DNA of 64,000 nt from Roseimicrobium gellanilyticum. Its GTDB lineage: Bacteria > Verrucomicrobiota > Verrucomicrobiia > Verrucomicrobiales > Verrucomicrobiaceae. The stretch's first letter is position 1; each line of letters starts with the position of its first letter. Position numbers and translations under genes: made by a program. The stretch lies in assembly GCF_003315205.1 (NCBI RefSeq), contig NZ_QNRR01000001.1, positions 124,001 through 188,000 of the forward strand. The letters are read 5' to 3'. The notes under the pieces are model-generated. The model ran no database searches. It was not told the origin of the DNA and saw only the letters and a program-made list of their open reading frames with translations. Positions 1-64,000 of this stretch are shown here, piece after piece.

Positions 1-311
1 CAAGGCAGGCAGAAGGAAAAGCCAAGGAGTGCCGCCCCGAAAACGGGGAAGACCAGGCGCGAAGAAGAAACGCGCTGCGAAGACTGGGTGGATGACATGG
101 CAGGTCTGGGAGTAGACCGACCCGGGGGCGGGGCCAGCGAGCTTTTTCCATGCTGACGCCTCGCTGGCTGCTTGTGAAGGAGAAAAATCTGCTGCGCAAA
201 AAATAGGGGCTGCCGACCGAGCTCGTCGGAAATCCGTTCGTCCGTCCGCGAATTTACCCAAGGATTCGCGGACGGACGGACGCGCGCAATAGGCCGCCGG
301 GGGCTGGCGGG
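1..311. other. Left-edge stretch without a recognisable gene
   Basis: I see no open frame with protein-like composition on either strand. The only structure is the inverted repeat at 239-278, described separately. The stretch lies downstream of the small membrane gene ending at 312 and may hold its 3' untranslated region. What lies to the left of the window is unknown. Confidence 0.5.
239..278. repeat. 15-bp perfect inverted repeat (hairpin)
   Basis: The arm at 239-253 (CGTCCGTCCGCGAAT) is the exact reverse complement of 264-278, with a 10-nt spacer. It sits about 35 nt beyond the stop of the minus-strand gene ending at 312, so it could end or stabilise that transcript. No T-run follows on either strand, which argues against a classical Rho-independent terminator. 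It may instead be a dispersed palindromic repeat. Confidence 0.7.
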
Positions 312-482
312 TCAGGTGGCCCGTTTTCCGGTGAGCTGGCCGAAAATCCAAAGCACGACAAAGATGATGGCTGCAATCCAAAGCAAGTGAAGGAGCACAC
401 TCGTGATGGCGAGGGCGACCTTTAACACGAGCCACAGCACCATGAGGGCGAGTGCCAGCCAGATGAAGGTAGAGGAGTGCAT
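312..482 (-). CDS. Small hydrophobic membrane protein, 56 aa
   Basis: The predicted 56-residue protein is almost entirely hydrophobic, with two likely membrane segments (about residues 4-24 and 29-49) and a basic tail (TGKRAT), so it is probably an inner-membrane microprotein. Its layout recalls the small Lmo0937/DUF5670-type membrane proteins, but I cannot confirm the family. I chose the ATG at 482 because the longer open frame upstream has composition unlike a protein and overlaps the next gene. It follows another small membrane gene (517-753) on the same strand by 34 nt, so the two may be co-transcribed. Function unknown. Confidence 0.55.
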   Translation of the reverse strand: MHSSTFIWLALALMVLWLVLKVALAITSVLLHLLWIAAIIFVVLWIFGQLTGKRAT

Positions 483-516
483 GAGGAGGAAGGCAGTTGG
501 AAGTGGAGATGGGTGG

Positions 517-753
517 TCAGTTCGTGCGCCGCTGGAATTGCGTGCGCCACCCCAGCCACCCCAGGAGAAAAATCCAGCCGAGGAGTGCTGAGGGACCAAG
601 GAGCTTCGGCGTGTGCCCTCCATGGTAGGCATTAAGCCAGGCAGCGGAGACCAGCACGACATTCGCGACCCACGCCATGATGAGCGACAGCCGCACGAAA
701 GAGAGAAGATGGGAAATCCCGATGCTGGGTACCTCGTGTTTGGGGGACATCAT
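517..753 (-). CDS. Small two-helix membrane protein, 78 aa
   Basis: This predicted 78-residue protein has two hydrophobic segments, roughly residues 19-40 and 50-66, separated by a short His/Gly-rich loop, and a polar basic C-terminus. A purine-rich AGAGG precedes the paired ATG codons at 753/750 by about 7 nt, which supports the start. It is followed at close spacing by the 56-residue membrane protein gene. I recognise no family. The pair lies downstream of kdpE on the same strand but is separated from it by about 300 nt, so it is probably not part of the kdp operon. Confidence 0.55.
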   Translation of the reverse strand: MMSPKHEVPSIGISHLLSFVRLSLIMAWVANVVLVSAAWLNAYHGGHTPKLLGPSALLGWIFLLGWLGWRTQFQRRTN

Positions 754-1056
754 GACGGGCCTCTTTTGTTACCCGCCATCCGACGCCTCACGAGGAAGGC
801 GTCGGATGGAGAGCGGGGGGTTTGGCGGTTGGTTTTTTGGAAGGCTGCCGAAGCAGCCTTGCGACATAGGGTGCTGGATGAATGCCAAGTGGCGAAGATC
901 TGTGTAAAGTTCTCTTTTTCAGCAAGCTGCGTCGCAAGGCGTTTTGCGATCCCAGTTTTTCTTCCGTGCAAAAGGCCCTCGGTCATGCATTGCGGTATGC
1001 AGGAAGCAAGGCCGGGACAACGGGGTGGGGTGGGAGCGCGACCTCCCTCACGCCAC
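754..1056. other. Intergenic stretch between kdpE and small membrane genes
   Basis: About 300 nt with no convincing gene on either strand. It contains the 13-bp inverted repeat at 776-809. It probably carries the 3' end of the kdp transcript and the promoter of the small membrane genes, but I could not pick out a convincing -35/-10 pair. Confidence 0.4.
776..809. repeat. 13-bp perfect inverted repeat (hairpin)
   Basis: The arm 776-788 (CCATCCGACGCCT) pairs perfectly with 797-809 around an 8-nt loop. It lies immediately upstream of the small membrane gene starting at 753 and about 250 nt after the kdpE stop. There is no T-run on either side, so terminator function is uncertain. It could be an operator or a dispersed palindrome. 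Confidence 0.65.
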
Positions 1057-1734
1057 TCAGGCACTCGGGGCGGACATCCTGTATCCGATGCCCGGCTCGT
1101 TTTGGATCTGGGGCGCTGCCGGATCTGGTTGAAGTTTTTTTCGAAGCAGATTCACATACACACGCAGGGAGTGTGCGTGGGTGTCCGCGCTTGGCCCCCA
1201 CACTGCTTTCAGAAGCTGCTTTTGTGTGACGATGCGACCGGAGTGGGTGGCAAGTTGGGTGGCGAGCGCGTACTCGGTGGGTGTCAGCTTGAGTTCGTGG
1301 CCAGCGAGTGTCACCTGATGTGAAGACAAATCGATGCGCAAGCTGCCACAATCGAGCACAGGAGATTCCTGCACGCTGCTGGAGCGTCGCTGGATGGCTT
1401 GCAGCCGCGCGAGCAGTTCCGCAGTGCTGAAAGGTTTGGTCACGTAGTCGTCGGCGCCGAGTTCGAAGGCCCGCACCTTCACCTGCTCCTGATCGCGCAC
1501 GGAAAGGATCAGGACAGGCACTTCGCTCCACTCGCGCAGCCTCTGTAAAACTTGCGTGCCATCCATGTCCGGCAGGCCGAGGTCGAGGAGGACGACATCG
1601 GGTCGATGAAACGCGGCTTCTTGCAGGCCGAGTTGACCTGCCTCCGCTTCGCGCACTTCGTATCCACGCGATTCCAAAGCCAGGCGTAGCAGCCTCCGGA
1701 TTTGGATTTCATCGTCGATGATGAGGGCGAGCAT
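1057..1734 (-). CDS. kdpE: KdpE-type response regulator (OmpR/PhoB family)
   Basis: This is the response regulator of the potassium-starvation two-component pair; phosphorylated by KdpD it activates kdp transcription. The 225-aa protein has a receiver domain (residues ~1-115) with acidic residues D7 and D8, phospho-acceptor D51 in LLDLGLPD and the conserved Lys in VTKPF. A C-terminal winged helix of the OmpR type follows, ending in the typical IGYRM motif. I chose the ATG at 1734, which gives the usual family length. A TTG at 1776 in the same frame overlaps the end of kdpD by 4 nt and is an alternative giving 239 aa. It lies directly downstream of kdpD. Confidence 0.93.
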   Translation of the reverse strand: MLALIIDDEIQIRRLLRLALESRGYEVREAEAGQLGLQEAAFHRPDVVLLDLGLPDMDGTQVLQRLREWSEVPVLILSVRDQEQVKVRAFELGADDYVTKPFSTAELLARLQAIQRRSSSVQESPVLDCGSLRIDLSSHQVTLAGHELKLTPTEYALATQLATHSGRIVTQKQLLKAVWGPSADTHAHSLRVYVNLLRKKLQPDPAAPQIQNEPGIGYRMSAPSA

Positions 1735-1772
1735 GTGTGATGGTGAGAATGAGTCACTAACGGCGAGAGGAC

Positions 1773-4442
1773 TCAAGCAGGAAGCGAGGGCTCCAGCATC
1801 TGAGAGTGCGCTTGTGTGGAAACAGCAAGCTCCATGACAAAGACAGCGCCGCCTTCCGGATGATTGTGCGCCGTAAGATCGCCGCCCTGTGCACGCATGA
1901 GTCCGCGAGCGATGGCCAGGCCGAGCCCGGTGCCACCTGCGGGTGAGCCGGGTGCACGATAGAACTTCTCAAAAACCTTCGACTCGGCACCCTCTGGCAG
2001 GCCCGGGCCATGATCCCGCACAGTGATGCGCAGCACGTTTTCGCGGATGCGTGCATCGATTTCGATGACGGTTCGTGTCGGCGTGTAGATGGCGGCGTTG
2101 TGCAGGATGTTCGACAAGACCTGCGATAGCAGAACGCTATCCGCGTGAATGAGCGTCAGCTCCTCAGGTGCGGAGATTTTTACAGGATGTCCGGTGAGCA
2201 CATCGGACACGGACGACTTTGCTTCATCGAGAATCTCGGAGACTTCGCACCAGTCGCGGCGTGGCTCCACCACGGAGGATTCGATCCGCGTGATGTGCAG
2301 CAAATGGTCCACCACACGCTGCAGGCGGGCCGCTGCGGTGTTCATTTCGCGCACGTAGGGATTGCTCGGCTGGTTGAGACCTTCCAGCGCCGCGTGCATG
2401 ACGGCGAGCGGTGTTTTGAGCTCATGCGAGACGCTGTCGAGCAGCGTGCGGCGCAGCTTTTCGGAACGCTCCAGCACCTCCGCGTGACTGGCTGCCTGGA
2501 TGAAGTGTTCTTTCTCCAGCACGAGGGCAAGCTGGAGGGCAAAAGCCTCCACGGTCTGGCGTGTGGTGAAGTCCAGTGATGCCTGCTCCGGGAGCGCAAG
2601 CCCCAGGACACCCATCATGGACGTGGCGGTTTGAAGTGGGAACCATGTGGCGCCTGACTGTGGAAGCGTGGTGGTGAAGCGGCCAGCGGGCTGGCGATTC
2701 TCATAGCTCCAGGCAATCACGCCCCACTCCTTGTCGGTGGGAGTGAAGGAGCTTGCCTTATGCGCGGCTTTCGGCAGCGAATGATCCAGCTCGCGCACGA
2801 TGAGGGCGGTTTGCGCGCCGAGCAGTTCGTCGATGGTCGTCAATGCCGCCTTGAGTCCTGCTTGTGTTTCCACGGTGAGCGCGGCGCTTTGAGTCACGCG
2901 TAGTAGCGCAGAAGTCTGGCGCAGTCGGCGTCTCTCCGCTTCCTCGCGCTGGCGCAGTCGCGAGGTGAGGTGACCCATGCTGATCGCCACAATGAAGAAC
3001 ATGACAAACATGAGCAGGTCATGCGGTTGCTCAATGTGCAGCGTGAAGTGCGGTGGGATGAAGAAATAATCCCACGACAGGGCGCACAAACCAGCCATGA
3101 CCAGTACAGGTCCACGACTGAGCCGCAGCGATGCAATGACAATCGCCAGCAGGAACAACAGCGCAGAGAAGACGTAGCCGGTGAGCGGCAATGCCATCCA
3201 ACTGAGCAGGCCAGCCGCCGCGGTGAGCGCACCTGCCCATGCATATTCCGCCACGGGGATGCGGCGATTGTCATCGGAAAGCGCGGACTCTGCGGTGACG
3301 GATGGTCCCGGAGCAAAGGGCCGCACCACACACACATCAATGTCTCCACTGTCGGCGATGAGCTTGTCCGCAAGCGACTGTCGCAGAATGCTGACGCGTT
3401 CTGGTTTCCCCACGACGATCTGGGTCACGTTCCGCTCGCGCGCGATGCGCAGCAGTGACTCCGAAACATTTTCCCCCGTGGTGGAAATGATTTCCGCTCC
3501 GAGTCGTCGTGCGAGTCCGAGGGCGCGTGTGAGGCGGTCTTGTTCCGCGGCGCTGAGTTTCCTGGATGTCTCGACCCAACTCACCACCCAAGGGCAGCCA
3601 AGGCGATTGGCCGCACGGCGGGTCCAGCGAATGAGACTTTCCGCATAGGGGCTGGGTCCAATGCCGACCATGAGGCGTGCATGGGTTTTCCAAGGACTGG
3701 TAACACGGCGCTGGCGGCGGATGTCCTCCAGGCTGCGATCCACCTGCTCCGCGGTGAAACGCAGGGCGAGTTCGCGCAGGGCAGTAAGATTGCCTTTCTG
3801 GAAGAAGTTGGTGGAGGCCCACTCGGCCCGCTCGCCCATGTACACCTTGCCCTCGGCCATGCGCTGCAGGAGCTTCTCCACACTCAGGTCAATGAGCTGA
3901 ATCTCCTGCGCGCGATCAAGGATGGAGTCAGGCACGGTTTCCTGGATGTTCACCCCGCTGATCTGGCGCACGGTGTCCACCTGGCTCTCGATGTGCTGCA
4001 CATTCAACGTGGTGCAGACATCGATGCCGGCGTCGAGTAGCTCAAAGACGTCCTGGTAGCGCTTCGCGTGGCGTGAACCGGGCGCATTGGTGTGCGCCAG
4101 TTCATCTACGAGGAGCAGGTCGGGGCGCTGTTGCAGCGCCGCATCCAGATCGAACTCTTCAAGAGTGTGGCCTCGATGCTCCAGTTTTTGTTTTGGCAGG
4201 ATGGGCAACCCCTGAAGCAGGGCTGCGGTCTCATGGCGACCGTGGGTTTCCACAATGCCGACCAGCACATTCAGGCCCTCCTTCTGCCGCTGGCGCGCCG
4301 CCTCCAGCATGGCGTAGGTCTTGCCCACGCCGGGGCACATGCCGAGGAAGAGGTAGAGTCTCCCCGTGCGCTCGGCATGCTCCTCCCGCTGCACCTGAGC
4401 GAGCAGGGCATCGGGATCGGGGCGTATGTCGTCTTGGGACAT
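1773..4442 (-). CDS. kdpD: KdpD osmosensitive K+ channel sensor histidine kinase
   Basis: This is the membrane sensor kinase that responds to potassium limitation and phosphorylates KdpE. The 889-aa protein has the expected order: an N-terminal KdpD domain with a Walker A motif (G34-T42, GMCPGVGKT), a universal-stress-like domain (~245-370), four transmembrane helices (~395-500), a GAF-like region, then a histidine kinase core with H-box SHELKTPL (His about residue 673), N-box and the GxGLGL box of the ATPase domain. The ATG at 4442 (MSQDD) is preferred over an upstream in-frame start at 4469. It is separated from the upstream operon genes by a 140-nt gap holding a large inverted repeat, so its expression may be set differently from that of kdpFABC. 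Confidence 0.96.
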   Translation of the reverse strand: MSQDDIRPDPDALLAQVQREEHAERTGRLYLFLGMCPGVGKTYAMLEAARQRQKEGLNVLVGIVETHGRHETAALLQGLPILPKQKLEHRGHTLEEFDLDAALQQRPDLLLVDELAHTNAPGSRHAKRYQDVFELLDAGIDVCTTLNVQHIESQVDTVRQISGVNIQETVPDSILDRAQEIQLIDLSVEKLLQRMAEGKVYMGERAEWASTNFFQKGNLTALRELALRFTAEQVDRSLEDIRRQRRVTSPWKTHARLMVGIGPSPYAESLIRWTRRAANRLGCPWVVSWVETSRKLSAAEQDRLTRALGLARRLGAEIISTTGENVSESLLRIARERNVTQIVVGKPERVSILRQSLADKLIADSGDIDVCVVRPFAPGPSVTAESALSDDNRRIPVAEYAWAGALTAAAGLLSWMALPLTGYVFSALLFLLAIVIASLRLSRGPVLVMAGLCALSWDYFFIPPHFTLHIEQPHDLLMFVMFFIVAISMGHLTSRLRQREEAERRRLRQTSALLRVTQSAALTVETQAGLKAALTTIDELLGAQTALIVRELDHSLPKAAHKASSFTPTDKEWGVIAWSYENRQPAGRFTTTLPQSGATWFPLQTATSMMGVLGLALPEQASLDFTTRQTVEAFALQLALVLEKEHFIQAASHAEVLERSEKLRRTLLDSVSHELKTPLAVMHAALEGLNQPSNPYVREMNTAAARLQRVVDHLLHITRIESSVVEPRRDWCEVSEILDEAKSSVSDVLTGHPVKISAPEELTLIHADSVLLSQVLSNILHNAAIYTPTRTVIEIDARIRENVLRITVRDHGPGLPEGAESKVFEKFYRAPGSPAGGTGLGLAIARGLMRAQGGDLTAHNHPEGGAVFVMELAVSTQAHSQMLEPSLPA

Positions 4443-4496
4443 TGAGGATATTGATGGATATGTTACCACGTCTGGCGAGGGACTACTTCGTGCAGG

Positions 4497-4576
4497 CCCT
4501 GGGAGCGCTGGCCTCTGGCCGGCGAATTCATATGCACCGTTGGTTCCACGCCGGCCAGAGGCCAGCGCTCCCAGGG
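4497..4576. repeat. 28-bp perfect inverted repeat (REP-like) within kdp operon
   Basis: The sequence 4497-4524 is the exact reverse complement of 4549-4576, with a 24-nt spacer. The repeat is GC-rich and lies in the short gap between the 144-aa gene (stop at 4582) and kdpD (start at 4442), about 6 nt past that stop. In RNA it would form a very stable stem, able to protect or attenuate the upstream transcript. Its form suggests a dispersed genomic palindrome pair. Confidence 0.85.
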
Positions 4577-4581
4577 CTCAA

Positions 4582-5016
4582 TCACTTCAGTTCATCGAGG
4601 GCAAGGTTGAGCTTCAGCGCGTTCAGACGTTCGGTGCCCACCATGCGGGAAGGGCTGGGCTCGGTAAGTTCCTTGATGAGGTTTTCCAATTGTTCACGCT
4701 TTGCTGCATCGAGATGGCGCTCGCCGACAACACGGTCCAACTGGATGCGAGCCTGCGCAGGAGTGATGTAGGGGCTGGGCAGTTCAGCCGAGGGTTCACC
4801 CAGTTGGAAGTACCCGGGGCCGCTGAGCTTTGCTTCGAGCAACTCTTGAGCGGCCGCCTTTTCATCTGGAATGGGCACCTCGGTGGCGCTGCTCATGCGA
4901 AGGAACTGCGCTGTGAGGGCAAAGAAGAGGAACAAGGCGACGAAGGCACCTCCATAGATGCCCAGGAGGCGCAATGGCACCTGCGATGACGACGATGGAT
5001 GGCTTGAGGTTTTCAT
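4582..5016 (-). CDS. Unknown single-pass membrane protein in the kdp operon
   Basis: The 144-aa protein has a Ser/polar N-terminus, one hydrophobic helix (about residues 15-38) and a long hydrophilic C-terminal part rich in Glu, Lys and Leu that looks helical and is probably periplasmic. The ATG at 5016 lies only 4 nt after the kdpC stop, so it should be translated with kdpC as part of the operon. I do not recognise a family. The position suggests a lineage-specific accessory subunit or regulator of the Kdp pump, but that is inference. An in-frame start further upstream (5082) would overlap kdpC and is less likely. Confidence 0.75.
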   Translation of the reverse strand: MKTSSHPSSSSQVPLRLLGIYGGAFVALFLFFALTAQFLRMSSATEVPIPDEKAAAQELLEAKLSGPGYFQLGEPSAELPSPYITPAQARIQLDRVVGERHLDAAKREQLENLIKELTEPSPSRMVGTERLNALKLNLALDELK

Positions 5017-5020
5017 AAAA

Positions 5021-5629
5021 TTAGGGGGATGGAACTGAGACTGGAGGAAGTGCATCCAGGGCCGTGTTGAGCTGGAGGACATTCACGCCGGCTTCACCCA
5101 GGATGCCGAGATCAGGTGAGGTGGTGTGCTCGCGGATGAGGGAACGTACGGCTTCCACATCCATCTGGCGGATGCGGGCCACGCGAGGCGCCTGCAGTTG
5201 CGCATTCGCGATGCTGATATGCGGATCCAGACCACTGCCAGAGGCTGTCACAGCATCGGCAGGGACTGGTGCGTCGATAGCGAGGCCGTTGGTCACGCGA
5301 TAGGCTGCGATGCGATCTTTGACGGCATCATGCAATTTCTGGGACGTGGGCCCCAGGTTGGAACCGCTGGAACTGGCGGCATCGTAGCCGTTCGCGCCAG
5401 CAGCGGAGGGGCGTGGGTGGAAGTACTGCTCCCCAGTGAATCCCTGAGCCAGCAGGGCTGACCCGCGGATGGTGCCGTCCTTGTCCTTGATCAGGCTGCC
5501 GTTCGCCTTGTCGGCAAACAGCGTCTGGGCAGCGCCAGTGACGATCAGGGGATAGACACCGCAGCAAACGGCTGCGAGCACGAGGGTGGAGACGAAGGCC
5601 CCTCGCAGTTCAGAGAAGATTGCTTTCAT
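5021..5629 (-). CDS. kdpC: KdpC, potassium-transporting ATPase subunit C
   Basis: KdpC is the small single-pass subunit that stabilises the KdpFABC pump and assists ATP binding by KdpB. The 202-aa protein starts at ATG 5629, has one N-terminal membrane helix (residues ~9-30), then the conserved periplasmic domain with GxxF-type and FHPRPSAA motifs, the SGSNLGPTS stretch and the VTASGSGLDPHIS motif typical of KdpC. Length is close to the usual ~190 aa. It is 25 nt from kdpB upstream and 4 nt from the unknown gene downstream, in the canonical order. Confidence 0.97.
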   Translation of the reverse strand: MKAIFSELRGAFVSTLVLAAVCCGVYPLIVTGAAQTLFADKANGSLIKDKDGTIRGSALLAQGFTGEQYFHPRPSAAGANGYDAASSSGSNLGPTSQKLHDAVKDRIAAYRVTNGLAIDAPVPADAVTASGSGLDPHISIANAQLQAPRVARIRQMDVEAVRSLIREHTTSPDLGILGEAGVNVLQLNTALDALPPVSVPSP

Positions 5630-5654
5630 GGTATGATACAAAGTGATGTGAAAG

Positions 5655-7676
5655 TTAGGCGAGATGGAGGGTGGTGATGAGGACGTCGATGGCCTTGATG
5701 CCGATGAAGGGCACGACCAGGCCGCCGAGGCCGTAGATGAGCAGATTGCGCCGCAGCACTGCCACCGCACCCACGGGGCGGTAGGCCACGCCACGCAAAG
5801 CGAGCGGGATGAGCGCCACGATGATGAGCGCATTGAAGATCACCGCGCTGAGGATGGCGCTCTGCGGCGAGGCCAGGCCCATGATGTTCAGCGCCGAGAT
5901 GGCGGGGAAGGTGACCATGAGCATCGCGGGGATGATGGCGAAGTACTTCGCCACGTCGTTGGCAATGCTGAAGGTAGTCAGTGAGCCGCGCGTCATCAGG
6001 AGCTGCTTCCCGATCTCCACGATCTCGATGAGTTTGGTGGGATTGCTGTCCAGGTCGACCATGTTGCCCGCTTCACGAGCGGCTTGGGTGCCGGTATTCA
6101 TGGCGACACCCACGTCTGCCTGGGCAAGAGCCGGGGCATCATTGGTGCCATCACCGGTCATGGCGACGAGGTGTCCGTTCGACTGTTCGCTGCGGATGCG
6201 CTTGAGCTTGTCCTCGGGAGTGGCCTGGGCCATGAAGTCATCCACGCCTGCTTCCGCGGCAATGGCGGCGGCGGTCATGGGGTTGTCCCCGGTGATCATC
6301 ACGGTACGGATGCCCATCTTGCGAAGCTGGGCGAAGCGTTCCTTGATGCCGCCTTTCACCACGTCTTTGAGTTCCACCACGCCGAGCACCTGGCTGCCAT
6401 CGGCGACCACCAGCGGGGTGCGGCCCGCACGGGAGGCTGACTCCACCGCCTTTTCAATTTCGATGGGATAGGCACCGCCTTTCGAAAGCACGTACTGCTT
6501 GATGGAGTCCGCCGCACCCTTGCGGACGCTCCGGCCATCCATGTCCACACCGCTCATGCGGGTTTGAGCTGTGAAGGGGATGAACGTGGCGTGCGGTTCC
6601 TGGAGCTCACGTCCGCGGATATTGAATTTCTCCTTGGCGAGCACCACGATGCTGCGACCTTCCGGCGTTTCATCCGCCAAGGACGCGAGCTGGGCGGCGT
6701 CAGCGAGCTGTTGTTCCGTCACGCCAGGGGCAGGGCGGAAGTCCGAGGCCATGCGATTGCCGATGGTGATGGTACCGGTCTTGTCGAGCAGCAGCACATC
6801 GATGTCGCCCGCGGCTTCCACCGCGCGGCCACTGGTAGCCATGACATTGCGGCGGATGAGTCGGTCAATGCCGCTGATGCCGATGGCGCTCAGCAGACCA
6901 CCAATGGTAGTCGGGATGAGGCACACCAGCAGCGCGATGAGCACAGGGATGGAGAAGGCCGTAGCCGCATACGTGCCGAAGGGCTTCAGCGTGACGCACA
7001 CCATGAGGAACACCAGCGTGAGAGCGGAGAGCAAGATGGTGAGGGCGATTTCGTTGGGCGTCTTCTGGCGCTTGGCGCCTTCCACCATGGAGATCATCCG
7101 GTCGAGGAAGGTGTTTCCCTTTTCCGAGGTAATGCGGATCACAATGCGGTCGCTGATGACACGCGTGCCACCCGTTACGGCGCTGCGGTCACCACCGCTT
7201 TCGCGGATTACCGGAGCGGATTCACCGGTGATGGCTGCTTCATCGACACTGGCAATGCCTTCGATGACTTCACCGTCGGCAGGAATGACGTCGCCGGTTT
7301 CACACACGACGATGTCACCCTTTTCCAGCGAAGGTGCGGTCACCTGTTCTTCACGACCATTGCGCAGGCGGCGGGCAATGGTGTCCTTACGCGCTTTGCG
7401 CAAACTATCGGCCTGGGCCTTGCCACGGCCTTCTGCCATAGCCTCCGCGAAGTTCGCAAAGAGTACAGTGAACCACAACCACACCGCGAGCTGCAGGATG
7501 AAGCCGCGATCTGTGGGCGAGGTGAAGACACTGACGGTAGTGAGGACCGCACCGACGAGGGTCACGAACATCACCGGGTTTTTGATCATGAGACGCGGGT
7601 CGAGCTTCTTGAACGACTCGCCAATGGCGGGACGCAGGATGCTGGCGTCGAACAGGGATGGAGCTTTGTGGGACAT
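5655..7676 (-). CDS. kdpB: KdpB, catalytic P-type ATPase subunit
   Basis: This is the ATP-hydrolysing subunit of the high-affinity K+ pump, in the inner membrane. The 673-aa protein shows the P-type ATPase signatures in order: an actuator TGES motif (ITGESAPV), the phosphorylation site DKTGTIT, the KGA nucleotide-binding motif, and the hinge motifs MITGDN and [12 protein letters not shown]. Transmembrane helices flank these regions as expected. The start MSHKAPS at 7676 gives a length near the usual ~680 aa. It sits between kdpA and kdpC on the minus strand. Confidence 0.98.
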
Positions 7677-7712
7677 GGAATGAAAAGATTTTCAGTTCGC
7701 AATGCAGTGCGT

Positions 7713-9524
7713 TTAGAAGAGGGCACCCTGGGCGTTGAGGAAGTGCTCGACGATGGGGCCGAGGGCGAGCGCGGGCAGGAAGTTCAGCGCGCCGATGAGA
7801 AGGACCGTGCCAATGAGCAGGACCACGAACATGCCGCCGGACACAGGGAAGGTACCCGCGCTGGGAGGTGAGATCTTCTTCTGCACGAGTGAGCCGGCGA
7901 TGGCCATGATGGGCACGATCATGAAGAAGCGGCCAATGAGCATTGCGAGACCCAGCGTGATGTTGTAGTGCGGGTTCCCGCTCGCGGGTGTCGCAGTCAG
8001 GCCGGCGAAAGCGCTGCCGTTGTTCGCAGTCGCGGAGCTGTAGGCGTAGAGGATTTCGCTGAATCCATGGGGGCCAGCATTGTTCAGGCCGGCCAGTCCC
8101 CATTCGCTCACCGAGGCCCATGCGGTGAAGCACAGGATGGAGAGCGTGAGCACCAGCAGCGTGAGCATGGCCATCTTCACCTCATAGGCCTGGATCTTCT
8201 TGCCCAGGTACTCCGGCGTGCGGCCCACCATGAGACCTGCGATGAAGACTGCGAGCACCACGAAGACCAGCATGCCGTACAGACCGGCGCCAACACCGCC
8301 GATGACCACTTCACCCAGTTCCATCATGAACAAGGGAATGAGACCGCCGATTGCCGTGAAGGAGTCATGCATGGCATTCACCGCACCGCAGGACGCCGCA
8401 GTCGTAACCGTGGCGAACAGGGAGGAGTTGAAGATGCCGAAGCGAACTTCCTTGCCTTCCATGTTGCCATCCGCGGCGACGATGCCGAGTCCCTGGTGAA
8501 TGGGGTTACCTTTTGCTTCCGCCCACGAGCAGACCAGCACACCGGCGACGAAGAGTGCCATCATGGCTGCCCACACGGACCAGCCATGTGCCTGGTTCCC
8601 GGTCATGCGACCGAGGTAGTAGGTGAGTGCGCTGCCAATCGCGAAGATGGACAGCATCTGAATGAGGTTCGACAGCGGCGTGGGATTCTCAAAGGGCTGT
8701 GCCGCGTTTGCATTGGTGTATCCACCACCGTTCGTACCCAGCATCTTGATGGCGACCTGTGAGGCCATGGGGCCATGCACGATGGTCTGCTCTTCAATCA
8801 CCTGCTTTTCGGTGACTGGCTGGCCGTCCGCTCCGGTGATGGTGTTGCCCGCGTCATCCTTCTTCTCCACCGTGATGCTCACAGGCTCCACGAGCTTCGC
8901 CTTGTCATACGGCTTGAAGTTCTGGATCATGCCCTGCGACACCAGGAAGATGGCAAACAAGGTGCAGATGGGCAGCAGCAGGTAGTAGGTGATGCGCACC
9001 AGGTCGACCCAGAAGTTGCCCAGCGTTTTGGCAGACTGGCGTGAAATACCACGCACGAGCGCCGCAGCGATCGCGATGCCGGTGGCGGCGGAGACGAAGT
9101 TGTGGAACGTCAGGCCCACCATCTGCGAGAGGTAGGACATGGTCCCTTCACCGCCGTAACTCTGCCAGTTGGTGTTCGTGGTGAAGCTCACGGCTGTGTT
9201 GAAGGCCAGTGCATGTCCCACCGCGGAGAGTCCCTGCGGATTGAGTGGCAGCACATCCTGCAGGCGCAGGATGGCATACGTGAACACCAAGCCCACGAGG
9301 CTGAAGAGCAGCATGGAGACGGTGTAGCGTTTCCAGTCCTGTTCGGCGTCGGGCTTCACACCCATGAGGCCGTAGGTGACGCGTTCCAACGGACGAAGAA
9401 CTGGATCCAGCCACGTACGGCCGTTGGGGTCGAGCACACGGGTGAGATAGATACCGAGGGGTTTGGTGATAAGGGCCAGCAGTGCGATGAAAAGGGCGAA
9501 CTGCAGCCAGTCAGAGGCATTCAT
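7713..9524 (-). CDS. kdpA: KdpA, potassium-binding channel-like subunit
   Basis: KdpA is the K+-selective membrane subunit, built from four pore-loop repeats related to Trk/Ktr channels. The 603-aa protein has the typical start ([10 protein letters not shown]), the selectivity-filter regions such as [23 protein letters not shown] and CGAVNAMHD, and about ten transmembrane helices. It is somewhat longer than the ~560 aa of the E. coli protein; part of the excess is a charged periplasmic loop (about residues 215-250). It begins 18 nt after the kdpF stop and is followed by kdpB. Confidence 0.98.
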
Positions 9525-9542
9525 GGGAGGGAAAAGCGAAGG

Positions 9543-9626
9543 TCAGAACTTCTCCGGGCGAATCATGGCCACGAAGAGATAGAGAAAGAGGAGGAGGGCG
9601 ATGAGCCCGACGAGGATGGTTTCCAT
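9543..9626 (-). CDS. kdpF: KdpF, 27-residue subunit of the Kdp pump
   Basis: A 27-residue open frame reads METILVGLIALLLFLYLFVA followed by MIRPEKF and a TGA stop. The single hydrophobic helix and the terminal RPEKF are the hallmark of KdpF, which packs against KdpA and stabilises the complex in the inner membrane. It lies 18 nt upstream of kdpA, the canonical place. It is too short for many gene finders and is easily left out. Confidence 0.93.
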   Translation of the reverse strand: METILVGLIALLLFLYLFVAMIRPEKF

Positions 9627-9643
9627 GGCGGTCAGGGCAGGGG

Positions 9644-9727
9644 TTAGAGCTTTTCGCAGAAGCGGAGGTAGAGGCCGCTGACGACGAAGAAGGCCACGGC
9701 GATGCCGATGTAGAGGAGGTCACTCAT
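9644..9727 (-). CDS. Kdp-leader membrane microprotein, 27 aa
   Basis: This 27-residue open frame begins MSDLLYIGIAVAFFVVSGLY and ends LRFCEKL. It forms one hydrophobic helix with a short polar C-terminus. A strong GGGAGGT Shine-Dalgarno lies a few nt upstream of the ATG, making it the best translation signal at the head of the operon. It precedes kdpF by 17 nt. I recall similar unnamed short proteins at the head of kdp operons in other phyla, but cannot check. It may be an extra pump subunit or an operon leader peptide; function unknown. Confidence 0.8.
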   Translation of the reverse strand: MSDLLYIGIAVAFFVVSGLYLRFCEKL

Positions 9728-10074
9728 GGGGCACCTCCCGGGTGTTTTTAGGGTGGGTTGTCATGAGCCCACCGTGTGCCTCAAGGGGATTTCCAGCGAA
9801 TCAAAGGCCGGTCCAAGGGTGTCAAGAAAGTGTCAATGAGGGAGGCCGGTTGATGGTCTCTAGTTGATGGTTGATAGCCTGAGATTGTGGGGATGTAGAA
9901 CGGCATAGGCGATTCGGTTGGTAAAATGTGCACAAAGTGAACGAGTTACATGTTTTTGCGGTTCCGTTGAACCCATGCTTGCCGTTGCTGTTCGATATTG
10001 AGAATCAGTTGCAACTAAGGTCCGCGTCGCTAGACATGCGCCCACTTGATTTCGGCCCCACCACTTTCACTCCC
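9728..10074. other. Divergent promoter region between kdp operon and flavodoxin
   Basis: About 350 nt without a gene. It must hold the kdp promoter and presumably a KdpE-binding site, plus the promoter of the plus-strand flavodoxin gene. A short direct repeat of gttgatgg occurs around 9849-9868. The Fur-like site at 9998-10014 is listed separately. No confident -35/-10 elements were found by eye. Confidence 0.5.
9998..10014 (+). promoter_or_regulatory. Candidate Fur box upstream of flavodoxin/HemS-like genes
   Basis: The sequence TTGAGAATCAGTTGCAA resembles the 7-1-7 Fur box (TGATAAT-N-ATTATCA), with a strong left half and a weaker right half. It lies about 60 nt upstream of the flavodoxin start. 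The same 18-bp core, with three changes, occurs upstream of the PepSY gene (60006-60023), which strengthens the call. If real, the operon would be repressed by iron. Confidence 0.5.
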
Positions 10075-10539
10075 ATGAAATCCTCCATTCTCGTCATCTT
10101 TGGCAGCGTCACCGGCAACTCGGAATACTGTGCGGACAAGACCGCCAAGGAACTGCGTGAGAAGGGACATGAAGTCGTCTCAGAAAACATGGCCGATGCC
10201 GATCCGATGATGCTCAAGGAGCATGAGACCGTGCTCATCATTACCAGCACGTATGGTGACGGTGAGCCGCCGGATGGCGCGGAAGACTTCTACAATGCCG
10301 TGGTGAAGAAGGGCGGTCTCGACCTGAGCCACGCGCAGTTCTCCGTGCTGGCACTGGGGGACACGGGTTACGACCAGTTCTGCAAATGCGGCATCGACTT
10401 TGACGCAGCTCTGGAGACCCAGGGCGCGCAACGCATCCATCCCATCGTGCTTGCCGACACCGACTACGATGCCCCGTTTGATGAGTGGAAGAAGGGTGTC
10501 TTCGCCGCCATTGCGGAGCGCCGCGCGGTCACTGCATAA
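10075..10539 (+). CDS. Flavodoxin (FMN electron carrier)
   Basis: This 154-aa protein is a short-chain FMN-binding electron carrier of the flavodoxin / sulfite-reductase-flavoprotein type. The phosphate-binding loop FGSVTGNSEYCA lies at residues ~8-19, followed by the ITSTYGDGEPPDGAEDF segment and the LALGDTGYDQFC segment that contact the isoalloxazine. The ATG at 10075 is chosen because it starts immediately before the first beta strand. It lies 38 nt upstream of a HemS/ChuS-like gene and behind a candidate Fur site, so a role as reductant in heme or iron handling is plausible (inference). Confidence 0.92.
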   Translation: MKSSILVIFGSVTGNSEYCADKTAKELREKGHEVVSENMADADPMMLKEHETVLIITSTYGDGEPPDGAEDFYNAVVKKGGLDLSHAQFSVLALGDTGYDQFCKCGIDFDAALETQGAQRIHPIVLADTDYDAPFDEWKKGVFAAIAERRAVTA

Positions 10540-10577
10540 GGCAGGACCACTTCACTTCCATCACTCGCACCTGACAC

Positions 10578-11651
10578 ATGGATTCCCGTCTCGAAGGGCC
10601 GCTGCCCCGCATCGCTTATAGTTTCAAGCAGGGCACCTTCGACTTGAAGCGCCTCGCACCGCATCTCTGGTTTGAGGCAGATGATGGCTGGTCCACCGCA
10701 GTGCGCTTGGGTGGGCATCTGCCGTCCTTGTTCCGCCGCATCGAGCATCTGGGTGTGGTGCTGGCCAGTGCGCAGTCCGGACCGCTCTCCACGGCGGATA
10801 CCTGGGAGCGTCCATCGTTTCAGTGGGTCTCGCACACAGGTGAGTTCGTGGAACCCAGCAGTGGTGCCGAGGTGCGGCTTGCTTCGCTGAAATCCGTGAT
10901 AGCCGTGGTGCAGGAGGTCGAAGACCAACAGGTGGCGAGCCTCCAGTTTTTTGATGCCTCAGGCGATGGTGGTTTGAAGCTCATGCTCACGAACTGGTCG
11001 GACCTCGACTACTTTGAAGCACTTGTCAGCATTCATGGGCGTCCGCGTGAGGAGGACAACTCCAAGCAAGGACTCCTGGGGGGCAAAGAGCCCGGTGTGC
11101 CGAATCGCAATACCCTGCCCTTCGAAGAACGCGACGAGGAAGACGCCGCCGTATTCTCCGGCTTCACTCCTGAGATGGTGCTTCCCATCTGGTCCGGACT
11201 GTCCCGCACGCTGCCGGACTCACAATTTCCAGGCGTGCCCGGTCTGCTGCGACGTGATGCCCTGGCTCTCGCAGGCAATCGACACGCGTGGCAGGTATCA
11301 AAGGATACTGTGCTGCGCGCCATGGAGGACATGGTCACACGTGGCGTCGCTCTTGGTGGCGCGGTGCGCAATGGACTGAGCTACCTGCCCATGGCCTTCC
11401 GTCCCAAGCACTGGAACCAGTGCGGCTGCGGGCAGACCTTCTTCGGCGAGTGCACGCAGTTCACCCTGCGACGCTGCTGCGGCAGGACGTGGGAAGCATG
11501 GGCCGTGCGCCACATGAATGCCAGGGGCACTGATGAGGTGGTGTGCCTTGAATTCTACAACGGACAGCGCCGTTTCTGCGGCGGGCTGGGATTGAGTTCC
11601 GGTGCCACCAGCGGAGACCATGCATGCTGGCGTGGCTGGTTGGAGAAATAG
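10578..11651 (+). CDS. Divergent HemS/ChuS-family hemin-handling protein
   Basis: The 357-aa protein has the size and two-repeat plan of HemS/ChuS/HmuS cytoplasmic heme proteins, which bind or degrade heme. The first repeat contains a VASLQFFDASG segment (~120-130), matching SIQFFDHQG of ChuS; the second ends with EAWAVR...VCLEFYNG and a terminal WRGW, matching the EAWVTR...SLELFAHDG...WRK region of ChuS. The rest is strongly diverged, with an unusual Cys-rich stretch (CGCG, CCGR) around residues 276-301. The preceding flavodoxin and the Fur-like site fit an iron-responsive heme utilisation unit. Heme binding itself cannot be judged by eye. Confidence 0.6.
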   Translation: MDSRLEGPLPRIAYSFKQGTFDLKRLAPHLWFEADDGWSTAVRLGGHLPSLFRRIEHLGVVLASAQSGPLSTADTWERPSFQWVSHTGEFVEPSSGAEVRLASLKSVIAVVQEVEDQQVASLQFFDASGDGGLKLMLTNWSDLDYFEALVSIHGRPREEDNSKQGLLGGKEPGVPNRNTLPFEERDEEDAAVFSGFTPEMVLPIWSGLSRTLPDSQFPGVPGLLRRDALALAGNRHAWQVSKDTVLRAMEDMVTRGVALGGAVRNGLSYLPMAFRPKHWNQCGCGQTFFGECTQFTLRRCCGRTWEAWAVRHMNARGTDEVVCLEFYNGQRRFCGGLGLSSGATSGDHACWRGWLEK

Positions 11652-11654
11652 GAC

Positions 11655-12224
11655 TCAGGGCTCCACGGTCGCGCTATCGGGTGGCGGAATGAGATGCGCG
11701 TGCCCTGTGTGAAATTTGGGAAAGCGCAGGGAGTTGGGGTTGCGCTTGTAGTACCACCAGCCGAGCCAGTCATCGACCTGGGCTCTCAGTGCGGAGAGCC
11801 AAAAATAGCGCACGTTGATACCTGGGGAGCGGATGCCTCCATCAGCATGGCCGCGAGAATCCCAGGTGCCTGACCTCGCACGAATGAACTTGCCAGGCGG
11901 AATGACGATGTAGGGATCCTCAATGGGCGCCGAGTGCTGCAGCACCACCGATGCTGGATCGGCATCGCCAACCAACTCAAGATAGCCATAGTAGAAACGG
12001 ATGGGGAAGTATCCCTTGTTTGCGACCAGCACATCGATGGTGCCCTGCGGATTCGTGGTTCCGGTGGAGGGCTCTCCTTCTCCGGAGGTTGGGTTTGGCC
12101 AGAACGCGGAAGCCTGAAACTCCAGCGAATCTTCCGGCCGCCATGATAGCACGAGGTAAGTGAGCGGGATGGCAAGGAGGATGAGGAAAAGCGCAATCGT
12201 GATGCGCCTGGCGCGACGAGTCAT
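11655..12224 (-). CDS. Hypothetical membrane-anchored protein
   Basis: A 189-aa protein with a basic N-terminus (MTRRARR), one transmembrane helix (~9-30) and a predicted extracytoplasmic domain of mixed composition rich in Trp, Tyr and Pro. I recognise no family. The ATG at 12224 is preferred; an in-frame TTG at 12272 would add 16 residues. It is convergent with the HemS-like gene, whose stop is only 3 nt away, and it follows the ECF sigma cluster on the minus strand, possibly as its last gene. Confidence 0.65.
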   Translation of the reverse strand: MTRRARRITIALFLILLAIPLTYLVLSWRPEDSLEFQASAFWPNPTSGEGEPSTGTTNPQGTIDVLVANKGYFPIRFYYGYLELVGDADPASVVLQHSAPIEDPYIVIPPGKFIRARSGTWDSRGHADGGIRSPGINVRYFWLSALRAQVDDWLGWWYYKRNPNSLRFPKFHTGHAHLIPPPDSATVEP

Positions 12225-12323
12225 GGGAGGTAGGTGCGACGATACGACAGCGGGCCGCTCGCTCGTGCTCAATGATGGGCGTGCACTTTACAAAGAGCTT
12301 ACCAATAAGTGCGGCACCTGGTG

Positions 12324-13658
12324 CTACCCCCGCGACCGCGGCGCGTGCGCTGAGCCTCCGGTGTCACCACATTCGCGAAGGCGTCCTTCCAGGAAAGACT
12401 GCTCAGACGTCACATCTGTGAGGCGCAATGCCTTTCGGAAATGGATGGCTGCGGCGCGTTTGTTGCCAAGCTGGGATTCGAAATCGCCCAGCACCGCATA
12501 GACAAGATGGTAGGACTCCAGATGATCGCGATGCCGCATGGATTCCACCGCTGCGATGCCGGCCTTCGCGCCTTCCACCTGAGCCACGGCCACGGCGCGG
12601 TTCAGTGCGACCACGGGTGAGGGGGTGAGTTCCATCCAGCGATCATACAGCGAAAGGATACTGCGCCAGTCCGTGGCATCGTAGCTGGGCGCCATGGTGT
12701 GGCATGCGGCGATGCCGGCCTGCAGATGGTATTCGCTCAGTGCTTCGCCCATACTGGCCTTGGAGAGGTGCAGCATGCCGCGCGCGATGTGCTCACGGTT
12801 CCATTCGGCGCGATTCTGGTCGCGCAGGCGCAGCATGTTGCCATCCCCATCCACGCGTGTGGAGAAGCGCGCCGCATTCAGCAGCATGAGCGCGATCAAG
12901 GCATGCGTGCGCGGTTGGTCTGCCACCGAGTGTTCCGCAAGTTGCGTGGCAAGCTGGATGGCCTCGTGGCATAGCTCCTCGCGAACCAGGTTGTCGCCAC
13001 TGGAGGCCTTGTAGCCTTCGTTGAAGAGCAGGTAGAGGATGTGCAACACGCCATCCAGACGTGGAGGAAGGTCCGGTCCACTGGGAATCTCGAACGGGAT
13101 CCCCATTTCCTGAATGCGCTGGCGGGCACGTGTGAGGCGTTTTGCTGTGGCTGCTTCCGTGGTGAGAAAGGCCTTCGCGATTTCAATCGGAGTGAAACCG
13201 CACAGTGTTTTTAGGGCGAGAGCAATCTGCGACTCCTGCGGGATGTCCGGGTGACAGCAGGCAAACATCAGGCGCAGGCGGTGCACCTTGATCTCATCTT
13301 CGAACATGGGGCCTTCAGCATCATCCGGCGTGGAGGTGGACTGCTCCATGTGGAGCACGATTTTCTCCTCCTTGTCTCCGAATGACTTTTCCCGGCGCAC
13401 CACATCCAGCGCGAGATTGCGCGCGGTCTGCATCAGCCACGCCGTGGGATTTTGCGGGACGCCGTAGTAGGGCCACACCTGCAGGGCCCGGGCCATGGCC
13501 TCCTGGACCACATCCTCCGCGAGCTGCAGGCGATTGATGCCAAAAATACCTGTGAGCATGGCCACGAGCCGTCCTGCTTCATGGCGGAAGAGGTGCTCGG
13601 TGAGGCGGGGCACATCGTGCTTCGCCGTCGGATTGGGCATGGCCGTGGGATCGCTCAC
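12324..13658 (-). CDS. ECF42-type RNA polymerase sigma factor with C-terminal TPR-like extension
   Basis: The 444-aa protein has sigma region 2 (~20-90, with QLAEDVVQEAMARAL), region 4 (~125-185) and a long helical C-terminal extension (~195-420, DUF6596-like with TPR character). This is the architecture of ECF group 42, which usually has no anti-sigma factor and is encoded beside DGPF/YCII-domain proteins. Here the DGPF gene lies 12 nt upstream, exactly as expected. The GTG at 13658 is used; an ATG at 13640 is an alternative. The sigma factor probably autoregulates and drives the neighbouring stress-type genes. Confidence 0.9.
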   Translation of the reverse strand: MSDPTAMPNPTAKHDVPRLTEHLFRHEAGRLVAMLTGIFGINRLQLAEDVVQEAMARALQVWPYYGVPQNPTAWLMQTARNLALDVVRREKSFGDKEEKIVLHMEQSTSTPDDAEGPMFEDEIKVHRLRLMFACCHPDIPQESQIALALKTLCGFTPIEIAKAFLTTEAATAKRLTRARQRIQEMGIPFEIPSGPDLPPRLDGVLHILYLLFNEGYKASSGDNLVREELCHEAIQLATQLAEHSVADQPRTHALIALMLLNAARFSTRVDGDGNMLRLRDQNRAEWNREHIARGMLHLSKASMGEALSEYHLQAGIAACHTMAPSYDATDWRSILSLYDRWMELTPSPVVALNRAVAVAQVEGAKAGIAAVESMRHRDHLESYHLVYAVLGDFESQLGNKRAAAIHFRKALRLTDVTSEQSFLEGRLRECGDTGGSAHAPRSRG

Positions 13659-13670
13659 GTAGGGCGCGTG

Positions 13671-14099
13671 TTACGACACCTGGGACAGCGCAGCCGCATC
13701 GGCTAGGCGCTTGCCCACGATTTGCATGGTGGGACACTGCTGAATCACGGGACGCACCTCCACGGACGAACCCCAATCAATCAGCGGGCATTCCTTGGCG
13801 ATGCCGATGGCTTCCTCGATGGTCTCCACCGTGAGCAGCAGGTACCCACCCACTGCCTCTTTCGATTCTGCAAAGGGCCCATCCGAGACAGTGCGCTCCT
13901 TGTTACCTACGATCTTGCCATCGTGGCTCAGGGGCTGGGCGAGCTTGAGCTTGCCAGCAAGAGCGAGGCTGGATACCCACTCGGTGAATTTGCCCATGGC
14001 CTCCTGCATTTCATGAAGGGGCAAGCGCTGATCAAGCTGCGTGCCGCGGAGAAGCAGAAGGTACTCAGGCAGGGCGGATGGAGTCGCGTTGACGCTCAT
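13671..14099 (-). CDS. DGPF/YCII-domain protein, partner of ECF42 sigma factor
   Basis: This 142-aa protein carries the DGPF signature within VSDGPFAESKEAVGGY, which defines the YCII-related DGPF family found beside ECF42 sigma factors. Its role is not established; proposals include sensing or small-molecule chemistry by the ferredoxin-like YCII fold. The ATG at 14099 starts just before the conserved YLLLLRG strand; longer in-frame starts give implausible sequence. It directly precedes the sigma gene (12-nt gap) and is probably co-transcribed with it. Confidence 0.9.
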   Translation of the reverse strand: MSVNATPSALPEYLLLLRGTQLDQRLPLHEMQEAMGKFTEWVSSLALAGKLKLAQPLSHDGKIVGNKERTVSDGPFAESKEAVGGYLLLTVETIEEAIGIAKECPLIDWGSSVEVRPVIQQCPTMQIVGKRLADAAALSQVS

Positions 14100-14244
14100 G
14101 GGGGCAGTGAAGGTGAAGGACTGGGGATGGTTACCTGGACCGGGATACAAACACCCGGAGCGGTGGGGCGAGTGCGAATGATAGCCGGAGCAGTCGTCCG
14201 GGGACAAACACTTTGATGCGAGAGATTTGCGCTGGGCAGCAAGG

Positions 14245-14697
14245 CTAGGGTTTCAAATCGAGTGCGGCCTTGTAGGGAGGCTCCATGTAAAAGGGGACGG
14301 AGCTATGTTCATGGACAATGCGCCACACGCCATCCATCTTTCGCCAGCCAAGGGTCATGCGCATCCAGACGTCCGTGTCAGGCTCTCCCGTGCGCTTGCC
14401 CTGGAGGTGATTCAGACTGTGGGAGAAGGCGATGTCCCCTGACACGTGCACCTGGAGCTCTTTCAGTTCCAGCCCGATGGGGCCGGGCCAGGTGGCGAAC
14501 CATTCTGCCGTGTTCCGTGCGAAGGTCATGACGCCCTCGGTCACTAGCGGAGGAGCCGCGTCATACATCACCACATCGGGTGCGTAGAATTTCTGCAGCG
14601 TGGCAAGGTTCTTCGTATGCACCGCCTCTGCCCAGCAGTGGGTGAGTTCCTTCAGCTCCGCTTCGCTGTCGATGGAAGATGGTGGTTCCGCAATCAT
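14245..14697 (-). CDS. SnoaL/NTF2-like domain protein
   Basis: The 150-aa protein has the length and features of SnoaL-like / DUF4440-type NTF2-fold proteins: the N-terminal helix with HCWAEAVHTKNLATL, the FYAPDVVMYDAAPP strand-turn, and the terminal WRKMDGVWRIVHEH strand pair. Such proteins are small cone-shaped barrels that act as isomerases or ligand binders; the substrate cannot be predicted. The ATG at 14697 is clear. It belongs to the minus-strand cluster with the ECF42 sigma factor and the DUF899 protein, a mix often seen in ECF42 neighbourhoods. Confidence 0.85.
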   Translation of the reverse strand: MIAEPPSSIDSEAELKELTHCWAEAVHTKNLATLQKFYAPDVVMYDAAPPLVTEGVMTFARNTAEWFATWPGPIGLELKELQVHVSGDIAFSHSLNHLQGKRTGEPDTDVWMRMTLGWRKMDGVWRIVHEHSSVPFYMEPPYKAALDLKP

Positions 14698-14784
14698 GGG
14701 ACGTTTCGGTTAGGGTTAGAATTGGGCCTGTTTATCCAGTTCCTGAATCGAGCGGGGTTCTTGCATTTGGTGCATGCCCTTCGC

Positions 14785-15102
14785 TCAGGAGCGTGGTCTG
14801 GTACGATTGAGGCACAGACGGTGCAGCGTACGAATCGTGAGCCACGACAGCGAGGTAATGCACAGCGTGATGAGCATGAGCCGCACGTTCGCGGCCGTGG
14901 GCAGTGAAATCCCCAGCCCGGTGGCCATGGCAATATAGGCCGCCATGCACGCCGGGCACTTCGGCATCAACACGAGCAGGGCGCTGGGGAGGAGCCAGCC
15001 GGTGAGATTCACACGACGGCGCGCCGGAATGCTCATTCGATTGCTTGAGCTCTTGGTGGAAGCCGCACGGCAGCAGCAGGAGGTGGAGGCGCTGGCATTC
15101 AT
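14785..15102 (-). CDS. Small CPxC membrane protein
   Basis: This 105-aa protein has an N-terminal triple Cys (SCCCRAA, residues ~7-9), then hydrophobic segments (~27-60 and ~70-88) that contain the motif PKCPACMAAY, a CPxC metal- or thiol-type site at the membrane surface. It resembles small MerC-like or unnamed CPxC membrane proteins, but the family is not certain. Its ATG overlaps the stop of the DUF899 gene by ATGA, and a GGAGG lies about 10 nt upstream inside that gene, so translation is coupled. The coupling suggests it works with the DUF899 thiol protein in redox or metal handling (inference). Confidence 0.75.
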   Translation of the reverse strand: MNASASTSCCCRAASTKSSSNRMSIPARRRVNLTGWLLPSALLVLMPKCPACMAAYIAMATGLGISLPTAANVRLMLITLCITSLSWLTIRTLHRLCLNRTRPRS

Positions 15103-15926
15103 GACACGGATTCCTCCTTGGTTGAGCTCTGGTTTTGGTGGCAGCAGCAGCCGGACGAACTCGCTCCTGTGGGCTGGTACCTGTCGTGGTGTTTCACCCA
15201 ATCCATGAGATTGAGATTGGGCCCGTTCTCATTGCGCCCCTTGGGGGTGAGATCCAGGAAGTTGTACGCACCAACCAGCTGCTCCTGCCCGCGGCTGAAG
15301 GTGGAGTAGGTGTGATACACTGTATTTGCCGGGTCCCTGTAGAAGACGCTGACACCGGGAGACTCCTCCTCTTCCGTATCCGACCACGCATAGTTATAGA
15401 AGGCGCGGCCCTCGGCGATTTGCTTGGGCGGGAAGGAAACATTGAAGTCGTAGTTGAAGTCGCTGCCATGGGACGAAACCCATTTGAACTGCCAGCGCAT
15501 GCGCTTCTTGAAAGCGGCTATTTCCGGATAGGTGGCGCGCGATACTGCCACCACGGTGACGTCATGCGGTTCCAGGTGCAGGCGGGCGCAGTCGATGTGG
15601 TCCGCGAGGAAGGAGCATCCCGTGCATCCTTCCTTCCAGCCGGGACCCATCATGAAGTGCTGGATGATGAGCTGGCTGCGCCCCTCGAAAAGGTCACTCA
15701 AGGACTCCGGGCCATTGGGACCTTCGAAGGTGTACGCCTTGTCCATGCGTACCCAGGGCAGGGCACGGCGCTGGGCGCAGAGCGCGTCATAGCGGCGTGT
15801 ATGCTCCTTTTCCTTCTGGAGCAGTTCCTTGCGGGCTTCCGTCCATGCCTCGCGGGAGACGACTTGATGTTCCGCGAGCAGGGGATCTTGCTGCGGTGAA
15901 GACAGTGTGTTGGAAGGGGTGTTCAT
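15099..15926 (-). CDS. DUF899 thioredoxin-like protein
   Basis: The 275-aa protein matches the DUF899 family, diverged thioredoxin-fold proteins: VSREAWTEARKELLQKEKE at the N-terminus, the central MMGPGWKEGCTGCSF with a CxxC at C101/C104, and the C-terminal SVFYRD...TYSTFSRG. A DUF899 role is not established; a thiol-redox activity is expected from the CxxC. The C-terminus carries an odd GCCCH cluster. The ATG at 15926 is chosen; 15944 is possible. Its stop overlaps the start of the CPxC membrane gene (ATGA). Confidence 0.9.
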   Translation of the reverse strand: MNTPSNTLSSPQQDPLLAEHQVVSREAWTEARKELLQKEKEHTRRYDALCAQRRALPWVRMDKAYTFEGPNGPESLSDLFEGRSQLIIQHFMMGPGWKEGCTGCSFLADHIDCARLHLEPHDVTVVAVSRATYPEIAAFKKRMRWQFKWVSSHGSDFNYDFNVSFPPKQIAEGRAFYNYAWSDTEEEESPGVSVFYRDPANTVYHTYSTFSRGQEQLVGAYNFLDLTPKGRNENGPNLNLMDWVKHHDRYQPTGASSSGCCCHQNQSSTKEESVS

Positions 15927-16189
15927 GGCCTGCGTGGTCCTCATTGGCTTCAGGGAGAAGCGCGATTTCAATGGGATGACGAACAGGCCCGCGACTACAG
16001 GACATGGGTGCGGAAGTTTTTGTGGGAAAACTTGGCGGCAGTGTGGCTGGTCCCGAATCGTGCGGGATGCATGAGGATGAGGGTGCTATGAAAGAAAGCT
16101 GAAGGCAGAGTCAGGAGACGCGCCAAGATGGGGGCACTCCTGCCCCCATCTTGGGACCAGCCGACAACGCTTTGAAATGAGCGGAACAA

Positions 16190-16636
16190 CTACGCCATCT
16201 GTCTCGGCGGATGCCCTTCGTCCTTGTCGATAAAGTCAAACATGGTTTCCACACCGCAATCTGTGCCGAAGCCAGCCTCATTGAGCCGGAATACCAGCCG
16301 GTCCTTTGCTTCATCCCGCCAACCGCGCTTCGTCATGAAGGCATTCCAGATCAGGATTTCTTCCTCATTGGGTTTCCGTCCATTGGCAAAGGACCAATCA
16401 AGAAGCTCATCGTCGCTGCCGCCCGCGAGTGTCCGCTCCCGAAGGGCATCATAATTGACTTTCAAAAAGCGCACGCAGCGACCGTCGAAAGTGCCGCGTT
16501 GGTCACCCAGCTGTTCCGTGTAGTCAGGAGGAAGTTTTCCCTCCGCATGAAGGCGAATCTTATCCAGCATGCGGCCAAAATGGACGATGCCACCAACCAT
16601 ATCATGGGGACTGCGGAGACCAGGAACGTGTGCCAT
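16190..16636 (-). CDS. DUF5069-family protein
   Basis: The 148-aa soluble protein begins with the pattern typical of DUF5069 proteins (PGLRSPHDMVGGIVHFGRML) and continues with GKLPPDY and a C-terminal helical region. DUF5069 proteins are common in Verrucomicrobiota and Planctomycetota; their function is unknown. The ATG at 16636 is used, because the upstream in-frame extension lies in sequence near the typA terminator. It is downstream of typA on the same strand but beyond that terminator, so it is probably transcribed separately. Confidence 0.8.
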   Translation of the reverse strand: MAHVPGLRSPHDMVGGIVHFGRMLDKIRLHAEGKLPPDYTEQLGDQRGTFDGRCVRFLKVNYDALRERTLAGGSDDELLDWSFANGRKPNEEEILIWNAFMTKRGWRDEAKDRLVFRLNEAGFGTDCGVETMFDFIDKDEGHPPRQMA

Positions 16637-16678
16637 GCAGAGCCATACGGATGTCGCTGGGGCACGGCTCACACAAAA

Positions 16679-16709
16679 AACTGGCGGCCCCTTTCGGAAA
16701 CCGCCAGTT
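16679..16709 (-). terminator. typA: Rho-independent terminator of typA
   Basis: A 9-bp perfect stem (AACTGGCGG, 16701-16709 with 16679-16687 on the opposite arm) with a 13-nt loop is followed, in the minus-strand direction, by a run of T residues (16680-16675). It lies 30 nt beyond the typA stop codon. Confidence 0.9.
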
Positions 16710-16738
16710 CGTAAAATGAATCTTGATGTGCTCTCGGC

Positions 16739-18577
16739 TTAGACCGCTTCCAGCTCGGCTTCCAGGCGCTTCCTCTCCTTGTTGCGCTGGTTGGAGTCCA
16801 GCGTGCGCTTGCGCAGGCGGATGCTCTTCGGCGTGGCTTCCACGAGTTCATCGGGGGCGATGTACTCAATGGCGCGCTCCAGGCTGAAGCGGACCGGAGG
16901 CGTGAGTTGGATGCCCTTGTCCGAGCCGGCCGCACGGAAGTTCGTGAGCTGCTTGGAGCGGGTGGGGTTCACCGGCAGGTCATCCGTGCGGGGATTCTCG
17001 CCGACCAGCATGCCATCGTACACAGGCTCGCCTGCGCCGATGAAGAGCTTGCCACGCACCTGGATGGTATCCAGTGCGTAGGAGGTGGCTTCACCGGACT
17101 CGGTGCTCACCAGCGTGCCGGTGCTGCGCGTCTGCATGGGGCCGGCGTGCGGGGCGTATTCGCGGAAGAGGTGCGAGTGGATGCCGTGACCGCTGGAGAG
17201 GTTCATGAGCTCGAATTCGAATCCGATGAGACCACGCGTCGGGGCGCAGGCAGTGATGCTCGTGCGTCCATTGTGCGCGGACATGTCTTCAATCTGGCCC
17301 TTGCGCTCAGAAATGCTCTTCATCACGCCACCGAGGTAGTCATCCGGCACGTCCACGTAGAGGGTTTCGAAAGGTTCGCAAAGCTCATCATTGATGCGCT
17401 TCGTGATGACCATGGGGCGCGATACGAGCACTTCGAAGCCTTCGCGGCGCATCTGCTCCACAAGCACGGCGATCTGCATCGCACCACGCGCGCTCACATT
17501 GAAGATACCGGCAAGGTCGGTGTCTGCGACACCGATGGTCACGTTCATCTTCTGCTCGCGGTCCAGACGCTCACGAATCTTGCGGGAGGTGACGTGGTCG
17601 CCTTCGCGTCCGGCCAGAGGGCCGTCGTTCACTGCGAACTGCATCACAATCGTGGGCGGGTCAATCGCCACGAAGGGAAGAGCCTCCACATCTGGGCTGC
17701 CGCCGACGGTCTGGCCGATGTCCACATCTTCAAATCCGGAAATACCCACGATGTCACCGGCGGTGCCTTCCACCGTATCGCTCACGGCCAGGGTGGTGTA
17801 CTGGAACACCTTGGTCACCTTGATGGCCTTGGCGGGGTCGCCGGGGTTCTTGCCGAGCAGGAAGACGCGATCGCCCATCTTCACCTTGCCACGGGTCACC
17901 TTGCCGATGGCCACACGACCGACGAAGTTGTCCCAGTCGATGTTGCTCACCAGCATTTCGAAGGTGCCTTCGAGTTCTGCCTTCGGAGCGGGGATGTGCT
18001 CCTGAATCTTGTCGAGCAGGAAGCTCATGTCCTTGTGCTCACCTTCGGGGGAGTCGCTCACCCAGCCGGCGCGGGCGCTGCCGTAGACGAAGGGGGCGTT
18101 GAACTGCTCTTCCGTGGCGTCCAGTTCGAGGAAAAGCTCGAGCACCTTGTCGTGCACCTTTCCGGGTTCCACGTTCGGGCGATCCATCTTGTTGATGAGC
18201 ACGATGGGCTTCAGACCCTGCTGGAGTGCCTTCTTTAGTACGAATCGGGTCTGGGCCTGGGGGCCTTCATAGGCGTCTACCACCAGCATCACCCCGTCCA
18301 CCATCTTCATCACGCGCTCCACTTCCCCACCGAAGTCCGCGTGGCCTGGGGTATCTACAATGTTGATGATGTGGTCATTGTAGTGCACCGAGGTGTTCTT
18401 GGCCTTGATGGTGATGCCCTTTTCACGTTCCAGGTCCATGGAATCCATGGCGCGCTCAGCGATTTGCTGGTTTTCACGGAAGTTTCCGCTGGCACGCAGA
18501 AGCTGGTCGACCAGGGTCGTTTTGCCGTGGTCAACGTGGGCGATGATGGCGAGATTGCGGATCTTGTCGGGCGTCAT
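16739..18577 (-). CDS. typA: TypA/BipA ribosome-associated translational GTPase
   Basis: TypA (BipA) is an EF-G-like GTPase that binds ribosomes and helps 50S assembly and adaptation to stress and low temperature. The 612-aa protein shows G1 AHVDHGKTT near residue 14-22, the G3 [15 protein letters not shown] motif, the G4 NKMD motif, and the C-terminal TypA-specific region ending in a basic tail ([14 protein letters not shown]). Length matches the family (~605-615). Start MTPDKIRN at 18577. It is a single gene with its own terminator. Confidence 0.97.
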
Positions 18578-18997
18578 GGGGTGGGAAAGGGGGCAGGCAA
18601 CCTAGAGGAGATTCTGAAAATCGCAACTTCCGTGCAAAGGGGTGACGGAATCGACACGGATTCTTGGGGGGGAAATCCGGCGAAACACCTTGTGAGGAGC
18701 TCCAATGCGCCCCTTCCCGTGTCATCCATCTATTTCGCGGGGCGGGTGCCGGAGAATGGTGACTTGAGGCGGCACCGCTCTTGCCCAAGCCTGTAACCAT
18801 CCGGGCTCAATTCCGAAAGGGTGTATGGAATCCACTTCCGTCATGGACGTGGTATTGGTGCAGAGCCCTGTCGTCGCTGCTGGTGAGCGGCGGCAGGGCG
18901 TTGGACTTGATCTGAGATCCCCCTTTCCCAAGCGCTTCTACCAGTTGGAAATGGCATTGCGGCTCTCCTTCCCGGCTTTTCCCACTGTCAGCCTCAA
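18578..18997. other. Intergenic stretch upstream of typA
   Basis: This 420-nt stretch lies between the typA start and the receptor remnant. No intact gene was found. Part of it may be further-decayed receptor sequence, but no protein similarity was visible. The typA promoter must lie in the left part. Confidence 0.4.
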
Positions 18998-19502
18998 GGT
19001 CTCGCTCTGGCCCCGCTCATCCCCCCCGTACGGATCAAGGAAAACTCCGGCAAGCAGCACCACGAAGAGGAATGGGTGCACGTCACGCCCATCGATGTGA
19101 AGTTGAATGAGGACGTGCTGGTGTATGGCCGCACGACGTACGCCTTCAAGCCCGGTGGCTTCAGCGCCTATGTGGACGAACCCGCTACGTGGAGTTCAAT
19201 GAAGAGGAGATCTGGGCTTCCGAAATTGGCGTGAAGGTCGTGTGGTTCGGTGGCAAGGCCATGACCAAGTTCGCTGCATTCTACAATGACATCGAAGATT
19301 ACCAGGTGGAGCGCAGCATCGAGTGACCGACCATGTTGCGTCCAACGTCGCGGTGGGCTGGCGCGCCAGGAACTGGAGCATCGCCCTGTATGCCACGAAT
19401 CTGACCGAGGAGGAGTACTACACCAACATGAACACCGATGTGCGCACGGGAGCTCCGGGAGCCCCGCGTGAGTTCGGCGTCCGCGTCGGCGTGAAGTTTT
19501 AG
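18998..19502 (+). pseudogene. Remnant of a TonB-dependent receptor (C-terminal barrel)
   Basis: Three reading-frame fragments together read as the C-terminal beta-barrel of a TonB-dependent outer-membrane receptor. The first runs to about 19190 and contains YAFKPGGFSAYVDEP; the second (about 19180-19325) contains IWASEIGVKVVW and FAAFYNDIEDYQVERSI then a stop; the third (about 19320-19502) contains WSIALYATNLTEEEYYTN and ends in GVRVGVKF, the typical final strand. Frameshifts separate the fragments, and the N-terminal plug and most of the barrel are missing. It was presumably an iron or siderophore type receptor. A terminator follows at 19557-19606. Confidence 0.8.
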
Positions 19503-19556
19503 TCCTGATGCGCTGACGCGCCCCGGTTGAACAATCCGTCTTGGTGGGCGGTACCT

Positions 19557-19606
19557 GTGCCCCACGTTGTCCCCATCTCGCAGGGTGGGAGGGCGACGTG
19601 GGGCAC
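19557..19606 (+). terminator. Hairpin terminator after the receptor remnant
   Basis: The arms GTGCCCCACGT (19557-19567) and its exact reverse complement (19596-19606) form an 11-bp stem, followed by TCTTTT on the plus strand. It lies 55 nt past the receptor stop codon and outlasted the decay of the gene. Confidence 0.75.
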
Positions 19607-19679
19607 TCTTTTGTATGCAGATCAGCAGTGTGACGGCAGTGAAATGGATGTCACCGCAATCGCGGATCATTCTGAGGAG

Positions 19680-19805
19680 GTTGGACTTTCCAGTCCGACA
19701 GTGAGCGTTAGGGCTTCTGCCCTGACGGTAAGCTCATGGTAGATCTTGTTCTGTAGCTGTCGGGCCGGAAGGCCCAACGCCCACTGTCAGGGCAGAAGCC
19801 CTAAC
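19680..19805. repeat. Cluster of four REP-like palindromic elements
   Basis: Four 20-bp imperfect palindromes lie at 19680-19699, 19707-19726, 19759-19778 and 19786-19805. All follow the plan GTYRGRSY-NNNN-RSYCYRAC, for example GTTAGGGCTTCTGCCCTGAC and GTCGGGCCGGAAGGCCCAAC. The last two are arranged as an inverted copy of the first two, so the whole can fold into one long hairpin. This is typical of REP/BIME elements mobilised by RAYT transposases. No such transposase is in the window. Confidence 0.8.
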
Positions 19806-19862
19806 CTCCGTTGTTGAGAATGCGCCTATCACGTTCAAGGCCCGAGGTGGTTTACAAATTAG

Positions 19863-19945
19863 CCCGACCTAAGAAATCTTCGGGCATTAAAGAAATGCGT
19901 GGTCGGGGGGCAACTTCTGCCTTGTCAGCCCGTAAGGCTCTTGCC
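19863..19945 (+). promoter_or_regulatory. Possible structured 5' leader of the MFS transporter
   Basis: Just upstream of the transporter start (19959) two adjacent stem-loops can form. The first closes with CCCGACC (19863-19869) and GGTCGGG (19901-19907) and encloses small inner hairpins, including GCATT/AATGC. The second nests GGCAA/TTGCC (19909-19913 with 19941-19945) around GCCTT/AAGGC. I do not recognise a known riboswitch class. This is a fold seen by eye, with no covariation evidence. Confidence 0.3.
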
Positions 19946-19958
19946 ACACTCCGCGCCC

Positions 19959-21344
19959 ATGAGCCAGACCTCGACTCCCATAGACCCGACGCTCCCCTGG
20001 TGGAAGCAGCTTACGTCCTACCATTGGTTCGTCTTTGCCATGGCATCGCTGGCGTGGCTCTTCGACTGCTTGGATCAACAGTTGTTCCTTCTCGCACGGC
20101 AATCCGCCATGAAGGCGCTGCTGCCGCCGGGCTGGGACCCAAATGAGTATGGCGGTTACGCGACTTCGATTTTCGTGGCAGGTTGGGCCACCGGGGGTCT
20201 GATTTTCGGGGCGGTGGGTGACCGCATCGGTCGTGCGAAGACACTGACGCTCACGGTCCTTATTTATTCCTTGTGCACCGGTCTCTCCGCCTTCTCTCAG
20301 GGTTGGATCGACTTTGCCATCTATCGATTCCTTACCGGCCTCGGTGTCGGTGGTGTGTTTGGTCTCGCCGTCGCGCTGGTGGCGGACACGCTTCCGGATA
20401 CGGCACGCACCGGCGCACTTGGCACTCTGCAGGCCCTGTCTGCTGTGGGGAACGTCACCGCAGGTCTGGTCAGCATGTACATGGGTCACCTTGAGTCCAC
20501 CCAAGCCATCACCCCCGGCTCTGCGTGGAAATACATGTTCTTGGTGGGTGCTGTGCCAGCCTTCCTTTGTGTGTTCATCCAGGTGCGTCTGAAAGAACCT
20601 GAGAAATGGGTCAAGGCGCGCGAGGCTGGCAAAGTTGCCGGGGTGAAGTTTGGCTCCTATTCTTCCCTCCTTGGTGACTCTCGCTGGAGAAAGAATGCGC
20701 TGCTGGGCATGGTGCTTTGCGTTTCCGGTGTGATTGGTCTCTGGGGCATCGGTTTCTTTGCTCCCGAACTCGTGGGTGGTGTGATTGAAAAGTCACTCGT
20801 GGAGCAGGGGATTCCGGCTGCGGAAATCGCCGGCCAGAAGACCAAGTGGATTGGCATCAATTCCATTGTGCAGAACATCGGCGCCTTCTTTGGGATGCTG
20901 ATTTTCACGCAGCTGGCACAGGGCTTGGGTCGCAAGAAGGCTTTCACCATCGCCTTCCTGGCCGCTCTCGTCGCCACCGTGGCCTTCTTCAGGCTCTTCG
21001 ACGGCAAGGGTGATATCTGGATGAGTGCCATCATGGGTGGCTGCCAGCTTGCCCTGTTCGCGGGCTTTGCCATTTACCTCCCCGAGTTGTTCCCCACCAG
21101 TCTGCGCAGTACCGGCACCAGCTTCTGCTACAACGTGGGTCGCTTTGTGGCGGCAAGCGGTCCCTTCACCTTGGGATATCTACAGAAGGCTCTTCGTGAA
21201 GGCGCCACCACGTCGGAAGCGAAGATTGCGGCTTTCCGTGATGCTTGCACCTACATGAGCGTCATCTTCCTGCTGGGCCTTGTAGCCCTGGCGTTCATGC
21301 CGGAAACGAAGGGAAGGCCGATGCCCGAAGACACCGTCAAGTAG
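19959..21344 (+). CDS. MFS transporter
   Basis: The 461-aa protein is a 12-helix major facilitator superfamily transporter of the inner membrane. It carries the GDRIGRAKTL motif (A-loop) between helices 2 and 3, a PESPRW-equivalent KEPEKWVKAR in the central loop and the final PETKGRP motif typical of sugar- and organic-acid-type MFS carriers. Substrate cannot be assigned. The ATG at 19959 (MSQTS) is chosen because the frame upstream runs through the leader. The downstream SGNH esterase gene is on the same strand after a 126-nt gap with a weak hairpin, so the genes may be linked in carbohydrate use (inference). Confidence 0.92.
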   Translation: MSQTSTPIDPTLPWWKQLTSYHWFVFAMASLAWLFDCLDQQLFLLARQSAMKALLPPGWDPNEYGGYATSIFVAGWATGGLIFGAVGDRIGRAKTLTLTVLIYSLCTGLSAFSQGWIDFAIYRFLTGLGVGGVFGLAVALVADTLPDTARTGALGTLQALSAVGNVTAGLVSMYMGHLESTQAITPGSAWKYMFLVGAVPAFLCVFIQVRLKEPEKWVKAREAGKVAGVKFGSYSSLLGDSRWRKNALLGMVLCVSGVIGLWGIGFFAPELVGGVIEKSLVEQGIPAAEIAGQKTKWIGINSIVQNIGAFFGMLIFTQLAQGLGRKKAFTIAFLAALVATVAFFRLFDGKGDIWMSAIMGGCQLALFAGFAIYLPELFPTSLRSTGTSFCYNVGRFVAASGPFTLGYLQKALREGATTSEAKIAAFRDACTYMSVIFLLGLVALAFMPETKGRPMPEDTVK

Positions 21345-21364
21345 CACGAAATTCTGAGAGAAGG

Positions 21365-21384
21365 GCGGAGTCGCAAAACTCCGC
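21365..21384 (+). terminator. Weak hairpin after the MFS gene
   Basis: A 7-bp stem (GCGGAGT 21365-21371 with 21378-21384) is followed by the pyrimidine-rich ACTTCTTCTTT. It lies 20 nt past the MFS stop and may act as a partial terminator. Confidence 0.45.
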
Positions 21385-21470
21385 ACTTCTTCTTTGTGAG
21401 ATGTGAGACGTAAGATGTGGGCTGCTGGGGCCTTTGATGCAGGCGGTGCCGTTTTCAGGCTCGATCCACC

Positions 21471-22694
21471 ATGCAATCATTCCCCTCATTCGCTGCACTC
21501 CCCTTGAGCCTCGCCCTGATCTCGCTGGCAATGTTGGTTTCCCCAGCTGCCGCGGCTCCCGCCCCCAAGCCGCTCAAAATCTACATCCTCGCGGGGCAGT
21601 CCAACATGGAAGGCCACGCCAAGGTCGAGACCTTCGACTACATCGGCGATGACCCCGCCACGGCACCCTTGCTCAAGCAAATGCGTGGTGCAGATGGCAA
21701 GCCGACTGTCTGTGAACACGTGTGGATCTCATACTTCACCGGTACGGGCGAGGCGAATGGCGAGGGATTCGGCAAGCTCACGGCGGGCTATGGCTCACGG
21801 CAGAAGCCGGATCAAGATGGGGGCAAGATTGGACCGGAGTTCACCTTCGGCCTCACCCTGGACGCAGAACTCGACCAGCCCATCCTCCTCATCAAGACAG
21901 CTTGGGGAGGCAAGTCGCTCTACTATGACTTCAGGCCACCGAGCGCAGGCGTCTATCAGCGCACGGCGAAGGACATCGAGAAGGGACAGAATCCCGAGGC
22001 ACAGTGCGGGCACTATTACCGGCTCATGGTGGATCACGTGCGGCGGGTGCTCTCTGACATCAAGCGCGTCTGCCCCGTTTATGACGAAGCGCAGGGTTTT
22101 GAACTGGCCGGCTTTGTGTGGCTGCAGGGCTGGAACGACATGGTGAATCGCGATGTCTACCCGATCCCCAAAAAGGAAGACAAGACACCCCGCTACGCCG
22201 ACTACAGCCGCTGGCTGTCGAATTTCATTCGGGATGTGCGCAAGGATTTCAAGGCCCCGCGTCTTCCGTTCGTCATCGGAGTGATGGGAGTCGAAGGCTC
22301 CAAGCCCAACGAGCACGTTGCTGCCTTTCGCGAAGCCATGGCCGCTCCCGCCGCGCTCCCGGAGTTTCAGGGGAATGTCTTCGCGGTATCTACGGCGCCC
22401 TTCTGGTCCATGGAACTCGGTGCCATTGCGGACAAGAAGGATCAGGGGCGTCAGATGCGCTACTATCTGGATTCAAAGCACAAGGATCACGCCAATGCTG
22501 ATGGCCACATGACCGAAGAGCAGAAGCGTGAATTTGTGAAGGAATACGAAGCCAAGGTGATCTCGCCTGCTGAGGTGGCCCTCTGGAACTGTGGTGCCTC
22601 AAATGCCGGATACCACTACCTCGGGTGCGCCAAGACATTCGCCTTGATGGGCCAGGCCTTCGCCGAGATCTTACTAAAGGCAGGGAAGCGATGA
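21471..22694 (+). CDS. Secreted SGNH-type sialate O-acetylesterase-domain protein
   Basis: The 407-aa protein has a signal peptide (cleavage likely after VSPAAAA, residue ~28) and the SASA/DUF303 acetylesterase domain. The catalytic Ser lies in the block ILAGQSNMEGH (~40-50), a second block is KTAWGGKSLYYDF, and later blocks include FVWLQGWNDM. Such enzymes remove acetyl groups from carbohydrates such as sialic acids or plant and algal polysaccharides, here in the periplasm. It lies downstream of an MFS transporter and convergent with lysC. Confidence 0.88.
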   Translation: MQSFPSFAALPLSLALISLAMLVSPAAAAPAPKPLKIYILAGQSNMEGHAKVETFDYIGDDPATAPLLKQMRGADGKPTVCEHVWISYFTGTGEANGEGFGKLTAGYGSRQKPDQDGGKIGPEFTFGLTLDAELDQPILLIKTAWGGKSLYYDFRPPSAGVYQRTAKDIEKGQNPEAQCGHYYRLMVDHVRRVLSDIKRVCPVYDEAQGFELAGFVWLQGWNDMVNRDVYPIPKKEDKTPRYADYSRWLSNFIRDVRKDFKAPRLPFVIGVMGVEGSKPNEHVAAFREAMAAPAALPEFQGNVFAVSTAPFWSMELGAIADKKDQGRQMRYYLDSKHKDHANADGHMTEEQKREFVKEYEAKVISPAEVALWNCGASNAGYHYLGCAKTFALMGQAFAEILLKAGKR

Positions 22695-22734
22695 ACACGG
22701 CCTTCTGGGCCTGGCGACACGTCGTGTCAAAATG

Positions 22735-22766
22735 AAGAGGGCGGAGTCGTTAGACCCCGCCCTCTT
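22735..22766. terminator. Hairpin between convergent acetylesterase and lysC genes
   Basis: The arms AAGAGGGCGG (22735-22744) and its reverse complement (22757-22766) make a 10-bp stem with a 12-nt loop. It lies midway between the two convergent stops and probably serves both, although the T-runs are short (CATTTT on the minus strand). Confidence 0.6.
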
Positions 22767-22802
22767 GCGTAAAAGGAAATGGATGGCTGCTGTCTGGCAG
22801 GC

Positions 22803-24032
22803 CTACGCCTTGTCCAGCCCAAACGCCGTGTGCACCACCTTGGCGGCCTGCTCGATCTCGGATTCATTCACCGTGACCGCCGTCTTGATCTCGCTGGTGG
22901 AGATCATCTGGATGTTGATGCCTGCATTGGAGAGCGCGCCGAACATGCGGGCGGCCACACCACTGTGACTGCGCATGCCGATGCCCACGATGCTGAGCTT
23001 GGCGATGCCGGCCTGGCTGCGGAAGCTGGCGTGCGGTCCGAGCTCTGCGAGCACCTTGCGAAGTTCGGCCTCGGCTTTGGGAAGATCCGCAGCGCTGCAG
23101 GTGAAGCTGATGTCTGTCTCGGCTTCCCAGCTCACGTTCTGCACAATCATGTCCACCACGATGTTCGCCTTATTGATGGCGCCGAAGATACGTGAGGCAA
23201 TGCCGGGGCGGTCAGGCACGTCATCAATGGTGATCTTCGCCTGGTTGCGTTCGATGCTGACGCCGCGAACGACGACGGACTCCATGCCGGGTTCTTCTTC
23301 TTTCACCAGGGTGCCTGGGTTGTTGTTCATACTATTGCGGACTTCAAAACGGACTCCAAACTTTTTCGCAAACTCGACCGAGCGGCTCTGCATGACCTTG
23401 CTGCCGCTGCTGGCCATCTCCAGCATCTCGTCGTAGCTGATGACATCGATCTTCTGCGCGACGGGAACCACACGTGGGTCGCAGGTGTAGACGCCGTCCA
23501 CATCCGTGAAGATCTGGCATAGGTCTGCCTTGATTGCCCCTGCCATGGCGATGGCCGTGAGGTCCGAACCACCGCGACCGAGGGTGGTGATGAGGCCATC
23601 GCGGGTCTGGCCCTGGAAGCCGGCGAGGATCACGATGTGACCTGCATCCAGCATCTCATGCACCTCCGTGGGAGTGATGTCCGCGATGCGCGCCTTTGTA
23701 TGCACCCCATCCGTCTGGATACCAGCCTGAGCACCGGTCAGGGAAACGGCCTTGCCGCCGAGGGCGTTGATCGCCATCGCCGTGAGCGCAATCGTCTGCT
23801 GCTCGCCGGTGGCCAGGAGCACGTCGATTTCGCGCTCGGTGGGCGGATGCTCAGGCGAGGAGACCTCGTGCGCGAGTTTCAGAAGATTGTCGGTGACACC
23901 AGACATGGCCGAGACCACGGCGACGACCTGGTTGCCTGCCTGCTGCGTCTCGAGGACACGGCGTGCGACGTTCTTGATGCGTTCTGGCGTGCCGACCGAA
24001 GTGCCGCCGTATTTCTGGACAATGAGTGCCAT
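22803..24032 (-). CDS. lysC: Aspartate kinase (aspartokinase)
   Basis: Aspartate kinase phosphorylates L-aspartate, the first step to lysine, threonine, methionine and diaminopimelate. The 409-aa protein begins with the diagnostic MALIVQKYGGTSVGT and contains the kinase domain (1-~240, with the GRGGSDLTA substrate motif) and two C-terminal ACT domains (~260-405) for feedback inhibition. Length is typical of the monofunctional type. The ATG at 24032 is used; the longer open frame upstream is not protein-like. In-frame internal starts could also make a separate regulatory subunit, as in some bacteria, but I cannot show that here. Confidence 0.97.
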   Translation of the reverse strand: MALIVQKYGGTSVGTPERIKNVARRVLETQQAGNQVVAVVSAMSGVTDNLLKLAHEVSSPEHPPTEREIDVLLATGEQQTIALTAMAINALGGKAVSLTGAQAGIQTDGVHTKARIADITPTEVHEMLDAGHIVILAGFQGQTRDGLITTLGRGGSDLTAIAMAGAIKADLCQIFTDVDGVYTCDPRVVPVAQKIDVISYDEMLEMASSGSKVMQSRSVEFAKKFGVRFEVRNSMNNNPGTLVKEEEPGMESVVVRGVSIERNQAKITIDDVPDRPGIASRIFGAINKANIVVDMIVQNVSWEAETDISFTCSAADLPKAEAELRKVLAELGPHASFRSQAGIAKLSIVGIGMRSHSGVAARMFGALSNAGINIQMISTSEIKTAVTVNESEIEQAAKVVHTAFGLDKA

Positions 24033-24278
24033 GCGCGAGGAGGAGCGAAAGGGGCGCGAAGAATGGCACGGTTTGGCTAAGGCGCAAGCACGACGAAGGG
24101 AACCGTGCGAGGACAGGAGAGACGATGCCTCGCGGACGCCATCGGGCATTTTGAAATGGTACGTGGAGCTCTTGTTGTGGGTGGGACTCGGCGGAGCCTG
24201 TGTGGCCGCGGAATGAATAGAATTTTACCTATTCGCGCCCTAATGATCGGATAAATTTTATAATAATCAGAGCCAGTA

Positions 24279-24866
24279 ATGCGCCAAAGGTCGAATATCA
24301 GCCAAAGTTTTAAAAAAGCCGCGAATACCTTGGCGGCCATCGGACTGGTATTGTGGGTGTTGGGCGGTTCGGAACTTTCCGCCCAGAGCCGCCAAATGCT
24401 AAGTGCCTCTGCGGTTTCGGGAGCCTATCGGCCCGCGATGGCCGGGGTGCCTCAGTATCTGCATTACAATGGAAGACACGCCGCTGCCCCGGCCGGTCTT
24501 CCCCCTGCCATCTACAGGGCTGTGGCTGCGGCGAATGAACTCCAGGGGAAACCTTACAAATGGGGTGGGGGGCATCGGGTGCTCTACGATCGTGGGTATG
24601 ACTGTTCCGGGTCCGTGTCGTATGTCCTGTTCAAGGCGGGGTTGATTCGTGGTCCCATGACCTCAAGGGAATTCCGCAGCATCGGCAGACCCGGCCCAGG
24701 CCGCTGGCTGAACCTTTATGTCAGTGGAGACCATGTGTTTGTCTCCATCTGCGGGCTGCGTTTTGACACCAGTGATTACGGCTCGAACCGGGGGGACGGT
24801 CCGAAGTGGCGGCCCACCGCGAGAAAGTTCCCGGGTTTTGAGATCCGCCACCTGCCCGGTCTCTGA
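24279..24866 (+). CDS. Secreted NlpC/P60-family cell-wall hydrolase
   Basis: The 195-aa protein has a signal peptide (~residues 14-36) and an NlpC/P60-type cysteine peptidase domain. The block KPYKWGGGH...GYDCSGSVSYVL contains the likely catalytic Cys, and SGDHVFVSI holds the likely His. Such enzymes cut peptide stems of peptidoglycan in the periplasm. The ATG at 24279 follows an AT-rich stretch (TATAAT at 24259-24264, possible -10). It is divergent from lysC and convergent with the cytochrome gene, with which it shares a terminator. Confidence 0.85.
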   Translation: MRQRSNISQSFKKAANTLAAIGLVLWVLGGSELSAQSRQMLSASAVSGAYRPAMAGVPQYLHYNGRHAAAPAGLPPAIYRAVAAANELQGKPYKWGGGHRVLYDRGYDCSGSVSYVLFKAGLIRGPMTSREFRSIGRPGPGRWLNLYVSGDHVFVSICGLRFDTSDYGSNRGDGPKWRPTARKFPGFEIRHLPGL

Positions 24867-24942
24867 CCTGCTTCCAGTTTTTGTGCCGGATAAGAGTGAT
24901 GTGATGTGTGCGATGTGCTGAGTTGTAGTTGCTAGATAAAAG

Positions 24943-24973
24943 ACGGGCCTGACACCGGTAGTGTCAGGCCCGT
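24943..24973. terminator. Strong bidirectional Rho-independent terminator
   Basis: A 13-bp perfect stem (ACGGGCCTGACAC, 24943-24955 with 24961-24973) and 5-nt loop is followed by TC and a long T-run on the plus strand, and by CTTTTATC on the minus strand. It separates the convergent NlpC/P60 and cytochrome genes. Confidence 0.95.
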
Positions 24974-25002
24974 TCTTTTTTTTATTCGTCAGCGTGATTG
25001 GC

Positions 25003-25575
25003 TCAGGGAGCCTTTGCGGCGGCCTGGCTTTCTGGGGAGAGCTTGGAAATGGGCAGGGTAAAGACCTGGCCATCGGCGCGCTCGAGGATGACGTTCTCCC
25101 CTTCGAGGCGGAGCTTCTTGGCTTGGATGGTGCGGCCGTCGGCGCTGGTCCAGGTGGTCATCGCTGCGGCGGGTGCGGCCGGGGCTGCGGGAGCAGTCGG
25201 CGCAGCAACGGGAGCGGTCCCACCTTTGGTGAAGCTGGCGCCTGCGGCGATCCAGCTCTTGATGATGGCGATGTCCTTGTCCGGCATCATCTTTTCCGGA
25301 GGCATGTGGTCGCTGTCATCTGCCGGGGAAGTGAGGCAGGTGAAGAAGCTGCTGCCATCGGGATTGCCCGGGATGATCATCTTCCCAGCGCCGACGCCTT
25401 CCCCGAGGCGCTTCAGGTTGTCGAGCACCAGATCGCCTTTTTCCTTCTTCTCCGCCTCGGAGTGGCACTTGTAGCAGTGCTGCTTCAGAACGGGAACGAC
25501 CTGCGAGGCGAAGTCAGCAGCGAAGGAGAAGCTGGCCGGAGCGAGGGCCAGGGCGGTGAGCAGAAGTTTGTTCAT
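25003..25575 (-). CDS. Secreted planctomycete-type cytochrome c with SHD1-like tail
   Basis: The 190-aa protein has a signal peptide (to about residue 20) and a PSCyt1-type cytochrome domain: the heme site CYKCH (~34-38) and an HMPP motif (~90) that may supply the distal ligand. A Pro/Ala-rich linker (~120-138) leads to a small C-terminal domain (TTWTSADGRTIQAKKL...) like the SHD1 domains found in planctomycete and verrucomicrobial proteins. It is expected to be periplasmic. Its partner is not evident here, though a DUF1501 gene, commonly linked to PSCyt proteins, lies at the right edge. Confidence 0.85.
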   Translation of the reverse strand: MNKLLLTALALAPASFSFAADFASQVVPVLKQHCYKCHSEAEKKEKGDLVLDNLKRLGEGVGAGKMIIPGNPDGSSFFTCLTSPADDSDHMPPEKMMPDKDIAIIKSWIAAGASFTKGGTAPVAAPTAPAAPAAPAAAMTTWTSADGRTIQAKKLRLEGENVILERADGQVFTLPISKLSPESQAAAKAP

Positions 25576-25807
25576 GGATGCGGGTGAGATACAGTGGAAC
25601 GCATGGCCCTAGACATGACTTAGCGGGAAAATGCAAGTGGGGCATCGTGGCTTCAGGAATCGGGGTGATTGATCCCGCTTTGCATAATCTGTTGTCGGGC
25701 TGGCTGCTTTTCTGCAAGACTTTGAGCATTGCCCAGCGTTTGAGTTTGCTCACATTCCGCGATTTTCCTGATTGCGGATTGAATCTGAGGTTCGTAGATC
25801 CCCTAGC

Positions 25808-27550
25808 ATGTCCACCGTCGCCGTTCGTTCTGCCCAGCTTCCGCCGTCCATTCCCCTGACGGTGCGGAGGTTTCGCCAGCCGAAAAAAACACTGCCGCAG
25901 ACGAAGATCGAGCGCGACAACGTGCTTGCCAAGGTCCGTGCCTACGTCGAGGCGCACACCCTGGTACCGCCCATGCCGCTGGAGGAACTCCGTGTACATG
26001 CGGAGACCGTCATTGCGGAGAACAATTTCAACCCGGTGTGGATTGACTACATCGGCGTGCTGCTGGGGAATGAAGCCTGGCGTGAAACGCTGGCCACCAT
26101 CCCATACGAGCGCCGCCTTCTGCTGATGCCGAAGTGCCTGCGGGTGGAGAGCAAGTGCCCGGCACCCTTCGATGAGTTCGGTTTGCTCTGCAAGCAGTGC
26201 GGCCTGTGCACCATCCAGGACTTCCAGAACGAAGCGGAAAAGCTCGGCTATGCGGTGCTGGTGGCGGAAGGCTCCGCTATCGTGATGAGCCTGATTCAGA
26301 CCGGCAAGATCGAGGCCATTGTCGGCATTTCTTGCCTGCCGGTGCTGGAGCGCACCTTCCCGTATGTGGAGGCTGCCGCCATTCCTGCCGTGGCAGTGCC
26401 GCTCCTGCAGGACGACTGCATCGACACCACCGTGGATATCGATTGGGTGTGGGACTACATCCACCTCACCAGCGATGACAAGACCCGCCGCCTGAACCTC
26501 AATGCGCTGCATGAAGAAGTGCGCGGCTGGTTCACCCGTGAATCCCTGGACGCCCTCCTTGGCAAGCCCACCGACAAGACTGAAGAAATCGCGCGCGACT
26601 GGCTCGCCCGCGCTGGCAACCGCTGGCGCCCCTTCCTCACCGTGGCGGCCCATCAGGCCCTGCGTGACGACCCCGAAGGCCCGCTCAGCGATGCGCTCAA
26701 GAAGGCAGCCATCGCCGTGGAGTGCTTCCACAAGGCCTCGCTCGTGCATGACGACATCGAGGACAACGACGCTGAGCGCTATGGCGAGGCCACCCTCCAC
26801 GCGGAGCACGGCATGCCCGTTGCGCTGAACGTAGGCGACCTGCTCATCGGCGAGGGCTATCGCCTGCTGGTGGACAACAACGTTTCCGGCTCTCTCCGCA
26901 GCGCCATGATCAAGGTGGCCGCTGAAGGCCAGCGTGAACTCTGCCGTGGCCAGGGTGCTGAGCTGCTCTGGAACAACAATCCCGTGGCCCTTACCAGCGC
27001 CCAAGTGCTGGAAATTTTCCGCAGCAAGACCGCTCCTGCCTTCGAGGTGGCGCTCAAGATTGGCGCCGCTCTGGCTGGCAAGCTGGACGACACGGCCGAT
27101 GCGCTGCACGACTACAGCGAGGCCCTCGGCATCGCCTATCAGATCCACGACGACCTTGATGACCTGGGTGACGACTCCGTGGCGGACAATATCGCCGCCA
27201 TGCGTCCGAGCATTGTGCTCGCCCTCCTCCGCGAACGCGGCAAGGGCGAGATCAAGGAGACGATGGAGAAGCTCTGGAACGGCGAGCTGCCCACCATGCC
27301 GGACAAGGCCACCATCCGCGACTGGGCCCAGTCCAGCACCGCGCATGAGAAGGCCATGCTCCTGCTGGAGAGCTACAAGGAGCAGGCCATCCGCTCCCTC
27401 CAGGCCGTGGACAACGCCAATCTCAAGGGCCTGCTGCGCCGCGTGATCGGGAAGATCTTCAACGATCTTGAGATCAAAGGCTGGTGCCGCGAGTTCGAGG
27501 TGAAGAACGCGACCGCCCAGGCCAAGGAAGCCGGTGCGGTGGCGGCGTAA
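25808..27550 (+). CDS. Fusion of DUF116 and a trans-polyprenyl diphosphate synthase
   Basis: The 580-aa protein combines two families. The N-terminal part (~80-240) is a DUF116 domain with a Cys pattern fit for an iron-sulfur or metal site: C110-x6-C117-x10-C128-x2-C131-x2-C134. The C-terminal part (~255-540) is an isoprenyl diphosphate synthase with the first Asp-rich motif DDIEDND (315-321) and the second DDLDD (448-452), which bind Mg-diphosphate. It therefore probably makes a linear isoprenoid chain, with the DUF116 part acting as regulator or redox sensor (inference). The ATG at 25808 begins the protein-like sequence. It is followed by the secreted-protein operon, 76 nt away. Confidence 0.88.
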   Translation: MSTVAVRSAQLPPSIPLTVRRFRQPKKTLPQTKIERDNVLAKVRAYVEAHTLVPPMPLEELRVHAETVIAENNFNPVWIDYIGVLLGNEAWRETLATIPYERRLLLMPKCLRVESKCPAPFDEFGLLCKQCGLCTIQDFQNEAEKLGYAVLVAEGSAIVMSLIQTGKIEAIVGISCLPVLERTFPYVEAAAIPAVAVPLLQDDCIDTTVDIDWVWDYIHLTSDDKTRRLNLNALHEEVRGWFTRESLDALLGKPTDKTEEIARDWLARAGNRWRPFLTVAAHQALRDDPEGPLSDALKKAAIAVECFHKASLVHDDIEDNDAERYGEATLHAEHGMPVALNVGDLLIGEGYRLLVDNNVSGSLRSAMIKVAAEGQRELCRGQGAELLWNNNPVALTSAQVLEIFRSKTAPAFEVALKIGAALAGKLDDTADALHDYSEALGIAYQIHDDLDDLGDDSVADNIAAMRPSIVLALLRERGKGEIKETMEKLWNGELPTMPDKATIRDWAQSSTAHEKAMLLLESYKEQAIRSLQAVDNANLKGLLRRVIGKIFNDLEIKGWCREFEVKNATAQAKEAGAVAA

Positions 27551-27626
27551 GCTGGAGTCGTCGCCGCGAGTTTTTGCCACCGGATTTCCCTTGGCGACAA
27601 CGGGCCGGTGCCGTTAGGTGTGCCGC

Positions 27627-29057
27627 ATGCACTGGAAGCGTTTGCGTGTGACGGGTTCTTTAGTTGTGATCGTCCTGCTCGTGATGGCAGGCGTGTGTCC
27701 CTTGTGGGCGAATGGTGGCGGCTATGTGAAGGGATTGGTATCCAGCGGCGCCTTCAAGCCCCTCGGTATCGAACAGGTGGAAATGTTGACGGAGAAGTTG
27801 GACATCGATCTGCACATTGAGTACGCCGACGTCAGCATCGAGTACGTGCTGCACAATCCGGGACCGAAAGTGACCGTCGAGGCGGGATTTCCCTCGGCAG
27901 TGGCGGTCTATCCGTATGGGGAGGTAGACGAGCCCATGATGACCATGAAGCAGGTGGCCGCGAAGCTGCCACTGGAGAACTTTGAGCTCAAAGCGGATGG
28001 CAGGCCGGTGAAGGTCACGATTCAGTCGGACGACCTCAAGCTGGAGTCCGTGGAGCAGTTCCCCCGAATTTCCACGGACGGTGAAGGCGGCGGCATCACC
28101 GTGAAAGCCTGGCATGTCTTCAAGCTGGACTTTGAGAAGGGCCAGACGCGGCGTGTGACTGTGAGGTACCGCAATCCGTATTTTTCCACCTATGACTATG
28201 TGTCTGATGATATGCGCCTCGGTCCGATGACACTGACCTATCTGTTCTCCAGCGCTGCTGCGTGGGCGGGTCCCATCAAGCACGGCACGGTGACCGTTCG
28301 CTCCGTGACTGCTGACATGAGCAAGCTGGAGTTCAGCCATCCCAAACGCTTCATGAAGGATGGAGATGTGTGGCGCTGGCAATTCACGGACTTCGAGCCC
28401 ACACTGGAGGACGATCTGGTCATCACCCTGCGCCCGGGCGGATTTGGACAGGCAGTGATCACGGAGAACACGACCACCGGTGAGACCGAGTGGAACCACA
28501 CCTCCTACATGGGCTGGGGAGCGAAGATGAGTTTCGAGGAGGACTCAAAGATGGGCGGTCAGTGGGAGCTGCGCCGTCAGGACTTCAAGGCTACGGCATC
28601 CTCCACGCTCACTCCTGGCAAGGAGTTCCGCTACGATGCACAACTGCTCGCTGAGGACGATCCCGATACTGGCAGCTCGGCATGGGTAGAAGGGGTAAAA
28701 GGCGATGGCCTCGGTGAGTCCGTGACTCTCACCCTCGACAAGCCTGCGAAGGTCCGCCGCATCGGGCTGGTGAATGGCTATGCGAAGAATGAAGACATCT
28801 ACCGGAAGAATAACCGCGTTTCGAGGTTCGATGTCAGTGTGAATGGCGGCGCAGCCTTCCCTGTCGATGTGCCGGATGAGAGGCTGGGTTCGGAGATGTT
28901 TTACTTCGACCTGCCGGCATCTGCTGGTGACGTGTCTACCGTGAAGCTTACCATCGCAGGCGTGTACAAGGGCTCGAAGTACCAAGATACCGCTCTATCT
29001 GACGTGGTGCTGGTGGTGCCATTGGAGAAGGAGCCGAAGATTCAGCCGGCGAGGTAG
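27627..29057 (+). CDS. Secreted protein with NADase-type glycan-binding-like C-terminal domain (copy A)
   Basis: The 476-aa protein has a signal peptide (cleavage near WANGGG, residue ~30), a large N-terminal beta-rich domain with the phrase HIEYVLHNPGPKV, reminiscent of DUF4424-type surface proteins, and a C-terminal jelly-roll-like domain (~320-465). The latter matches the pattern of NADase-type glycan-binding domains: ASSTL, AWVEGVKGDGLGESVTL and GLVNGYAK...YRKNNRV. It would act in the periplasm or on the cell surface and bind sugar. The next gene is a clear paralogue in the same order of domains, pointing to tandem duplication. The ATG at 27627 is used; a GTG at 27618 is possible. Confidence 0.82.
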   Translation: MHWKRLRVTGSLVVIVLLVMAGVCPLWANGGGYVKGLVSSGAFKPLGIEQVEMLTEKLDIDLHIEYADVSIEYVLHNPGPKVTVEAGFPSAVAVYPYGEVDEPMMTMKQVAAKLPLENFELKADGRPVKVTIQSDDLKLESVEQFPRISTDGEGGGITVKAWHVFKLDFEKGQTRRVTVRYRNPYFSTYDYVSDDMRLGPMTLTYLFSSAAAWAGPIKHGTVTVRSVTADMSKLEFSHPKRFMKDGDVWRWQFTDFEPTLEDDLVITLRPGGFGQAVITENTTTGETEWNHTSYMGWGAKMSFEEDSKMGGQWELRRQDFKATASSTLTPGKEFRYDAQLLAEDDPDTGSSAWVEGVKGDGLGESVTLTLDKPAKVRRIGLVNGYAKNEDIYRKNNRVSRFDVSVNGGAAFPVDVPDERLGSEMFYFDLPASAGDVSTVKLTIAGVYKGSKYQDTALSDVVLVVPLEKEPKIQPAR

Positions 29058-29119
29058 TTTTCATTTTCCGTGGCGGTTGCCACTGCGCCTGTCCGTCTTG
29101 CGATCCAGCTTGCCTGCTT

Positions 29120-30487
29120 ATGCGTGTCCTGCCCATTGCACTGCTCGTGAGTCTGCTCACGTTCGCTGGTAGCAGTCCCTTGTTCGCCAACGGTGGTGGC
29201 TACACCAAAGGGCTGGCTTCGACCGGCGCTTTCAAGCCCTTTGGGATCGAGCAGGTCGAAATGTTGTCTGAGCGCCTCGAAATCGACCTGCACATCGAGT
29301 ACGCAGAGGTGCGCATTGAGTACGTGTTGCACAACCCTGGGCCGAAGGTCAAGGCTGAGGCAGGCTTTCCTTCTGCTGTTGAGAGAAAATCCGGGCTCAT
29401 GGGACTTCCTGAAAGGGTGGATGAAAAACACCGGATCGAAGATCTGGCGATGACCGTGGATGGTGAGCCGGTGAGCTTGAGAGTTGAGCCTGACGACTTG
29501 TACCTGAAAAGCAGCAAGCCCCTCTCCTTCGCAGCAGAGATCCCTGCCATGACGATCAAGGCCTGGCATGTATTCGCCATCGATTTCGGCAAGGGACAGA
29601 CAAGGAAGGTGACCGTGCGGTACCGCCACCCCTATGCGGACTCGCTCACCTACGTCAGCAGCAACGCCAGGTCCAACGGACCATCTCTCGCGTACATTTT
29701 CTCCAGTGCCGCTGCGTGGCAGGGGCCCATCCGCCAGGGCACGGTGATGGTACGTGCCAAGTCCGTGGATCCTGAGCGTGTGCAACTCAGCCACCCCAAG
29801 AGATTCCAGCGAGAGGGCAACACATGGACCTGGCTCTTCACCGATTTCGAGCCGACGCTGGAAGATGACATGGTGATTTCTCCGAGACCCGGCAAATACA
29901 GTCCGGAAAACGTGATTCATCAGCTTAAAGACGGAGAAGTGAATGAGGAGCGCATCTCCTATGTGCAATGGTATCTGGGGGAGAGTGAAGACCGAGGATG
30001 GGAACTACACCGCAGTGACTATGCAGCCACGGCTTCGTCGACGCTGCCACCAGATGGCTCCCGGAAATACGGTGTGGAGAATGTCGCGGACTGGAGCAAG
30101 GAAACCGCCTGGGTGGAAGGCGTGCCGGGCCAAGGCATCGGGGAGTCCATCACACTGACCTTGCCGACCCCGGCCAAGGTCCGCAGAGCAGGCATCGTGA
30201 ACGGCCTTGCGGACAGCGGGGAATTATACTTTGCCAACAGCCGGGTAGCGAAGCTGGATGTCAGTGTGAATGGTGGCAAGCCGGTGCGGGTTGAGCTGCC
30301 GGATGAGATGCTTTCCAGTGAGCGTTTCTATTTTGATCTGCCAGACACCAAAGGAGAGGCGGTGAAGTCCGTGAAGCTCACCATTGCAGAGGTGTACCCG
30401 GGCACGAAGTTTGAGGACACCTGCATCTCTGATGTGGTGCTGGTGGTGCCGCTTTCGAAGAAGCCCAAGCTGCATCCGATTCGGTGA
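29120..30487 (+). CDS. Secreted protein with NADase-type glycan-binding-like C-terminal domain (copy B)
   Basis: The 455-aa protein is a paralogue of the upstream gene, sharing the signal peptide plus FANGGGY start, GIEQVEMLSERLEIDLHI, VLHNPGPKVKAEAGFPSAV, and the C-terminal block AWVEGVPGQGIGESITL. The two have diverged most in the middle loop (about residues 88-130 of this copy). It begins 62 nt after copy A and overlaps the next gene by GTGA, so all three are probably one operon. The role is unknown; glycan binding by the C-terminal domain is an inference from the family pattern. Confidence 0.82.
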   Translation: MRVLPIALLVSLLTFAGSSPLFANGGGYTKGLASTGAFKPFGIEQVEMLSERLEIDLHIEYAEVRIEYVLHNPGPKVKAEAGFPSAVERKSGLMGLPERVDEKHRIEDLAMTVDGEPVSLRVEPDDLYLKSSKPLSFAAEIPAMTIKAWHVFAIDFGKGQTRKVTVRYRHPYADSLTYVSSNARSNGPSLAYIFSSAAAWQGPIRQGTVMVRAKSVDPERVQLSHPKRFQREGNTWTWLFTDFEPTLEDDMVISPRPGKYSPENVIHQLKDGEVNEERISYVQWYLGESEDRGWELHRSDYAATASSTLPPDGSRKYGVENVADWSKETAWVEGVPGQGIGESITLTLPTPAKVRRAGIVNGLADSGELYFANSRVAKLDVSVNGGKPVRVELPDEMLSSERFYFDLPDTKGEAVKSVKLTIAEVYPGTKFEDTCISDVVLVVPLSKKPKLHPIR

Positions 30488-33108
30488 GGTCATCAGGGCG
30501 ATGGTTTTGGCGCTGTATGCTGACGGCTCTTCTACTGAAGCTGTCAGGAGCCGGGAGTGGTATGTGGGCTGCTGCGCCTTCGTTGCCAGTCTATCTCGAA
30601 GAATCCCACGCGGGCAGCTTCTATTTCCTCGCACAGACATTGCCGCTGAATGAGCCGCACACGCTGGTGCTGTTTGATGCACACAGTGATGCGTCGGCGA
30701 TTCCGAAGTCGGATGGTATTCGCGAAGCGATCCGGAAGGTGGCGTCCGTAGAGGAGAGGGCGGCAAGGTTGGAGAAGTGGCGGGAGACGGGCGTGATCCA
30801 GGCTTACAACTGGATGGAGCCGTTGATGCCTTCTCCCATCGCAGAAGTGGTGTGGGTGCCCATGCGCAAGCTGGACGAGGCGCAGCGGGCGAAGCTTGAG
30901 CAGGAGGCGCGTGAGTTCCTGGATGGTCACGAGGAGGCATTGCCACGTGATGCGGGAGCCTTCGCCCAGCGGTTGCGTGTCATGGACTTTGAGACGTGGC
31001 AGAAGGAATCCGCCGCGTGGCCAAGTGACAAGCGGATCGTAGCGAGCATTGATCTGGATTACTTTGCCGCGAGCACAGATGAGAACCTTGCGAGTGAGGT
31101 GGCGGAAGTCGCTGCAGCGGTGGCGCGGCTGCGCGGACTCGAGGCGCTATGCTGGGCTCTCTCCACACCCTGGCTGAAGTCGCAGGCACAGACGGATGCC
31201 TTGATGTGTGCGGCGCTGGAGCAGAGCTGGTCCATCACCAATGCCGCGGTGCAATGGGAGCCGTTTGTGAAGGCGGGACCAGATCGCTCCATGATGGCGA
31301 AGTTGCGGCAGCGGCGGGGCGAGCAGATTCCGGAGTTCAAACTCGATGAGGCATCGTTGAAACTGCGGACCTTGATCCTGCAACGTTGGAAACCTGAGCA
31401 AACGCGAGTGGAGCGTGAGCGACTGGAGAGGATGATGAACGGCTGGCGTGGTGACAGCTTTCTTCCCGCAATATCCATGAGTGACCGTGCTCGCGAGCCG
31501 GATGGCAGCTATCGCCTCGAAGCATCACAATCCGCCAGCATCGTCATGGAGCCACCGCCCACGGGAGCGCGCGTGCGCTGGTGGGCGCTTCGAGCGAGTT
31601 CGGATGTGTATCGAGTCACGGATGTGGACTTTGGATTCGCGAGCGATGCTCCGCGATGGATTCAGCAACGACGGGTGCTGCTTGCAGAAGGTCCCGTGAT
31701 GAAGGCGCTGGATGTGAAACACCTCGCTCCCGTGCTCGATGCAGCATACCACTGCGGTACAGCCCAGATCTTTGCGGAAGTGATACGTGATGGTGAGTCG
31801 CGCTACTCCAATGTCCTCACTCTTCGGGTTCGTGCATCTGGCAGCACCGGATTGCGTGCAGCGTGGAGCGAGCAGTTCAGTTTGCCCTACATCTTTGGGT
31901 CCACCTGGATTGCGGAAGGAAGGCGATCCGGTCCGGAGACAGGTTGGGGTGCGGACTGTGCAAACTTCACTTCCGCGGGATATCGCGCCGAAGGCTGGCG
32001 CGTGCCGTGGGGAAGTCCCAGGGACATGCGCGACTGGCTGGAGCCATGGCAGGGGCCGGTGCGTGCGGATGATGGGTGCCTCATCCACTTTGGCTCCCAC
32101 GTGGCCGCGCTGTGGGAAGATCGCGAGCCCTTGGGCAGGTTCGACGATTCCGACCTTGTCGTGCATCAACTGGAGGGCGTCCCATCCGTGGTGAGTTTCG
32201 CAGAGATCAAGAAGGGAAGGCGCGCTCCCGAGATCCTGCGCATGAAACGACCCAAGCGCGAAGTGCGACTCTTGCTCGGTGGCGACGTGATGCTGGGCAG
32301 GAAGGTGGGGGAGGCCATTGGCCAGGGGCGGAACCCCATGAGTGCCATTACTGAGCAAATCTCTGCCGCAGATCTTGCCGTGGTGAATCTGGAATGTGCC
32401 GTATTGTCGGAAGCAGCAGCAAAAGATCCAAGGGCTCCACTCGCCGCTCCCGCGAAGGCGGTCACACTCCTGCGAGACTCTGGTGTGGACCTCGTGAGCC
32501 TGGCAAACAACCACAGCATGGATCGCGGGAGCGCGGGACTGGACGATACTCTGCGCGCACTCGAGACCTCCAGATTGAAGCAATCAGGTGCAGGCAAAGA
32601 CCCTGTTGATGCTGGCAAGGCCGCCATTGTGGAAGTGAAAGGGAGGCGTTTCGCTTTCATTTCCGTTTTTGATGACCCTCAACCGTCAAGGGCACCGAGA
32701 GGGCAACCGCAGATCTTCACCACCGCTGAACCTGAGCGCATCATCGATGCCATTGCGGAGGCTCGCACTCAGGCGGACGTGGTCATTGTTCTTCCTCATT
32801 GGGGCCGTGAGCATGCGCCGGGACCTTCTGCGGAGCAGCGTGCCCTCGCGGCGTCATGGATGCAGGCGGGCGCGAATCTCGTGGTGGGTTCTGGCCCTCA
32901 TGTGGTGCAGCCTCTTGAGCATCTCCTTGGCGGCAGTGTGGCATGGTCGCTGGGGAATCTTGTGTTCGATGGCCCAGGCCCTTCGCGGGAGTGGCATCGT
33001 GGCGCCTTATTGGAAGTCACCTGGGATGCCGACACCATGCGCATGGTGCGCGCGAGGATGATACCTGTGGAGATTGGGAATGATGGGATGGTGATGCTGG
33101 CTCAATGA
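30484..33108 (+). CDS. Three-domain protein: UPF0489, NlpC-like and CapA/PGA_cap
   Basis: The 874-aa protein has an N-terminal hydrophobic signal or anchor (~8-30) and three apparent domains. First, UPF0489-like (~33-330) with arginase-like metal motifs DAHSD (65-69) and SIDLDYF (D190, D192). Second, an NlpC/P60-like unit (~455-585) with C492 in GADCANF and H539 in HFGSHVA. Third, a CapA/PGA_cap metallophosphatase-like domain (~595-860) with GGDVMLGR (D601), VNLECAV, SLANNHSMDRG (H677), VLPHWGREH and WSLGNLVFD. The GTG start overlaps the previous stop (GTGA), indicating translational coupling. The combination suggests a multi-step hydrolase or synthase for a peptide-bearing envelope polymer (inference). 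Confidence 0.8.
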   Translation: MRSSGRWFWRCMLTALLLKLSGAGSGMWAAAPSLPVYLEESHAGSFYFLAQTLPLNEPHTLVLFDAHSDASAIPKSDGIREAIRKVASVEERAARLEKWRETGVIQAYNWMEPLMPSPIAEVVWVPMRKLDEAQRAKLEQEAREFLDGHEEALPRDAGAFAQRLRVMDFETWQKESAAWPSDKRIVASIDLDYFAASTDENLASEVAEVAAAVARLRGLEALCWALSTPWLKSQAQTDALMCAALEQSWSITNAAVQWEPFVKAGPDRSMMAKLRQRRGEQIPEFKLDEASLKLRTLILQRWKPEQTRVERERLERMMNGWRGDSFLPAISMSDRAREPDGSYRLEASQSASIVMEPPPTGARVRWWALRASSDVYRVTDVDFGFASDAPRWIQQRRVLLAEGPVMKALDVKHLAPVLDAAYHCGTAQIFAEVIRDGESRYSNVLTLRVRASGSTGLRAAWSEQFSLPYIFGSTWIAEGRRSGPETGWGADCANFTSAGYRAEGWRVPWGSPRDMRDWLEPWQGPVRADDGCLIHFGSHVAALWEDREPLGRFDDSDLVVHQLEGVPSVVSFAEIKKGRRAPEILRMKRPKREVRLLLGGDVMLGRKVGEAIGQGRNPMSAITEQISAADLAVVNLECAVLSEAAAKDPRAPLAAPAKAVTLLRDSGVDLVSLANNHSMDRGSAGLDDTLRALETSRLKQSGAGKDPVDAGKAAIVEVKGRRFAFISVFDDPQPSRAPRGQPQIFTTAEPERIIDAIAEARTQADVVIVLPHWGREHAPGPSAEQRALAASWMQAGANLVVGSGPHVVQPLEHLLGGSVAWSLGNLVFDGPGPSREWHRGALLEVTWDADTMRMVRARMIPVEIGNDGMVMLAQ

Positions 33109-33194
33109 TTTGCTGCTCTATCCGCCTGCTTCACGAGACGCTTCGTGGGACGCATCATGTCACTACCATTGCGCGGCAGTCCATTTCACAAGAC

Positions 33195-34241
33195 TCAATG
33201 AGATGTGCCCAGCCGCTGCAGTCGCTTTTGCACCCACGCTGCCTCATCGGTGAAACCGTGTTTTTCGTGGAAGGTCAGCAGCTTCCGATAGCGGGCGACG
33301 AGGTCGAACTTCGCGCTGGAGTGGAGTTTGCGAAGGCAGACGGGGCAGGCGTGCATGGGACGGGAGTCGGACTCGCCCAGATGATTGGATCCGCACATGA
33401 TGCACTCAAACCAGGTGCAGTGCGTGATGCCAAACATGTGTCCGGTCTCATGCACGAGGACGTGGCAACTGCGGCGCAGCATGCGGCGTCGTGTTTCGTC
33501 ATTCCACTCTTCTCCGTTGAACTCGGGTGAGTAGCGCTTGAAGCTGAACACTCCCACACGATCGGCATAGGTCGCCTGGCCGAAGACGAAATTCCACGAC
33601 TCCTCGGGATAGAGATCCTCCATGGTGATGCCGATGACGCAGAAGGCATCCTTGGGCACATGACCGAGCATGGCCTTCAAGATGTCGGTGGAGAGATACT
33701 GCACCAACTCTTCATCTCGTGTACCGTCTCGCGTGCGGCGGGTGATGGCTTTGTTGGACTCCAGAGGAATGCCCGGAAGCATTTTGACCGGCAGGCCGAA
33801 GTAGGCACCGGCGAACTCCTGCAGGTCCGTCAATGCTGGCCCTTTGCCCTCGATGAACGCGCCGAGCGGGAGCACGTAGATCGTATTGGCAATCGAGGAC
33901 GGGATGTTGCGTGGCGTACGCTGAAAGCTCTCGAAGGTCTGGCGGCGCTCCTTGTGTTGGGCCAGCCAGTCTGCCGGCTTGGGGGCTCGGATAGTCTGGA
34001 AATCATCCGTGATCTCGAATGCTCGCTGCTCCACCAGGGGGAGCTTGTCCAGCGGGCCCACCGCTGCGAGTTGCTGCTCACGTGTGGGAATACGGAACAA
34101 AGCCGGGGCACTCTGTCCGTGGGACACGTGTGGCAACCACCAAGCCCCAAGAGATGCTCCCAGCAATCTGCGAAGCGCATCCCTCCGCGCGCACTGCACT
34201 TGATGGCTGGAACTCCGACGCGATGTGAAGTCCTGCTGCAT
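33195..34241 (-). CDS. Archaemetzincin-like zinc metalloprotease with export signal
   Basis: The 348-aa protein carries the full archaemetzincin signature: the zinc site HETGHMFGITHC followed by a Cys-rich structural site (C..C.MCGSN...CPVC, all within about residues 262-303). Archaemetzincins are metallopeptidases with poorly known substrates. The N-terminus has a paired Arg stretch and a hydrophobic segment ending in HGQSA, suggestive of a Tat-type signal (~18-44), which is unusual for a family generally considered cytosolic. It starts 9 nt after the stop of the 309-aa secreted protein gene, so the two are likely co-transcribed and perhaps act in the same compartment. Confidence 0.88.
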   Translation of the reverse strand: MQQDFTSRRSSSHQVQCARRDALRRLLGASLGAWWLPHVSHGQSAPALFRIPTREQQLAAVGPLDKLPLVEQRAFEITDDFQTIRAPKPADWLAQHKERRQTFESFQRTPRNIPSSIANTIYVLPLGAFIEGKGPALTDLQEFAGAYFGLPVKMLPGIPLESNKAITRRTRDGTRDEELVQYLSTDILKAMLGHVPKDAFCVIGITMEDLYPEESWNFVFGQATYADRVGVFSFKRYSPEFNGEEWNDETRRRMLRRSCHVLVHETGHMFGITHCTWFECIMCGSNHLGESDSRPMHACPVCLRKLHSSAKFDLVARYRKLLTFHEKHGFTDEAAWVQKRLQRLGTSH

Positions 34242-34250
34242 CTTGCCCCG

Positions 34251-35180
34251 TTACTTCGCGTTCTTCTTGGCCAGATGGTCTTTCACTGCCTGCGCCAGCT
34301 CCGGGTTGTTGGAGAGGTAGCCGGCAGGCACCTTGTCGATGGCATAGGTTTCCGTCGTGCCCACGCGGGTGATCGTCACCTGCTCTCCTGCGATGGTATA
34401 GGAAAAGGTGCTGTAGGTGCCGGCGCTCGCTACGTTTGCCGCGGCGACGGAACCTGCGGAAGACCCGAGGTCCGCGGCCTTGTATCCCAGAATGGAAGCC
34501 AGACGGGGATTGGTCTTGGCCAGGGGCTTGCGTGTCTCGTCGGGAAGTTTCTGCAGATCCGCGAGCGGTACGTTGGCGAATCCACCGTCGTGCATGAGCT
34601 TCACCAGATCGCCATTCACGGCGGAGAGCCGCACGTTCTTGTACATCTTCCCGGAGAGGACCATCTGCGCGACGTAGTCCGCCTTGGTATCTGTAACCTT
34701 CTTTGCGTAGTCCTCTTTGCTGAGCCATCCACCGTTGATGACTACATAACCCTGTTGATGCTTTTGCAGCGCGGTGGTGAGCGTCGCCTTGAGCCCCTGC
34801 ATGAGAGTGGCGCTCTTGGGATACTTCTGCGCGGCGGCATCGGCATCCTGTGCAATCTTTTCCAGCGCGTCCCAGTCGGCCTCTGTCACCAGGGTGAGCG
34901 CGGCATAGTCCGGGTAGGGGACCACGGCCCGCAAGTTTGGCGGCTGCATCTGCCGGCTCTGGCCATTGGCGAACTTGAATGTGCTCGTCATGCCGAAGGT
35001 CTCCACAGAGACGAATTCATTGGCCACGGCGAACTTGTCGCTGTCGCCCTCGTTACTGGTGAAGACTACGATGCCGCCTTTGCTTGGAATGGTCGCAGCG
35101 TCGCATAAGGGGGCGGCCGCGAGAAGGGCGGTCGCTATCAGCGCAGCGCGGTGCAGAAGCTTCGAAATGTGGGATTTCAT
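34251..35180 (-). CDS. Secreted hypothetical protein upstream of archaemetzincin
   Basis: The 309-aa protein starts at ATG 35180, with a clear signal peptide (LLHRAALIATALLAAAPLCDA, split about residue 29). The mature part begins with a small beta domain (IPSKGGIVVFTSNEGD, ~30-80), continues with a long helical region and includes a C-terminal strand cluster (TITRVGTTETYAIDKVPAG). No family was recognised. It lies 9 nt upstream of the archaemetzincin start and may be its partner or substrate (inference). A longer in-frame start at 35255 would place codons in the untranslated region and is less likely. Confidence 0.75.
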   Translation of the reverse strand: MKSHISKLLHRAALIATALLAAAPLCDAATIPSKGGIVVFTSNEGDSDKFAVANEFVSVETFGMTSTFKFANGQSRQMQPPNLRAVVPYPDYAALTLVTEADWDALEKIAQDADAAAQKYPKSATLMQGLKATLTTALQKHQQGYVVINGGWLSKEDYAKKVTDTKADYVAQMVLSGKMYKNVRLSAVNGDLVKLMHDGGFANVPLADLQKLPDETRKPLAKTNPRLASILGYKAADLGSSAGSVAAANVASAGTYSTFSYTIAGEQVTITRVGTTETYAIDKVPAGYLSNNPELAQAVKDHLAKKNAK

Positions 35181-35314
35181 GGGAAAGAACGTGGCAAGTT
35201 GGGGGGGAGCAGGCACGCGGCGGTGTAATACGGCGACACCACCTCCATCCATCAAACCAATTTCGCAGGGACAGACAACTTATTTCCGCTTCTGTCCCCG
35301 CGCACAGCCATCGA

Positions 35315-36385
35315 CTATGAGCGCACGCCTGCGCCATAGCTGCGCAGTGCCGCCACACTGCGCTCGAATTCACCCTTCTGGTACTTGATGTCCGCTTCCT
35401 TGTCCGGAGCCTTGAATGGTGGGATGGGCTTGCCCTTCTTGGCCAGCGCGAGGAAGGCCGCCAGATCATCCGCAGGCATCTTGTCGTATCCGAGTTCCTT
35501 GATGAATTCGGATTTTTGATAGGGGATGGGTTTGGCGAAGCCGGAGATGGTTTCAATGTTCAGAGGCACTCCGGGGCACAGCTCCGTGAAGCGCTTGGTG
35601 TAGGCCTTGAAATCCACAATGCCCTCACCAATGGCGGTCCATTGCACCACGGCCTCTTCCTTTTCATTGAGCCAGATCATGGAGTCGCGCACACTGGAGC
35701 AGTTCACGTAAGGCCCGAGCACTTCCAGATGCCGCAGTGGATCTTCCATGACCCAGGTGGCGTTGCCGGGGTCGATGTTGGCTCCGACCCAGTCTTTGCC
35801 AGAGGCTTCGATGAGCGCCTTCAATTCATGGGACTGCATGTCGCCTGCGTGATTCTCGATGGAAATCTTGATGCCGGCGTCCGTCGCCTGGCTTTTGCAG
35901 GCGGCGAAGACCTTGAGCAGCGACTCGATGTGGCGCTGGATGCCTCCGTCGCCTTTGCGATCATCATTGCCGCCCAGATAGCAGCGGGCCACCGGTGAGC
36001 CGAGCGCCTTGGCGACACGAATGCAGAGGGAGAGATGCTCCTCTGCCGTGCCGAAGGTGCTCTTGAACCGTGCCGAAGTGGGGCATACGCTGCTGGTGCC
36101 CACGTAGAGGGCAATGCCTGCCTTGTCCGCCTGTTCCTTCAGGCCCTTGAGATAGGCGTCTTCAAAACTCTCAAAGGGCAACAGCTCGGAGAGGAAGAGC
36201 GTGTCCACTTTCTGACTGCCGGCATACTCGATGAACTGCGGTGCCTTCCATCCGGTGGCACGCACTGCGAAATGGTCGAGCCCGATGCGCACCTTTGCGG
36301 GGGCCGCCTGGGCGAAGGTGGTGGAGGTGGCAGCAGAAGCTGCGAGGGCTGCACTGGTGGACTGAAGGAAGCGGCGGCGATTCAT
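35315..36385 (-). CDS. Tat-exported sugar-phosphate isomerase/epimerase-like TIM-barrel protein
   Basis: The 356-aa protein has a twin-arginine signal (MNRRRFLQSTSAALAASAA) and an AP-endonuclease/xylose-isomerase-like TIM barrel (~35-330). Likely metal or substrate residues are in ISIENHAGD (~184-192) and NIDPGNATW (~218-226). Such exported proteins are frequent in Verrucomicrobiota and Planctomycetota and act on sugars or sugar-like compounds; the substrate is unknown. It is divergent from the sialidase gene with about 100 nt between them, so both could be controlled from one intergenic region. Confidence 0.88.
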   Translation of the reverse strand: MNRRRFLQSTSAALAASAATSTTFAQAAPAKVRIGLDHFAVRATGWKAPQFIEYAGSQKVDTLFLSELLPFESFEDAYLKGLKEQADKAGIALYVGTSSVCPTSARFKSTFGTAEEHLSLCIRVAKALGSPVARCYLGGNDDRKGDGGIQRHIESLLKVFAACKSQATDAGIKISIENHAGDMQSHELKALIEASGKDWVGANIDPGNATWVMEDPLRHLEVLGPYVNCSSVRDSMIWLNEKEEAVVQWTAIGEGIVDFKAYTKRFTELCPGVPLNIETISGFAKPIPYQKSEFIKELGYDKMPADDLAAFLALAKKGKPIPPFKAPDKEADIKYQKGEFERSVAALRSYGAGVRS

Positions 36386-36487
36386 GTGGAGGTGTATGTT
36401 GAGGAGGAACGGGCTGGGCGGGCAATCTTTTTCTCAGGGGCTGGCTGCGCGATGAAAAATCCACGCGATGGCGCCAGTAGTGGTCTG

Positions 36488-37594
36488 ATGAAAGCTGCCT
36501 TCCTTGCGCTTCTTTTGGTGGCCGCCTGCCAGGTGCAGGCGGAGAATGTGGTGGTACGGAACATCGAACCCAGCAAGGAGCATCCGCGCAACTCGGAAGG
36601 TTCCTTCGCCACGCTGGCATCAGGGCGCATCATCTTCTGCTACACCCAGTTCTATGGCGGTGCTGCGGACGAGAGCCCGGCACGTATTGTGCAGATCCAC
36701 TCCGATGATCACGGGCGCACCTGGAGTGAGCCGAAGGTGGTGGTGGAGAATACGGCAGGGAACAATGTGATGAGTGTCTCCCTGCTGCGTCTGCAGGATG
36801 GCCGACTGGCCATGTTTTACTGCATCAAGAACAGCTGGCTGGATTGCCGCCCGCACATGCGTGTCTCGACCGATGATGCAGCGACGTGGTCAGAGCCGAA
36901 ATTGCTGCTTCAGGCACCGGGATATTTTGTGCTGAACAACGACCGCGTGATTCAGACGTCGAAGGGCCGCATCATCCTGCCGCTGGGATATCACCGTTCG
37001 CGGCTGAGTGATCCGCACAGCAGCAAGTCCTTCGACGCCCGGGCGATCACGATGTGGATCTATTCAGACGATGCAGGGCAGACCTGGCAGGAGGCGGCGA
37101 ACTGGTGGGCCATCCCCGTGGCGAGCGGCTCCGGTCTGCAGGAGCCGGGGGTGGTGGAGCTTCCGGATGGCTCGATCATGGGCTGGAGCCGGACCGACCA
37201 GGGTGCGCAGTATGGGTTCACTTCTACCGATGGTGGCCGCACATGGTCCCCACCCGTGCCTACGGAGATGAAGTCGCCCACGTCGCCCTCAAGCATCCGG
37301 GTGCTGCCCGGTACCACCGATCTGCTCGCCATCTACAACGACCACTCGGGCAAGTTCGCATTTCCCGCAAAAAAGCGCACCCCGCTGAATGCCTGCATCT
37401 CCAAGGACGGCGGCAAGACCTGGCCGGTAAGGAAGCTGCTGGAAGAGGATCCCGATGGCTGGTACTGCTACACGGCCATCCACTTCACCAAGGACAACGC
37501 GGTGCTGCTGGCGTATTGCGCTGGGGATTCGAAGGTGGGTGGTCTGAACCGTCTACGCATGCGCCGAGTGTCGCTGGATTGGCTGAGGGAGTAG
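36488..37594 (+). CDS. Secreted sialidase-like protein with BNR repeats
   Basis: The 368-aa protein has a signal peptide (LALLLVAACQVQA, cleavage near residue 18) and a six-bladed sialidase/neuraminidase-type propeller. At least five Asp-box (BNR) repeats are visible: SDDHGRTWSEP, STDDAATWSEP, SDDAGQTWQE, STDGGRTWSPP and SKDGGKTWPV. Sialidase-like enzymes hydrolyse terminal sialic or related sugars; substrate specificity is not certain. The ATG at 36488 is preferred because it begins the signal peptide; an ATG at 36452 is in frame. A shared terminator follows at 37685. Confidence 0.9.
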   Translation: MKAAFLALLLVAACQVQAENVVVRNIEPSKEHPRNSEGSFATLASGRIIFCYTQFYGGAADESPARIVQIHSDDHGRTWSEPKVVVENTAGNNVMSVSLLRLQDGRLAMFYCIKNSWLDCRPHMRVSTDDAATWSEPKLLLQAPGYFVLNNDRVIQTSKGRIILPLGYHRSRLSDPHSSKSFDARAITMWIYSDDAGQTWQEAANWWAIPVASGSGLQEPGVVELPDGSIMGWSRTDQGAQYGFTSTDGGRTWSPPVPTEMKSPTSPSSIRVLPGTTDLLAIYNDHSGKFAFPAKKRTPLNACISKDGGKTWPVRKLLEEDPDGWYCYTAIHFTKDNAVLLAYCAGDSKVGGLNRLRMRRVSLDWLRE

Positions 37595-37684
37595 GAAGCT
37601 GCGGAGGTCGTGGTATTGGGTGCGTCAGGAATGTTGTCACGAAACGACTTGGAAAGGCCGCGCCCCGGTTCTCGGGCATCCAAC

Positions 37685-37716
37685 AAAAAAGCGCCACGGA
37701 TGTGGCGCTTTTTTTG
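37685..37716. terminator. Bidirectional terminator between sialidase and SurA-like genes
   Basis: A stem of AAAAAAGCGCCAC (37685-37697) and GTGGCGCTTTTTTT (37702 onward) with a 4-nt loop has A- and T-runs at both ends, so it can terminate both convergent transcripts. Confidence 0.95.
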
Positions 37717-37746
37717 TGATTTTTGGAGTGACTAATGAAGTCTCGC

Positions 37747-38790
37747 TCAGGGCTGCTGCTGTTCCGCAGCCTTGCTCTCCTTGTTCAGCCACTGGTAGAA
37801 ATTCTTCCGCACGGTTTCGGGCTGGATGATGGCCTTGGAGGCGAGGCCGGAGAGCCAGCGGTTCACCGCTTCGCGGCCCATCTCGGCGGAGATGACCTTT
37901 TCAATCTGCGGGCGCACCTTTTCCAGCGGCTCCTGATTGCCGGGCTGCTTCGCTTCGCAGTAGATGATCATGTAGTTCGGGCCGACTTCGGTCACCGGGC
38001 TGATGGCGCCCGTCTTGAGGGCGAATGCCGCGTCCGCGATTTCCCTGCTCAGGCCAGCGCGCTCCTGCAGGCCCCAGTCGCCGCCCATTTCCTGGCGGCT
38101 ATCCTGGGAGTAGGTGCGGGCCATGGTGGCGAAGTCCGCGCCGCCGGAGATCTTCGTGCGGATTTCCTGGGCCAGCTTCTTTTGGGATTCGGTGCTCGCT
38201 GAGGCATCACCCACGGGGTACTTCGGGATCGTGATGGTGCTGAATTTGATGTAATCCTTGTCGCGGAATTTCTCGGCGTTCTTGGTGTAGAAGCTCTGCA
38301 CCTGTGCGGGAGTGGGAGGCGGCAGGTTCGCGGTCTGGCGGGAGCGGAGCACGGAGACCACCATCATCTTCTCGCGCTGTTCGCGGAATTTCTTGATGGT
38401 CATGCCGGTCTTGGCCAGGTCATGCAGGAACTTTTCGCGGTCGCCGTTGTAGCTTTCGCGGATGATGTTGTTGATGTCGTCATCCACGTACTGGGCCTTG
38501 ATGCTGCCACCCAGCTTCTCGAACTCGCTCAGCACGAGCTGGCGTTCGATCAGGGCGTACAGGGCACTCTCCCGCAGCTCTCCCAGGCGGGCGGCTGCCA
38601 CGCGGGGGTCCTTGATGGTCATCTGGATGAGCTGCTCCTGCATCTGCACGGCTTCGCGGACCTCGGAGGTCGTGATGACTTTGCCGTTCACCGTGGCCGC
38701 GATCCCATAGGTCGCGCCGAAACTGGAGCTTGTGCTGGCGTGCACAAGCAACGCGGTTGCGGCAATCAATATGGAGCGGCTGATCTTCAT
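37747..38790 (-). CDS. SurA-like periplasmic peptidyl-prolyl isomerase
   Basis: The 347-aa protein has a signal peptide (~1-25), an N-terminal SurA_N-type chaperone region (~28-165, starting with IAATVNGKVITTSEV), and one parvulin-type PpiC rotamase domain (~185-290, with GGADFATMARTYSQD and GGDWGLQ). It should assist folding of outer-membrane proteins in the periplasm. It starts 3 nt after the mfd stop, so they are probably co-transcribed. Compared with E. coli SurA it has a single parvulin domain. Confidence 0.9.
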   Translation of the reverse strand: MKISRSILIAATALLVHASTSSSFGATYGIAATVNGKVITTSEVREAVQMQEQLIQMTIKDPRVAAARLGELRESALYALIERQLVLSEFEKLGGSIKAQYVDDDINNIIRESYNGDREKFLHDLAKTGMTIKKFREQREKMMVVSVLRSRQTANLPPPTPAQVQSFYTKNAEKFRDKDYIKFSTITIPKYPVGDASASTESQKKLAQEIRTKISGGADFATMARTYSQDSRQEMGGDWGLQERAGLSREIADAAFALKTGAISPVTEVGPNYMIIYCEAKQPGNQEPLEKVRPQIEKVISAEMGREAVNRWLSGLASKAIIQPETVRKNFYQWLNKESKAAEQQQP

Positions 38791-38793
38791 GTG

Positions 38794-41700
38794 TTAAAAA
38801 CTTCTCAGGAGGTGGAGAGATTCGCGCAATAGTAGGGGCGGGTCTGGGGCTGTCAAACGGGGAAACTTGCCTCCAACCAACACGTAGCCGCCCTTGCGCG
38901 TGAGCATCAGTTTTCCCTCTTTTATCTCGATGGCACTGATACCTTTGGCGGCAGCCGAGAGCTTCATGGCGGCGCAGACGAGTAGGTTCTCCACGGCGTC
39001 GGGAGGGCGACCGTACTGGTCCCGCCAGGATTCCTCCAGCGTGTCCAACTCCTTGCGGGTGAGTACTTCGCCGAGCATGCGGTAGGCGGTGATGCGGCTG
39101 CGGGCGTCTTCCATGTAAGTCTGGGGGATGAAGGCGGGGATGCGCCGCTCCCGGTCCGGGACCAGCTTTTGGCGGTCTGCGGGGCGGTGGGCTGTGGCGG
39201 CGGTCACGCGCTTGCGGGGTGCAGCTTCGGGATCAGTGGACTCCAGCCACTCGGCCTCGCTCATGCACAGGAAGTCCACATGCAGGGTCACCTCCATGGG
39301 GGGCGGGGTGCGGCGGCCTTGCATCTTGGCCGTCGCCGCCTTCAGCATCTGGCAGTACAAATCAAACCCGACCGCCACGATATGGCCGCTTTGTTCGGTG
39401 CCGAGGAGGTTCCCCGCGCCGCGGATTTCCAGGTCGCGCATGGCAATCTTGAAGCCACTGCCGAGCGCCGTGTACTGCTTGATGGCATTGACCCGCTTCC
39501 GGGCGTCGCCCCCGGTCATGAGGTCCCGAGGCAGCATGAGGTAGGCATGGGCTCGCTCGCCGCCACGACCCACCCGCCCACGAAGCTGGTACAGGTCCGC
39601 AAGCCCGAAGCGATCCGCCCGGTCGATGATAATGGTATTCGCATTGGGGATATCCACCCCGCTTTCGATGATGGTGGTGCAGAGCAGCACATCCGCGTCG
39701 CCATTCACAAAGGTCTGCATCACATCCTCCAGCAACTCGGAGTCCATCTGGCCGTGGCCCACGATGACTCGCGCCTCGGTGCACAGTGCCTCGAGCTTGG
39801 CTTTCATCTTCTCCATGTCCATGACACGGTTGTGCAGGAAGAAGACCTGGCCGCCGCGCTGGATTTCCGCATTGATGGCATCGCGGATCACGCGTTCGTC
39901 ATAGCCGGCCACCGTCGTCTGCACCGGGATGCGATTGGGCGGTGCCGTATCGAGCGTGGACATGTCGCGCATGCCCATGAGGCCGAGGTAGAGCGTGCGC
40001 GGGATGGGAGTCGCGCTGAGGGTCAGCACGTCGACGAGCTTGAAGAGGTCCTTGAACTTCTCCTTGTGCTTCACGCCGAAGCGTTGCTCTTCATCGATGA
40101 CCGCGAGGCCGAGTTCCTTGAAGCGCACATCCTTGGAGATCACGCGATGCGTGCCGACCACGATGTCCACCGTGCCTTCCTTGATACCGGCGAGGATTTC
40201 CTTCTCGCGCTTCTTCGGGGTGAGGCGGCTGAGCATCTCTACCGTGACCGGGTAGTCGCTCATGCGCTCGCGGAAGGTCTGCCAGTGCTGCTGAGCAAGC
40301 ACGGTCGTAGGTACAAGCACGGCCACCTGCTTGCCCCCCATCACCGCCTTGAACGCTGCACGAATGGCCACCTCCGTCTTGCCGAATCCCACGTCGCCGC
40401 ATAGCAGGCGATCCATGGGTTTCTCCAATTCCATGTCGCGTTTGATTTCCGCGATGCTGCGAAGCTGGTCCGGTGTTTCGCGATAGAGGAAGGACTGCTC
40501 AAACTCCACCTGCCACTTCGTGTCGGGCGGGTGCGCGAAGCCCTTGAGCGATTGCCGCTGTGCCGCGGTGGAGAGCATGCGCGCGGCGAATTCTTCCACG
40601 CTGCGCTCCGCATTGGCTCGTGTCTTCCCCCAGCGGGCGTCGCCGAGTTTGTTGAGAGTGGGAGCTTTGCCTCCTACGCCCACGTAGCGTGAGACGAGGT
40701 GTGCCTGGCTCAGTGGCACGAAGACCTTCGCCTGATCCGCATAGCGGATGACCATGACTTCTTCGCGCTTTACGCCCTCGCGCACTTCGATGCCGGCGAA
40801 CTTGCCGATGCCGTAGTCGAGGTGCACGACGAGGTCGCCCTCCTTCATGTCCCGCATCTGGTCGCGCGCCTGGCGGAGGACCTGGGCTTCATCCAGTTTT
40901 GATCCACGCACGCGGCGGGTGTGCAGATGGCGGCCGAAGATTTCTGCGCCGGTCAGTACCGCGAGCGAAGCTGCAGGAGCTGTGAAGCCGCGATGCAGCA
41001 TCCCCAGCGCCAGCTCCATGCGCTGGGCGGCGAGCCATTGTGGCCCCACGAGTTCCTCGAAGCGTTCACGCTCGCCAGGGTTGTGGAAGAACATCACCAC
41101 ACGCCACTTCTCGCGGTGCCACTCCTCCACCTGTTTTGTGAACTGGATGCGCCGCGCCTCCTGCACTACGAAGTCGCCGGCATGAAAGATGCCCAGCGGA
41201 TTTTCGAAGATGGCCGCGGAGTAGTCCTCCGTGGAGTTGGCATCGTCAGGCGGTGCACCTGCGGTGATGGTGATGCGTTTCGAAATGATGTCCGGCACCT
41301 TCTCCGCGTCGTCTTCACCGGGCTCGATGAAAAGCACGGCGTCATCCTTGGAGAAGAGACTGGAGAGTTCCGTGGTGGCGCTTGAGGCATCCACCTGCTG
41401 CATGAGAAGCTGGGCTCGCCTGAACCGCTGTACCGATGCCTGCGTGTGAATGTCGAAGGCGCGCAGAGATTCGATTTCGTCATCGTAGAATTCGATGCGC
41501 AGTGGTTCCTCTCCCTGCCATGAGAACACGTCCACGATGCCTCCGCGGCGTGCGAACTGCCCGCGTTCCGCGACCGTGGGCACGCGCTCGTAGCCGGAGG
41601 ATTCGAGTTCTTGCAGCAGGGTCTCCACTCCAATCTTCATGCCAAGCTCAAGACTCTTCTTGAAAGAGTCCAAGTCCTTGGGTGAGGGCACCTGCTCGTC

Positions 41701-42135
41701 AAGGCTGTCGGTGCACAGGACCAGGATGCGCGAGGCTGGCTCATCAGCGCTGCCAACTGCGCCGGAAAATCGGGTGATGACAGAGATGCGCTCCGCCTGC
41801 GTGTCCGGATCGCTCAGGCCATTGGGGCCGTCGCCTTGCGGAGCGCGCGGGTAAAACATGGCAGGAGCGCCCCACGCCTGGAGATCCGCGTGGATTTGCT
41901 CCTGCGTGCGCGCCTCACGGCACAGGACCCAGGTGCGGCGCGGATGGGTGGCCTTGAGCGCCAAGGCAGTGGCGAAGCCGGAGGCCTCGCGGCAGACATG
42001 GCCGAGGGTGGTCGAGCCGGTCTTCTGGTATTGCTTCCACAGCCCTTTGAAAGCCTTTGAGCCGAATGCCGCCTCCACCAGGCTGGGCGCCAGGTGTGCG
42101 GTTTCGGTGGTTGGCTCTGAGTGTGGTTCCGACAT
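38794..42135 (-). CDS. mfd: Mfd transcription-repair coupling factor
   Basis: Mfd removes RNA polymerase stalled at DNA lesions and recruits UvrABC. The 1113-aa protein has the UvrB-like N-terminal region, a CarD-like RNAP-interaction domain with [15 protein letters not shown] (~470-485), and the RecG-like translocase motor with Walker [10 protein letters not shown], the DEEQRFG box, TATPIPRTL, and the TRG motif region near [15 protein letters not shown] and LRGRVGRG. Start at ATG 42135 (MSEPH); an in-frame start at 42186 is possible. Length matches the family (~1100-1150). It is followed by a SurA-like gene. Confidence 0.97.
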
Positions 42136-42507
42136 GTGTAGACGACAATGCACCCCGACCACCGGGGAAGGCGGGCGTGGTGTCATGCACTAGCTAGCAT
42201 CGCTGCTGCGCCGTACCCTGTGCTCCAAAAGGGGCGGGGACAAGCGGTTTGTAGCGTGCAGGAAGCAGCGTGAGTTATACGGGTGAAGTGCTTCGGCGGG
42301 TGCTTCAGCACACTCAATGACAGCCACACCCTAGCGGCCCTGGTAGGGAGCTGGACTCGCTGAAGTCCCGTCATCACCTTGCAGCCGACAAAATGCCATG
42401 GTGAGGCTCCGCATCCTCACGGCCGACCACCGGCACTAAGGCTAGTGCCGCTCCTTGATCCGCAGGTGCCTCCTCGCTGAATGGCTGTCGTTAACCCAAA
42501 AGATTTC
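42136..42507. other. Intergenic stretch between mfd and sigma factor gene
   Basis: About 370 nt with no gene recognised. A small hairpin (GGCACTA 42432-42438 with TAGTGCC 42443-42449) lies past the sigma factor stop and could take part in ending the sigma/kinase operon. The mfd promoter must be in the left part. I see no RNA gene. Confidence 0.45.
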
Positions 42508-43242
42508 TCACCCTCCCTGCTGCCGCAATGCAGCGAGCAGGTGCTGCATCTCCAAGTCCACATCCGCGCCTGCCGCCAGGGTCTGTGCAATCTCGCGCCG
42601 CAGTTGTTCGCGAAAGCGCTGTCGCAGGCGATGCACGGCTACGCGGAGGGCGCCGTCCTGCAGGCCAAACGTTGAGGCGGCAGCGGCTTCTTCATCGCTG
42701 ACTTTCGAGCTTATCAGCCACGGCTTCAGTGCCTGGAAGTGGGGTGCTTTTCCATCTTCAGCGAATGCCTTTTCCAGAGACTCCAAAGCTCGCTCCAAGA
42801 CATGAAGAGCCCATTGACGATCGAACTCCACATCAGGTGGTGGTGTTGAGGCGTCTTCGATGCCTGCGGGGTGTAGAGCATCTGAATTGCTTCCTTGCGG
42901 TGCATCCAGGGTCACATGCTCCACGCCGCCACCGCGTTTCAGGCGCTTGCCGTGATCGCGCATGTCACAGAGGAAATGCTTCACTGCGCCAAGGAGGAAG
43001 GAGCGAAACTTTCCATGCTCAGGCGCGGCCCCGCCAATCTGCGGTTTGGCCAGCAACCTCGCAAAGAACTCCTGCGTGAGATCGCGAGCCTCATCCGCGT
43101 TGTTGCACCAGCCGCACACGAAGCGGTGTACTGGGGTGTAGTATGCCTCACACAGCTCGCTCAAGGCCGCCGTCGCCTCCGCTGTATGCCCCTGGGCGCG
43201 CTGCACCAGGGTCCAGCGGGTCTCGGCGAAGTGATGCGTCAT
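42508..43242 (-). CDS. ECF-like sigma factor of the kinase-linked type (module 1)
   Basis: The 244-aa protein has the N-terminal ETRWTLVQRA signature of sigma factors common in Verrucomicrobiota and Planctomycetota. Region 2 is visible (YYTPVHRFV...DEARDLTQEFFARLL), and region 4 lies near the C-terminus (STFGLQDGALRVAVHRLRQRFREQL). The ATG at 43242 is used; a start at 43266 is in frame. It follows a secreted protein gene and a Ser/Thr kinase gene on the same strand with gaps under 35 nt, so the three form a probable operon. A second, reversed-order module lies at 50989-55499. The kinase may regulate the sigma factor (inference). Confidence 0.88.
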   Translation of the reverse strand: MTHHFAETRWTLVQRAQGHTAEATAALSELCEAYYTPVHRFVCGWCNNADEARDLTQEFFARLLAKPQIGGAAPEHGKFRSFLLGAVKHFLCDMRDHGKRLKRGGGVEHVTLDAPQGSNSDALHPAGIEDASTPPPDVEFDRQWALHVLERALESLEKAFAEDGKAPHFQALKPWLISSKVSDEEAAAASTFGLQDGALRVAVHRLRQRFREQLRREIAQTLAAGADVDLEMQHLLAALRQQGG

Positions 43243-43275
43243 CGCGAGAAGCATGGCAGAACCCACTGCGAATGA

Positions 43276-43818
43276 TCAAGACTCAGGCACATACACGGCC
43301 GAGAGTCCCTTCGCCTTGGCAAAAGAAATCTGATCAACCCACACCGTGCCGGGGCCTTCGATGACCACGTTCACCAGGGCGCGGTTCACGGTGAAGTCAC
43401 CATTGATCATCATGGGCAGGCGGATTTCCTTCCAGTCTGAGTCTCCGAGGAGAAGCTGCTCCAAGCCCTTGGAGAAGGCGCGTTTTCCGTCCGCTACCTC
43501 ACACCACATTTCGAGATAGGCCCGCTGCTTCACACCGGAGCACTTCACTTTCACGGTGCACCAGAGCGTGTTGTCCTTGGACACGGAGAGGTTCTTCTGA
43601 TCCGCCACGGTCACGACCGCGTTGTGGGCTGCTTCCACTTTGATGGAGCCGTTGCCGTCAGCGGTGGTCTCCTTGTCGATGCTGATGGAGGTCTTTACTT
43701 GTGCGATATCATGGCAGGAAAATCTGCCGAGAATGTCGCCTGCGTGGAGCGGTGCCACAGCCATGGCGCTGACGAGGATGCAACGGCACAGTGTGGAGGA
43801 GAAGTTCAATGGCTTCAT
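43276..43818 (-). CDS. Secreted beta-sandwich (carbohydrate-binding-like) protein
   Basis: The 180-aa protein has a signal peptide (cleavage after PLHA, residue ~26) and one beta-sandwich-like domain. The domain resembles the extracytoplasmic C-terminus of the adjacent Ser/Thr kinase: both share GSIKVEAAHNAVVTVA / GSIRIESTKGAVITVA, a segment YLEMWCEVADG / YLEMHIETTNG, and a terminal GPGTVWVDQISF / GSGTLWVDEILI. So the kinase sensor region and this free protein are homologues. A shared ligand or a soluble competitor is possible (inference). It lies 28 nt after the kinase and 33 nt before the sigma factor. Confidence 0.8.
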   Translation of the reverse strand: MKPLNFSSTLCRCILVSAMAVAPLHAGDILGRFSCHDIAQVKTSISIDKETTADGNGSIKVEAAHNAVVTVADQKNLSVSKDNTLWCTVKVKCSGVKQRAYLEMWCEVADGKRAFSKGLEQLLLGDSDWKEIRLPMMINGDFTVNRALVNVVIEGPGTVWVDQISFAKAKGLSAVYVPES

Positions 43819-43846
43819 GATGACTCAAGGAGTGTGTCTTTGATCA

Positions 43847-45400
43847 TTAGGGATTGGGTTCATGAGAGATCAGAATCTCATCCACCCACAGCGTGCCGGA
43901 GCCGTTCACCACGGCATTCACCCAGAGGCGTGCTATTTGAGCCCCGGGTGGCAAGTCGACATTCGTCCAAATCGGCTGCCACTCCGCAGTGCCACCCACC
44001 ATTTGAGCCGGCAGTTTGGAGGTGAGCAGGGATCCGTTGGTGGTTTCGATGTGCATTTCCAGATAGGCGCCCTCGGGAGTGTCCTTGCACTTCAGCATGG
44101 CACCGCACTGGATAAGACCTCCAGAGGTGACCTGGGCTCCATTGAGTTCTGCCACCGTGATGACTGCCCCCTTGGTTGACTCAATGCGGATCGAGCCACC
44201 CGCTTCTGGGGAACTTCGCACTACGGGATCCACGGACACGGCGGTGCCCACGTGCGAAAGCGTATCGCACATCTGAAATGCGACTACCGGGTAGCGGGCA
44301 GCCTTGTGCCCCGCGAAGTACCAGAGTGCTGGCAGAGCCAGGCCCACGGCACAAAATACGAAGACACCTACAAGAATCCAAGCCAGGACGCCGCACCCCC
44401 GGTTGAGCCCTGAGGCACCTGCTTTCTTGCGCTCTTGGGATACAGGACTGGTGCACACATGCTCCAGCCCCGTCTTCACCTCACCAGCGGACTGGTAGCG
44501 TTTTTCACGGTGCTTCTCCAACGTGCGAAACACCACGCCATCCAGGCGTGGGTCCACGCCACTGGTCTCGCTCGGTGCGGGGAATCTTCCCAGGGGAAGT
44601 CCGCCGGTGAGCATCTCATAAAACACCACGCCGAGGCTGTAGATATCCGCGCGATGATCCACATCCTGCGGGTGCTCGATTTGCTCGGGCGCCATGTAGG
44701 CCGCCGTACCCATGTGCATGCCTGTCTGTGTGAGCATCACGGAGGGCGGCGCATCCCCTTTGCTGTGCACGAACTTGGCGAGACCGAAGTCTGCAATCTT
44801 CACCCGGCCCTCGTCATCCATGAGGATGTTTTCCGGTTTCAGATCGCGGTGCAGCACGCCGCGCTCGTGAGCGTATTGGAGGGCATCGCAGAGCTTGGGC
44901 ACGATGGCAAGCGCTTCACGAGCCGTGAGCGTGCCTGCTTGCATCGCCTGGCGGAGATTCACTCCGTCCACGAACTCCATCAGCAGGTAGGGCAGGGAAG
45001 GTCGTTCCTCTACTGAGGTGGCCTCACCGAAGTCATACACCTGCACGATGTGCGGATGATTCAGGCGTGCCAGCGCCCGCGCCTCCCGGTGAAAACGCTC
45101 CACCCAGCCGGGATCCGAAGCGAGTGCGGGAGGCAGGACCTTCAGCGCCGCGATGCGGTCGAGATGCGGCTGGCGAACCTTGTAGACCCGGCCCATGCCG
45201 CCGGCGCCCAACGGTTCGAGGATCTCCAGGTGTGGGAACGCCTTTGCCAACAGCTCCGGTTCAGGCGCTGGCATGGCGGAGGCGGGCAGTGGCTCTGTCT
45301 CCATCCCCGCCGCCATCAGGCACGCCGGGCACAGTCCGCGAGGTGCATCCTGAGGCAGCGGTTGGCCGCATTTGGGGCAGAGGTCAGAGTCGGTGCTCAT
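43847..45400 (-). CDS. Membrane Ser/Thr protein kinase with zinc ribbon and sugar-binding-like sensor
   Basis: The 517-aa protein opens with a zinc ribbon (CPKCGQP...CPACL, ~8-28), then a Hanks-type kinase domain (~58-315) with GAGGMGRVY, catalytic HRDLKPENIL, DFGLAKF and APEQ. One transmembrane helix follows (~342-364) and an extracytoplasmic beta-sandwich (~375-517) related to the neighbouring secreted protein. It probably senses an envelope ligand and phosphorylates cytoplasmic targets, perhaps through the nearby sigma factor (inference). It is the first gene of a three-gene unit. Confidence 0.92.
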   Translation of the reverse strand: MSTDSDLCPKCGQPLPQDAPRGLCPACLMAAGMETEPLPASAMPAPEPELLAKAFPHLEILEPLGAGGMGRVYKVRQPHLDRIAALKVLPPALASDPGWVERFHREARALARLNHPHIVQVYDFGEATSVEERPSLPYLLMEFVDGVNLRQAMQAGTLTAREALAIVPKLCDALQYAHERGVLHRDLKPENILMDDEGRVKIADFGLAKFVHSKGDAPPSVMLTQTGMHMGTAAYMAPEQIEHPQDVDHRADIYSLGVVFYEMLTGGLPLGRFPAPSETSGVDPRLDGVVFRTLEKHREKRYQSAGEVKTGLEHVCTSPVSQERKKAGASGLNRGCGVLAWILVGVFVFCAVGLALPALWYFAGHKAARYPVVAFQMCDTLSHVGTAVSVDPVVRSSPEAGGSIRIESTKGAVITVAELNGAQVTSGGLIQCGAMLKCKDTPEGAYLEMHIETTNGSLLTSKLPAQMVGGTAEWQPIWTNVDLPPGAQIARLWVNAVVNGSGTLWVDEILISHEPNP

Positions 45401-45485
45401 GGTTCTGCCAAGTACTGAGGCGTGCTCAGCGGGATGTTACACAAAAATTTCTCTCTGTGTAGAGTACGATGCGTAAATCTTGGAA

Positions 45486-45812
45486 TCAGGGAATGGGAAG
45501 GTTGCCGAAGAGCTTGCTAGCGGTGATCCAAGTGAAAAAAGTTGATACTGCCACTGATGGAATAGCCAGGAGAATGCCGATGGCCCACCGGTTTCCAGAT
45601 TCGAAATGGGGACTGTGCTGTGCCAGCCTGATACTGGCAAAAAGAACCACCAGTGCGCAGGCGGGGATGCCAGGGAGGACGGTATCCCATGGAAGGATGA
45701 AGGTGTCCGGAAAGGCATCCTTCATCACCGCCATCAAACAGCAAGCTGCTGGTCCGAGGAGTAGCGCGAGAATCCAGGCGCGCAGCCAGTTTGTGAATGG
45801 TTCCTTTTTCAT
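45486..45812 (-). CDS. Small membrane protein of unknown function
   Basis: The 108-aa protein has about three hydrophobic segments (~10-28, ~42-58, ~75-98) with few polar residues between. No family was recognised. The ATG at 45812 begins the protein-like sequence MKKEPFTNW; a longer frame upstream to 45893 has no clear start signal. It lies upstream of the kinase gene (start 45400) on the same strand, with an 85-nt gap. Confidence 0.6.
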   Translation of the reverse strand: MKKEPFTNWLRAWILALLLGPAACCLMAVMKDAFPDTFILPWDTVLPGIPACALVVLFASIRLAQHSPHFESGNRWAIGILLAIPSVAVSTFFTWITASKLFGNLPIP

Positions 45813-45938
45813 GCTGGTAGCGGCTTCAGAAAGCCGGACAGCATGTATGACCAATCGGTCGAACTGTGAAATTGATACTCCGGCAGCATCCATCGACCTG
45901 CTCGATGCCGAGGGCGCTTATGAGCGGTTCGCCGTCCG

Positions 45939-46475
45939 TCAGTAGGTGATCGTCTTCCCACGCGAGCACACCTCGGTGTAGAACGCATTGCCCTGCCCGA
46001 GCGGCAGTCCCAGCTCCTGACACAATGCATACAGCGCCGGGGTGTCTACGTACTCAGGAAGCCCATCCGGTGTCTCCTTGAACTTGTTGCAGCCAAAGCA
46101 CATCTCAAACACTCCGACGGCGCGGCCGGAGGCATCATAGAAGACAAAGGCGTGGTGCGGCTTGTAGCAGGGGGTGCGGGCTTGCTTGTCATGCGAGACG
46201 GTGAGGGCATTCATCAGGCGAACGACCTGCTCTTGGGAGAGCTTCACCCCCTTGGGATCCAGCACGCCCTTGTGCATGCGGCCATTGAGGAAGAAGGAAC
46301 TGTGTTCTTCCGCCGTGTAGTCATAGCAATAGCCGCGAACTTCGGTGAAGGGGGCATGGGGCCAGCTTTTCACCTGCGTGCCGACCGCCGGCTTGGGAGG
46401 CGCGTTGACGCCGAAGTACACACAAGAGGGCAGGGTGAAGGCCAGCAGAGCGAGAAGGCAGAGGCGTGAGACCAT
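45939..46475 (-). CDS. Putative lipoprotein
   Basis: The 178-aa protein has a lipoprotein signal with lipobox LPSC (C18). The mature part contains a Cys/His-rich region (CYDYTAEEHSSFF, CYKPHHAFVFYDASG and FEMCFGCNKF, ~50-130), which could form disulfides or bind metal. No family was recognised. It lies divergent from the plus-strand lipoyl/radical-SAM cluster, with about 117 nt between the starts. Confidence 0.7.
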   Translation of the reverse strand: MVSRLCLLALLAFTLPSCVYFGVNAPPKPAVGTQVKSWPHAPFTEVRGYCYDYTAEEHSSFFLNGRMHKGVLDPKGVKLSQEQVVRLMNALTVSHDKQARTPCYKPHHAFVFYDASGRAVGVFEMCFGCNKFKETPDGLPEYVDTPALYALCQELGLPLGQGNAFYTEVCSRGKTITY

Positions 46476-46592
46476 GGGCTGTTTTCAACGGGCAGGGCGT
46501 AAAGGTCAAGAGGCACCGATCGCGATGCTCAACAACGTCGTTTGCCTTGACCCGGTGACCTTTGCTTGTTGACTCCCGCCTCTCCGCGTCCC

Positions 46593-47078
46593 ATGCCCCT
46601 CAACTTCGTCCGCTTCAAACACGCGCGCTTCACGGCACGCTTTCCTGAGTCCTACCGCTACTCCCGCAGCCACTACTGGATGGCGCCGGTAGAAGGGGAG
46701 GAGGGATTGTGGCGTGTGGGGTTCACGAAGTTCGCCACCCGCATGCTGGGGGAACTGGTCGAGGCGAACTTCAAAGTGAACGTGGGCGACCCCATTTTCC
46801 CCGGCGATTCCATCGGCAGCGTGGAAGGGTTCAAAGCGGCCAGCGATGTCCTCTGTGTCATGGAGGGCTCCTTCGCCGGCATGAATGACGCTCTCAACGT
46901 CGACGCCTGCATCGTGAAGAGCGACCCCTACGAAGTCGGCTGGCTGTACGCGGCAAAGGGGCAGCCCGAGGAGGATTCCCTGGACGTGCACGGTTACGTG
47001 GCGCTCCTGCAGGAGACCATTCAGCGGATGGCTGACGCCGGGTACGGGCACGATGAGGACGGGGAAAAGGAATATTAG
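46593..47078 (+). CDS. GcvH-like lipoyl-domain protein
   Basis: The 161-aa protein resembles the H protein of the glycine cleavage system: it has the hammerhead lipoyl-domain pattern with GSVEGFKAASD, where K81 aligns with the lipoylated Lys of GcvH (ESVKAASD), then NDALN and a final DPYEVGWLY. It differs from true GcvH in the N-terminal extension and the distinct C-terminal tail, and no gcvT or gcvP is nearby. It is followed by a radical SAM gene, a Cys-rich protein and a ferredoxin. It may therefore be a stand-alone lipoyl carrier for that cluster, as in the LbpA proteins of sulfur-oxidation systems (inference). Confidence 0.8.
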   Translation: MPLNFVRFKHARFTARFPESYRYSRSHYWMAPVEGEEGLWRVGFTKFATRMLGELVEANFKVNVGDPIFPGDSIGSVEGFKAASDVLCVMEGSFAGMNDALNVDACIVKSDPYEVGWLYAAKGQPEEDSLDVHGYVALLQETIQRMADAGYGHDEDGEKEY

Positions 47079-47184
47079 CCTTCGGGCCTGGGATTCCTGG
47101 CCCGAACGCGGTTGACCGCAGACCTTCTGCGACGACCTTTTCATGTGACTTTGGGCAATCGACTGGCGTAATCTCTGCCGGCTC

Positions 47185-48390
47185 ATGATTTTCTCCCTCT
47201 CCAACCGCATCCTCAGCACCGTGGACCCCAAGTGCCTCGCCAAGATGGCGTGGAACTTCGGCTTCAAGGGGGCTCGCTCCGTGATGCTGTTCAAGAAGCG
47301 GATGAAACAGGGCATTCACTTCCCGCCCTTCCTATACCTCAGCATCCTGAACTCGTGCAATCTGCGCTGTCAGGGGTGCTGGGTGGACGTGGAGGCCCCG
47401 CGCAATGCCATCGACCTCGACACGCTGAATCGCACGGTCAATGACGCCCGCGAGCACGGGAACAGCTTCTTTGGCATTCTCGGAGGTGAGCCTTTTATGC
47501 ATCCCGAGCTGCTCGACTTCCTTGCGCAGCATCCGGATTGCTACTTCCAGGTTTTCACCAATGGCCAGCTCATCACGGAGAAGGCCGCCCGTGCCCTGAG
47601 GCAGATTGGCAATGTCACCCCGCTCATCAGCATCGAGGGCACCAAGACCGTGAGCGACGAGCGCCGCGGCAACAAGGACGTGCTCAATCGCACTCTGCGC
47701 GGTCTGCAACACTGCCTGGAGCAGAAACTCCTCACCGGCGTGGCCACCAGCCTCTGCCAGACGAATCTCGATGACCTCCTGAGCGAGGCCTGGCTGGACA
47801 AGCTCATCGACATGGGCGTGCACTACACCTGGTACCACACCTACCGTCCCGTGGGTCCGAAGATCAATGAACAGCTCGCGCTGAATCCTGAGCAGATCAA
47901 TCGCGCGCGCCGCTTCATTGTGAACATGCGTGCGCGCAAGCCCATCGCCATCGTGGATGCCTACTACGATCACGCTGGCCAGGCCTTGTGCCCGATGGCC
48001 ACGGGTATCAGCCACCATGTGAGTCCGAAGGGCAGCATCGAGCCGTGCCCCATCATTCAATTCGCCACAGAGGACATCACCGACAAGCGCGGCCTTTTCG
48101 AGACCTTCACGAACAGCGCCTTCCTCGCTGACTTCCGCAAGACTTCTGCCGAGCATACCCGCGGTTGCGTCGTCCTGGAGCGTCCCGACGTGGTGAAGCA
48201 ACTCGTGCTCAAGCACGGCGCCAAAGACACCACCGTGCGCCAGACCGCCATTGCGGAATTGGACCGCATGAGCCCGCGCCCGAGCCAGTGGGTGAAGGAG
48301 GAGAACATCCCCGAGAAACACTGGATGTACTGGGTGGCGAAGCGGTTCTTCTACACGGACTTTGGCGTGTACAAGGATCTGAAGGCGTAA
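47185..48390 (+). CDS. Radical SAM enzyme with SPASM-like C-terminal cysteines
   Basis: The 401-aa protein has the radical SAM cluster motif CNLRCQGC (C58-x3-C62-x2-C65) on a SAM-barrel with the GGEPF motif (~99-103). A C-terminal stretch has further Cys (ALCPMAT, EPCPIIQF and RGCVVLE) that may hold a second cluster, as in SPASM enzymes. It would need a ferredoxin or flavodoxin reductant, which the ferredoxin at 49531-50385 can supply. Its gap to the GcvH-like gene is about 106 nt and contains an 8-bp hairpin at 47081-47106. The reaction is not predictable; modification of the lipoyl protein or a sulfur-transfer reaction is possible (inference). Confidence 0.87.
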   Translation: MIFSLSNRILSTVDPKCLAKMAWNFGFKGARSVMLFKKRMKQGIHFPPFLYLSILNSCNLRCQGCWVDVEAPRNAIDLDTLNRTVNDAREHGNSFFGILGGEPFMHPELLDFLAQHPDCYFQVFTNGQLITEKAARALRQIGNVTPLISIEGTKTVSDERRGNKDVLNRTLRGLQHCLEQKLLTGVATSLCQTNLDDLLSEAWLDKLIDMGVHYTWYHTYRPVGPKINEQLALNPEQINRARRFIVNMRARKPIAIVDAYYDHAGQALCPMATGISHHVSPKGSIEPCPIIQFATEDITDKRGLFETFTNSAFLADFRKTSAEHTRGCVVLERPDVVKQLVLKHGAKDTTVRQTAIAELDRMSPRPSQWVKEENIPEKHWMYWVAKRFFYTDFGVYKDLKA

Positions 48391-48460
48391 CCTCCTGGCG
48401 TCCTGCCTGTGAATGTTCCTTGTACGGGGCTGGCAGGCATAGCAATATTTGATTGTGACC

Positions 48461-48805
48461 ATGTCCGAGCCCTCTTCCCAAGCCCCCAAACTCCTCTACT
48501 GCCGCTGCGCCTATGCCCAGGTGGTGCCCCAGGGCGTGAAGAATGGCGTGCTGGAGAAGCTGTGCGAATCCGGCGCGAGCTTTGAATCCGTGTCCGATCT
48601 CTGCGAAATGGCCGCCCATCGTGACCCCCGGCTCAAGGCCTTCGCGGAAAGCACCCCTCTTCGCATCGCCGCCTGCTATCCTCGCGTGGTGCGCGGCCTT
48701 TTCCGTCAGTGTGGCTCCCCGCTGCCCGAAGAGGGTGCCGAAGTGCTGAACATGCGCGCCCAGAGCGCGGATGAAGTGGCGGCGGGCATGCTGAAAGGGG
48801 AGTGA
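48461..48805 (+). CDS. Conserved-looking Cys-rich small protein
   Basis: The 114-aa soluble protein begins with LLYCRCAY and has further Cys in KLCESGASFESVSDLCEMAA, IAACYPRVVRGLF and RQCGSPLP (six in all). The arrangement recalls small subunits and domains of iron-sulfur redox complexes such as heterodisulfide-reductase-like proteins, but I cannot assign a family. It lies between the radical SAM and Uma2 genes with gaps of 70 and 33 nt. The ATG at 48461 is preferred. A redox partner role for the cluster is an inference. Confidence 0.7.
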   Translation: MSEPSSQAPKLLYCRCAYAQVVPQGVKNGVLEKLCESGASFESVSDLCEMAAHRDPRLKAFAESTPLRIAACYPRVVRGLFRQCGSPLPEEGAEVLNMRAQSADEVAAGMLKGE

Positions 48806-48838
48806 TCTTTTTTGTTTTTCCCGCGTATACTCTGGGTC

Positions 48839-49534
48839 ATGTCCACTCCCGCCAGACAGCCTGCGCCCCAGGCTCCGAAACAGGTGACGCGCATCGGTCC
48901 GATGACCATGCAGGAGTACCTGCGCCGGGAGCGCGAGTCTGAGTTCAAGCACGAGTACCGGGATGGATACATGATCCCGGTGGGGGAAATGCTGGCGATG
49001 TCCGGCGGGACGATTCCGCACAGCAAGATCAAGGTCAACCTTGTTACCCTCCTCTCGACCAAGCTTCGTGGGAAAAAGTGCCAGCCATACGACTCTGATC
49101 TGATGGTGTTGCTGGCACACGCGAACAAGGGGACTTATCCAGACGCCAGCGTATTCTGCGAACCGTTGGAAGTCACCGAAGAGGAGAAAAACGCTCCCAC
49201 CAATCCCTCAGCCATCTTCGAAGTCCTCTCCAGTACCACCGAGGCCTATGATCGTGGCGAGAAGTTTGAGGCTTATCAGCAGGTGTCCTCAATGAGGCTC
49301 TATGTGTTGATCTCGCAAAGCCACCCCCTTGTTGAAGTCTACGAACGTCCAGAAGGCGGCGGCCCTCAATGGCTCTACACCGCGTATGCCCGTGTGGAGG
49401 CCATCGCAAAGCTCCCCGCTCTGGGCATTGAAATCCCTCTCGCCGATCTCTACGAAAACGTCGAGTTTCCTCCCGAAGACCCTCTTTACACAGCCATGCT
49501 GCGCGAGCAGGAGGCTGCCTACGCCATCCCATGA
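48839..49534 (+). CDS. Uma2-family (DUF820) putative endonuclease
   Basis: The 231-aa protein matches the Uma2/DUF820 family, a PD-(D/E)XK-type nuclease fold found in large numbers in cyanobacteria, Planctomycetota and Verrucomicrobiota. Visible pieces are FKHEYRDGYMIP, SDLMVLLA, GTYPDASVFC and the AIFEVLSSTTEAYDRGEKFEAYQQ motif block. Their cellular role is unclear. Its stop overlaps the start of the ferredoxin gene by ATGA, so translation is coupled. A Uma2 gene inside a redox operon is odd and may be a later insertion or a real partner. Confidence 0.85.
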   Translation: MSTPARQPAPQAPKQVTRIGPMTMQEYLRRERESEFKHEYRDGYMIPVGEMLAMSGGTIPHSKIKVNLVTLLSTKLRGKKCQPYDSDLMVLLAHANKGTYPDASVFCEPLEVTEEEKNAPTNPSAIFEVLSSTTEAYDRGEKFEAYQQVSSMRLYVLISQSHPLVEVYERPEGGGPQWLYTAYARVEAIAKLPALGIEIPLADLYENVEFPPEDPLYTAMLREQEAAYAIP

Positions 49535-50385
49535 TCACCCACACCGCCCGTCCCCTCCGCGTTGTCCTTTACGAAGGCAATGGCGCCATCCCGCTGTCCG
49601 CTGAGGCCCGGACCCAGGTGATGATCGCATTGCTGGACAAGGGCTATGTGGTCACGCGTGCCACGGCTCAAGGCGGTGGGGCCATGCCGCATGACGATCG
49701 CAGCCTGCTGGTGCTCGGTTTGTTCCCAGAAAAGCAGGCGCCGAATCTCGAAGACGTCACGGGTCAGGTCAGCATCCAATCGCGCGATATCACGGGGCTC
49801 GATGCCGAGTCCGTGCTCGAGCTCGTGGAAAAGGTCCGCGGCGCTGAGCCGATGAACCAACCTGGCACGTGGAAGCCCTGGTTCCCGGTGATTGATTACA
49901 GCCGCTGCACAAACTGCATGCAGTGCCTGAGCTTCTGCCTCTTCGATGTGTATAGCGTCAGCAACGCCGGGAAGATCCAGGTGGAGAACAATGACAATTG
50001 CAAGACGAACTGCCCTGCTTGCTCCCGCGTCTGTCCAGAGGTGGCCATCATGTTCCCGAAGTACTCCGCGGGCCCCATCAATGGTGATGTGGTGAACGAT
50101 GATGACCTTCGCCGTGAAAAGATGAAGGTGGACATCACCAGTCTCCTCGGCGGCGATATTTACTCGCGCCTGCGCGACCGCAGCGAGGCTGCCAAGAGCC
50201 GCTTCAGCAAGGAGCGCAGTGCGGACAAGGCACTGGATGAACGCAAGAAGTGCCTCACGAAAATGGCGCAGGATGGATTCATTCCCGCTGAGGTGCTTGC
50301 TGCGCTGCCGTCTCCAGATGAGATCATGCGCAAGGCCACGGAGGCGCAGGCCAAGGCCGCAGCGGCGCTGGCGCCCAATGCATGA
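49531..50385 (+). CDS. Two-cluster 4Fe-4S ferredoxin-type protein with extra domains
   Basis: The 284-aa protein has an N-terminal alpha/beta domain (~1-105), then a ferredoxin domain with two cluster motifs: CTNCMQC...C (CxxCxxCxxxC from residue ~126) and CKTNCPACSRVCP (CxxxCxxCxxxC). The C-terminal part is helical and charged (~185-284). Family unknown beyond the ferredoxin motifs. It likely transfers electrons in the cytoplasm, possibly to the radical SAM enzyme upstream. A short stretch resembling its C-terminus (ALPSPDEI) reappears at 50904-50972. It is convergent with a small lipoprotein gene. Confidence 0.85.
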   Translation: MITHTARPLRVVLYEGNGAIPLSAEARTQVMIALLDKGYVVTRATAQGGGAMPHDDRSLLVLGLFPEKQAPNLEDVTGQVSIQSRDITGLDAESVLELVEKVRGAEPMNQPGTWKPWFPVIDYSRCTNCMQCLSFCLFDVYSVSNAGKIQVENNDNCKTNCPACSRVCPEVAIMFPKYSAGPINGDVVNDDDLRREKMKVDITSLLGGDIYSRLRDRSEAAKSRFSKERSADKALDERKKCLTKMAQDGFIPAEVLAALPSPDEIMRKATEAQAKAAAALAPNA

Positions 50386-50400
50386 GAGCCCGAGGAGTGA

Positions 50401-50727
50401 TCAGGGGCGGGGATCCTTGAAAAGCTCCTCGAGGAAATGGTTCGGAATGTAGGGTGGTGTTCCATGCGTGACGAGCATCACATTTATCAGGGTCAGCACT
50501 GGAATTGTTCCCGCTGCCATCACCACATTGGCTCCGGTCTGAGCACCGAAGACTACAGGCTCCAGAGCGGTTGTGGCGAAATCTTGTTTGAAAGGATCTT
50601 TCTTTGGAGCGTGCGTTTGCTTTGGCAAAGCGCCTTTATCTGTCGCGGAGCAGGAAGCCAGGAGAGTCGCAGCAGTCATCACATGAATGAAGCGCCAAGG
50701 ATGGAACCTTCCGGTTGTTTGTTTCAT
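50401..50727 (-). CDS. Small putative lipoprotein downstream of WD40 kinase
   Basis: The 108-aa protein has a lipoprotein signal with lipobox LASC (about residue 26) and a mature part containing a hydrophobic segment (VVMAAGTIPVLTLINVML, ~65-85). No family was recognised. It lies downstream of the WD40 kinase gene (stop at 50989) on the same strand, with a 261-nt gap holding the ferredoxin-tail fragment. Another small lipoprotein lies between that kinase and its sigma factor, so the two may be distant relatives, but no clear similarity is seen. Confidence 0.65.
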   Translation of the reverse strand: MKQTTGRFHPWRFIHVMTAATLLASCSATDKGALPKQTHAPKKDPFKQDFATTALEPVVFGAQTGANVVMAAGTIPVLTLINVMLVTHGTPPYIPNHFLEELFKDPRP

Positions 50728-50903
50728 AAGGTGGCGGTGTGGGAATGACGCGGAGGGTCCGGGATCGATCGTGCTTCAAGCGCTGCCACGGCGGTTTTTT
50801 GCCGATGAATTCGCGTTGCGCGAGGTTGAACTTTTCACGGCCAGTAGCGCTTCGAAAAATCGATATTTCTGCAGCGCCTATCGATTTCATCAATGACCCG
50901 CCC

Positions 50904-50972
50904 TGGAGCGAGATGGTGGTCGCTCTGCCCTCGCCGGATGAAATCATCCACAAGGCTCGGGAAGTGCCGTGA
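50904..50972 (+). pseudogene. Fragment resembling the ferredoxin C-terminus
   Basis: The frame reads SEMVVALPSPDEIIHKA and stops at 50972, close to AEVLAALPSPDEIMRKA of the ferredoxin 600 nt upstream. The matching DNA runs only about 50-60 nt and no full gene precedes it. It may be a duplication remnant or chance similarity. Confidence 0.35.
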
Positions 50973-50988
50973 GGATTACCTTACCCGG

Positions 50989-53900
50989 TCATCTCGGGAT
51001 GGAGGATTCTGGCAGGATGACTTCGTCAACCAACGGCGGGGGATGATGCACGAGAGGAGGGAACTTCCAGTCCAGCTTAAGTCGTGCAACCTCCTGGCGT
51101 ATCCATGCCATGTCCCACTGGAAGAGGAACCCCTGTGGATTCGCAGAGAGGAATTGCGAGCCATCCGGGCCAAAGCAGAGTGGCGCATGCGGCCCACAAT
51201 CTGGTTCGCCCACGTCTTCCAGCGTTTCGGCATTCACCATCTTCACCTTGTTCCTCGCGTAGGGAATGGCAGCTACCGTGCCGCGCGGACTCATCGCAAT
51301 CAGGTCACCAATCTGGTCATGCTTGGGATGAACGGCCCCCGGTTTCCATGTGGTGGTGTCCCAGCATCGGAATTCCTCTGAGCTGCCGGTGATGAGCCAT
51401 TTCCCATTCACGGCGAAGGCAACTGCCGCACTTCCCGGGATGGGCAGCTTTCGCACGACTTCTCCGGTTTGCGCATTCCACACCCAGACATCATTGCCCA
51501 AAGCGTAGGTTCCTGTGGCCAGGAGATTCCCATCCGGGCTCATGGAAATGGTGTGAGCGCGAGCATGGCCGGCCAGCACGAGAGGTGTAGAACCGGCGTC
51601 GACCAGGTTGAATACGCGCACCCCATCGTCAAACACGACGGCCAGTCTCTGCTCGTCCGCTGAGAGTGCTGCATAAGCGTGGGAGGGCTCACGCGTGAGT
51701 GCCACCGGCTCGCCCAGCACCACTTGCAGTTTCTTCCCAGCGGATTCGGTTCGCATGGGCCAGCGCCATACGCCACCACCTCCGGTGACGATGAGGGACT
51801 CTTTGCAGAAGAACAGACTGCGCGGCGACTGGAATTGCAAGGAGCCGAGTTCATAACCCTCCGCATTCCAGAAACGTACTTTCTCAGTCGTCGCGCCGAT
51901 CAGGGAGCCGTCATGATTCCATGATGCACGATAGACCGTGCCGTCCGAAGGACTACGCAGTCGCCTGCATGCACCCAGTGACGTCACTTCAAAGAGCCGC
52001 ACCCGAGTACCGTCCTGACCCACGCCCAGGCGTGACCCATCTGCGGAGAATTGCAGATGCTCTGTGGTCGACTCCTGGGAGACATACATTTCCCCCGTGG
52101 TCGCATCCCAAAGCTTCAGGCTGCCGTCCCTCGAACCTGTGGCGATAAGTTCTCCACCAGGGTTCCAGACCGACTCATACACATTGTCCAGTGGGCCAGC
52201 GATCGTCTGGCGAACTGCGGCAGTGTCAGCATCCCAGATGCGAATGGTGCGTTCCCGGGGTGATGGCACGGCGAGCCAGTTCTTTCGCGGATGCCAGGAG
52301 AATCGCCCCACGGATGCGGCGTTGTCCAGCCACGTGATTTTGGCTTCGGCAGGACGCAGATCGAGGAGCATCATGCGGCCTTCTGGCATCGATGACTTTC
52401 CTGACGTTGGGTCCGTGCCACGGGCGAAGCTGGTCGCCATGTATTCGCCACTGGGCGACACTGCGACCATCGTGGGCTCTGCGGGGATGGCGATCGGTGC
52501 GCGATCCAGGACTCCATCCTTGAGGCGGTAGATGTGAAGTTCCCTTTCCTTGCAGACGCAGGCACGAGAACCATCCGACCAGAATCCCAAGACGCCCTCG
52601 TGAACACCATGCCACTGATGAGCGATGGTAGAGCTCTGCCAGTCCCATACTTTCACATCCATCTTCCGATCTGCCGGCCTCAGGTATCCCACGGCCAGCC
52701 AGCGGGCATCTGGGCTGAAACGGATAAGATGTGATGCCGCCAGTCCTTCTCCAGGCAGCGTGGCGAGTTGTCTGGACGAAGCACGCTCGGTGATCACCAC
52801 CGTGCCATCCTTCAAAGCGTGAGCGGCGAGCGTGAAGTCAGGGTTCAGCGCTACAACGGGCTGACGATCAGGATTGCCTTCCCACACCTCAGCGGGACGC
52901 AGGTCTGAGATCGCAAGCGCCGCCACCGCTTCATTTTGCAATTCCATCGAGGGGCGGATCGCGGCGGCCCGTTGCAGGGATTCGATGGCGAGATACCGCG
53001 CACCTGGTTGGTGGCTCCAGCGCCGTGCCCTCGCTTCCGAGAGAAGCGAGGTCCACAGGGTCTTGCTCTGCTCTTTCTTGGCATGGACGGCCTCGCTCCA
53101 GCCGATGAACACGCCCACGAGTCCGATGAGCGCCGTGAAGAACAGTGCCACGCTCAGGCTTGCCACACCGGGCCGGCGTCGGGCCCACTTGATGGCGCGC
53201 GAGGTGACAGTGCTCGCTCTCGCACGGATGGGCATGTCCTTCAGCCAGCGCTCCAGATCTTCCGCCAGGGCCAGCGCGGACTCATAACGACGCTCGCTCT
53301 TTTTCTCCAGGCATTTGAGGCAGATGATTTCCAAATCACGATCCATGGAGCCGCAGGCAACCCGCAGCGGTTGTGGTTCCCTTTCCACCACCTGGCGTAT
53401 GGTCTCTGCCACCGTCCTGCCACGGAAAAGCGGTCTGCCACTCAGGGCTTCATAGAGCACGGCACCGAGGCTGTACACATCCGAGGCGGTCGTGAGGTCT
53501 TCGCCCGCAGCCTGCTCGGGAGACATGTATGCGGGTGTGCCGAAGACCAGATCTGAACGCGTCAGGGAAAAGGCAGCGTCATCGAGCCTGGCCAGCCCGA
53601 AGTCCACCAGCAGTGGATTCCCGCTATCATCGAGCAGGATGTTGCTCGGCTTGATGTCGCGATGGAGGATGCCATGCTGGTGAGAGAAATGCACCGCACG
53701 TGCCACGGTGGCCAGCAATTGAGCGGAGCGACGCAACGGGATGGCTCCCCTGGCGATTTCGTCCGCAAGACTTCGCGCATTCTCCACCAGTTGCATGGCC
53801 ATGAAGGGGCAGCTCTCATGATGGCCCCACTCATGCACAGTGACGATGTTCGGATGCTGGAGTCGTGCCGCGGCCTCCGCTTCCCGTCGGAACCTCTCCA

Positions 53901-54249
53901 ACTGCTCCGGTGATGCAAAGTCCGCCCATGGCAGGATTTTGATTGCCACCTTCCGGTTGAGTCCCGTGTGCCGGGCTTCGTAGACCTTGCCCATGCCGCC
54001 GCGTCCGATCTCGCGGAGGATTTCATACGCTCCCACGCGAGACCCTGCCGTGAATGACGTGGAGGTCATGCGCTGTGGCTCCTCTGCCGGAGGCCCCACG
54101 CCTGCGAATGGGCCGTCACCGTCTTGGCCGCTCTGTGTTGCCAGCTTCAGCAGGCACGCGGGGCAGAGTGCCTCCGGAGCCTGCTCGGGTACGGGACTCC
54201 CGCACACCGGGCAGACAGTGGTGGCATTGGCGGGTGCGGGAGTGGCCAT
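50989..54249 (-). CDS. Ser/Thr protein kinase with zinc ribbon and WD40 repeats
   Basis: The 1086-aa protein has a zinc ribbon (CPVCGSPVPEQ...CPACL, ~13-35), a Hanks-type kinase domain (~75-335) with GRGGMGKVYEA, HRDIKPSNILL and DFGLARL, a transmembrane helix (~372-392), and a large C-terminal part (~440-1070) built of WD40-like repeats, for example LIATGSRDGSLKLWDA and NLLATGTYALGNDVWVW. Kinases of this plan are abundant in Planctomycetota and Verrucomicrobiota, with little known of their targets. It is preceded by a sigma factor gene and a lipoprotein gene on the same strand. Confidence 0.93.
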   Translation of the reverse strand: MATPAPANATTVCPVCGSPVPEQAPEALCPACLLKLATQSGQDGDGPFAGVGPPAEEPQRMTSTSFTAGSRVGAYEILREIGRGGMGKVYEARHTGLNRKVAIKILPWADFASPEQLERFRREAEAAARLQHPNIVTVHEWGHHESCPFMAMQLVENARSLADEIARGAIPLRRSAQLLATVARAVHFSHQHGILHRDIKPSNILLDDSGNPLLVDFGLARLDDAAFSLTRSDLVFGTPAYMSPEQAAGEDLTTASDVYSLGAVLYEALSGRPLFRGRTVAETIRQVVEREPQPLRVACGSMDRDLEIICLKCLEKKSERRYESALALAEDLERWLKDMPIRARASTVTSRAIKWARRRPGVASLSVALFFTALIGLVGVFIGWSEAVHAKKEQSKTLWTSLLSEARARRWSHQPGARYLAIESLQRAAAIRPSMELQNEAVAALAISDLRPAEVWEGNPDRQPVVALNPDFTLAAHALKDGTVVITERASSRQLATLPGEGLAASHLIRFSPDARWLAVGYLRPADRKMDVKVWDWQSSTIAHQWHGVHEGVLGFWSDGSRACVCKERELHIYRLKDGVLDRAPIAIPAEPTMVAVSPSGEYMATSFARGTDPTSGKSSMPEGRMMLLDLRPAEAKITWLDNAASVGRFSWHPRKNWLAVPSPRERTIRIWDADTAAVRQTIAGPLDNVYESVWNPGGELIATGSRDGSLKLWDATTGEMYVSQESTTEHLQFSADGSRLGVGQDGTRVRLFEVTSLGACRRLRSPSDGTVYRASWNHDGSLIGATTEKVRFWNAEGYELGSLQFQSPRSLFFCKESLIVTGGGGVWRWPMRTESAGKKLQVVLGEPVALTREPSHAYAALSADEQRLAVVFDDGVRVFNLVDAGSTPLVLAGHARAHTISMSPDGNLLATGTYALGNDVWVWNAQTGEVVRKLPIPGSAAVAFAVNGKWLITGSSEEFRCWDTTTWKPGAVHPKHDQIGDLIAMSPRGTVAAIPYARNKVKMVNAETLEDVGEPDCGPHAPLCFGPDGSQFLSANPQGFLFQWDMAWIRQEVARLKLDWKFPPLVHHPPPLVDEVILPESSIPR

Positions 54250-54321
54250 GTCTGAGGGACAGGTGTCAGATGTGAAGAGTCGGCAACTCCCAGTGATGTA
54301 GCTGGAGCCGCGAGGAGTCTC

Positions 54322-54687
54322 TCACGGAAGCGGCTCCGTGAGCACTGCCTCGATCATCGCCAGCGACGCATCGGGTCTGCCTGCAATGAATCCGCCCCCG
54401 ATGGCAAAGGGAACGAGTGCCGTCCTTCCTGTGATGGCCAGTCCCCTCGCCACAGGATGCAGCGCTGTTTCGGCGAAGGTCGGAGGAGGCTCGGGAATCA
54501 GCGGGGTATGAGGTCCCGGTGGATCGACGTGCTTCACATTGGGTGTTGCCTGATAGAGCACTGCTGCCGTGGGAGGCGGCGTGGAGTAGCGGGGCTTGTC
54601 CGTCGCGCAAGCTACCAGCGAGGTTGCCGCGAGTGTGATGCAGATGGGACGCAGGATGGCGCCGGTCGCAATGTTGACCTGATTCAT
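54322..54687 (-). CDS. Small putative lipoprotein between sigma factor and kinase
   Basis: The 121-aa protein has a lipoprotein signal with the lipobox-like VACA (about residue 27), a Pro-rich linker, and a C-terminal part with a hydrophobic stretch (~85-105). No family was recognised. It lies 72 nt upstream of the WD40 kinase and 95 nt downstream of the sigma factor, on the same strand, so it may be part of the module. Possibly an envelope sensor or anchor for the kinase (inference). Confidence 0.65.
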   Translation of the reverse strand: MNQVNIATGAILRPICITLAATSLVACATDKPRYSTPPPTAAVLYQATPNVKHVDPPGPHTPLIPEPPPTFAETALHPVARGLAITGRTALVPFAIGGGFIAGRPDASLAMIEAVLTEPLP

Positions 54688-54782
54688 GGCACAGTGGTCC
54701 GGTGGTTGGATCCGGACCTCCTTTCACAGGGTGCATCTTGAATCAGGGGCGAAGGGTTACACGGAATGCGCGGATTGTTTCA

Positions 54783-55499
54783 CTAAGCGGTGGAAATCAC
54801 TCTGAGAAGGTGCCGCAGCTCATCATCAATCTGGTCCTCGGCGTCCACGGTTTGCGCCACCTCTTCGCGAAGGAAGGTGCCAAAACGATGCCTCAGCCGG
54901 TGGAGGGCCACTTTCACCGTGCCCTCCTCCATGCCCTGTTGTACGGCCGTGGCGTGCACGGCGCCGGGAGGTGTGTTCAGCAGCAGGGGCAGCAGGGCTT
55001 CCAAGGTGCGCTGTCGCACGGGATTTTGCTGTTCCTCACGCAGACGCGAAAACACACGTTCGATCAAGGTGAACGCCCATTGACGATCGAAGAGTGCATT
55101 GTCATCAGGCCCATCTTGGGGCGGTGCTTGCGGAGCATCATGATCCTCCAGGCTCACACGTGTGAGATGGCCGCCCCGCTTCTTCGCCCGGGCGTGCGTC
55201 CACGCGTCGCACAGGAAGCGCTTGAGCAGCATCAGCACCCACGCACGCAGTTTTCCGCGCACGGCATCCGCATCATCCAGCAATTTTTCGCGGATGAGCA
55301 TGCAAAAAAACTCCTGCGCCAGATCATCCGCATCGTTCCTGCCATCCAGGTGCCTTCTGATGTAGGCGTGGACGGGTTTCCAGTAGGCGCGGCATACATC
55401 GTCCCACGCGCGGAGTGATTCTTCCGTGTGCGGCTCCCGCAGTCGTGCGATCAGGGTCCATCGCGTGCCTGGGAAAATGCTTTCGGTCTCACTCTTCAT
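54783..55499 (-). CDS. ECF-like sigma factor of the kinase-linked type (module 2)
   Basis: The 238-aa protein begins with the GTRWTLIARL signature and has sigma region 2 (YWKPVHAYI...NDADDLAQEFFCML) and region 4 (AVQQGMEEGTVKVALHRLRHRF). It is a paralogue of the sigma factor at 42508-43242. It lies upstream of a lipoprotein and a WD40 Ser/Thr kinase on the same strand, giving the order sigma-lipoprotein-kinase, reversed relative to module 1. Its start is near the divergent TM2-domain gene at 55641. Confidence 0.9.
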   Translation of the reverse strand: MKSETESIFPGTRWTLIARLREPHTEESLRAWDDVCRAYWKPVHAYIRRHLDGRNDADDLAQEFFCMLIREKLLDDADAVRGKLRAWVLMLLKRFLCDAWTHARAKKRGGHLTRVSLEDHDAPQAPPQDGPDDNALFDRQWAFTLIERVFSRLREEQQNPVRQRTLEALLPLLLNTPPGAVHATAVQQGMEEGTVKVALHRLRHRFGTFLREEVAQTVDAEDQIDDELRHLLRVISTA

Positions 55500-55640
55500 G
55501 GACCTGTAAAGGAAATCTTAGCAAGGCCGGGCTATTTCACAAGAGCGGCTTTTTGCCATACGCACAAAAAACGTGACAGTTCTCGGGACTTTGGCAGACT
55601 CCGTGCGTCAGTCTGTTCGGCAATCAACACACCTAAATCC

Positions 55641-55850
55641 ATGAGCGACAAGAAATTCCTTCCCACGCTGCTGCTGGCCATCTTCCTTGGCGGACTTGGA
55701 GTACACCGCTTCTATGTGGGCAAAGTGGGTACCGGCGTGCTGCAGCTTCTTACCTGCGGCGGCATTGGCGTCTGGGCGCTGATCGACATCATCATGATCG
55801 CCATGGGGAATTTCCGGGACAAGAACGGCCTGCCGCTGGCGAAGGACTAA
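55641..55850 (+). CDS. TM2-domain protein
   Basis: The 69-aa protein is a TM2-domain membrane protein: GGLGVHRFYVGKVGTGVLQLL (glycine-rich first helix and turn with HRFY) and a second helix with GVWALIDIIMIA. Such proteins are short membrane units of unclear role. The ATG at 55641 is chosen because longer in-frame starts overlap the sigma factor promoter region and are not protein-like. Divergent from the sigma factor gene. Confidence 0.93.
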   Translation: MSDKKFLPTLLLAIFLGGLGVHRFYVGKVGTGVLQLLTCGGIGVWALIDIIMIAMGNFRDKNGLPLAKD

Positions 55851-55925
55851 CTGGCACGGTCGGGGTGCCTGTGTCCGGAAAGGGAATGCCTTGCGGCAGT
55901 CCTTTGGCCCTGCCATGAGTCCCTC

Positions 55926-56222
55926 ATGACCGCTGCCGAACTCGCCCAATCTGCCAAGTCCGACGCCGCACCCCCTGCCGGGTTGTCACCGGAAGCGGAA
56001 GCCCTGTGGCACGCGAAGAAGGGGAACTGGGAAGAGGCGCATGACATTGCCCAGGACATCCACACCGCTATGGGATCGTGGATCCATGCCCTGCTGCATC
56101 TGATTGAGGGGGACATCGGCAATGCCGGCTACTGGTACGCCAAGGCCCGCAAGCCCGCGCGAGGCAGGGGAGAGATTGATGCCGAGTGGCAGTCGATTGC
56201 CACGGAAGTGATGGGTTCGTGA
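55926..56222 (+). CDS. Small soluble protein of unknown function
   Basis: The 98-aa protein is hydrophilic and helical, with Trp/His-rich patches (ALWHAKKGNWEEAHDIAQ, SWIHALLHLIEGDIGNAGYW). The second half of the pattern recalls TPR-like repeats. I believe similar unnamed proteins are common in this phylum. It is followed, after 1 nt, by a small membrane protein gene, so both are likely co-transcribed. Confidence 0.8.
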   Translation: MTAAELAQSAKSDAAPPAGLSPEAEALWHAKKGNWEEAHDIAQDIHTAMGSWIHALLHLIEGDIGNAGYWYAKARKPARGRGEIDAEWQSIATEVMGS

Positions 56223-56223
56223 T

Positions 56224-56586
56224 ATGACTCTCGAGGCCTTGCCTGCTACGCCGCCCCCGATACCAGCGCCCGTGTCCATGGCGCCGCGCTGGCTCTTCTG
56301 GGTATTTTCCACGGTGGCTCTGCCGGTGGTTCCGTGGCTGACACCCATCGTGGAAAAGGATGACGCGACGCTCTTCATGGTCACGACCGGGTTGGCCGTT
56401 GTGTGTCAGCTTGTGGCTTCGATCATCCTCGGGATTGGCATCGCGCGGAAGCGGGCCTTTCGTTTGGGCGGCACCATCGGGATGTCTGTGCTGTTTACAG
56501 TCATTAGTTGGGCAGTAGCGACCGGGGTCTATCTGCTGGGCATGATGATTTTCATCATGATGCTGTATGAGAAGAAGGGGGTGTGA
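56224..56586 (+). CDS. Small membrane protein, 120 aa
   Basis: The 120-aa protein has a Pro-rich N-terminus and four likely membrane helices (~20-38, ~52-72, ~80-98, ~100-118). No family was recognised. It starts 1 nt after the stop of the previous gene, so translational coupling is likely. The RidA gene follows 78 nt later. Confidence 0.75.
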   Translation: MTLEALPATPPPIPAPVSMAPRWLFWVFSTVALPVVPWLTPIVEKDDATLFMVTTGLAVVCQLVASIILGIGIARKRAFRLGGTIGMSVLFTVISWAVATGVYLLGMMIFIMMLYEKKGV

Positions 56587-56664
56587 AGTTCGCGGAGCTT
56601 TGGGGGCTGGAAATTGTCCGTTCCCCGTTGACTCCCGCCCCGCGCCCGCTCAGTTGCGCTCCCC

Positions 56665-57045
56665 ATGCAAATCATCTCCGCACCCAACGCCCCCGCCGCT
56701 GTCGGTCCGTATTCCCAGGCCGTGCGCACGGGGAATCTCCTCTTCTGCTCCGGTCAGATCCCGATTGATCCGACCACCGGCAAAATCGAAGCCACCGATG
56801 TGGAAGGCCAGGCCAAGCAGGTCATCGCGAACATCAAGGCCGTGCTCGCCGGCGCCGGTCTCACCATCCAGAACGTGGTGAAGTCCACGATGTTCCTCCA
56901 GGACATGGCCGACTTCCCCAAGGTGAACCCCATCTATGAAGCGGGCTACGAAGGCCACAAGCCAGCTCGTTCCACCATCCAGGTGGCGAAGCTTCCCCTC
57001 GGCTCGCTGGTCGAGATCGAAGTGATCGCTGAGTTCGCCAGCTAG
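56665..57045 (+). CDS. ridA: RidA/YjgF-family enamine/imine deaminase
   Basis: The 126-aa protein is a RidA-family member, which hydrolyses reactive enamine/imine products of PLP enzymes. Diagnostic parts are GPYSQAV near the N-terminus, FCSGQIPIDPTTG, and the C-terminal ARSTIQVAKLPLGSLVEIEVIA with the catalytic Arg in ARST. Length is typical (~126-130). A stable hairpin follows at 57074. Confidence 0.95.
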   Translation: MQIISAPNAPAAVGPYSQAVRTGNLLFCSGQIPIDPTTGKIEATDVEGQAKQVIANIKAVLAGAGLTIQNVVKSTMFLQDMADFPKVNPIYEAGYEGHKPARSTIQVAKLPLGSLVEIEVIAEFAS

Positions 57046-57073
57046 GCCGGCTCGCTCGCTCTTTTTGCAATTT

Positions 57074-57106
57074 GGGAGAATGCATCATTCTGCGGTGCAT
57101 TCTCCC
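57074..57106. repeat. 11-bp perfect inverted repeat after ridA
   Basis: GGGAGAATGCA (57074-57084) pairs with 57096-57106 around an 11-nt loop. It lies 28 nt after the ridA stop and 52 nt before the PQQ-repeat gene. It may end the ridA transcript, although no T-run follows it on the plus strand. Confidence 0.65.
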
Positions 57107-57158
57107 GTGCAAGACGGGACAATGGCGATCCGTTGGCATGGAACTACCCGGTCCCACC

Positions 57159-58727
57159 ATGCTGCGTCGTCTTGCCCCCATTGCTTTGCTTTCGTGTTTT
57201 TCTGCTGCCACACTCCACGCGGAGTGGAATCAATGGCGCGGCTCGCAGCGCAACGGCATCAGCGATGACTCCACGCCGATTGCCGGTTCGCTGCCTCAGG
57301 GAAGCCTGACCCCCATCTGGGAAAGCGGCACCATTCCCAGCGACCATGACGGTGGACACAGCAGTCCCGTGGTCAGTGGCGGACGCGTGTATTTGAGTGT
57401 CGTGTGGCACACGCGTGTGCCCTCGGAGACGCGTCTCATTGATGAAGAAGTGATCAGCGCCGTGGGGCATCGCGGTACCAACGTGCTCGGCGCGGAACTC
57501 ACGAAGAAGATGGAGGACGCGCGCAAGAGCCGCCCTGGCAGCATGCGTGGCACGGCCCTTGATGAGGCCGCGAAGAAGTGGGTGGAGGAGAACTTCAGCG
57601 AAGAGCAGAAGCTTGTGCTGGGTACTTGGGCCGAGCAGCGCTTCAAGCAGGGGAAGAACGCCATCGATGTCGAGCTGCTGGATAAAGTGGCAAAACGACA
57701 GAACAAACCATTCGCCACTGCGGCGGAGTTGCTCACGTGGGCAGAGACTGAATTCCCAGACACGACTGTGCGCGAGCGTATCCTCAAGGCGATCCCCGAC
57801 ACCTTGAAGGTCGGCCGCGACACCATCGTGTGCCTCGACGGGCAGACCGGAAAGGAACTGTGGAAGTTTGAGCACGAGGGCCAGCCCACGGGGCGCCGCA
57901 CCTCCGGAACCCCCGCCGTCGTGGATGGCAAGGTGTATGCCGTGGGCAGCACCAACCTCTACGCAGTGGATGCGGAAAAAGGCACACTTGTCTGGAAGAC
58001 TGAGCTCAAGCCCGCCGGTGCTGGCAGCTCGCCACTCGTGAACGATGACAAGGTCTACGTCATGGCGGGCGGCCTCATGTGCGTGGAGACCGCCACTGGC
58101 AAGACCCTCTGGACCAGCAAGGAAGTGAAGGGAGACACCGCCAGCCCTGTCCTCTGGAAGACAAGCGACGGCAAGACCACCCTGGTGTGTAATGCCAACA
58201 AAGGACTCATCGGCCTCGATCCCGCCACAGGTGAGAAACGTTGGGAGGTGGAAGGCGGTGGCCAGTCATCGCCGGTGATTGAAGGCGATCACCTTGTCAT
58301 CTTCAGCGGTGCCCAGGATGTGGGCCTGCGCTGCTACCTCGCGCAGAAAGATGCCGCACCCAAGACCCTGTGGTCCCACTGGTGGATGTCCCGTCGCTAC
58401 ACCGGCTCCCCCATCATCCATGAAGGTCACGTCTATCTCATGTGCGGCGGCAAGCACCAGTGCGTGAGCCTCGCCGATGGCAAAGTGAAGTGGCAGGAGG
58501 AAGTGGAGAGCACCATCACTTCACCCCTGCTGGTGGATGGCAAGATTCTCAGCATCGAGCAGAACGGCATCTTCCTGCGCCTCATCAAAGCCGACCCCGC
58601 CAGCTACCAACTCCTTGGTCGCGCCAAGGTGGAGGCCATGTGGTGTCCTACACCCGCTCCCTACGACGGCCGTCTCATTGTCCGTCGCAAGGACAAGGTG
58701 GTGTGCTTTGACTTGCGGCAGAAATAA
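57159..58727 (+). CDS. Secreted PQQ-type beta-propeller repeat protein
   Basis: The 522-aa protein has a signal peptide (~1-21), then EWNQWRGSQRNGISDD, the typical start of verrucomicrobial and planctomycetal PQQ-like outer-membrane or periplasmic propellers. Repeats such as VCLDGQTGKELWKFEHEG, YAVDAEKGTLVWKTEL and IGLDPATGEKRWEVEGG are visible. A helical insertion of about 130 residues (~90-215), rich in charged residues, interrupts the propeller after the first blade. PQQ-binding residues for alcohol-dehydrogenase activity are not evident, so the function may be structural or binding. The ATG at 57159 is preferred; 57138 is in frame. Confidence 0.85.
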   Translation: MLRRLAPIALLSCFSAATLHAEWNQWRGSQRNGISDDSTPIAGSLPQGSLTPIWESGTIPSDHDGGHSSPVVSGGRVYLSVVWHTRVPSETRLIDEEVISAVGHRGTNVLGAELTKKMEDARKSRPGSMRGTALDEAAKKWVEENFSEEQKLVLGTWAEQRFKQGKNAIDVELLDKVAKRQNKPFATAAELLTWAETEFPDTTVRERILKAIPDTLKVGRDTIVCLDGQTGKELWKFEHEGQPTGRRTSGTPAVVDGKVYAVGSTNLYAVDAEKGTLVWKTELKPAGAGSSPLVNDDKVYVMAGGLMCVETATGKTLWTSKEVKGDTASPVLWKTSDGKTTLVCNANKGLIGLDPATGEKRWEVEGGGQSSPVIEGDHLVIFSGAQDVGLRCYLAQKDAAPKTLWSHWWMSRRYTGSPIIHEGHVYLMCGGKHQCVSLADGKVKWQEEVESTITSPLLVDGKILSIEQNGIFLRLIKADPASYQLLGRAKVEAMWCPTPAPYDGRLIVRRKDKVVCFDLRQK

Positions 58728-58811
58728 GTGGCTAAGGAGCGCGGACCTTCCGGGCCACAAGTCCGGCGAAGTGTCGCACCTCACAAAGGAGCGAACGTCG
58801 CCGCCAGTGAC

Positions 58812-59978
58812 TCACATGCCCTGCACCCGGCGCGCTGCCAGCTCCGCGACTTCCTCCTCAAGGGTGGCTGACTTCTCCGGGGCATTGCCGGAAGCCTTCT
58901 TCTTCCGCGGGGGATTGCGGCGTTTCCACCACATGAAGAAGCCGGTCACTGCGAGGGTGCCTGGCGTGAGGCCACCGATGCACCACAGGATTTTCACCGG
59001 GATGCCGCCGAAGTTGCCGAAGTGCAGCGGGCGGAAGGTGTCTTCAATCTTTGCCCAAGCACCAGCTTGACGCAGGTCTTTGACTTCCTTCACTTCTCCA
59101 GTCTGCTGGTCGAACATCACCGTGCTGCCATACGGACTGGTCAGCAGTCCTTCACCCGCCTGGCCATAGAGCGTGATGCCGAGCCCGGGGGCGGAGGGGA
59201 GTGAGATGAAGCCGGTGCTGAAGCCGGGAATTTTCTCCTGCGCCTTCTTCACCAGGGCGTCCATGGTGATCGTGCTCGAGTAGTAAGTCTGGGTGATCTT
59301 TTGGGCTTCCTCCTCCCCGGCATGTTCTTCCTCCAGAAGGTGACCGATGAGGTGACCAAGGTTCCACCAGGCTCCGGTGAAGCCCAGGATGAGATTGAAG
59401 GCCACGGAAGTGATGCCCACCATCTTGTGAAAGTCGGAGAAGAAGATGCGTGCACTCCGACCCCAGCGCAGGGTGAAAAGTGTCTTCCAGAACCCACGGT
59501 AGAGCCATACACCGGTGATGCCGAGGAGGCACAACAATGCCGCGCAGAGCCCGGCGATCAGCTCCCCAGTGTGGTCTGCGAGGAAGCTGTAGTGAAACGA
59601 AAGCAGCCACCCCGTGATGGTGTCTTCACGATCCATTGGCTTGGCCAGCACCTCCCCCGTGTAGGGGTTGACCGTGATTCCCTGCCACGTGTCCGTACCG
59701 TGCTTCACGACGTAGGCCAGATCGGCACGGTCGGGCGCGCTTGCCTTGTCCCAGCCCATGACCTCGTAGCCTGGCACGGCCTTTCTCGCGGAGGACAGCA
59801 GGGCGTCGAAGGACTGTCGCTCACGTCCTGCCGGGTCCACCTTCAGCATCTGGGGGAAGAGCACACCATCCAGCTCGTCCTTGAATACCAGCACGCTGCC
59901 GGTTAGGCCAATAATGATCAAGCCGAAACCGGCAACCAGACCGAGCCAGGAGTGGAGGAAGAAAAGACGGCGCTTCAT
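58812..59978 (-). CDS. PepSY-domain iron-uptake-type membrane protein
   Basis: The 388-aa protein has the PepSY-TM plan: an N-terminal helix with FFLHSWLGLVAGFGLIIIGLTGS, two PepSY-like extracytoplasmic domains (~45-120 and ~235-310), three further membrane helices (HYSFLADHTGELIAGL, FSDFHKMVGITSVAFNL, GIPVKILWCIGGL) and a basic tail. Proteins of this type are often found next to TonB-dependent iron receptors and linked to ferric-siderophore reduction. A candidate Fur box lies 28 nt upstream. The window also holds a decayed receptor, but not beside this gene. Confidence 0.9.
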   Translation of the reverse strand: MKRRLFFLHSWLGLVAGFGLIIIGLTGSVLVFKDELDGVLFPQMLKVDPAGRERQSFDALLSSARKAVPGYEVMGWDKASAPDRADLAYVVKHGTDTWQGITVNPYTGEVLAKPMDREDTITGWLLSFHYSFLADHTGELIAGLCAALLCLLGITGVWLYRGFWKTLFTLRWGRSARIFFSDFHKMVGITSVAFNLILGFTGAWWNLGHLIGHLLEEEHAGEEEAQKITQTYYSSTITMDALVKKAQEKIPGFSTGFISLPSAPGLGITLYGQAGEGLLTSPYGSTVMFDQQTGEVKEVKDLRQAGAWAKIEDTFRPLHFGNFGGIPVKILWCIGGLTPGTLAVTGFFMWWKRRNPPRKKKASGNAPEKSATLEEEVAELAARRVQGM

Positions 59979-60005
59979 GCAGGGGGGCGTCCTTCATAAC
60001 CTCTC

Positions 60006-60023
60006 TGCAATTCAGTCTCAATA
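60006..60023 (-). promoter_or_regulatory. Candidate Fur box upstream of the PepSY gene
   Basis: On the minus strand this reads TATTGAGACTGAATTGCA, matching TATTGAGAATCAGTTGCA of the flavodoxin locus (9997-10014) at 15 of 18 positions. It lies 28 nt upstream of the PepSY-protein start. Together the two sites suggest a shared iron regulator. Confidence 0.55.
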
Positions 60024-60067
60024 GCAAGTTCGGGCTAGTGGTACTGGTTCCTGCTGGTTTTGACGGA

Positions 60068-62677
60068 CTACCTGCCAATCACCATCCGATGCGTCTGCAT
60101 CTCGTACCCGTGCGCGGTCGCCGTCATCCTGCCCTCCTTGAGGATGGGAGCGGTGAGCGTGGCGTCGTCCGTTTCGATGTGGGTGATGCGACGTGCTTCG
60201 CCCATGGGACGCAGGGTGGAGAGGGTATAGCTCTGTGGACGTGTGGCCAGATTCCACGCGCGTGCCACGAGCCCCTTGCCAATGCCATCGTCATGGACCT
60301 TGAGAGCCCAGAGGAGTACGTTGGGATTGTCCACTTGGAGAAGTGAAGCGCGATCCTCAGGATACACCTTGCCTCCGGTTACGGCCCCCACGACAAGGGG
60401 ATTCTGGTGTTCCTGGGCGAACTTCATCGCACTCACGGGGGAGTAGGCGGTGTGCGCACGGAGGGCGTAGCGCTGCAGGAAACGCGTCTCATGCCCCTGG
60501 CTATCGAGCCCGGTAAACTTGCCCCCCAGGAGTGGGTGGAAGGAAGGCGTCACCGTATCGAGGCTGTGCGACGTGCTGTTCCCCAGGCGGAAGAAAAGAC
60601 CGTCTGCGTTGGAAAGCGTCAGCCCAGCGGCTGTGCTGCCGATCTTTCCCGTCATCGTGACGAAGGAATTCATGGTCAGCAGATCGTATCTCGCGGCTAC
60701 AGGTGAGTAATGGCCCGCATCCGAGGTGAGCTTTGCGAGGAGGATGGCGCCCACTTCTTCGTGATGCGTATCCGGGCTCTCGGCAAAGGCGGTGTGGTAT
60801 GCCCAGTAGTGCGGCGTGTTGCCGAAGTTCTCCGTGACCGTGTTCTCGATCTCCACTCTGGGAATGCCGCGATACAGCGTGACCTTCACGGTATGCGCAG
60901 GAATCTCACGACGCACCGCCCGCAGCGTGACGGATACTGGCCCCACACCGCCCTCCAAACTCACGGTGCCACCATCGGGTGCCGTTTTACTGTCCGGATT
61001 CGTGGTGAGATCGTTGAACTTTAGAGGGCTTGCCGCCTTCACAAACTCAAGACCACCGCCCGAGGCCGGCTGCATGCTGGTGATGGCGCCACGCCCTGAA
61101 AGCGCGATGCGGTAGAACTCATTCGCAATCGTGGTGTCCTCGTGCGTGAGCGTGGTTGTGGGGTCCTTCCCCTTTCCTGGGCGAACCTCGTACACCTTGT
61201 AGCCTGCACTGGGTACGTCGCCTGCCAGGATGCGCAGCGCGGTGGGCTTCACCGAAGTTGGTACGAATTGCGAAGGTATTTCTTCACCCGTGGTGAGATC
61301 CACCACATGCACCGGCTCGTTGTCCGTCCATGGAATGTTCGCCACATCCGTGCGTTCCCAGCCCAGCGGATTGAAGATGAAGAAGCGTGTGCCGTTGCCG
61401 GACTTTTTGATGAGCGAGCCGAGCGCTGAAGTCGCATCCACATAGAGCGCCTGCACATAGCGGTCGATTTCTTCCACCAGCCGCTTCTGCCAGTCGAGTC
61501 GTTCCTGCGCGAAACCGGTGACTGTGAGGTCGTGCTCGAAGTACAGCCCCAGGTTTAGAAAGGCGAGCTCACGCGCGCGCTTCGTGGTTGCATCCTCTTT
61601 GAATTTCGGATTCTCCAGCGCCACGAACGCTGCCATGGCTTCGGCGGCACGAAGTTTGATCAGGGAGCGCTTCACCCGGGCGGAGACCTCTGCAAGCGAC
61701 GCCGGTTGGATGTCCCAATCATTGCCGAATGCCGCGCTGAAATCCTGAAGCAGCGGCGCCTGTTGTGTTTCAAATTGCTCAAAGAAATCGATCGTGTTGG
61801 ACACGCGCACCTCGTGCTCATCCGGCTCGCGCCTCCACACATAGTCACGGATGTCGCTATTCAGTGTCAGCTTGTCATCCCATCCCTGGCCAAAGGCGCC
61901 CAGCACCTGATAGCCCTGGTAGCGAGGTTCGTTGAGAAGCAGTTCGGTGGCCTTGTCCGGCTTGCGCGCTTCGGCATAACCACCAATGCTTTCATTCGTG
62001 AAGTAGGTGTACCACTTCATGAGCATGGAGCTGCCATCCTGCCCGCGCCAGCGGTAGACCTCGCGTTCGCGATTCCGCAGCTCATCTTCCTTCACCACCG
62101 TCGCGCAGGCACACACACCGTGCCACGCGTACTTCGCGCCGGATCCGCTCCACAAGGATCCCAGGCCGAAGGGGATGGTCTGATTTTCCAATGCCTGCGC
62201 AAAACGGAAGCGCATGTCGTACTGCCTCTCCAGTCTCCCGGGGAAATACATGGAACGCAGTACCGCTTCCGCTGGCGCTCCGCCCCAGGAGCAGACCAAC
62301 GGGGTGAGTGGTGTGGTGAGGTTGCCCTCCTTGTGCCGCTGCATGAGTTCAGCAAAGCGGTCGCCCTTCCCTGCGAGGTCGAAGTCGGGCTTCAGGCTGC
62401 CATCACGAAACACCTTGAGCCATAGCGAGCCGTCCGTGGTGAACTTGCTCTGGCGTCCCGCCGGTTCCTTCGCGGTGATTTTGATTTGGTCCAGATGATA
62501 GCTGAGCATCTTCTGGAAATAGCCGTAGTAGTCCGCTTCGGAGGCGCTCCAGATGAAGTCGGTGTGGTCATCCGGTGCGAGGTAGATCTTTTTTCCAGTC
62601 TGCGCCTGAGAAGCGAGGTCTCCTGCCAGCCAGCAGACCGTAGCGAGCAGGAGTGAGAACGTGCAGTGACGACGCAT
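60068..62677 (-). CDS. Secreted GH38-like alpha-mannosidase-type glycoside hydrolase
   Basis: The 869-aa protein has a signal peptide (~1-25) and features of glycoside hydrolase family 38-type enzymes. The N-terminal strand IYLAPDDHTDFIWS (H..D metal pair) resembles the HSHDVGW start of alpha-mannosidases. The middle helical region is followed by the C-terminal beta domain starting near FFIFNPLGWERTDV, which is typical of GH38 C-terminal parts. It should cut mannose-containing glycans in the periplasm, though the exact specificity is not known. The nucleophile was not identified by eye. Confidence 0.75.
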   Translation of the reverse strand: MRRHCTFSLLLATVCWLAGDLASQAQTGKKIYLAPDDHTDFIWSASEADYYGYFQKMLSYHLDQIKITAKEPAGRQSKFTTDGSLWLKVFRDGSLKPDFDLAGKGDRFAELMQRHKEGNLTTPLTPLVCSWGGAPAEAVLRSMYFPGRLERQYDMRFRFAQALENQTIPFGLGSLWSGSGAKYAWHGVCACATVVKEDELRNREREVYRWRGQDGSSMLMKWYTYFTNESIGGYAEARKPDKATELLLNEPRYQGYQVLGAFGQGWDDKLTLNSDIRDYVWRREPDEHEVRVSNTIDFFEQFETQQAPLLQDFSAAFGNDWDIQPASLAEVSARVKRSLIKLRAAEAMAAFVALENPKFKEDATTKRARELAFLNLGLYFEHDLTVTGFAQERLDWQKRLVEEIDRYVQALYVDATSALGSLIKKSGNGTRFFIFNPLGWERTDVANIPWTDNEPVHVVDLTTGEEIPSQFVPTSVKPTALRILAGDVPSAGYKVYEVRPGKGKDPTTTLTHEDTTIANEFYRIALSGRGAITSMQPASGGGLEFVKAASPLKFNDLTTNPDSKTAPDGGTVSLEGGVGPVSVTLRAVRREIPAHTVKVTLYRGIPRVEIENTVTENFGNTPHYWAYHTAFAESPDTHHEEVGAILLAKLTSDAGHYSPVAARYDLLTMNSFVTMTGKIGSTAAGLTLSNADGLFFRLGNSTSHSLDTVTPSFHPLLGGKFTGLDSQGHETRFLQRYALRAHTAYSPVSAMKFAQEHQNPLVVGAVTGGKVYPEDRASLLQVDNPNVLLWALKVHDDGIGKGLVARAWNLATRPQSYTLSTLRPMGEARRITHIETDDATLTAPILKEGRMTATAHGYEMQTHRMVIGR

Positions 62678-62738
62678 GAGGGGACCTGGCTCGGAGCTTA
62701 CCGTGGCGCCTCACAGGCGGCGAGCACGATTTGCGTGC

Positions 62739-63464
62739 TCAGGACGTGCGGCGCCTCTGGCGCAGCGCCATCACCACGGAAGCGACCGCTGCGGCCACTG
62801 CCAGGGCCAGAAGGATGCCGGGAGGCAGGGCCTTGCCTTTCTCCATCGCGATGGAATCAGCAACGACTTGCCCGGATGGCGCGGTGTCATCCCCTGCACT
62901 GCCATCGCTCAATTTTGTCCCGAAGCCGGTTTCGATTTTCAGGTCCTGGGAGGGGGACAGCGACACATGCTGGACCTTCCCATTCGCCTGCGTGACGCCG
63001 AAAAGATAAGTGACGTGCCATGGATGACCTCCGGTGACGGAGAACTCCCGCAGCATGTTCTGCCGCAGAGTCACCTCTGCAGGTTTCAGGTCACCATACA
63101 CGTAGCGGAGCTGGAAGCGGTATTTGGTCTGGCTGGGGGTGCTGAAGGCGGCGGGAGGTGTGTGCTGCAGGACGCGGCCGGTGAGCCGCTCCCCGCCTGC
63201 CATGACCTCAAGGTGCCTGGTGACGTAGTCCCCATGACGTTCCACTGCTGCGGTGATCGCGTCGGCATCGAGCCCGCCCTGGGCCTCGTCTCGCAGCCCA
63301 TGCACCAGCAGAATCTCCCGCAGAGCCACCTCGGTATTCACCAGCATGGCGTCTTCTGTGAAGGTAATCCTCGCCGTGTTCAGGATGCCCGAGTGCGCGG
63401 ACAACACCGGTGCCATGAGGATGCAGGCGGCGGTCACTACGGCAATGGAGAGATGTCTCAGCAC
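62739..63464 (-). CDS. Secreted hypothetical protein with C-terminal membrane anchor
   Basis: The 241-aa protein has a signal peptide (~1-23), begins its mature part with HSGILNTARITF, and ends with a transmembrane helix (~214-232) and basic tail RQRRRTS. The start codon appears to be GTG at 63464. The mature domain is beta-rich. No family was recognised; such proteins often accompany HupE/UreJ-type metal transporters, but none is visible here. It lies between the mannosidase and DUF1501 genes on the same strand. Confidence 0.65.
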   Translation of the reverse strand: MLRHLSIAVVTAACILMAPVLSAHSGILNTARITFTEDAMLVNTEVALREILLVHGLRDEAQGGLDADAITAAVERHGDYVTRHLEVMAGGERLTGRVLQHTPPAAFSTPSQTKYRFQLRYVYGDLKPAEVTLRQNMLREFSVTGGHPWHVTYLFGVTQANGKVQHVSLSPSQDLKIETGFGTKLSDGSAGDDTAPSGQVVADSIAMEKGKALPPGILLALAVAAAVASVVMALRQRRRTS

Positions 63465-63527
63465 GACAAAGAAACGCTCACCGCAGTGGGCAGTGGATGC
63501 AACGCTCTTTTGTGCGATTCAGCTCCG

Positions 63528-64000
63528 TCAGGCCAGCACCTGCTTCACCACATGCCCGTGCACATCCGTGAGCCGGAACTGCCGCCCTTGGAAGCGGAAG
63601 GTGAAGCGCTCGTGGTCGATGCCCAGCAGATGCATCACCGTCGCCTGGAAATCGTGCACGTGAACCTTGTCCGTGACGGCATTGAAGCCGAATTCGTCCG
63701 TGGCGCCATGGCTCATCCCGGGCTTCACACCGCCGCCCGCCATCCAGAGCGTGAAACCATAGGGGTGGTGGTCGCGACCCCATTGAGCCGTCTCGGAAAT
63801 CTTGCCCTGCAGGAAGGGCGTACGCCCAAATTCTCCACCCCAGATCACCAGCGTATCATCCAGCAGTCCCCGCTGCTTCAGGTCTTTCACCAGAGCCGCA
63901 CTCGGGGCATCGGTATCCTGGCACTGGATTTTGAGCTGGGTGTTTAGATTGCGATGTTGGTCCCAACCCGCATGCATGAGCTGGGTGAAGCGCACTCCAC
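63528..64000 (-). CDS. DUF1501 (sulfatase-like) protein, 5' part beyond window
   Basis: This is the C-terminal ~157 residues of a DUF1501 family protein, with [29 protein letters not shown] and the terminal phrase [17 protein letters not shown]1501 proteins are related to alkaline phosphatases and sulfatases, are usually Tat-exported, and typically pair with PSCyt1/PSD1-type cytochrome proteins in this phylum. The start lies beyond the right edge. The open frame reads through to position 64000. Confidence 0.92.

What the first reader, a model, noticed from the sequence alone, without database searches (positions are those of the whole stretch)
46593..50385. Lipoyl carrier, radical SAM enzyme, Cys-rich protein and two-cluster ferredoxin in one cluster
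Seen: a GcvH-like protein with the lipoyl Lys in place (K81) but no gcvT/gcvP nearby, then a radical SAM enzyme with extra C-terminal Cys, a six-Cys small protein, a Uma2 protein and a ferredoxin with two cluster motifs, all on the plus strand with small gaps and one ATGA overlap. Established: lone GcvH-like proteins can serve as lipoyl carriers (LbpA) in sulfur-oxidation systems, and radical SAM enzymes need Fe-S electron donors. Inference: the genes form a redox module in which the lipoyl arm carries a reduced or sulfur-bearing group. I know of no described pathway with this set.
Basis: partly seen in the sequence, partly recalled or inferred. Interest (0 to 1): 0.75.

Follow-up and report, generated by a model that had tools for sequence, protein, structure and literature searches.

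The report
Scattered radical-SAM terpenoid gene set

Summary
The GcvH-like protein is not the housekeeping H protein: a gcvT-gcvH-gcvP operon lies on another contig, and module GcvH-like proteins form one fully supported group. The cluster is a fragment of a larger set: GcvH-like (H), CobW-type GTPase (W), Cys-rich protein (C), ferredoxin (F), radical SAM (R), DUF116–prenyl synthase fusion (P), short and long squalene-cyclase-like proteins (s, L). In 115 genomes of the phylum, fused P and L occur in the same 17; R is in 16 of these, C in 14, W in 8, H in 4; outside them only one weak C hit was seen. Here the set is dispersed: P at window 25808-27550, s and W on contig C14, L on C6. C and F are one protein in 12 of 13 phylum-sample loci, separate but adjacent in closer relatives. 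C shows the four-cysteine plus NxR pattern of the N-terminal domain of HdrA. Uma2 looks inserted. Best reading: an uncharacterised terpenoid pathway in which P and L make and cyclise a prenyl chain, R does a radical step, C-F carries electrons, and H assists. The set is well supported; product and chemistry are inference. My paper searches found no description of it.

The parts
46593..47078 (+). GcvH-like lipoyl-carrier protein (H), 161 aa; lipoyl Lys81 codon at 46833-46835
   Evidence: PF01597 64.8 bits; K81 invariant in 19 rows; apart from canonical GcvH with 100/100 support
47185..48390 (+). radical SAM enzyme (R), 401 aa, with three extra invariant C-terminal Cys (likely auxiliary Fe-S cluster, SPASM/twitch-like)
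   Evidence: PF04055; A4 alignment; 16 of 115 phylum genomes at E <= 1e-60; below the cut-off of each NCBIfam model shown (25 of 59 shown)
48461..48805 (+). Cys-rich protein (C), 114 aa, resembling the N-terminal Fe-S domain of HdrA
   Evidence: 4 invariant Cys + N97xR99; pattern control; predicted structure pLDDT 92.7; VIA-align Z 5.7-6.7 to HdrA N-termini, tied with other Rossmann-like folds; hhalign P 0.005 in register, probability 7%
48839..49534 (+). Uma2-family protein; judged an insertion between C and F, not a component
   Evidence: PF05685 97.1 bits; not seen between C and F in the relatives examined
49531..50385 (+). Ferredoxin (F), 284 aa: Cys-less Rossmann-like N-terminal domain (about 9-105), two 4Fe-4S motifs, helical tail
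   Evidence: Fer4 families; A3; model confident only for about residues 11-105 and part of the tail (mean pLDDT 60.9); C and F are one ORF in 12 of 13 loci L019-L031
25808..27550 (+). DUF116–polyprenyl diphosphate synthase fusion (P); ORF opens at 25772, likely ATG at 25808
   Evidence: PF01976 122.7 bits; prenyl-synthase NCBIfam models and PDB GGPP synthases E 3e-25; DDIED and DDLDD motifs in place

Best explanation
The genes are the radical-SAM and electron-transfer part of a conserved but here dispersed isoprenoid (terpenoid) biosynthesis set. SHOWN: P, L and R, with C-F in most, occur together and vary together within families of the phylum, and are often side by side on one strand; H and W are further partners in a subset. 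INFERRED: the prenyl-synthase half of P makes a C20 or longer prenyl diphosphate, L (DxDDT motif) and perhaps s cyclise it, and R carries out a radical step on the linear or cyclised chain, using its SAM cluster and an auxiliary cluster. C (HdrA N-terminal-like Fe-S domain) and F (dicluster ferredoxin) form a short electron wire without the FAD domain of HdrA, feeding R and/or the Cys-rich DUF116 half of P. The lipoyl arm on Lys81 of H most likely serves R as a dithiol (H-atom or electron) donor, or carries the group that is transferred. W is a CobW-type GTPase, perhaps for metal supply.
For: Same 115 genomes throughout: fused DUF116-P in 17 (frames of 500 aa or more; both halves matched in all 17) and L in the same 17; R in 16 of them; C in 14 (a 15th weak hit, G031, was dropped because its stretch L032 held no other set gene); W in 8, all inside the 17; the H clade in 4, all inside (183-232 bits, next best 87). 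Naive chance that 16 R genomes fall in the 17 is about 1e-18, not corrected for kinship; but families f11, f15, f18, f26 and f27 each hold genomes with and without R, fused P and L. Linkage: C-F-R-P in this order on one strand in 10 of 13 loci (L022-L031), with s, L, PQQ-propeller and NapG/NapH-like genes in some; in 79 named loci C 69, R 33, P 25, H 20, W 19, s 16, L 7. This genome holds every member. Motifs: P DDIED/DDLDD, L PDADDT. C: pattern shared with HdrA and little else.
Against: No product is known and no member has been tested. R scores below the curated radical SAM families shown, so its reaction cannot be read off. H is in only 4 of the 17 set genomes, so it cannot be essential in all; and of 16 named loci with both H and R, H lies directly next to R in only 4, with W between in 2 and farther off (or on the other strand, L102) in 10. 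L and s are distant from characterised cyclases (hopene cyclase 81 bits, cut-off 431). G114 has P, L and W but no R or C hit. The link of C to HdrA is weak by profile (hhalign probability 7%, and 1.6% with 10 diverse rows), its structural Z is no better than for other Rossmann-like folds, Foldseek gave no significant match, and the profile search of PDB sequences did not find HdrA.
Confidence: 0.55

Rival explanations
1. Sulfur module: the lipoyl arm of H carries a sulfur group (as LbpA does in the sHdr pathway), with C-F as an Hdr-like redox partner and R inserting sulfur into the prenyl product or another substrate.
For: H is GcvH-like and C is HdrA-N-terminal-like, both reminiscent of sHdr systems; an IscS-like cysteine desulfurase gene lies within the stretch in 9 of the 96 sources scanned (family).
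Against: The two LbpA-specific cysteines (PMC6067878, section 6 read) are not conserved columns in H. R comes with fused P and L in all 16 genomes that have it, which sHdr does not explain. The desulfurase lies on either strand and is missing near most loci.
Confidence: 0.18
2. The set makes a membrane redox carrier (quinone-like or terpenoid), and the PQQ-propeller and NapG/NapH-like genes in distant relatives are its oxidoreductases; C-F and DUF116 are then users of the carrier, not helpers of R.
For: PQQ-type propeller genes beside the set in several distant loci, NapG/NapH-like genes in L021, L030, L031, L169 and NapG alone in L025; DUF116 was proposed to act in electron transfer on context grounds (PMC5898192, section 13 read).
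Against: In the window no close relative of the propeller or NapGH-like genes turned up near the set; only a distant propeller-type ORF at 57072-58727, about 7 kb on. PQQ-like propellers are common in such genomes (general knowledge).
Confidence: 0.17
3. Ordinary chance neighbours: housekeeping H protein, an unrelated radical SAM enzyme and ferredoxins.
For: In this genome the set is scattered over three contigs, and a Uma2 gene sits in the middle.
Against: Phylogenetic profiles agree almost perfectly; a canonical gcvTHP operon exists elsewhere; the tree separates H from GcvH with 100/100 support.
Confidence: 0.02

Closest known systems
DUF116/COG1852 fused to polyprenyl synthetase (Psta_0175 of Pirellula staleyi, noted in PMC5898192)
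   Same: Same domain pair as P in the window; the authors suggest electron transfer for DUF116.
   Different: The section I read (13) gives one sentence on the fusion and does not mention radical SAM, cyclase, HdrA-like or GcvH-like partners for it.
Hopanoid pathway with radical SAM HpnH
   Same: Squalene-cyclase-like enzyme plus a radical SAM enzyme; R matches the HpnH model weakly (45.6 bits).
   Different: R is far below the HpnH cut-off (225.05), L far below the hopene-cyclase cut-off; the set has its own prenyl synthase fused to DUF116, an HdrA-like Fe-S wire and, in some, a lipoyl carrier. That HpnH makes adenosylhopane is recalled; only lists papers holding the words.
LbpA lipoate-binding proteins of the sHdr sulfur oxidation pathway (PMC6067878)
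   Same: GcvH-like carrier with lipoyl Lys, apart from glycine cleavage, near an Hdr-like Fe-S protein.
   Different: LbpA-specific cysteines not conserved; tied to prenyl synthase and cyclase.
HdrA, heterodisulfide reductase subunit A (PMC9012536; PDB 5odc, 8rvu)
   Same: C shares the C-x-C ... C ... C ... N-x-R arrangement and a compatible predicted fold with its N-terminal Fe-S domain; C-F has this domain plus a ferredoxin.
   Different: No FAD/thioredoxin-reductase-like domain in C-F.

Membership tests
Glycine cleavage H protein (GcvH) | Lipoyl lysine in the GCV_H family | tested here: met
   PF01597 64.8 bits over cut-off 22.2; K81 invariant in 19 rows
Glycine cleavage H protein (GcvH) | Reaches the curated GcvH equivalog score and groups with canonical GcvH | tested here: not met
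   TIGR00527 66.5 bits, cut-off 115.85; other side of a 100/100 branch; gcvT-gcvH-gcvP elsewhere
LbpA of sHdr | Two extra conserved cysteines near the N- and C-terminus (PMC6067878) | tested here: not met
   No Cys among invariant or nearly invariant columns of A5. The paper exempts some archaeal LbpA, so this lowers but does not exclude membership.
LbpA of sHdr | Encoded with shdr genes and a dedicated lipoylation gene set | not tested
   No directed search for HdrB/HdrC, sLpl or LipS was made; none was recognised among the 30 largest recurrent ORF families printed
HdrA | N-terminal Fe-S domain: C-x-C, C, C, N-x-R arrangement | tested here: met
   Pattern found in 83 of 10,043 frames: 75 with the DLC form of C, 6 HdrA-type, 2 others (overlapping loci counted repeatedly, 78 distinct strings at a recount)
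HdrA | N-terminal domain: significant profile or fold match | tested here: inconclusive
   hhalign P 0.005, probability 7%; VIA-align Z 5.7-6.7, tied with unrelated folds; PDB profile search without HdrA
HdrA | FAD-binding thioredoxin-reductase-like domain | tested here: not met
   No Pfam match for C; ferredoxin families and one sub-threshold HTH hit for F
Radical SAM with auxiliary cluster (SPASM/twitch-like) | CxxxCxxC plus conserved C-terminal Cys | tested here: met
   C58/C62/C65 and C269/C288/C328 invariant in 18 rows; that these bind a second cluster is inferred
Any named radical SAM equivalog (NirJ, HpnH, PqqE, ...) | Curated NCBIfam cut-off | tested here: not met
   Best 66.4 bits vs cut-off 525 (TIGR04347); HpnH 45.6 vs 225.05 (best 25 of 59 shown)
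trans-prenyl diphosphate synthase (C-terminal half of P) | Two Asp-rich motifs and a family match | tested here: met
   HDDIED and DDLDD in own P; NF041169 116.5 bits, below its cut-off 450; PDB GGPP synthase E 3.4e-25
Squalene-hopene cyclase (L) | DxDDT motif in a squalene-cyclase-type protein | tested here: met
   PDADDT in own L and at 90% or more over 15 sequences; PF13243 100.2 bits
Squalene-hopene cyclase (L) | Curated hopene_cyclase score | tested here: not met
   TIGR01507 81 bits vs 431.1

The most novel reading that the evidence does not exclude
A previously undescribed class of radical-SAM-modified cyclic terpenoid membrane lipid or redox carrier, made in part of the Verrucomicrobiota and perhaps in Planctomycetota, by a pathway with its own HdrA-derived electron wire, a DUF116 redox domain fused to the prenyl synthase, and in some lineages a dedicated lipoyl carrier that hands hydrogen, electrons or a chemical group to a radical SAM enzyme.
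Probability: 0.35. Interest if true: 0.85.

Novelty: new variant of a known kind. Interest (0 to 1): 0.62.

Why it matters
If right, an unread lipid pathway of a widespread bacterial phylum becomes testable gene by gene, and it would join two things not known to me to meet: a lipoyl swinging arm outside 2-oxoacid, glycine and sulfur metabolism, and an HdrA-type Fe-S domain outside flavin-based electron bifurcation. It also gives DUF116 a specific context. Hopanoid production is often inferred from cyclase genes, so a look-alike cyclase tied to another pathway would matter for such inference.

Tried and rejected
Rejected: (1) normal glycine-cleavage H protein, by the separate gcvTHP operon and the tree. 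(2) Uma2 as a component: seen between C and F in no other locus scanned; L086 and L097 have a distant Uma2-like ORF (36-39%) downstream of F instead. (3) A self-contained five-gene module: the co-inherited unit is larger. (4) Searches of C against PDB sequences found no HdrA; Foldseek gave no match with E <= 0.001; only VIA-align listed HdrA, among many Rossmann-like folds. (5) That the Cys-less N-terminal domain of F is a decayed copy of C: element order is alike, but hhalign gave probability 0.6% and VIA-align listed only Rossmann/CheY-like and similar folds, so it stays a guess. (6) The HdrA model NF041891 hits 108 of 115 genomes, mostly through ferredoxin parts; I used only the long matches L140-L143.

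Papers: searches (all 10). None of the listings shows a paper describing the whole set; some gave zero papers; one (COG1852) gave one, PMC5898192 (passage and section 13 read). PMC6067878: passages and section 6 read. PMC10332631, PMC9012536, PMC8692599: passages read. The rest: listing and start of abstract only. The library lacks most subscription papers, so absence is weak evidence.

Full report
Observation. The five ORFs are present as described. Families: GcvH-like PF01597, radical SAM PF04055, nothing for the Cys-rich protein, Uma2 PF05685, dicluster ferredoxin. Below I call them H, R, C, U and F.

Is H the ordinary H protein? No. PF01597 finds two genes in this 7.93 Mb genome: H and a canonical gcvH on contig C6, which sits between gcvT and gcvP (families confirmed). 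With a profile of H from 19 rows, 97 of 115 phylum genomes give some hit, but only 4 score as H (183-232 bits, next 87): G000, G066, G012, G065; each also has at least one copy in the canonical score range. A tree of 25 module and 27 canonical sequences separates the two with 100/100 support. The lipoyl lysine is invariant in the module alignment. H lies directly beside R in these 4 genomes. In the 16 named loci that hold both, H is directly beside R in 4, has W between in 2, and lies farther off in 10 (in L102 R is on the other strand); there W commonly follows H.

Conserved neighbourhood. A search with C in 115 phylum genomes found 15 hits. One (G031) was weak and its stretch had no other set gene, so I dropped it. 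In the stretches around the others, C-F, R, a DUF116-polyprenyl synthase fusion (P), a short (s) and a long (L) squalene-cyclase-like gene recur, with PQQ-propeller and NapG/NapH-like genes in several. C-F-R-P stand in this order on one strand in 10 of 13 (L022-L031). In L021 R lies on the other side of H; L020 lacks R nearby; L019 has C-F alone. In 12 of the 13, C and F are one ORF; only L019, from the same family as the window, has them apart, as the window does.

Named relatives. Most titles name Verrucomicrobia or groups within it; one is titled Acidobacteria, two Proteobacteria, and eight Akkermansia muciniphila. Many contigs end inside the stretch, so these are lower bounds. In all 69 with C, it is a separate ORF from F, mostly within 100 bases. 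An IscS-like cysteine desulfurase lies nearby in 9 of 96 sources, on either strand.

Co-inheritance. Over the same 115 genomes: DUF116 in 22, of which 17 in frames of 500 aa or more, and in all 17 the match to P runs through both halves. L is in the same 17 (E <= 1e-30); R in 16 of them (E <= 1e-60); C in 14; W in 8 (E <= 1e-30); H in 4. Outside the 17, none of these was found at the stated thresholds except the dropped G031 hit. Of the three without a C hit, G109 has a weak C and an F beside R, G101 has an F beside R, and G114 has P, L and W but no R. Naive odds are below 1e-17 for R and for L against P. Kinship inflates this, but families f11, f15, f18, f26 and f27 each hold genomes with and without R, fused P and L.

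The set in this genome is complete but scattered: H-R-C-(U)-F at 46593-50385, P at 25808-27550 in the same window, L on C6, s at C14:37010-37882, W at C14:139437-140531. G066 of the same family is scattered too.

What the parts are. P: DUF116 plus prenyl synthase with both Asp-rich motifs. Small residues before the first motif would suggest a C20 or longer product (rule recalled, not tested). DUF116 has at least six conserved cysteines and was proposed to work in electron transfer; that paper also notes the same fusion in Pirellula staleyi (PMC5898192). L: squalene-cyclase-like with DxDDT, far below the hopene-cyclase cut-off. s: a prenyltransferase-type toroid protein. R: radical SAM with three more invariant C-terminal cysteines, no named family reached. 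W: CobW-type GTPase.

C and HdrA. C has four invariant cysteines and N97-x-R99. HdrA-type genes from four phylum genomes (L140-L143; one checked against PDB, E 3e-208) start with the same arrangement. The pattern C.C-C-C-N.R with length windows fits 83 of 10,043 frames of 80 aa or more in the DNA held then: 75 bear the DLC form of C, 6 are HdrA-type, one is a lone DUF116 frame and one looks non-coding. Loci overlap, so some frames count more than once (78 distinct strings, 69 with DLC, at a later recount). I built the pattern from both groups, so it shows specificity, not independent discovery. The structure of C is predicted well (pLDDT 92.7); HdrA chains 8rvy, 8rvu, 5odh, 5odc and 7bkd appear with Z 5.7-6.7 over 103-107 residues, tied with unrelated Rossmann-like folds; Foldseek gave nothing significant. 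hhalign aligns the second half in register with P 0.005 but probability 7%; with 10 diverse rows P 0.031 and 1.6%. In HdrA this domain holds an Fe-S cluster on the path to ferredoxin, with one ligand from the partner subunit (PMC9012536, passages). I take C as HdrA-N-terminal-like with confidence about 0.7.

Mechanism and confidence. That R, P, L and C-F form one functional set: 0.93. That it is isoprenoid/terpenoid biosynthesis: about 0.65. That C-F passes electrons to R and/or DUF116: about 0.55. That H serves R with its lipoyl dithiol: about 0.25; H is missing from 13 of 17 set genomes, so it must be a lineage-specific aid or replaceable. Sulfur transfer by H is the main rival (0.18).

Uma2. 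In G066 C and F are 42 bases apart with nothing between. In 69 named loci with both, C-F gaps are mostly 0-100 bases; seven exceed 350 (L105 among them has a cut C frame). No Uma2 match lay between them. I take Uma2 as an insertion here.

Noticed in passing
window 25003-25575 (-): Small CxxCH cytochrome-like protein divergent from P; a 53% relative lies near P in G066 (L166 11679-12188).
   Followed up: partly
window 27618-30487 (+): Two tandem paralogues (52% identical) with an NADase_transloc F5/8-type domain and a weak DUF4424 match, followed by a PGA_cap protein at 30484-33108, all just downstream of P.
   Followed up: partly
window 57072-58727 (+): PQQ-propeller-type ORF about 7 kb downstream of F, grouped with the propeller genes of distant set loci, but only about 24% identical to one of them.
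   Followed up: partly
window 1057-9524 (-): Kdp-like potassium ATPase genes with a KdpD/KdpE-like sensor pair, judged by eye from ORF starts.
   Followed up: no
L122 (genome G095): A lone DUF116 frame fits the same C-x-C ... C ... C ... N-x-R pattern as HdrA and C, perhaps an old kinship between DUF116 and the HdrA N-terminal domain, or chance.
   Followed up: no
L086 10882-11445, L097 10882-11430: Distant Uma2-like ORFs directly downstream of F in two named relatives, so Uma2 genes may have entered near F more than once.
   Followed up: no
L077 and L105: Two F loci carry titles of the same MAG (Akkermansia muciniphila isolate MaH-09apr19-44): two copies of the set, or a mixed bin. Eight kept loci bear that species name, while the 14 genomes of another family in the window's order (f2) lack R, P and L; the titles may be mislabelled, not checked.
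   Followed up: no
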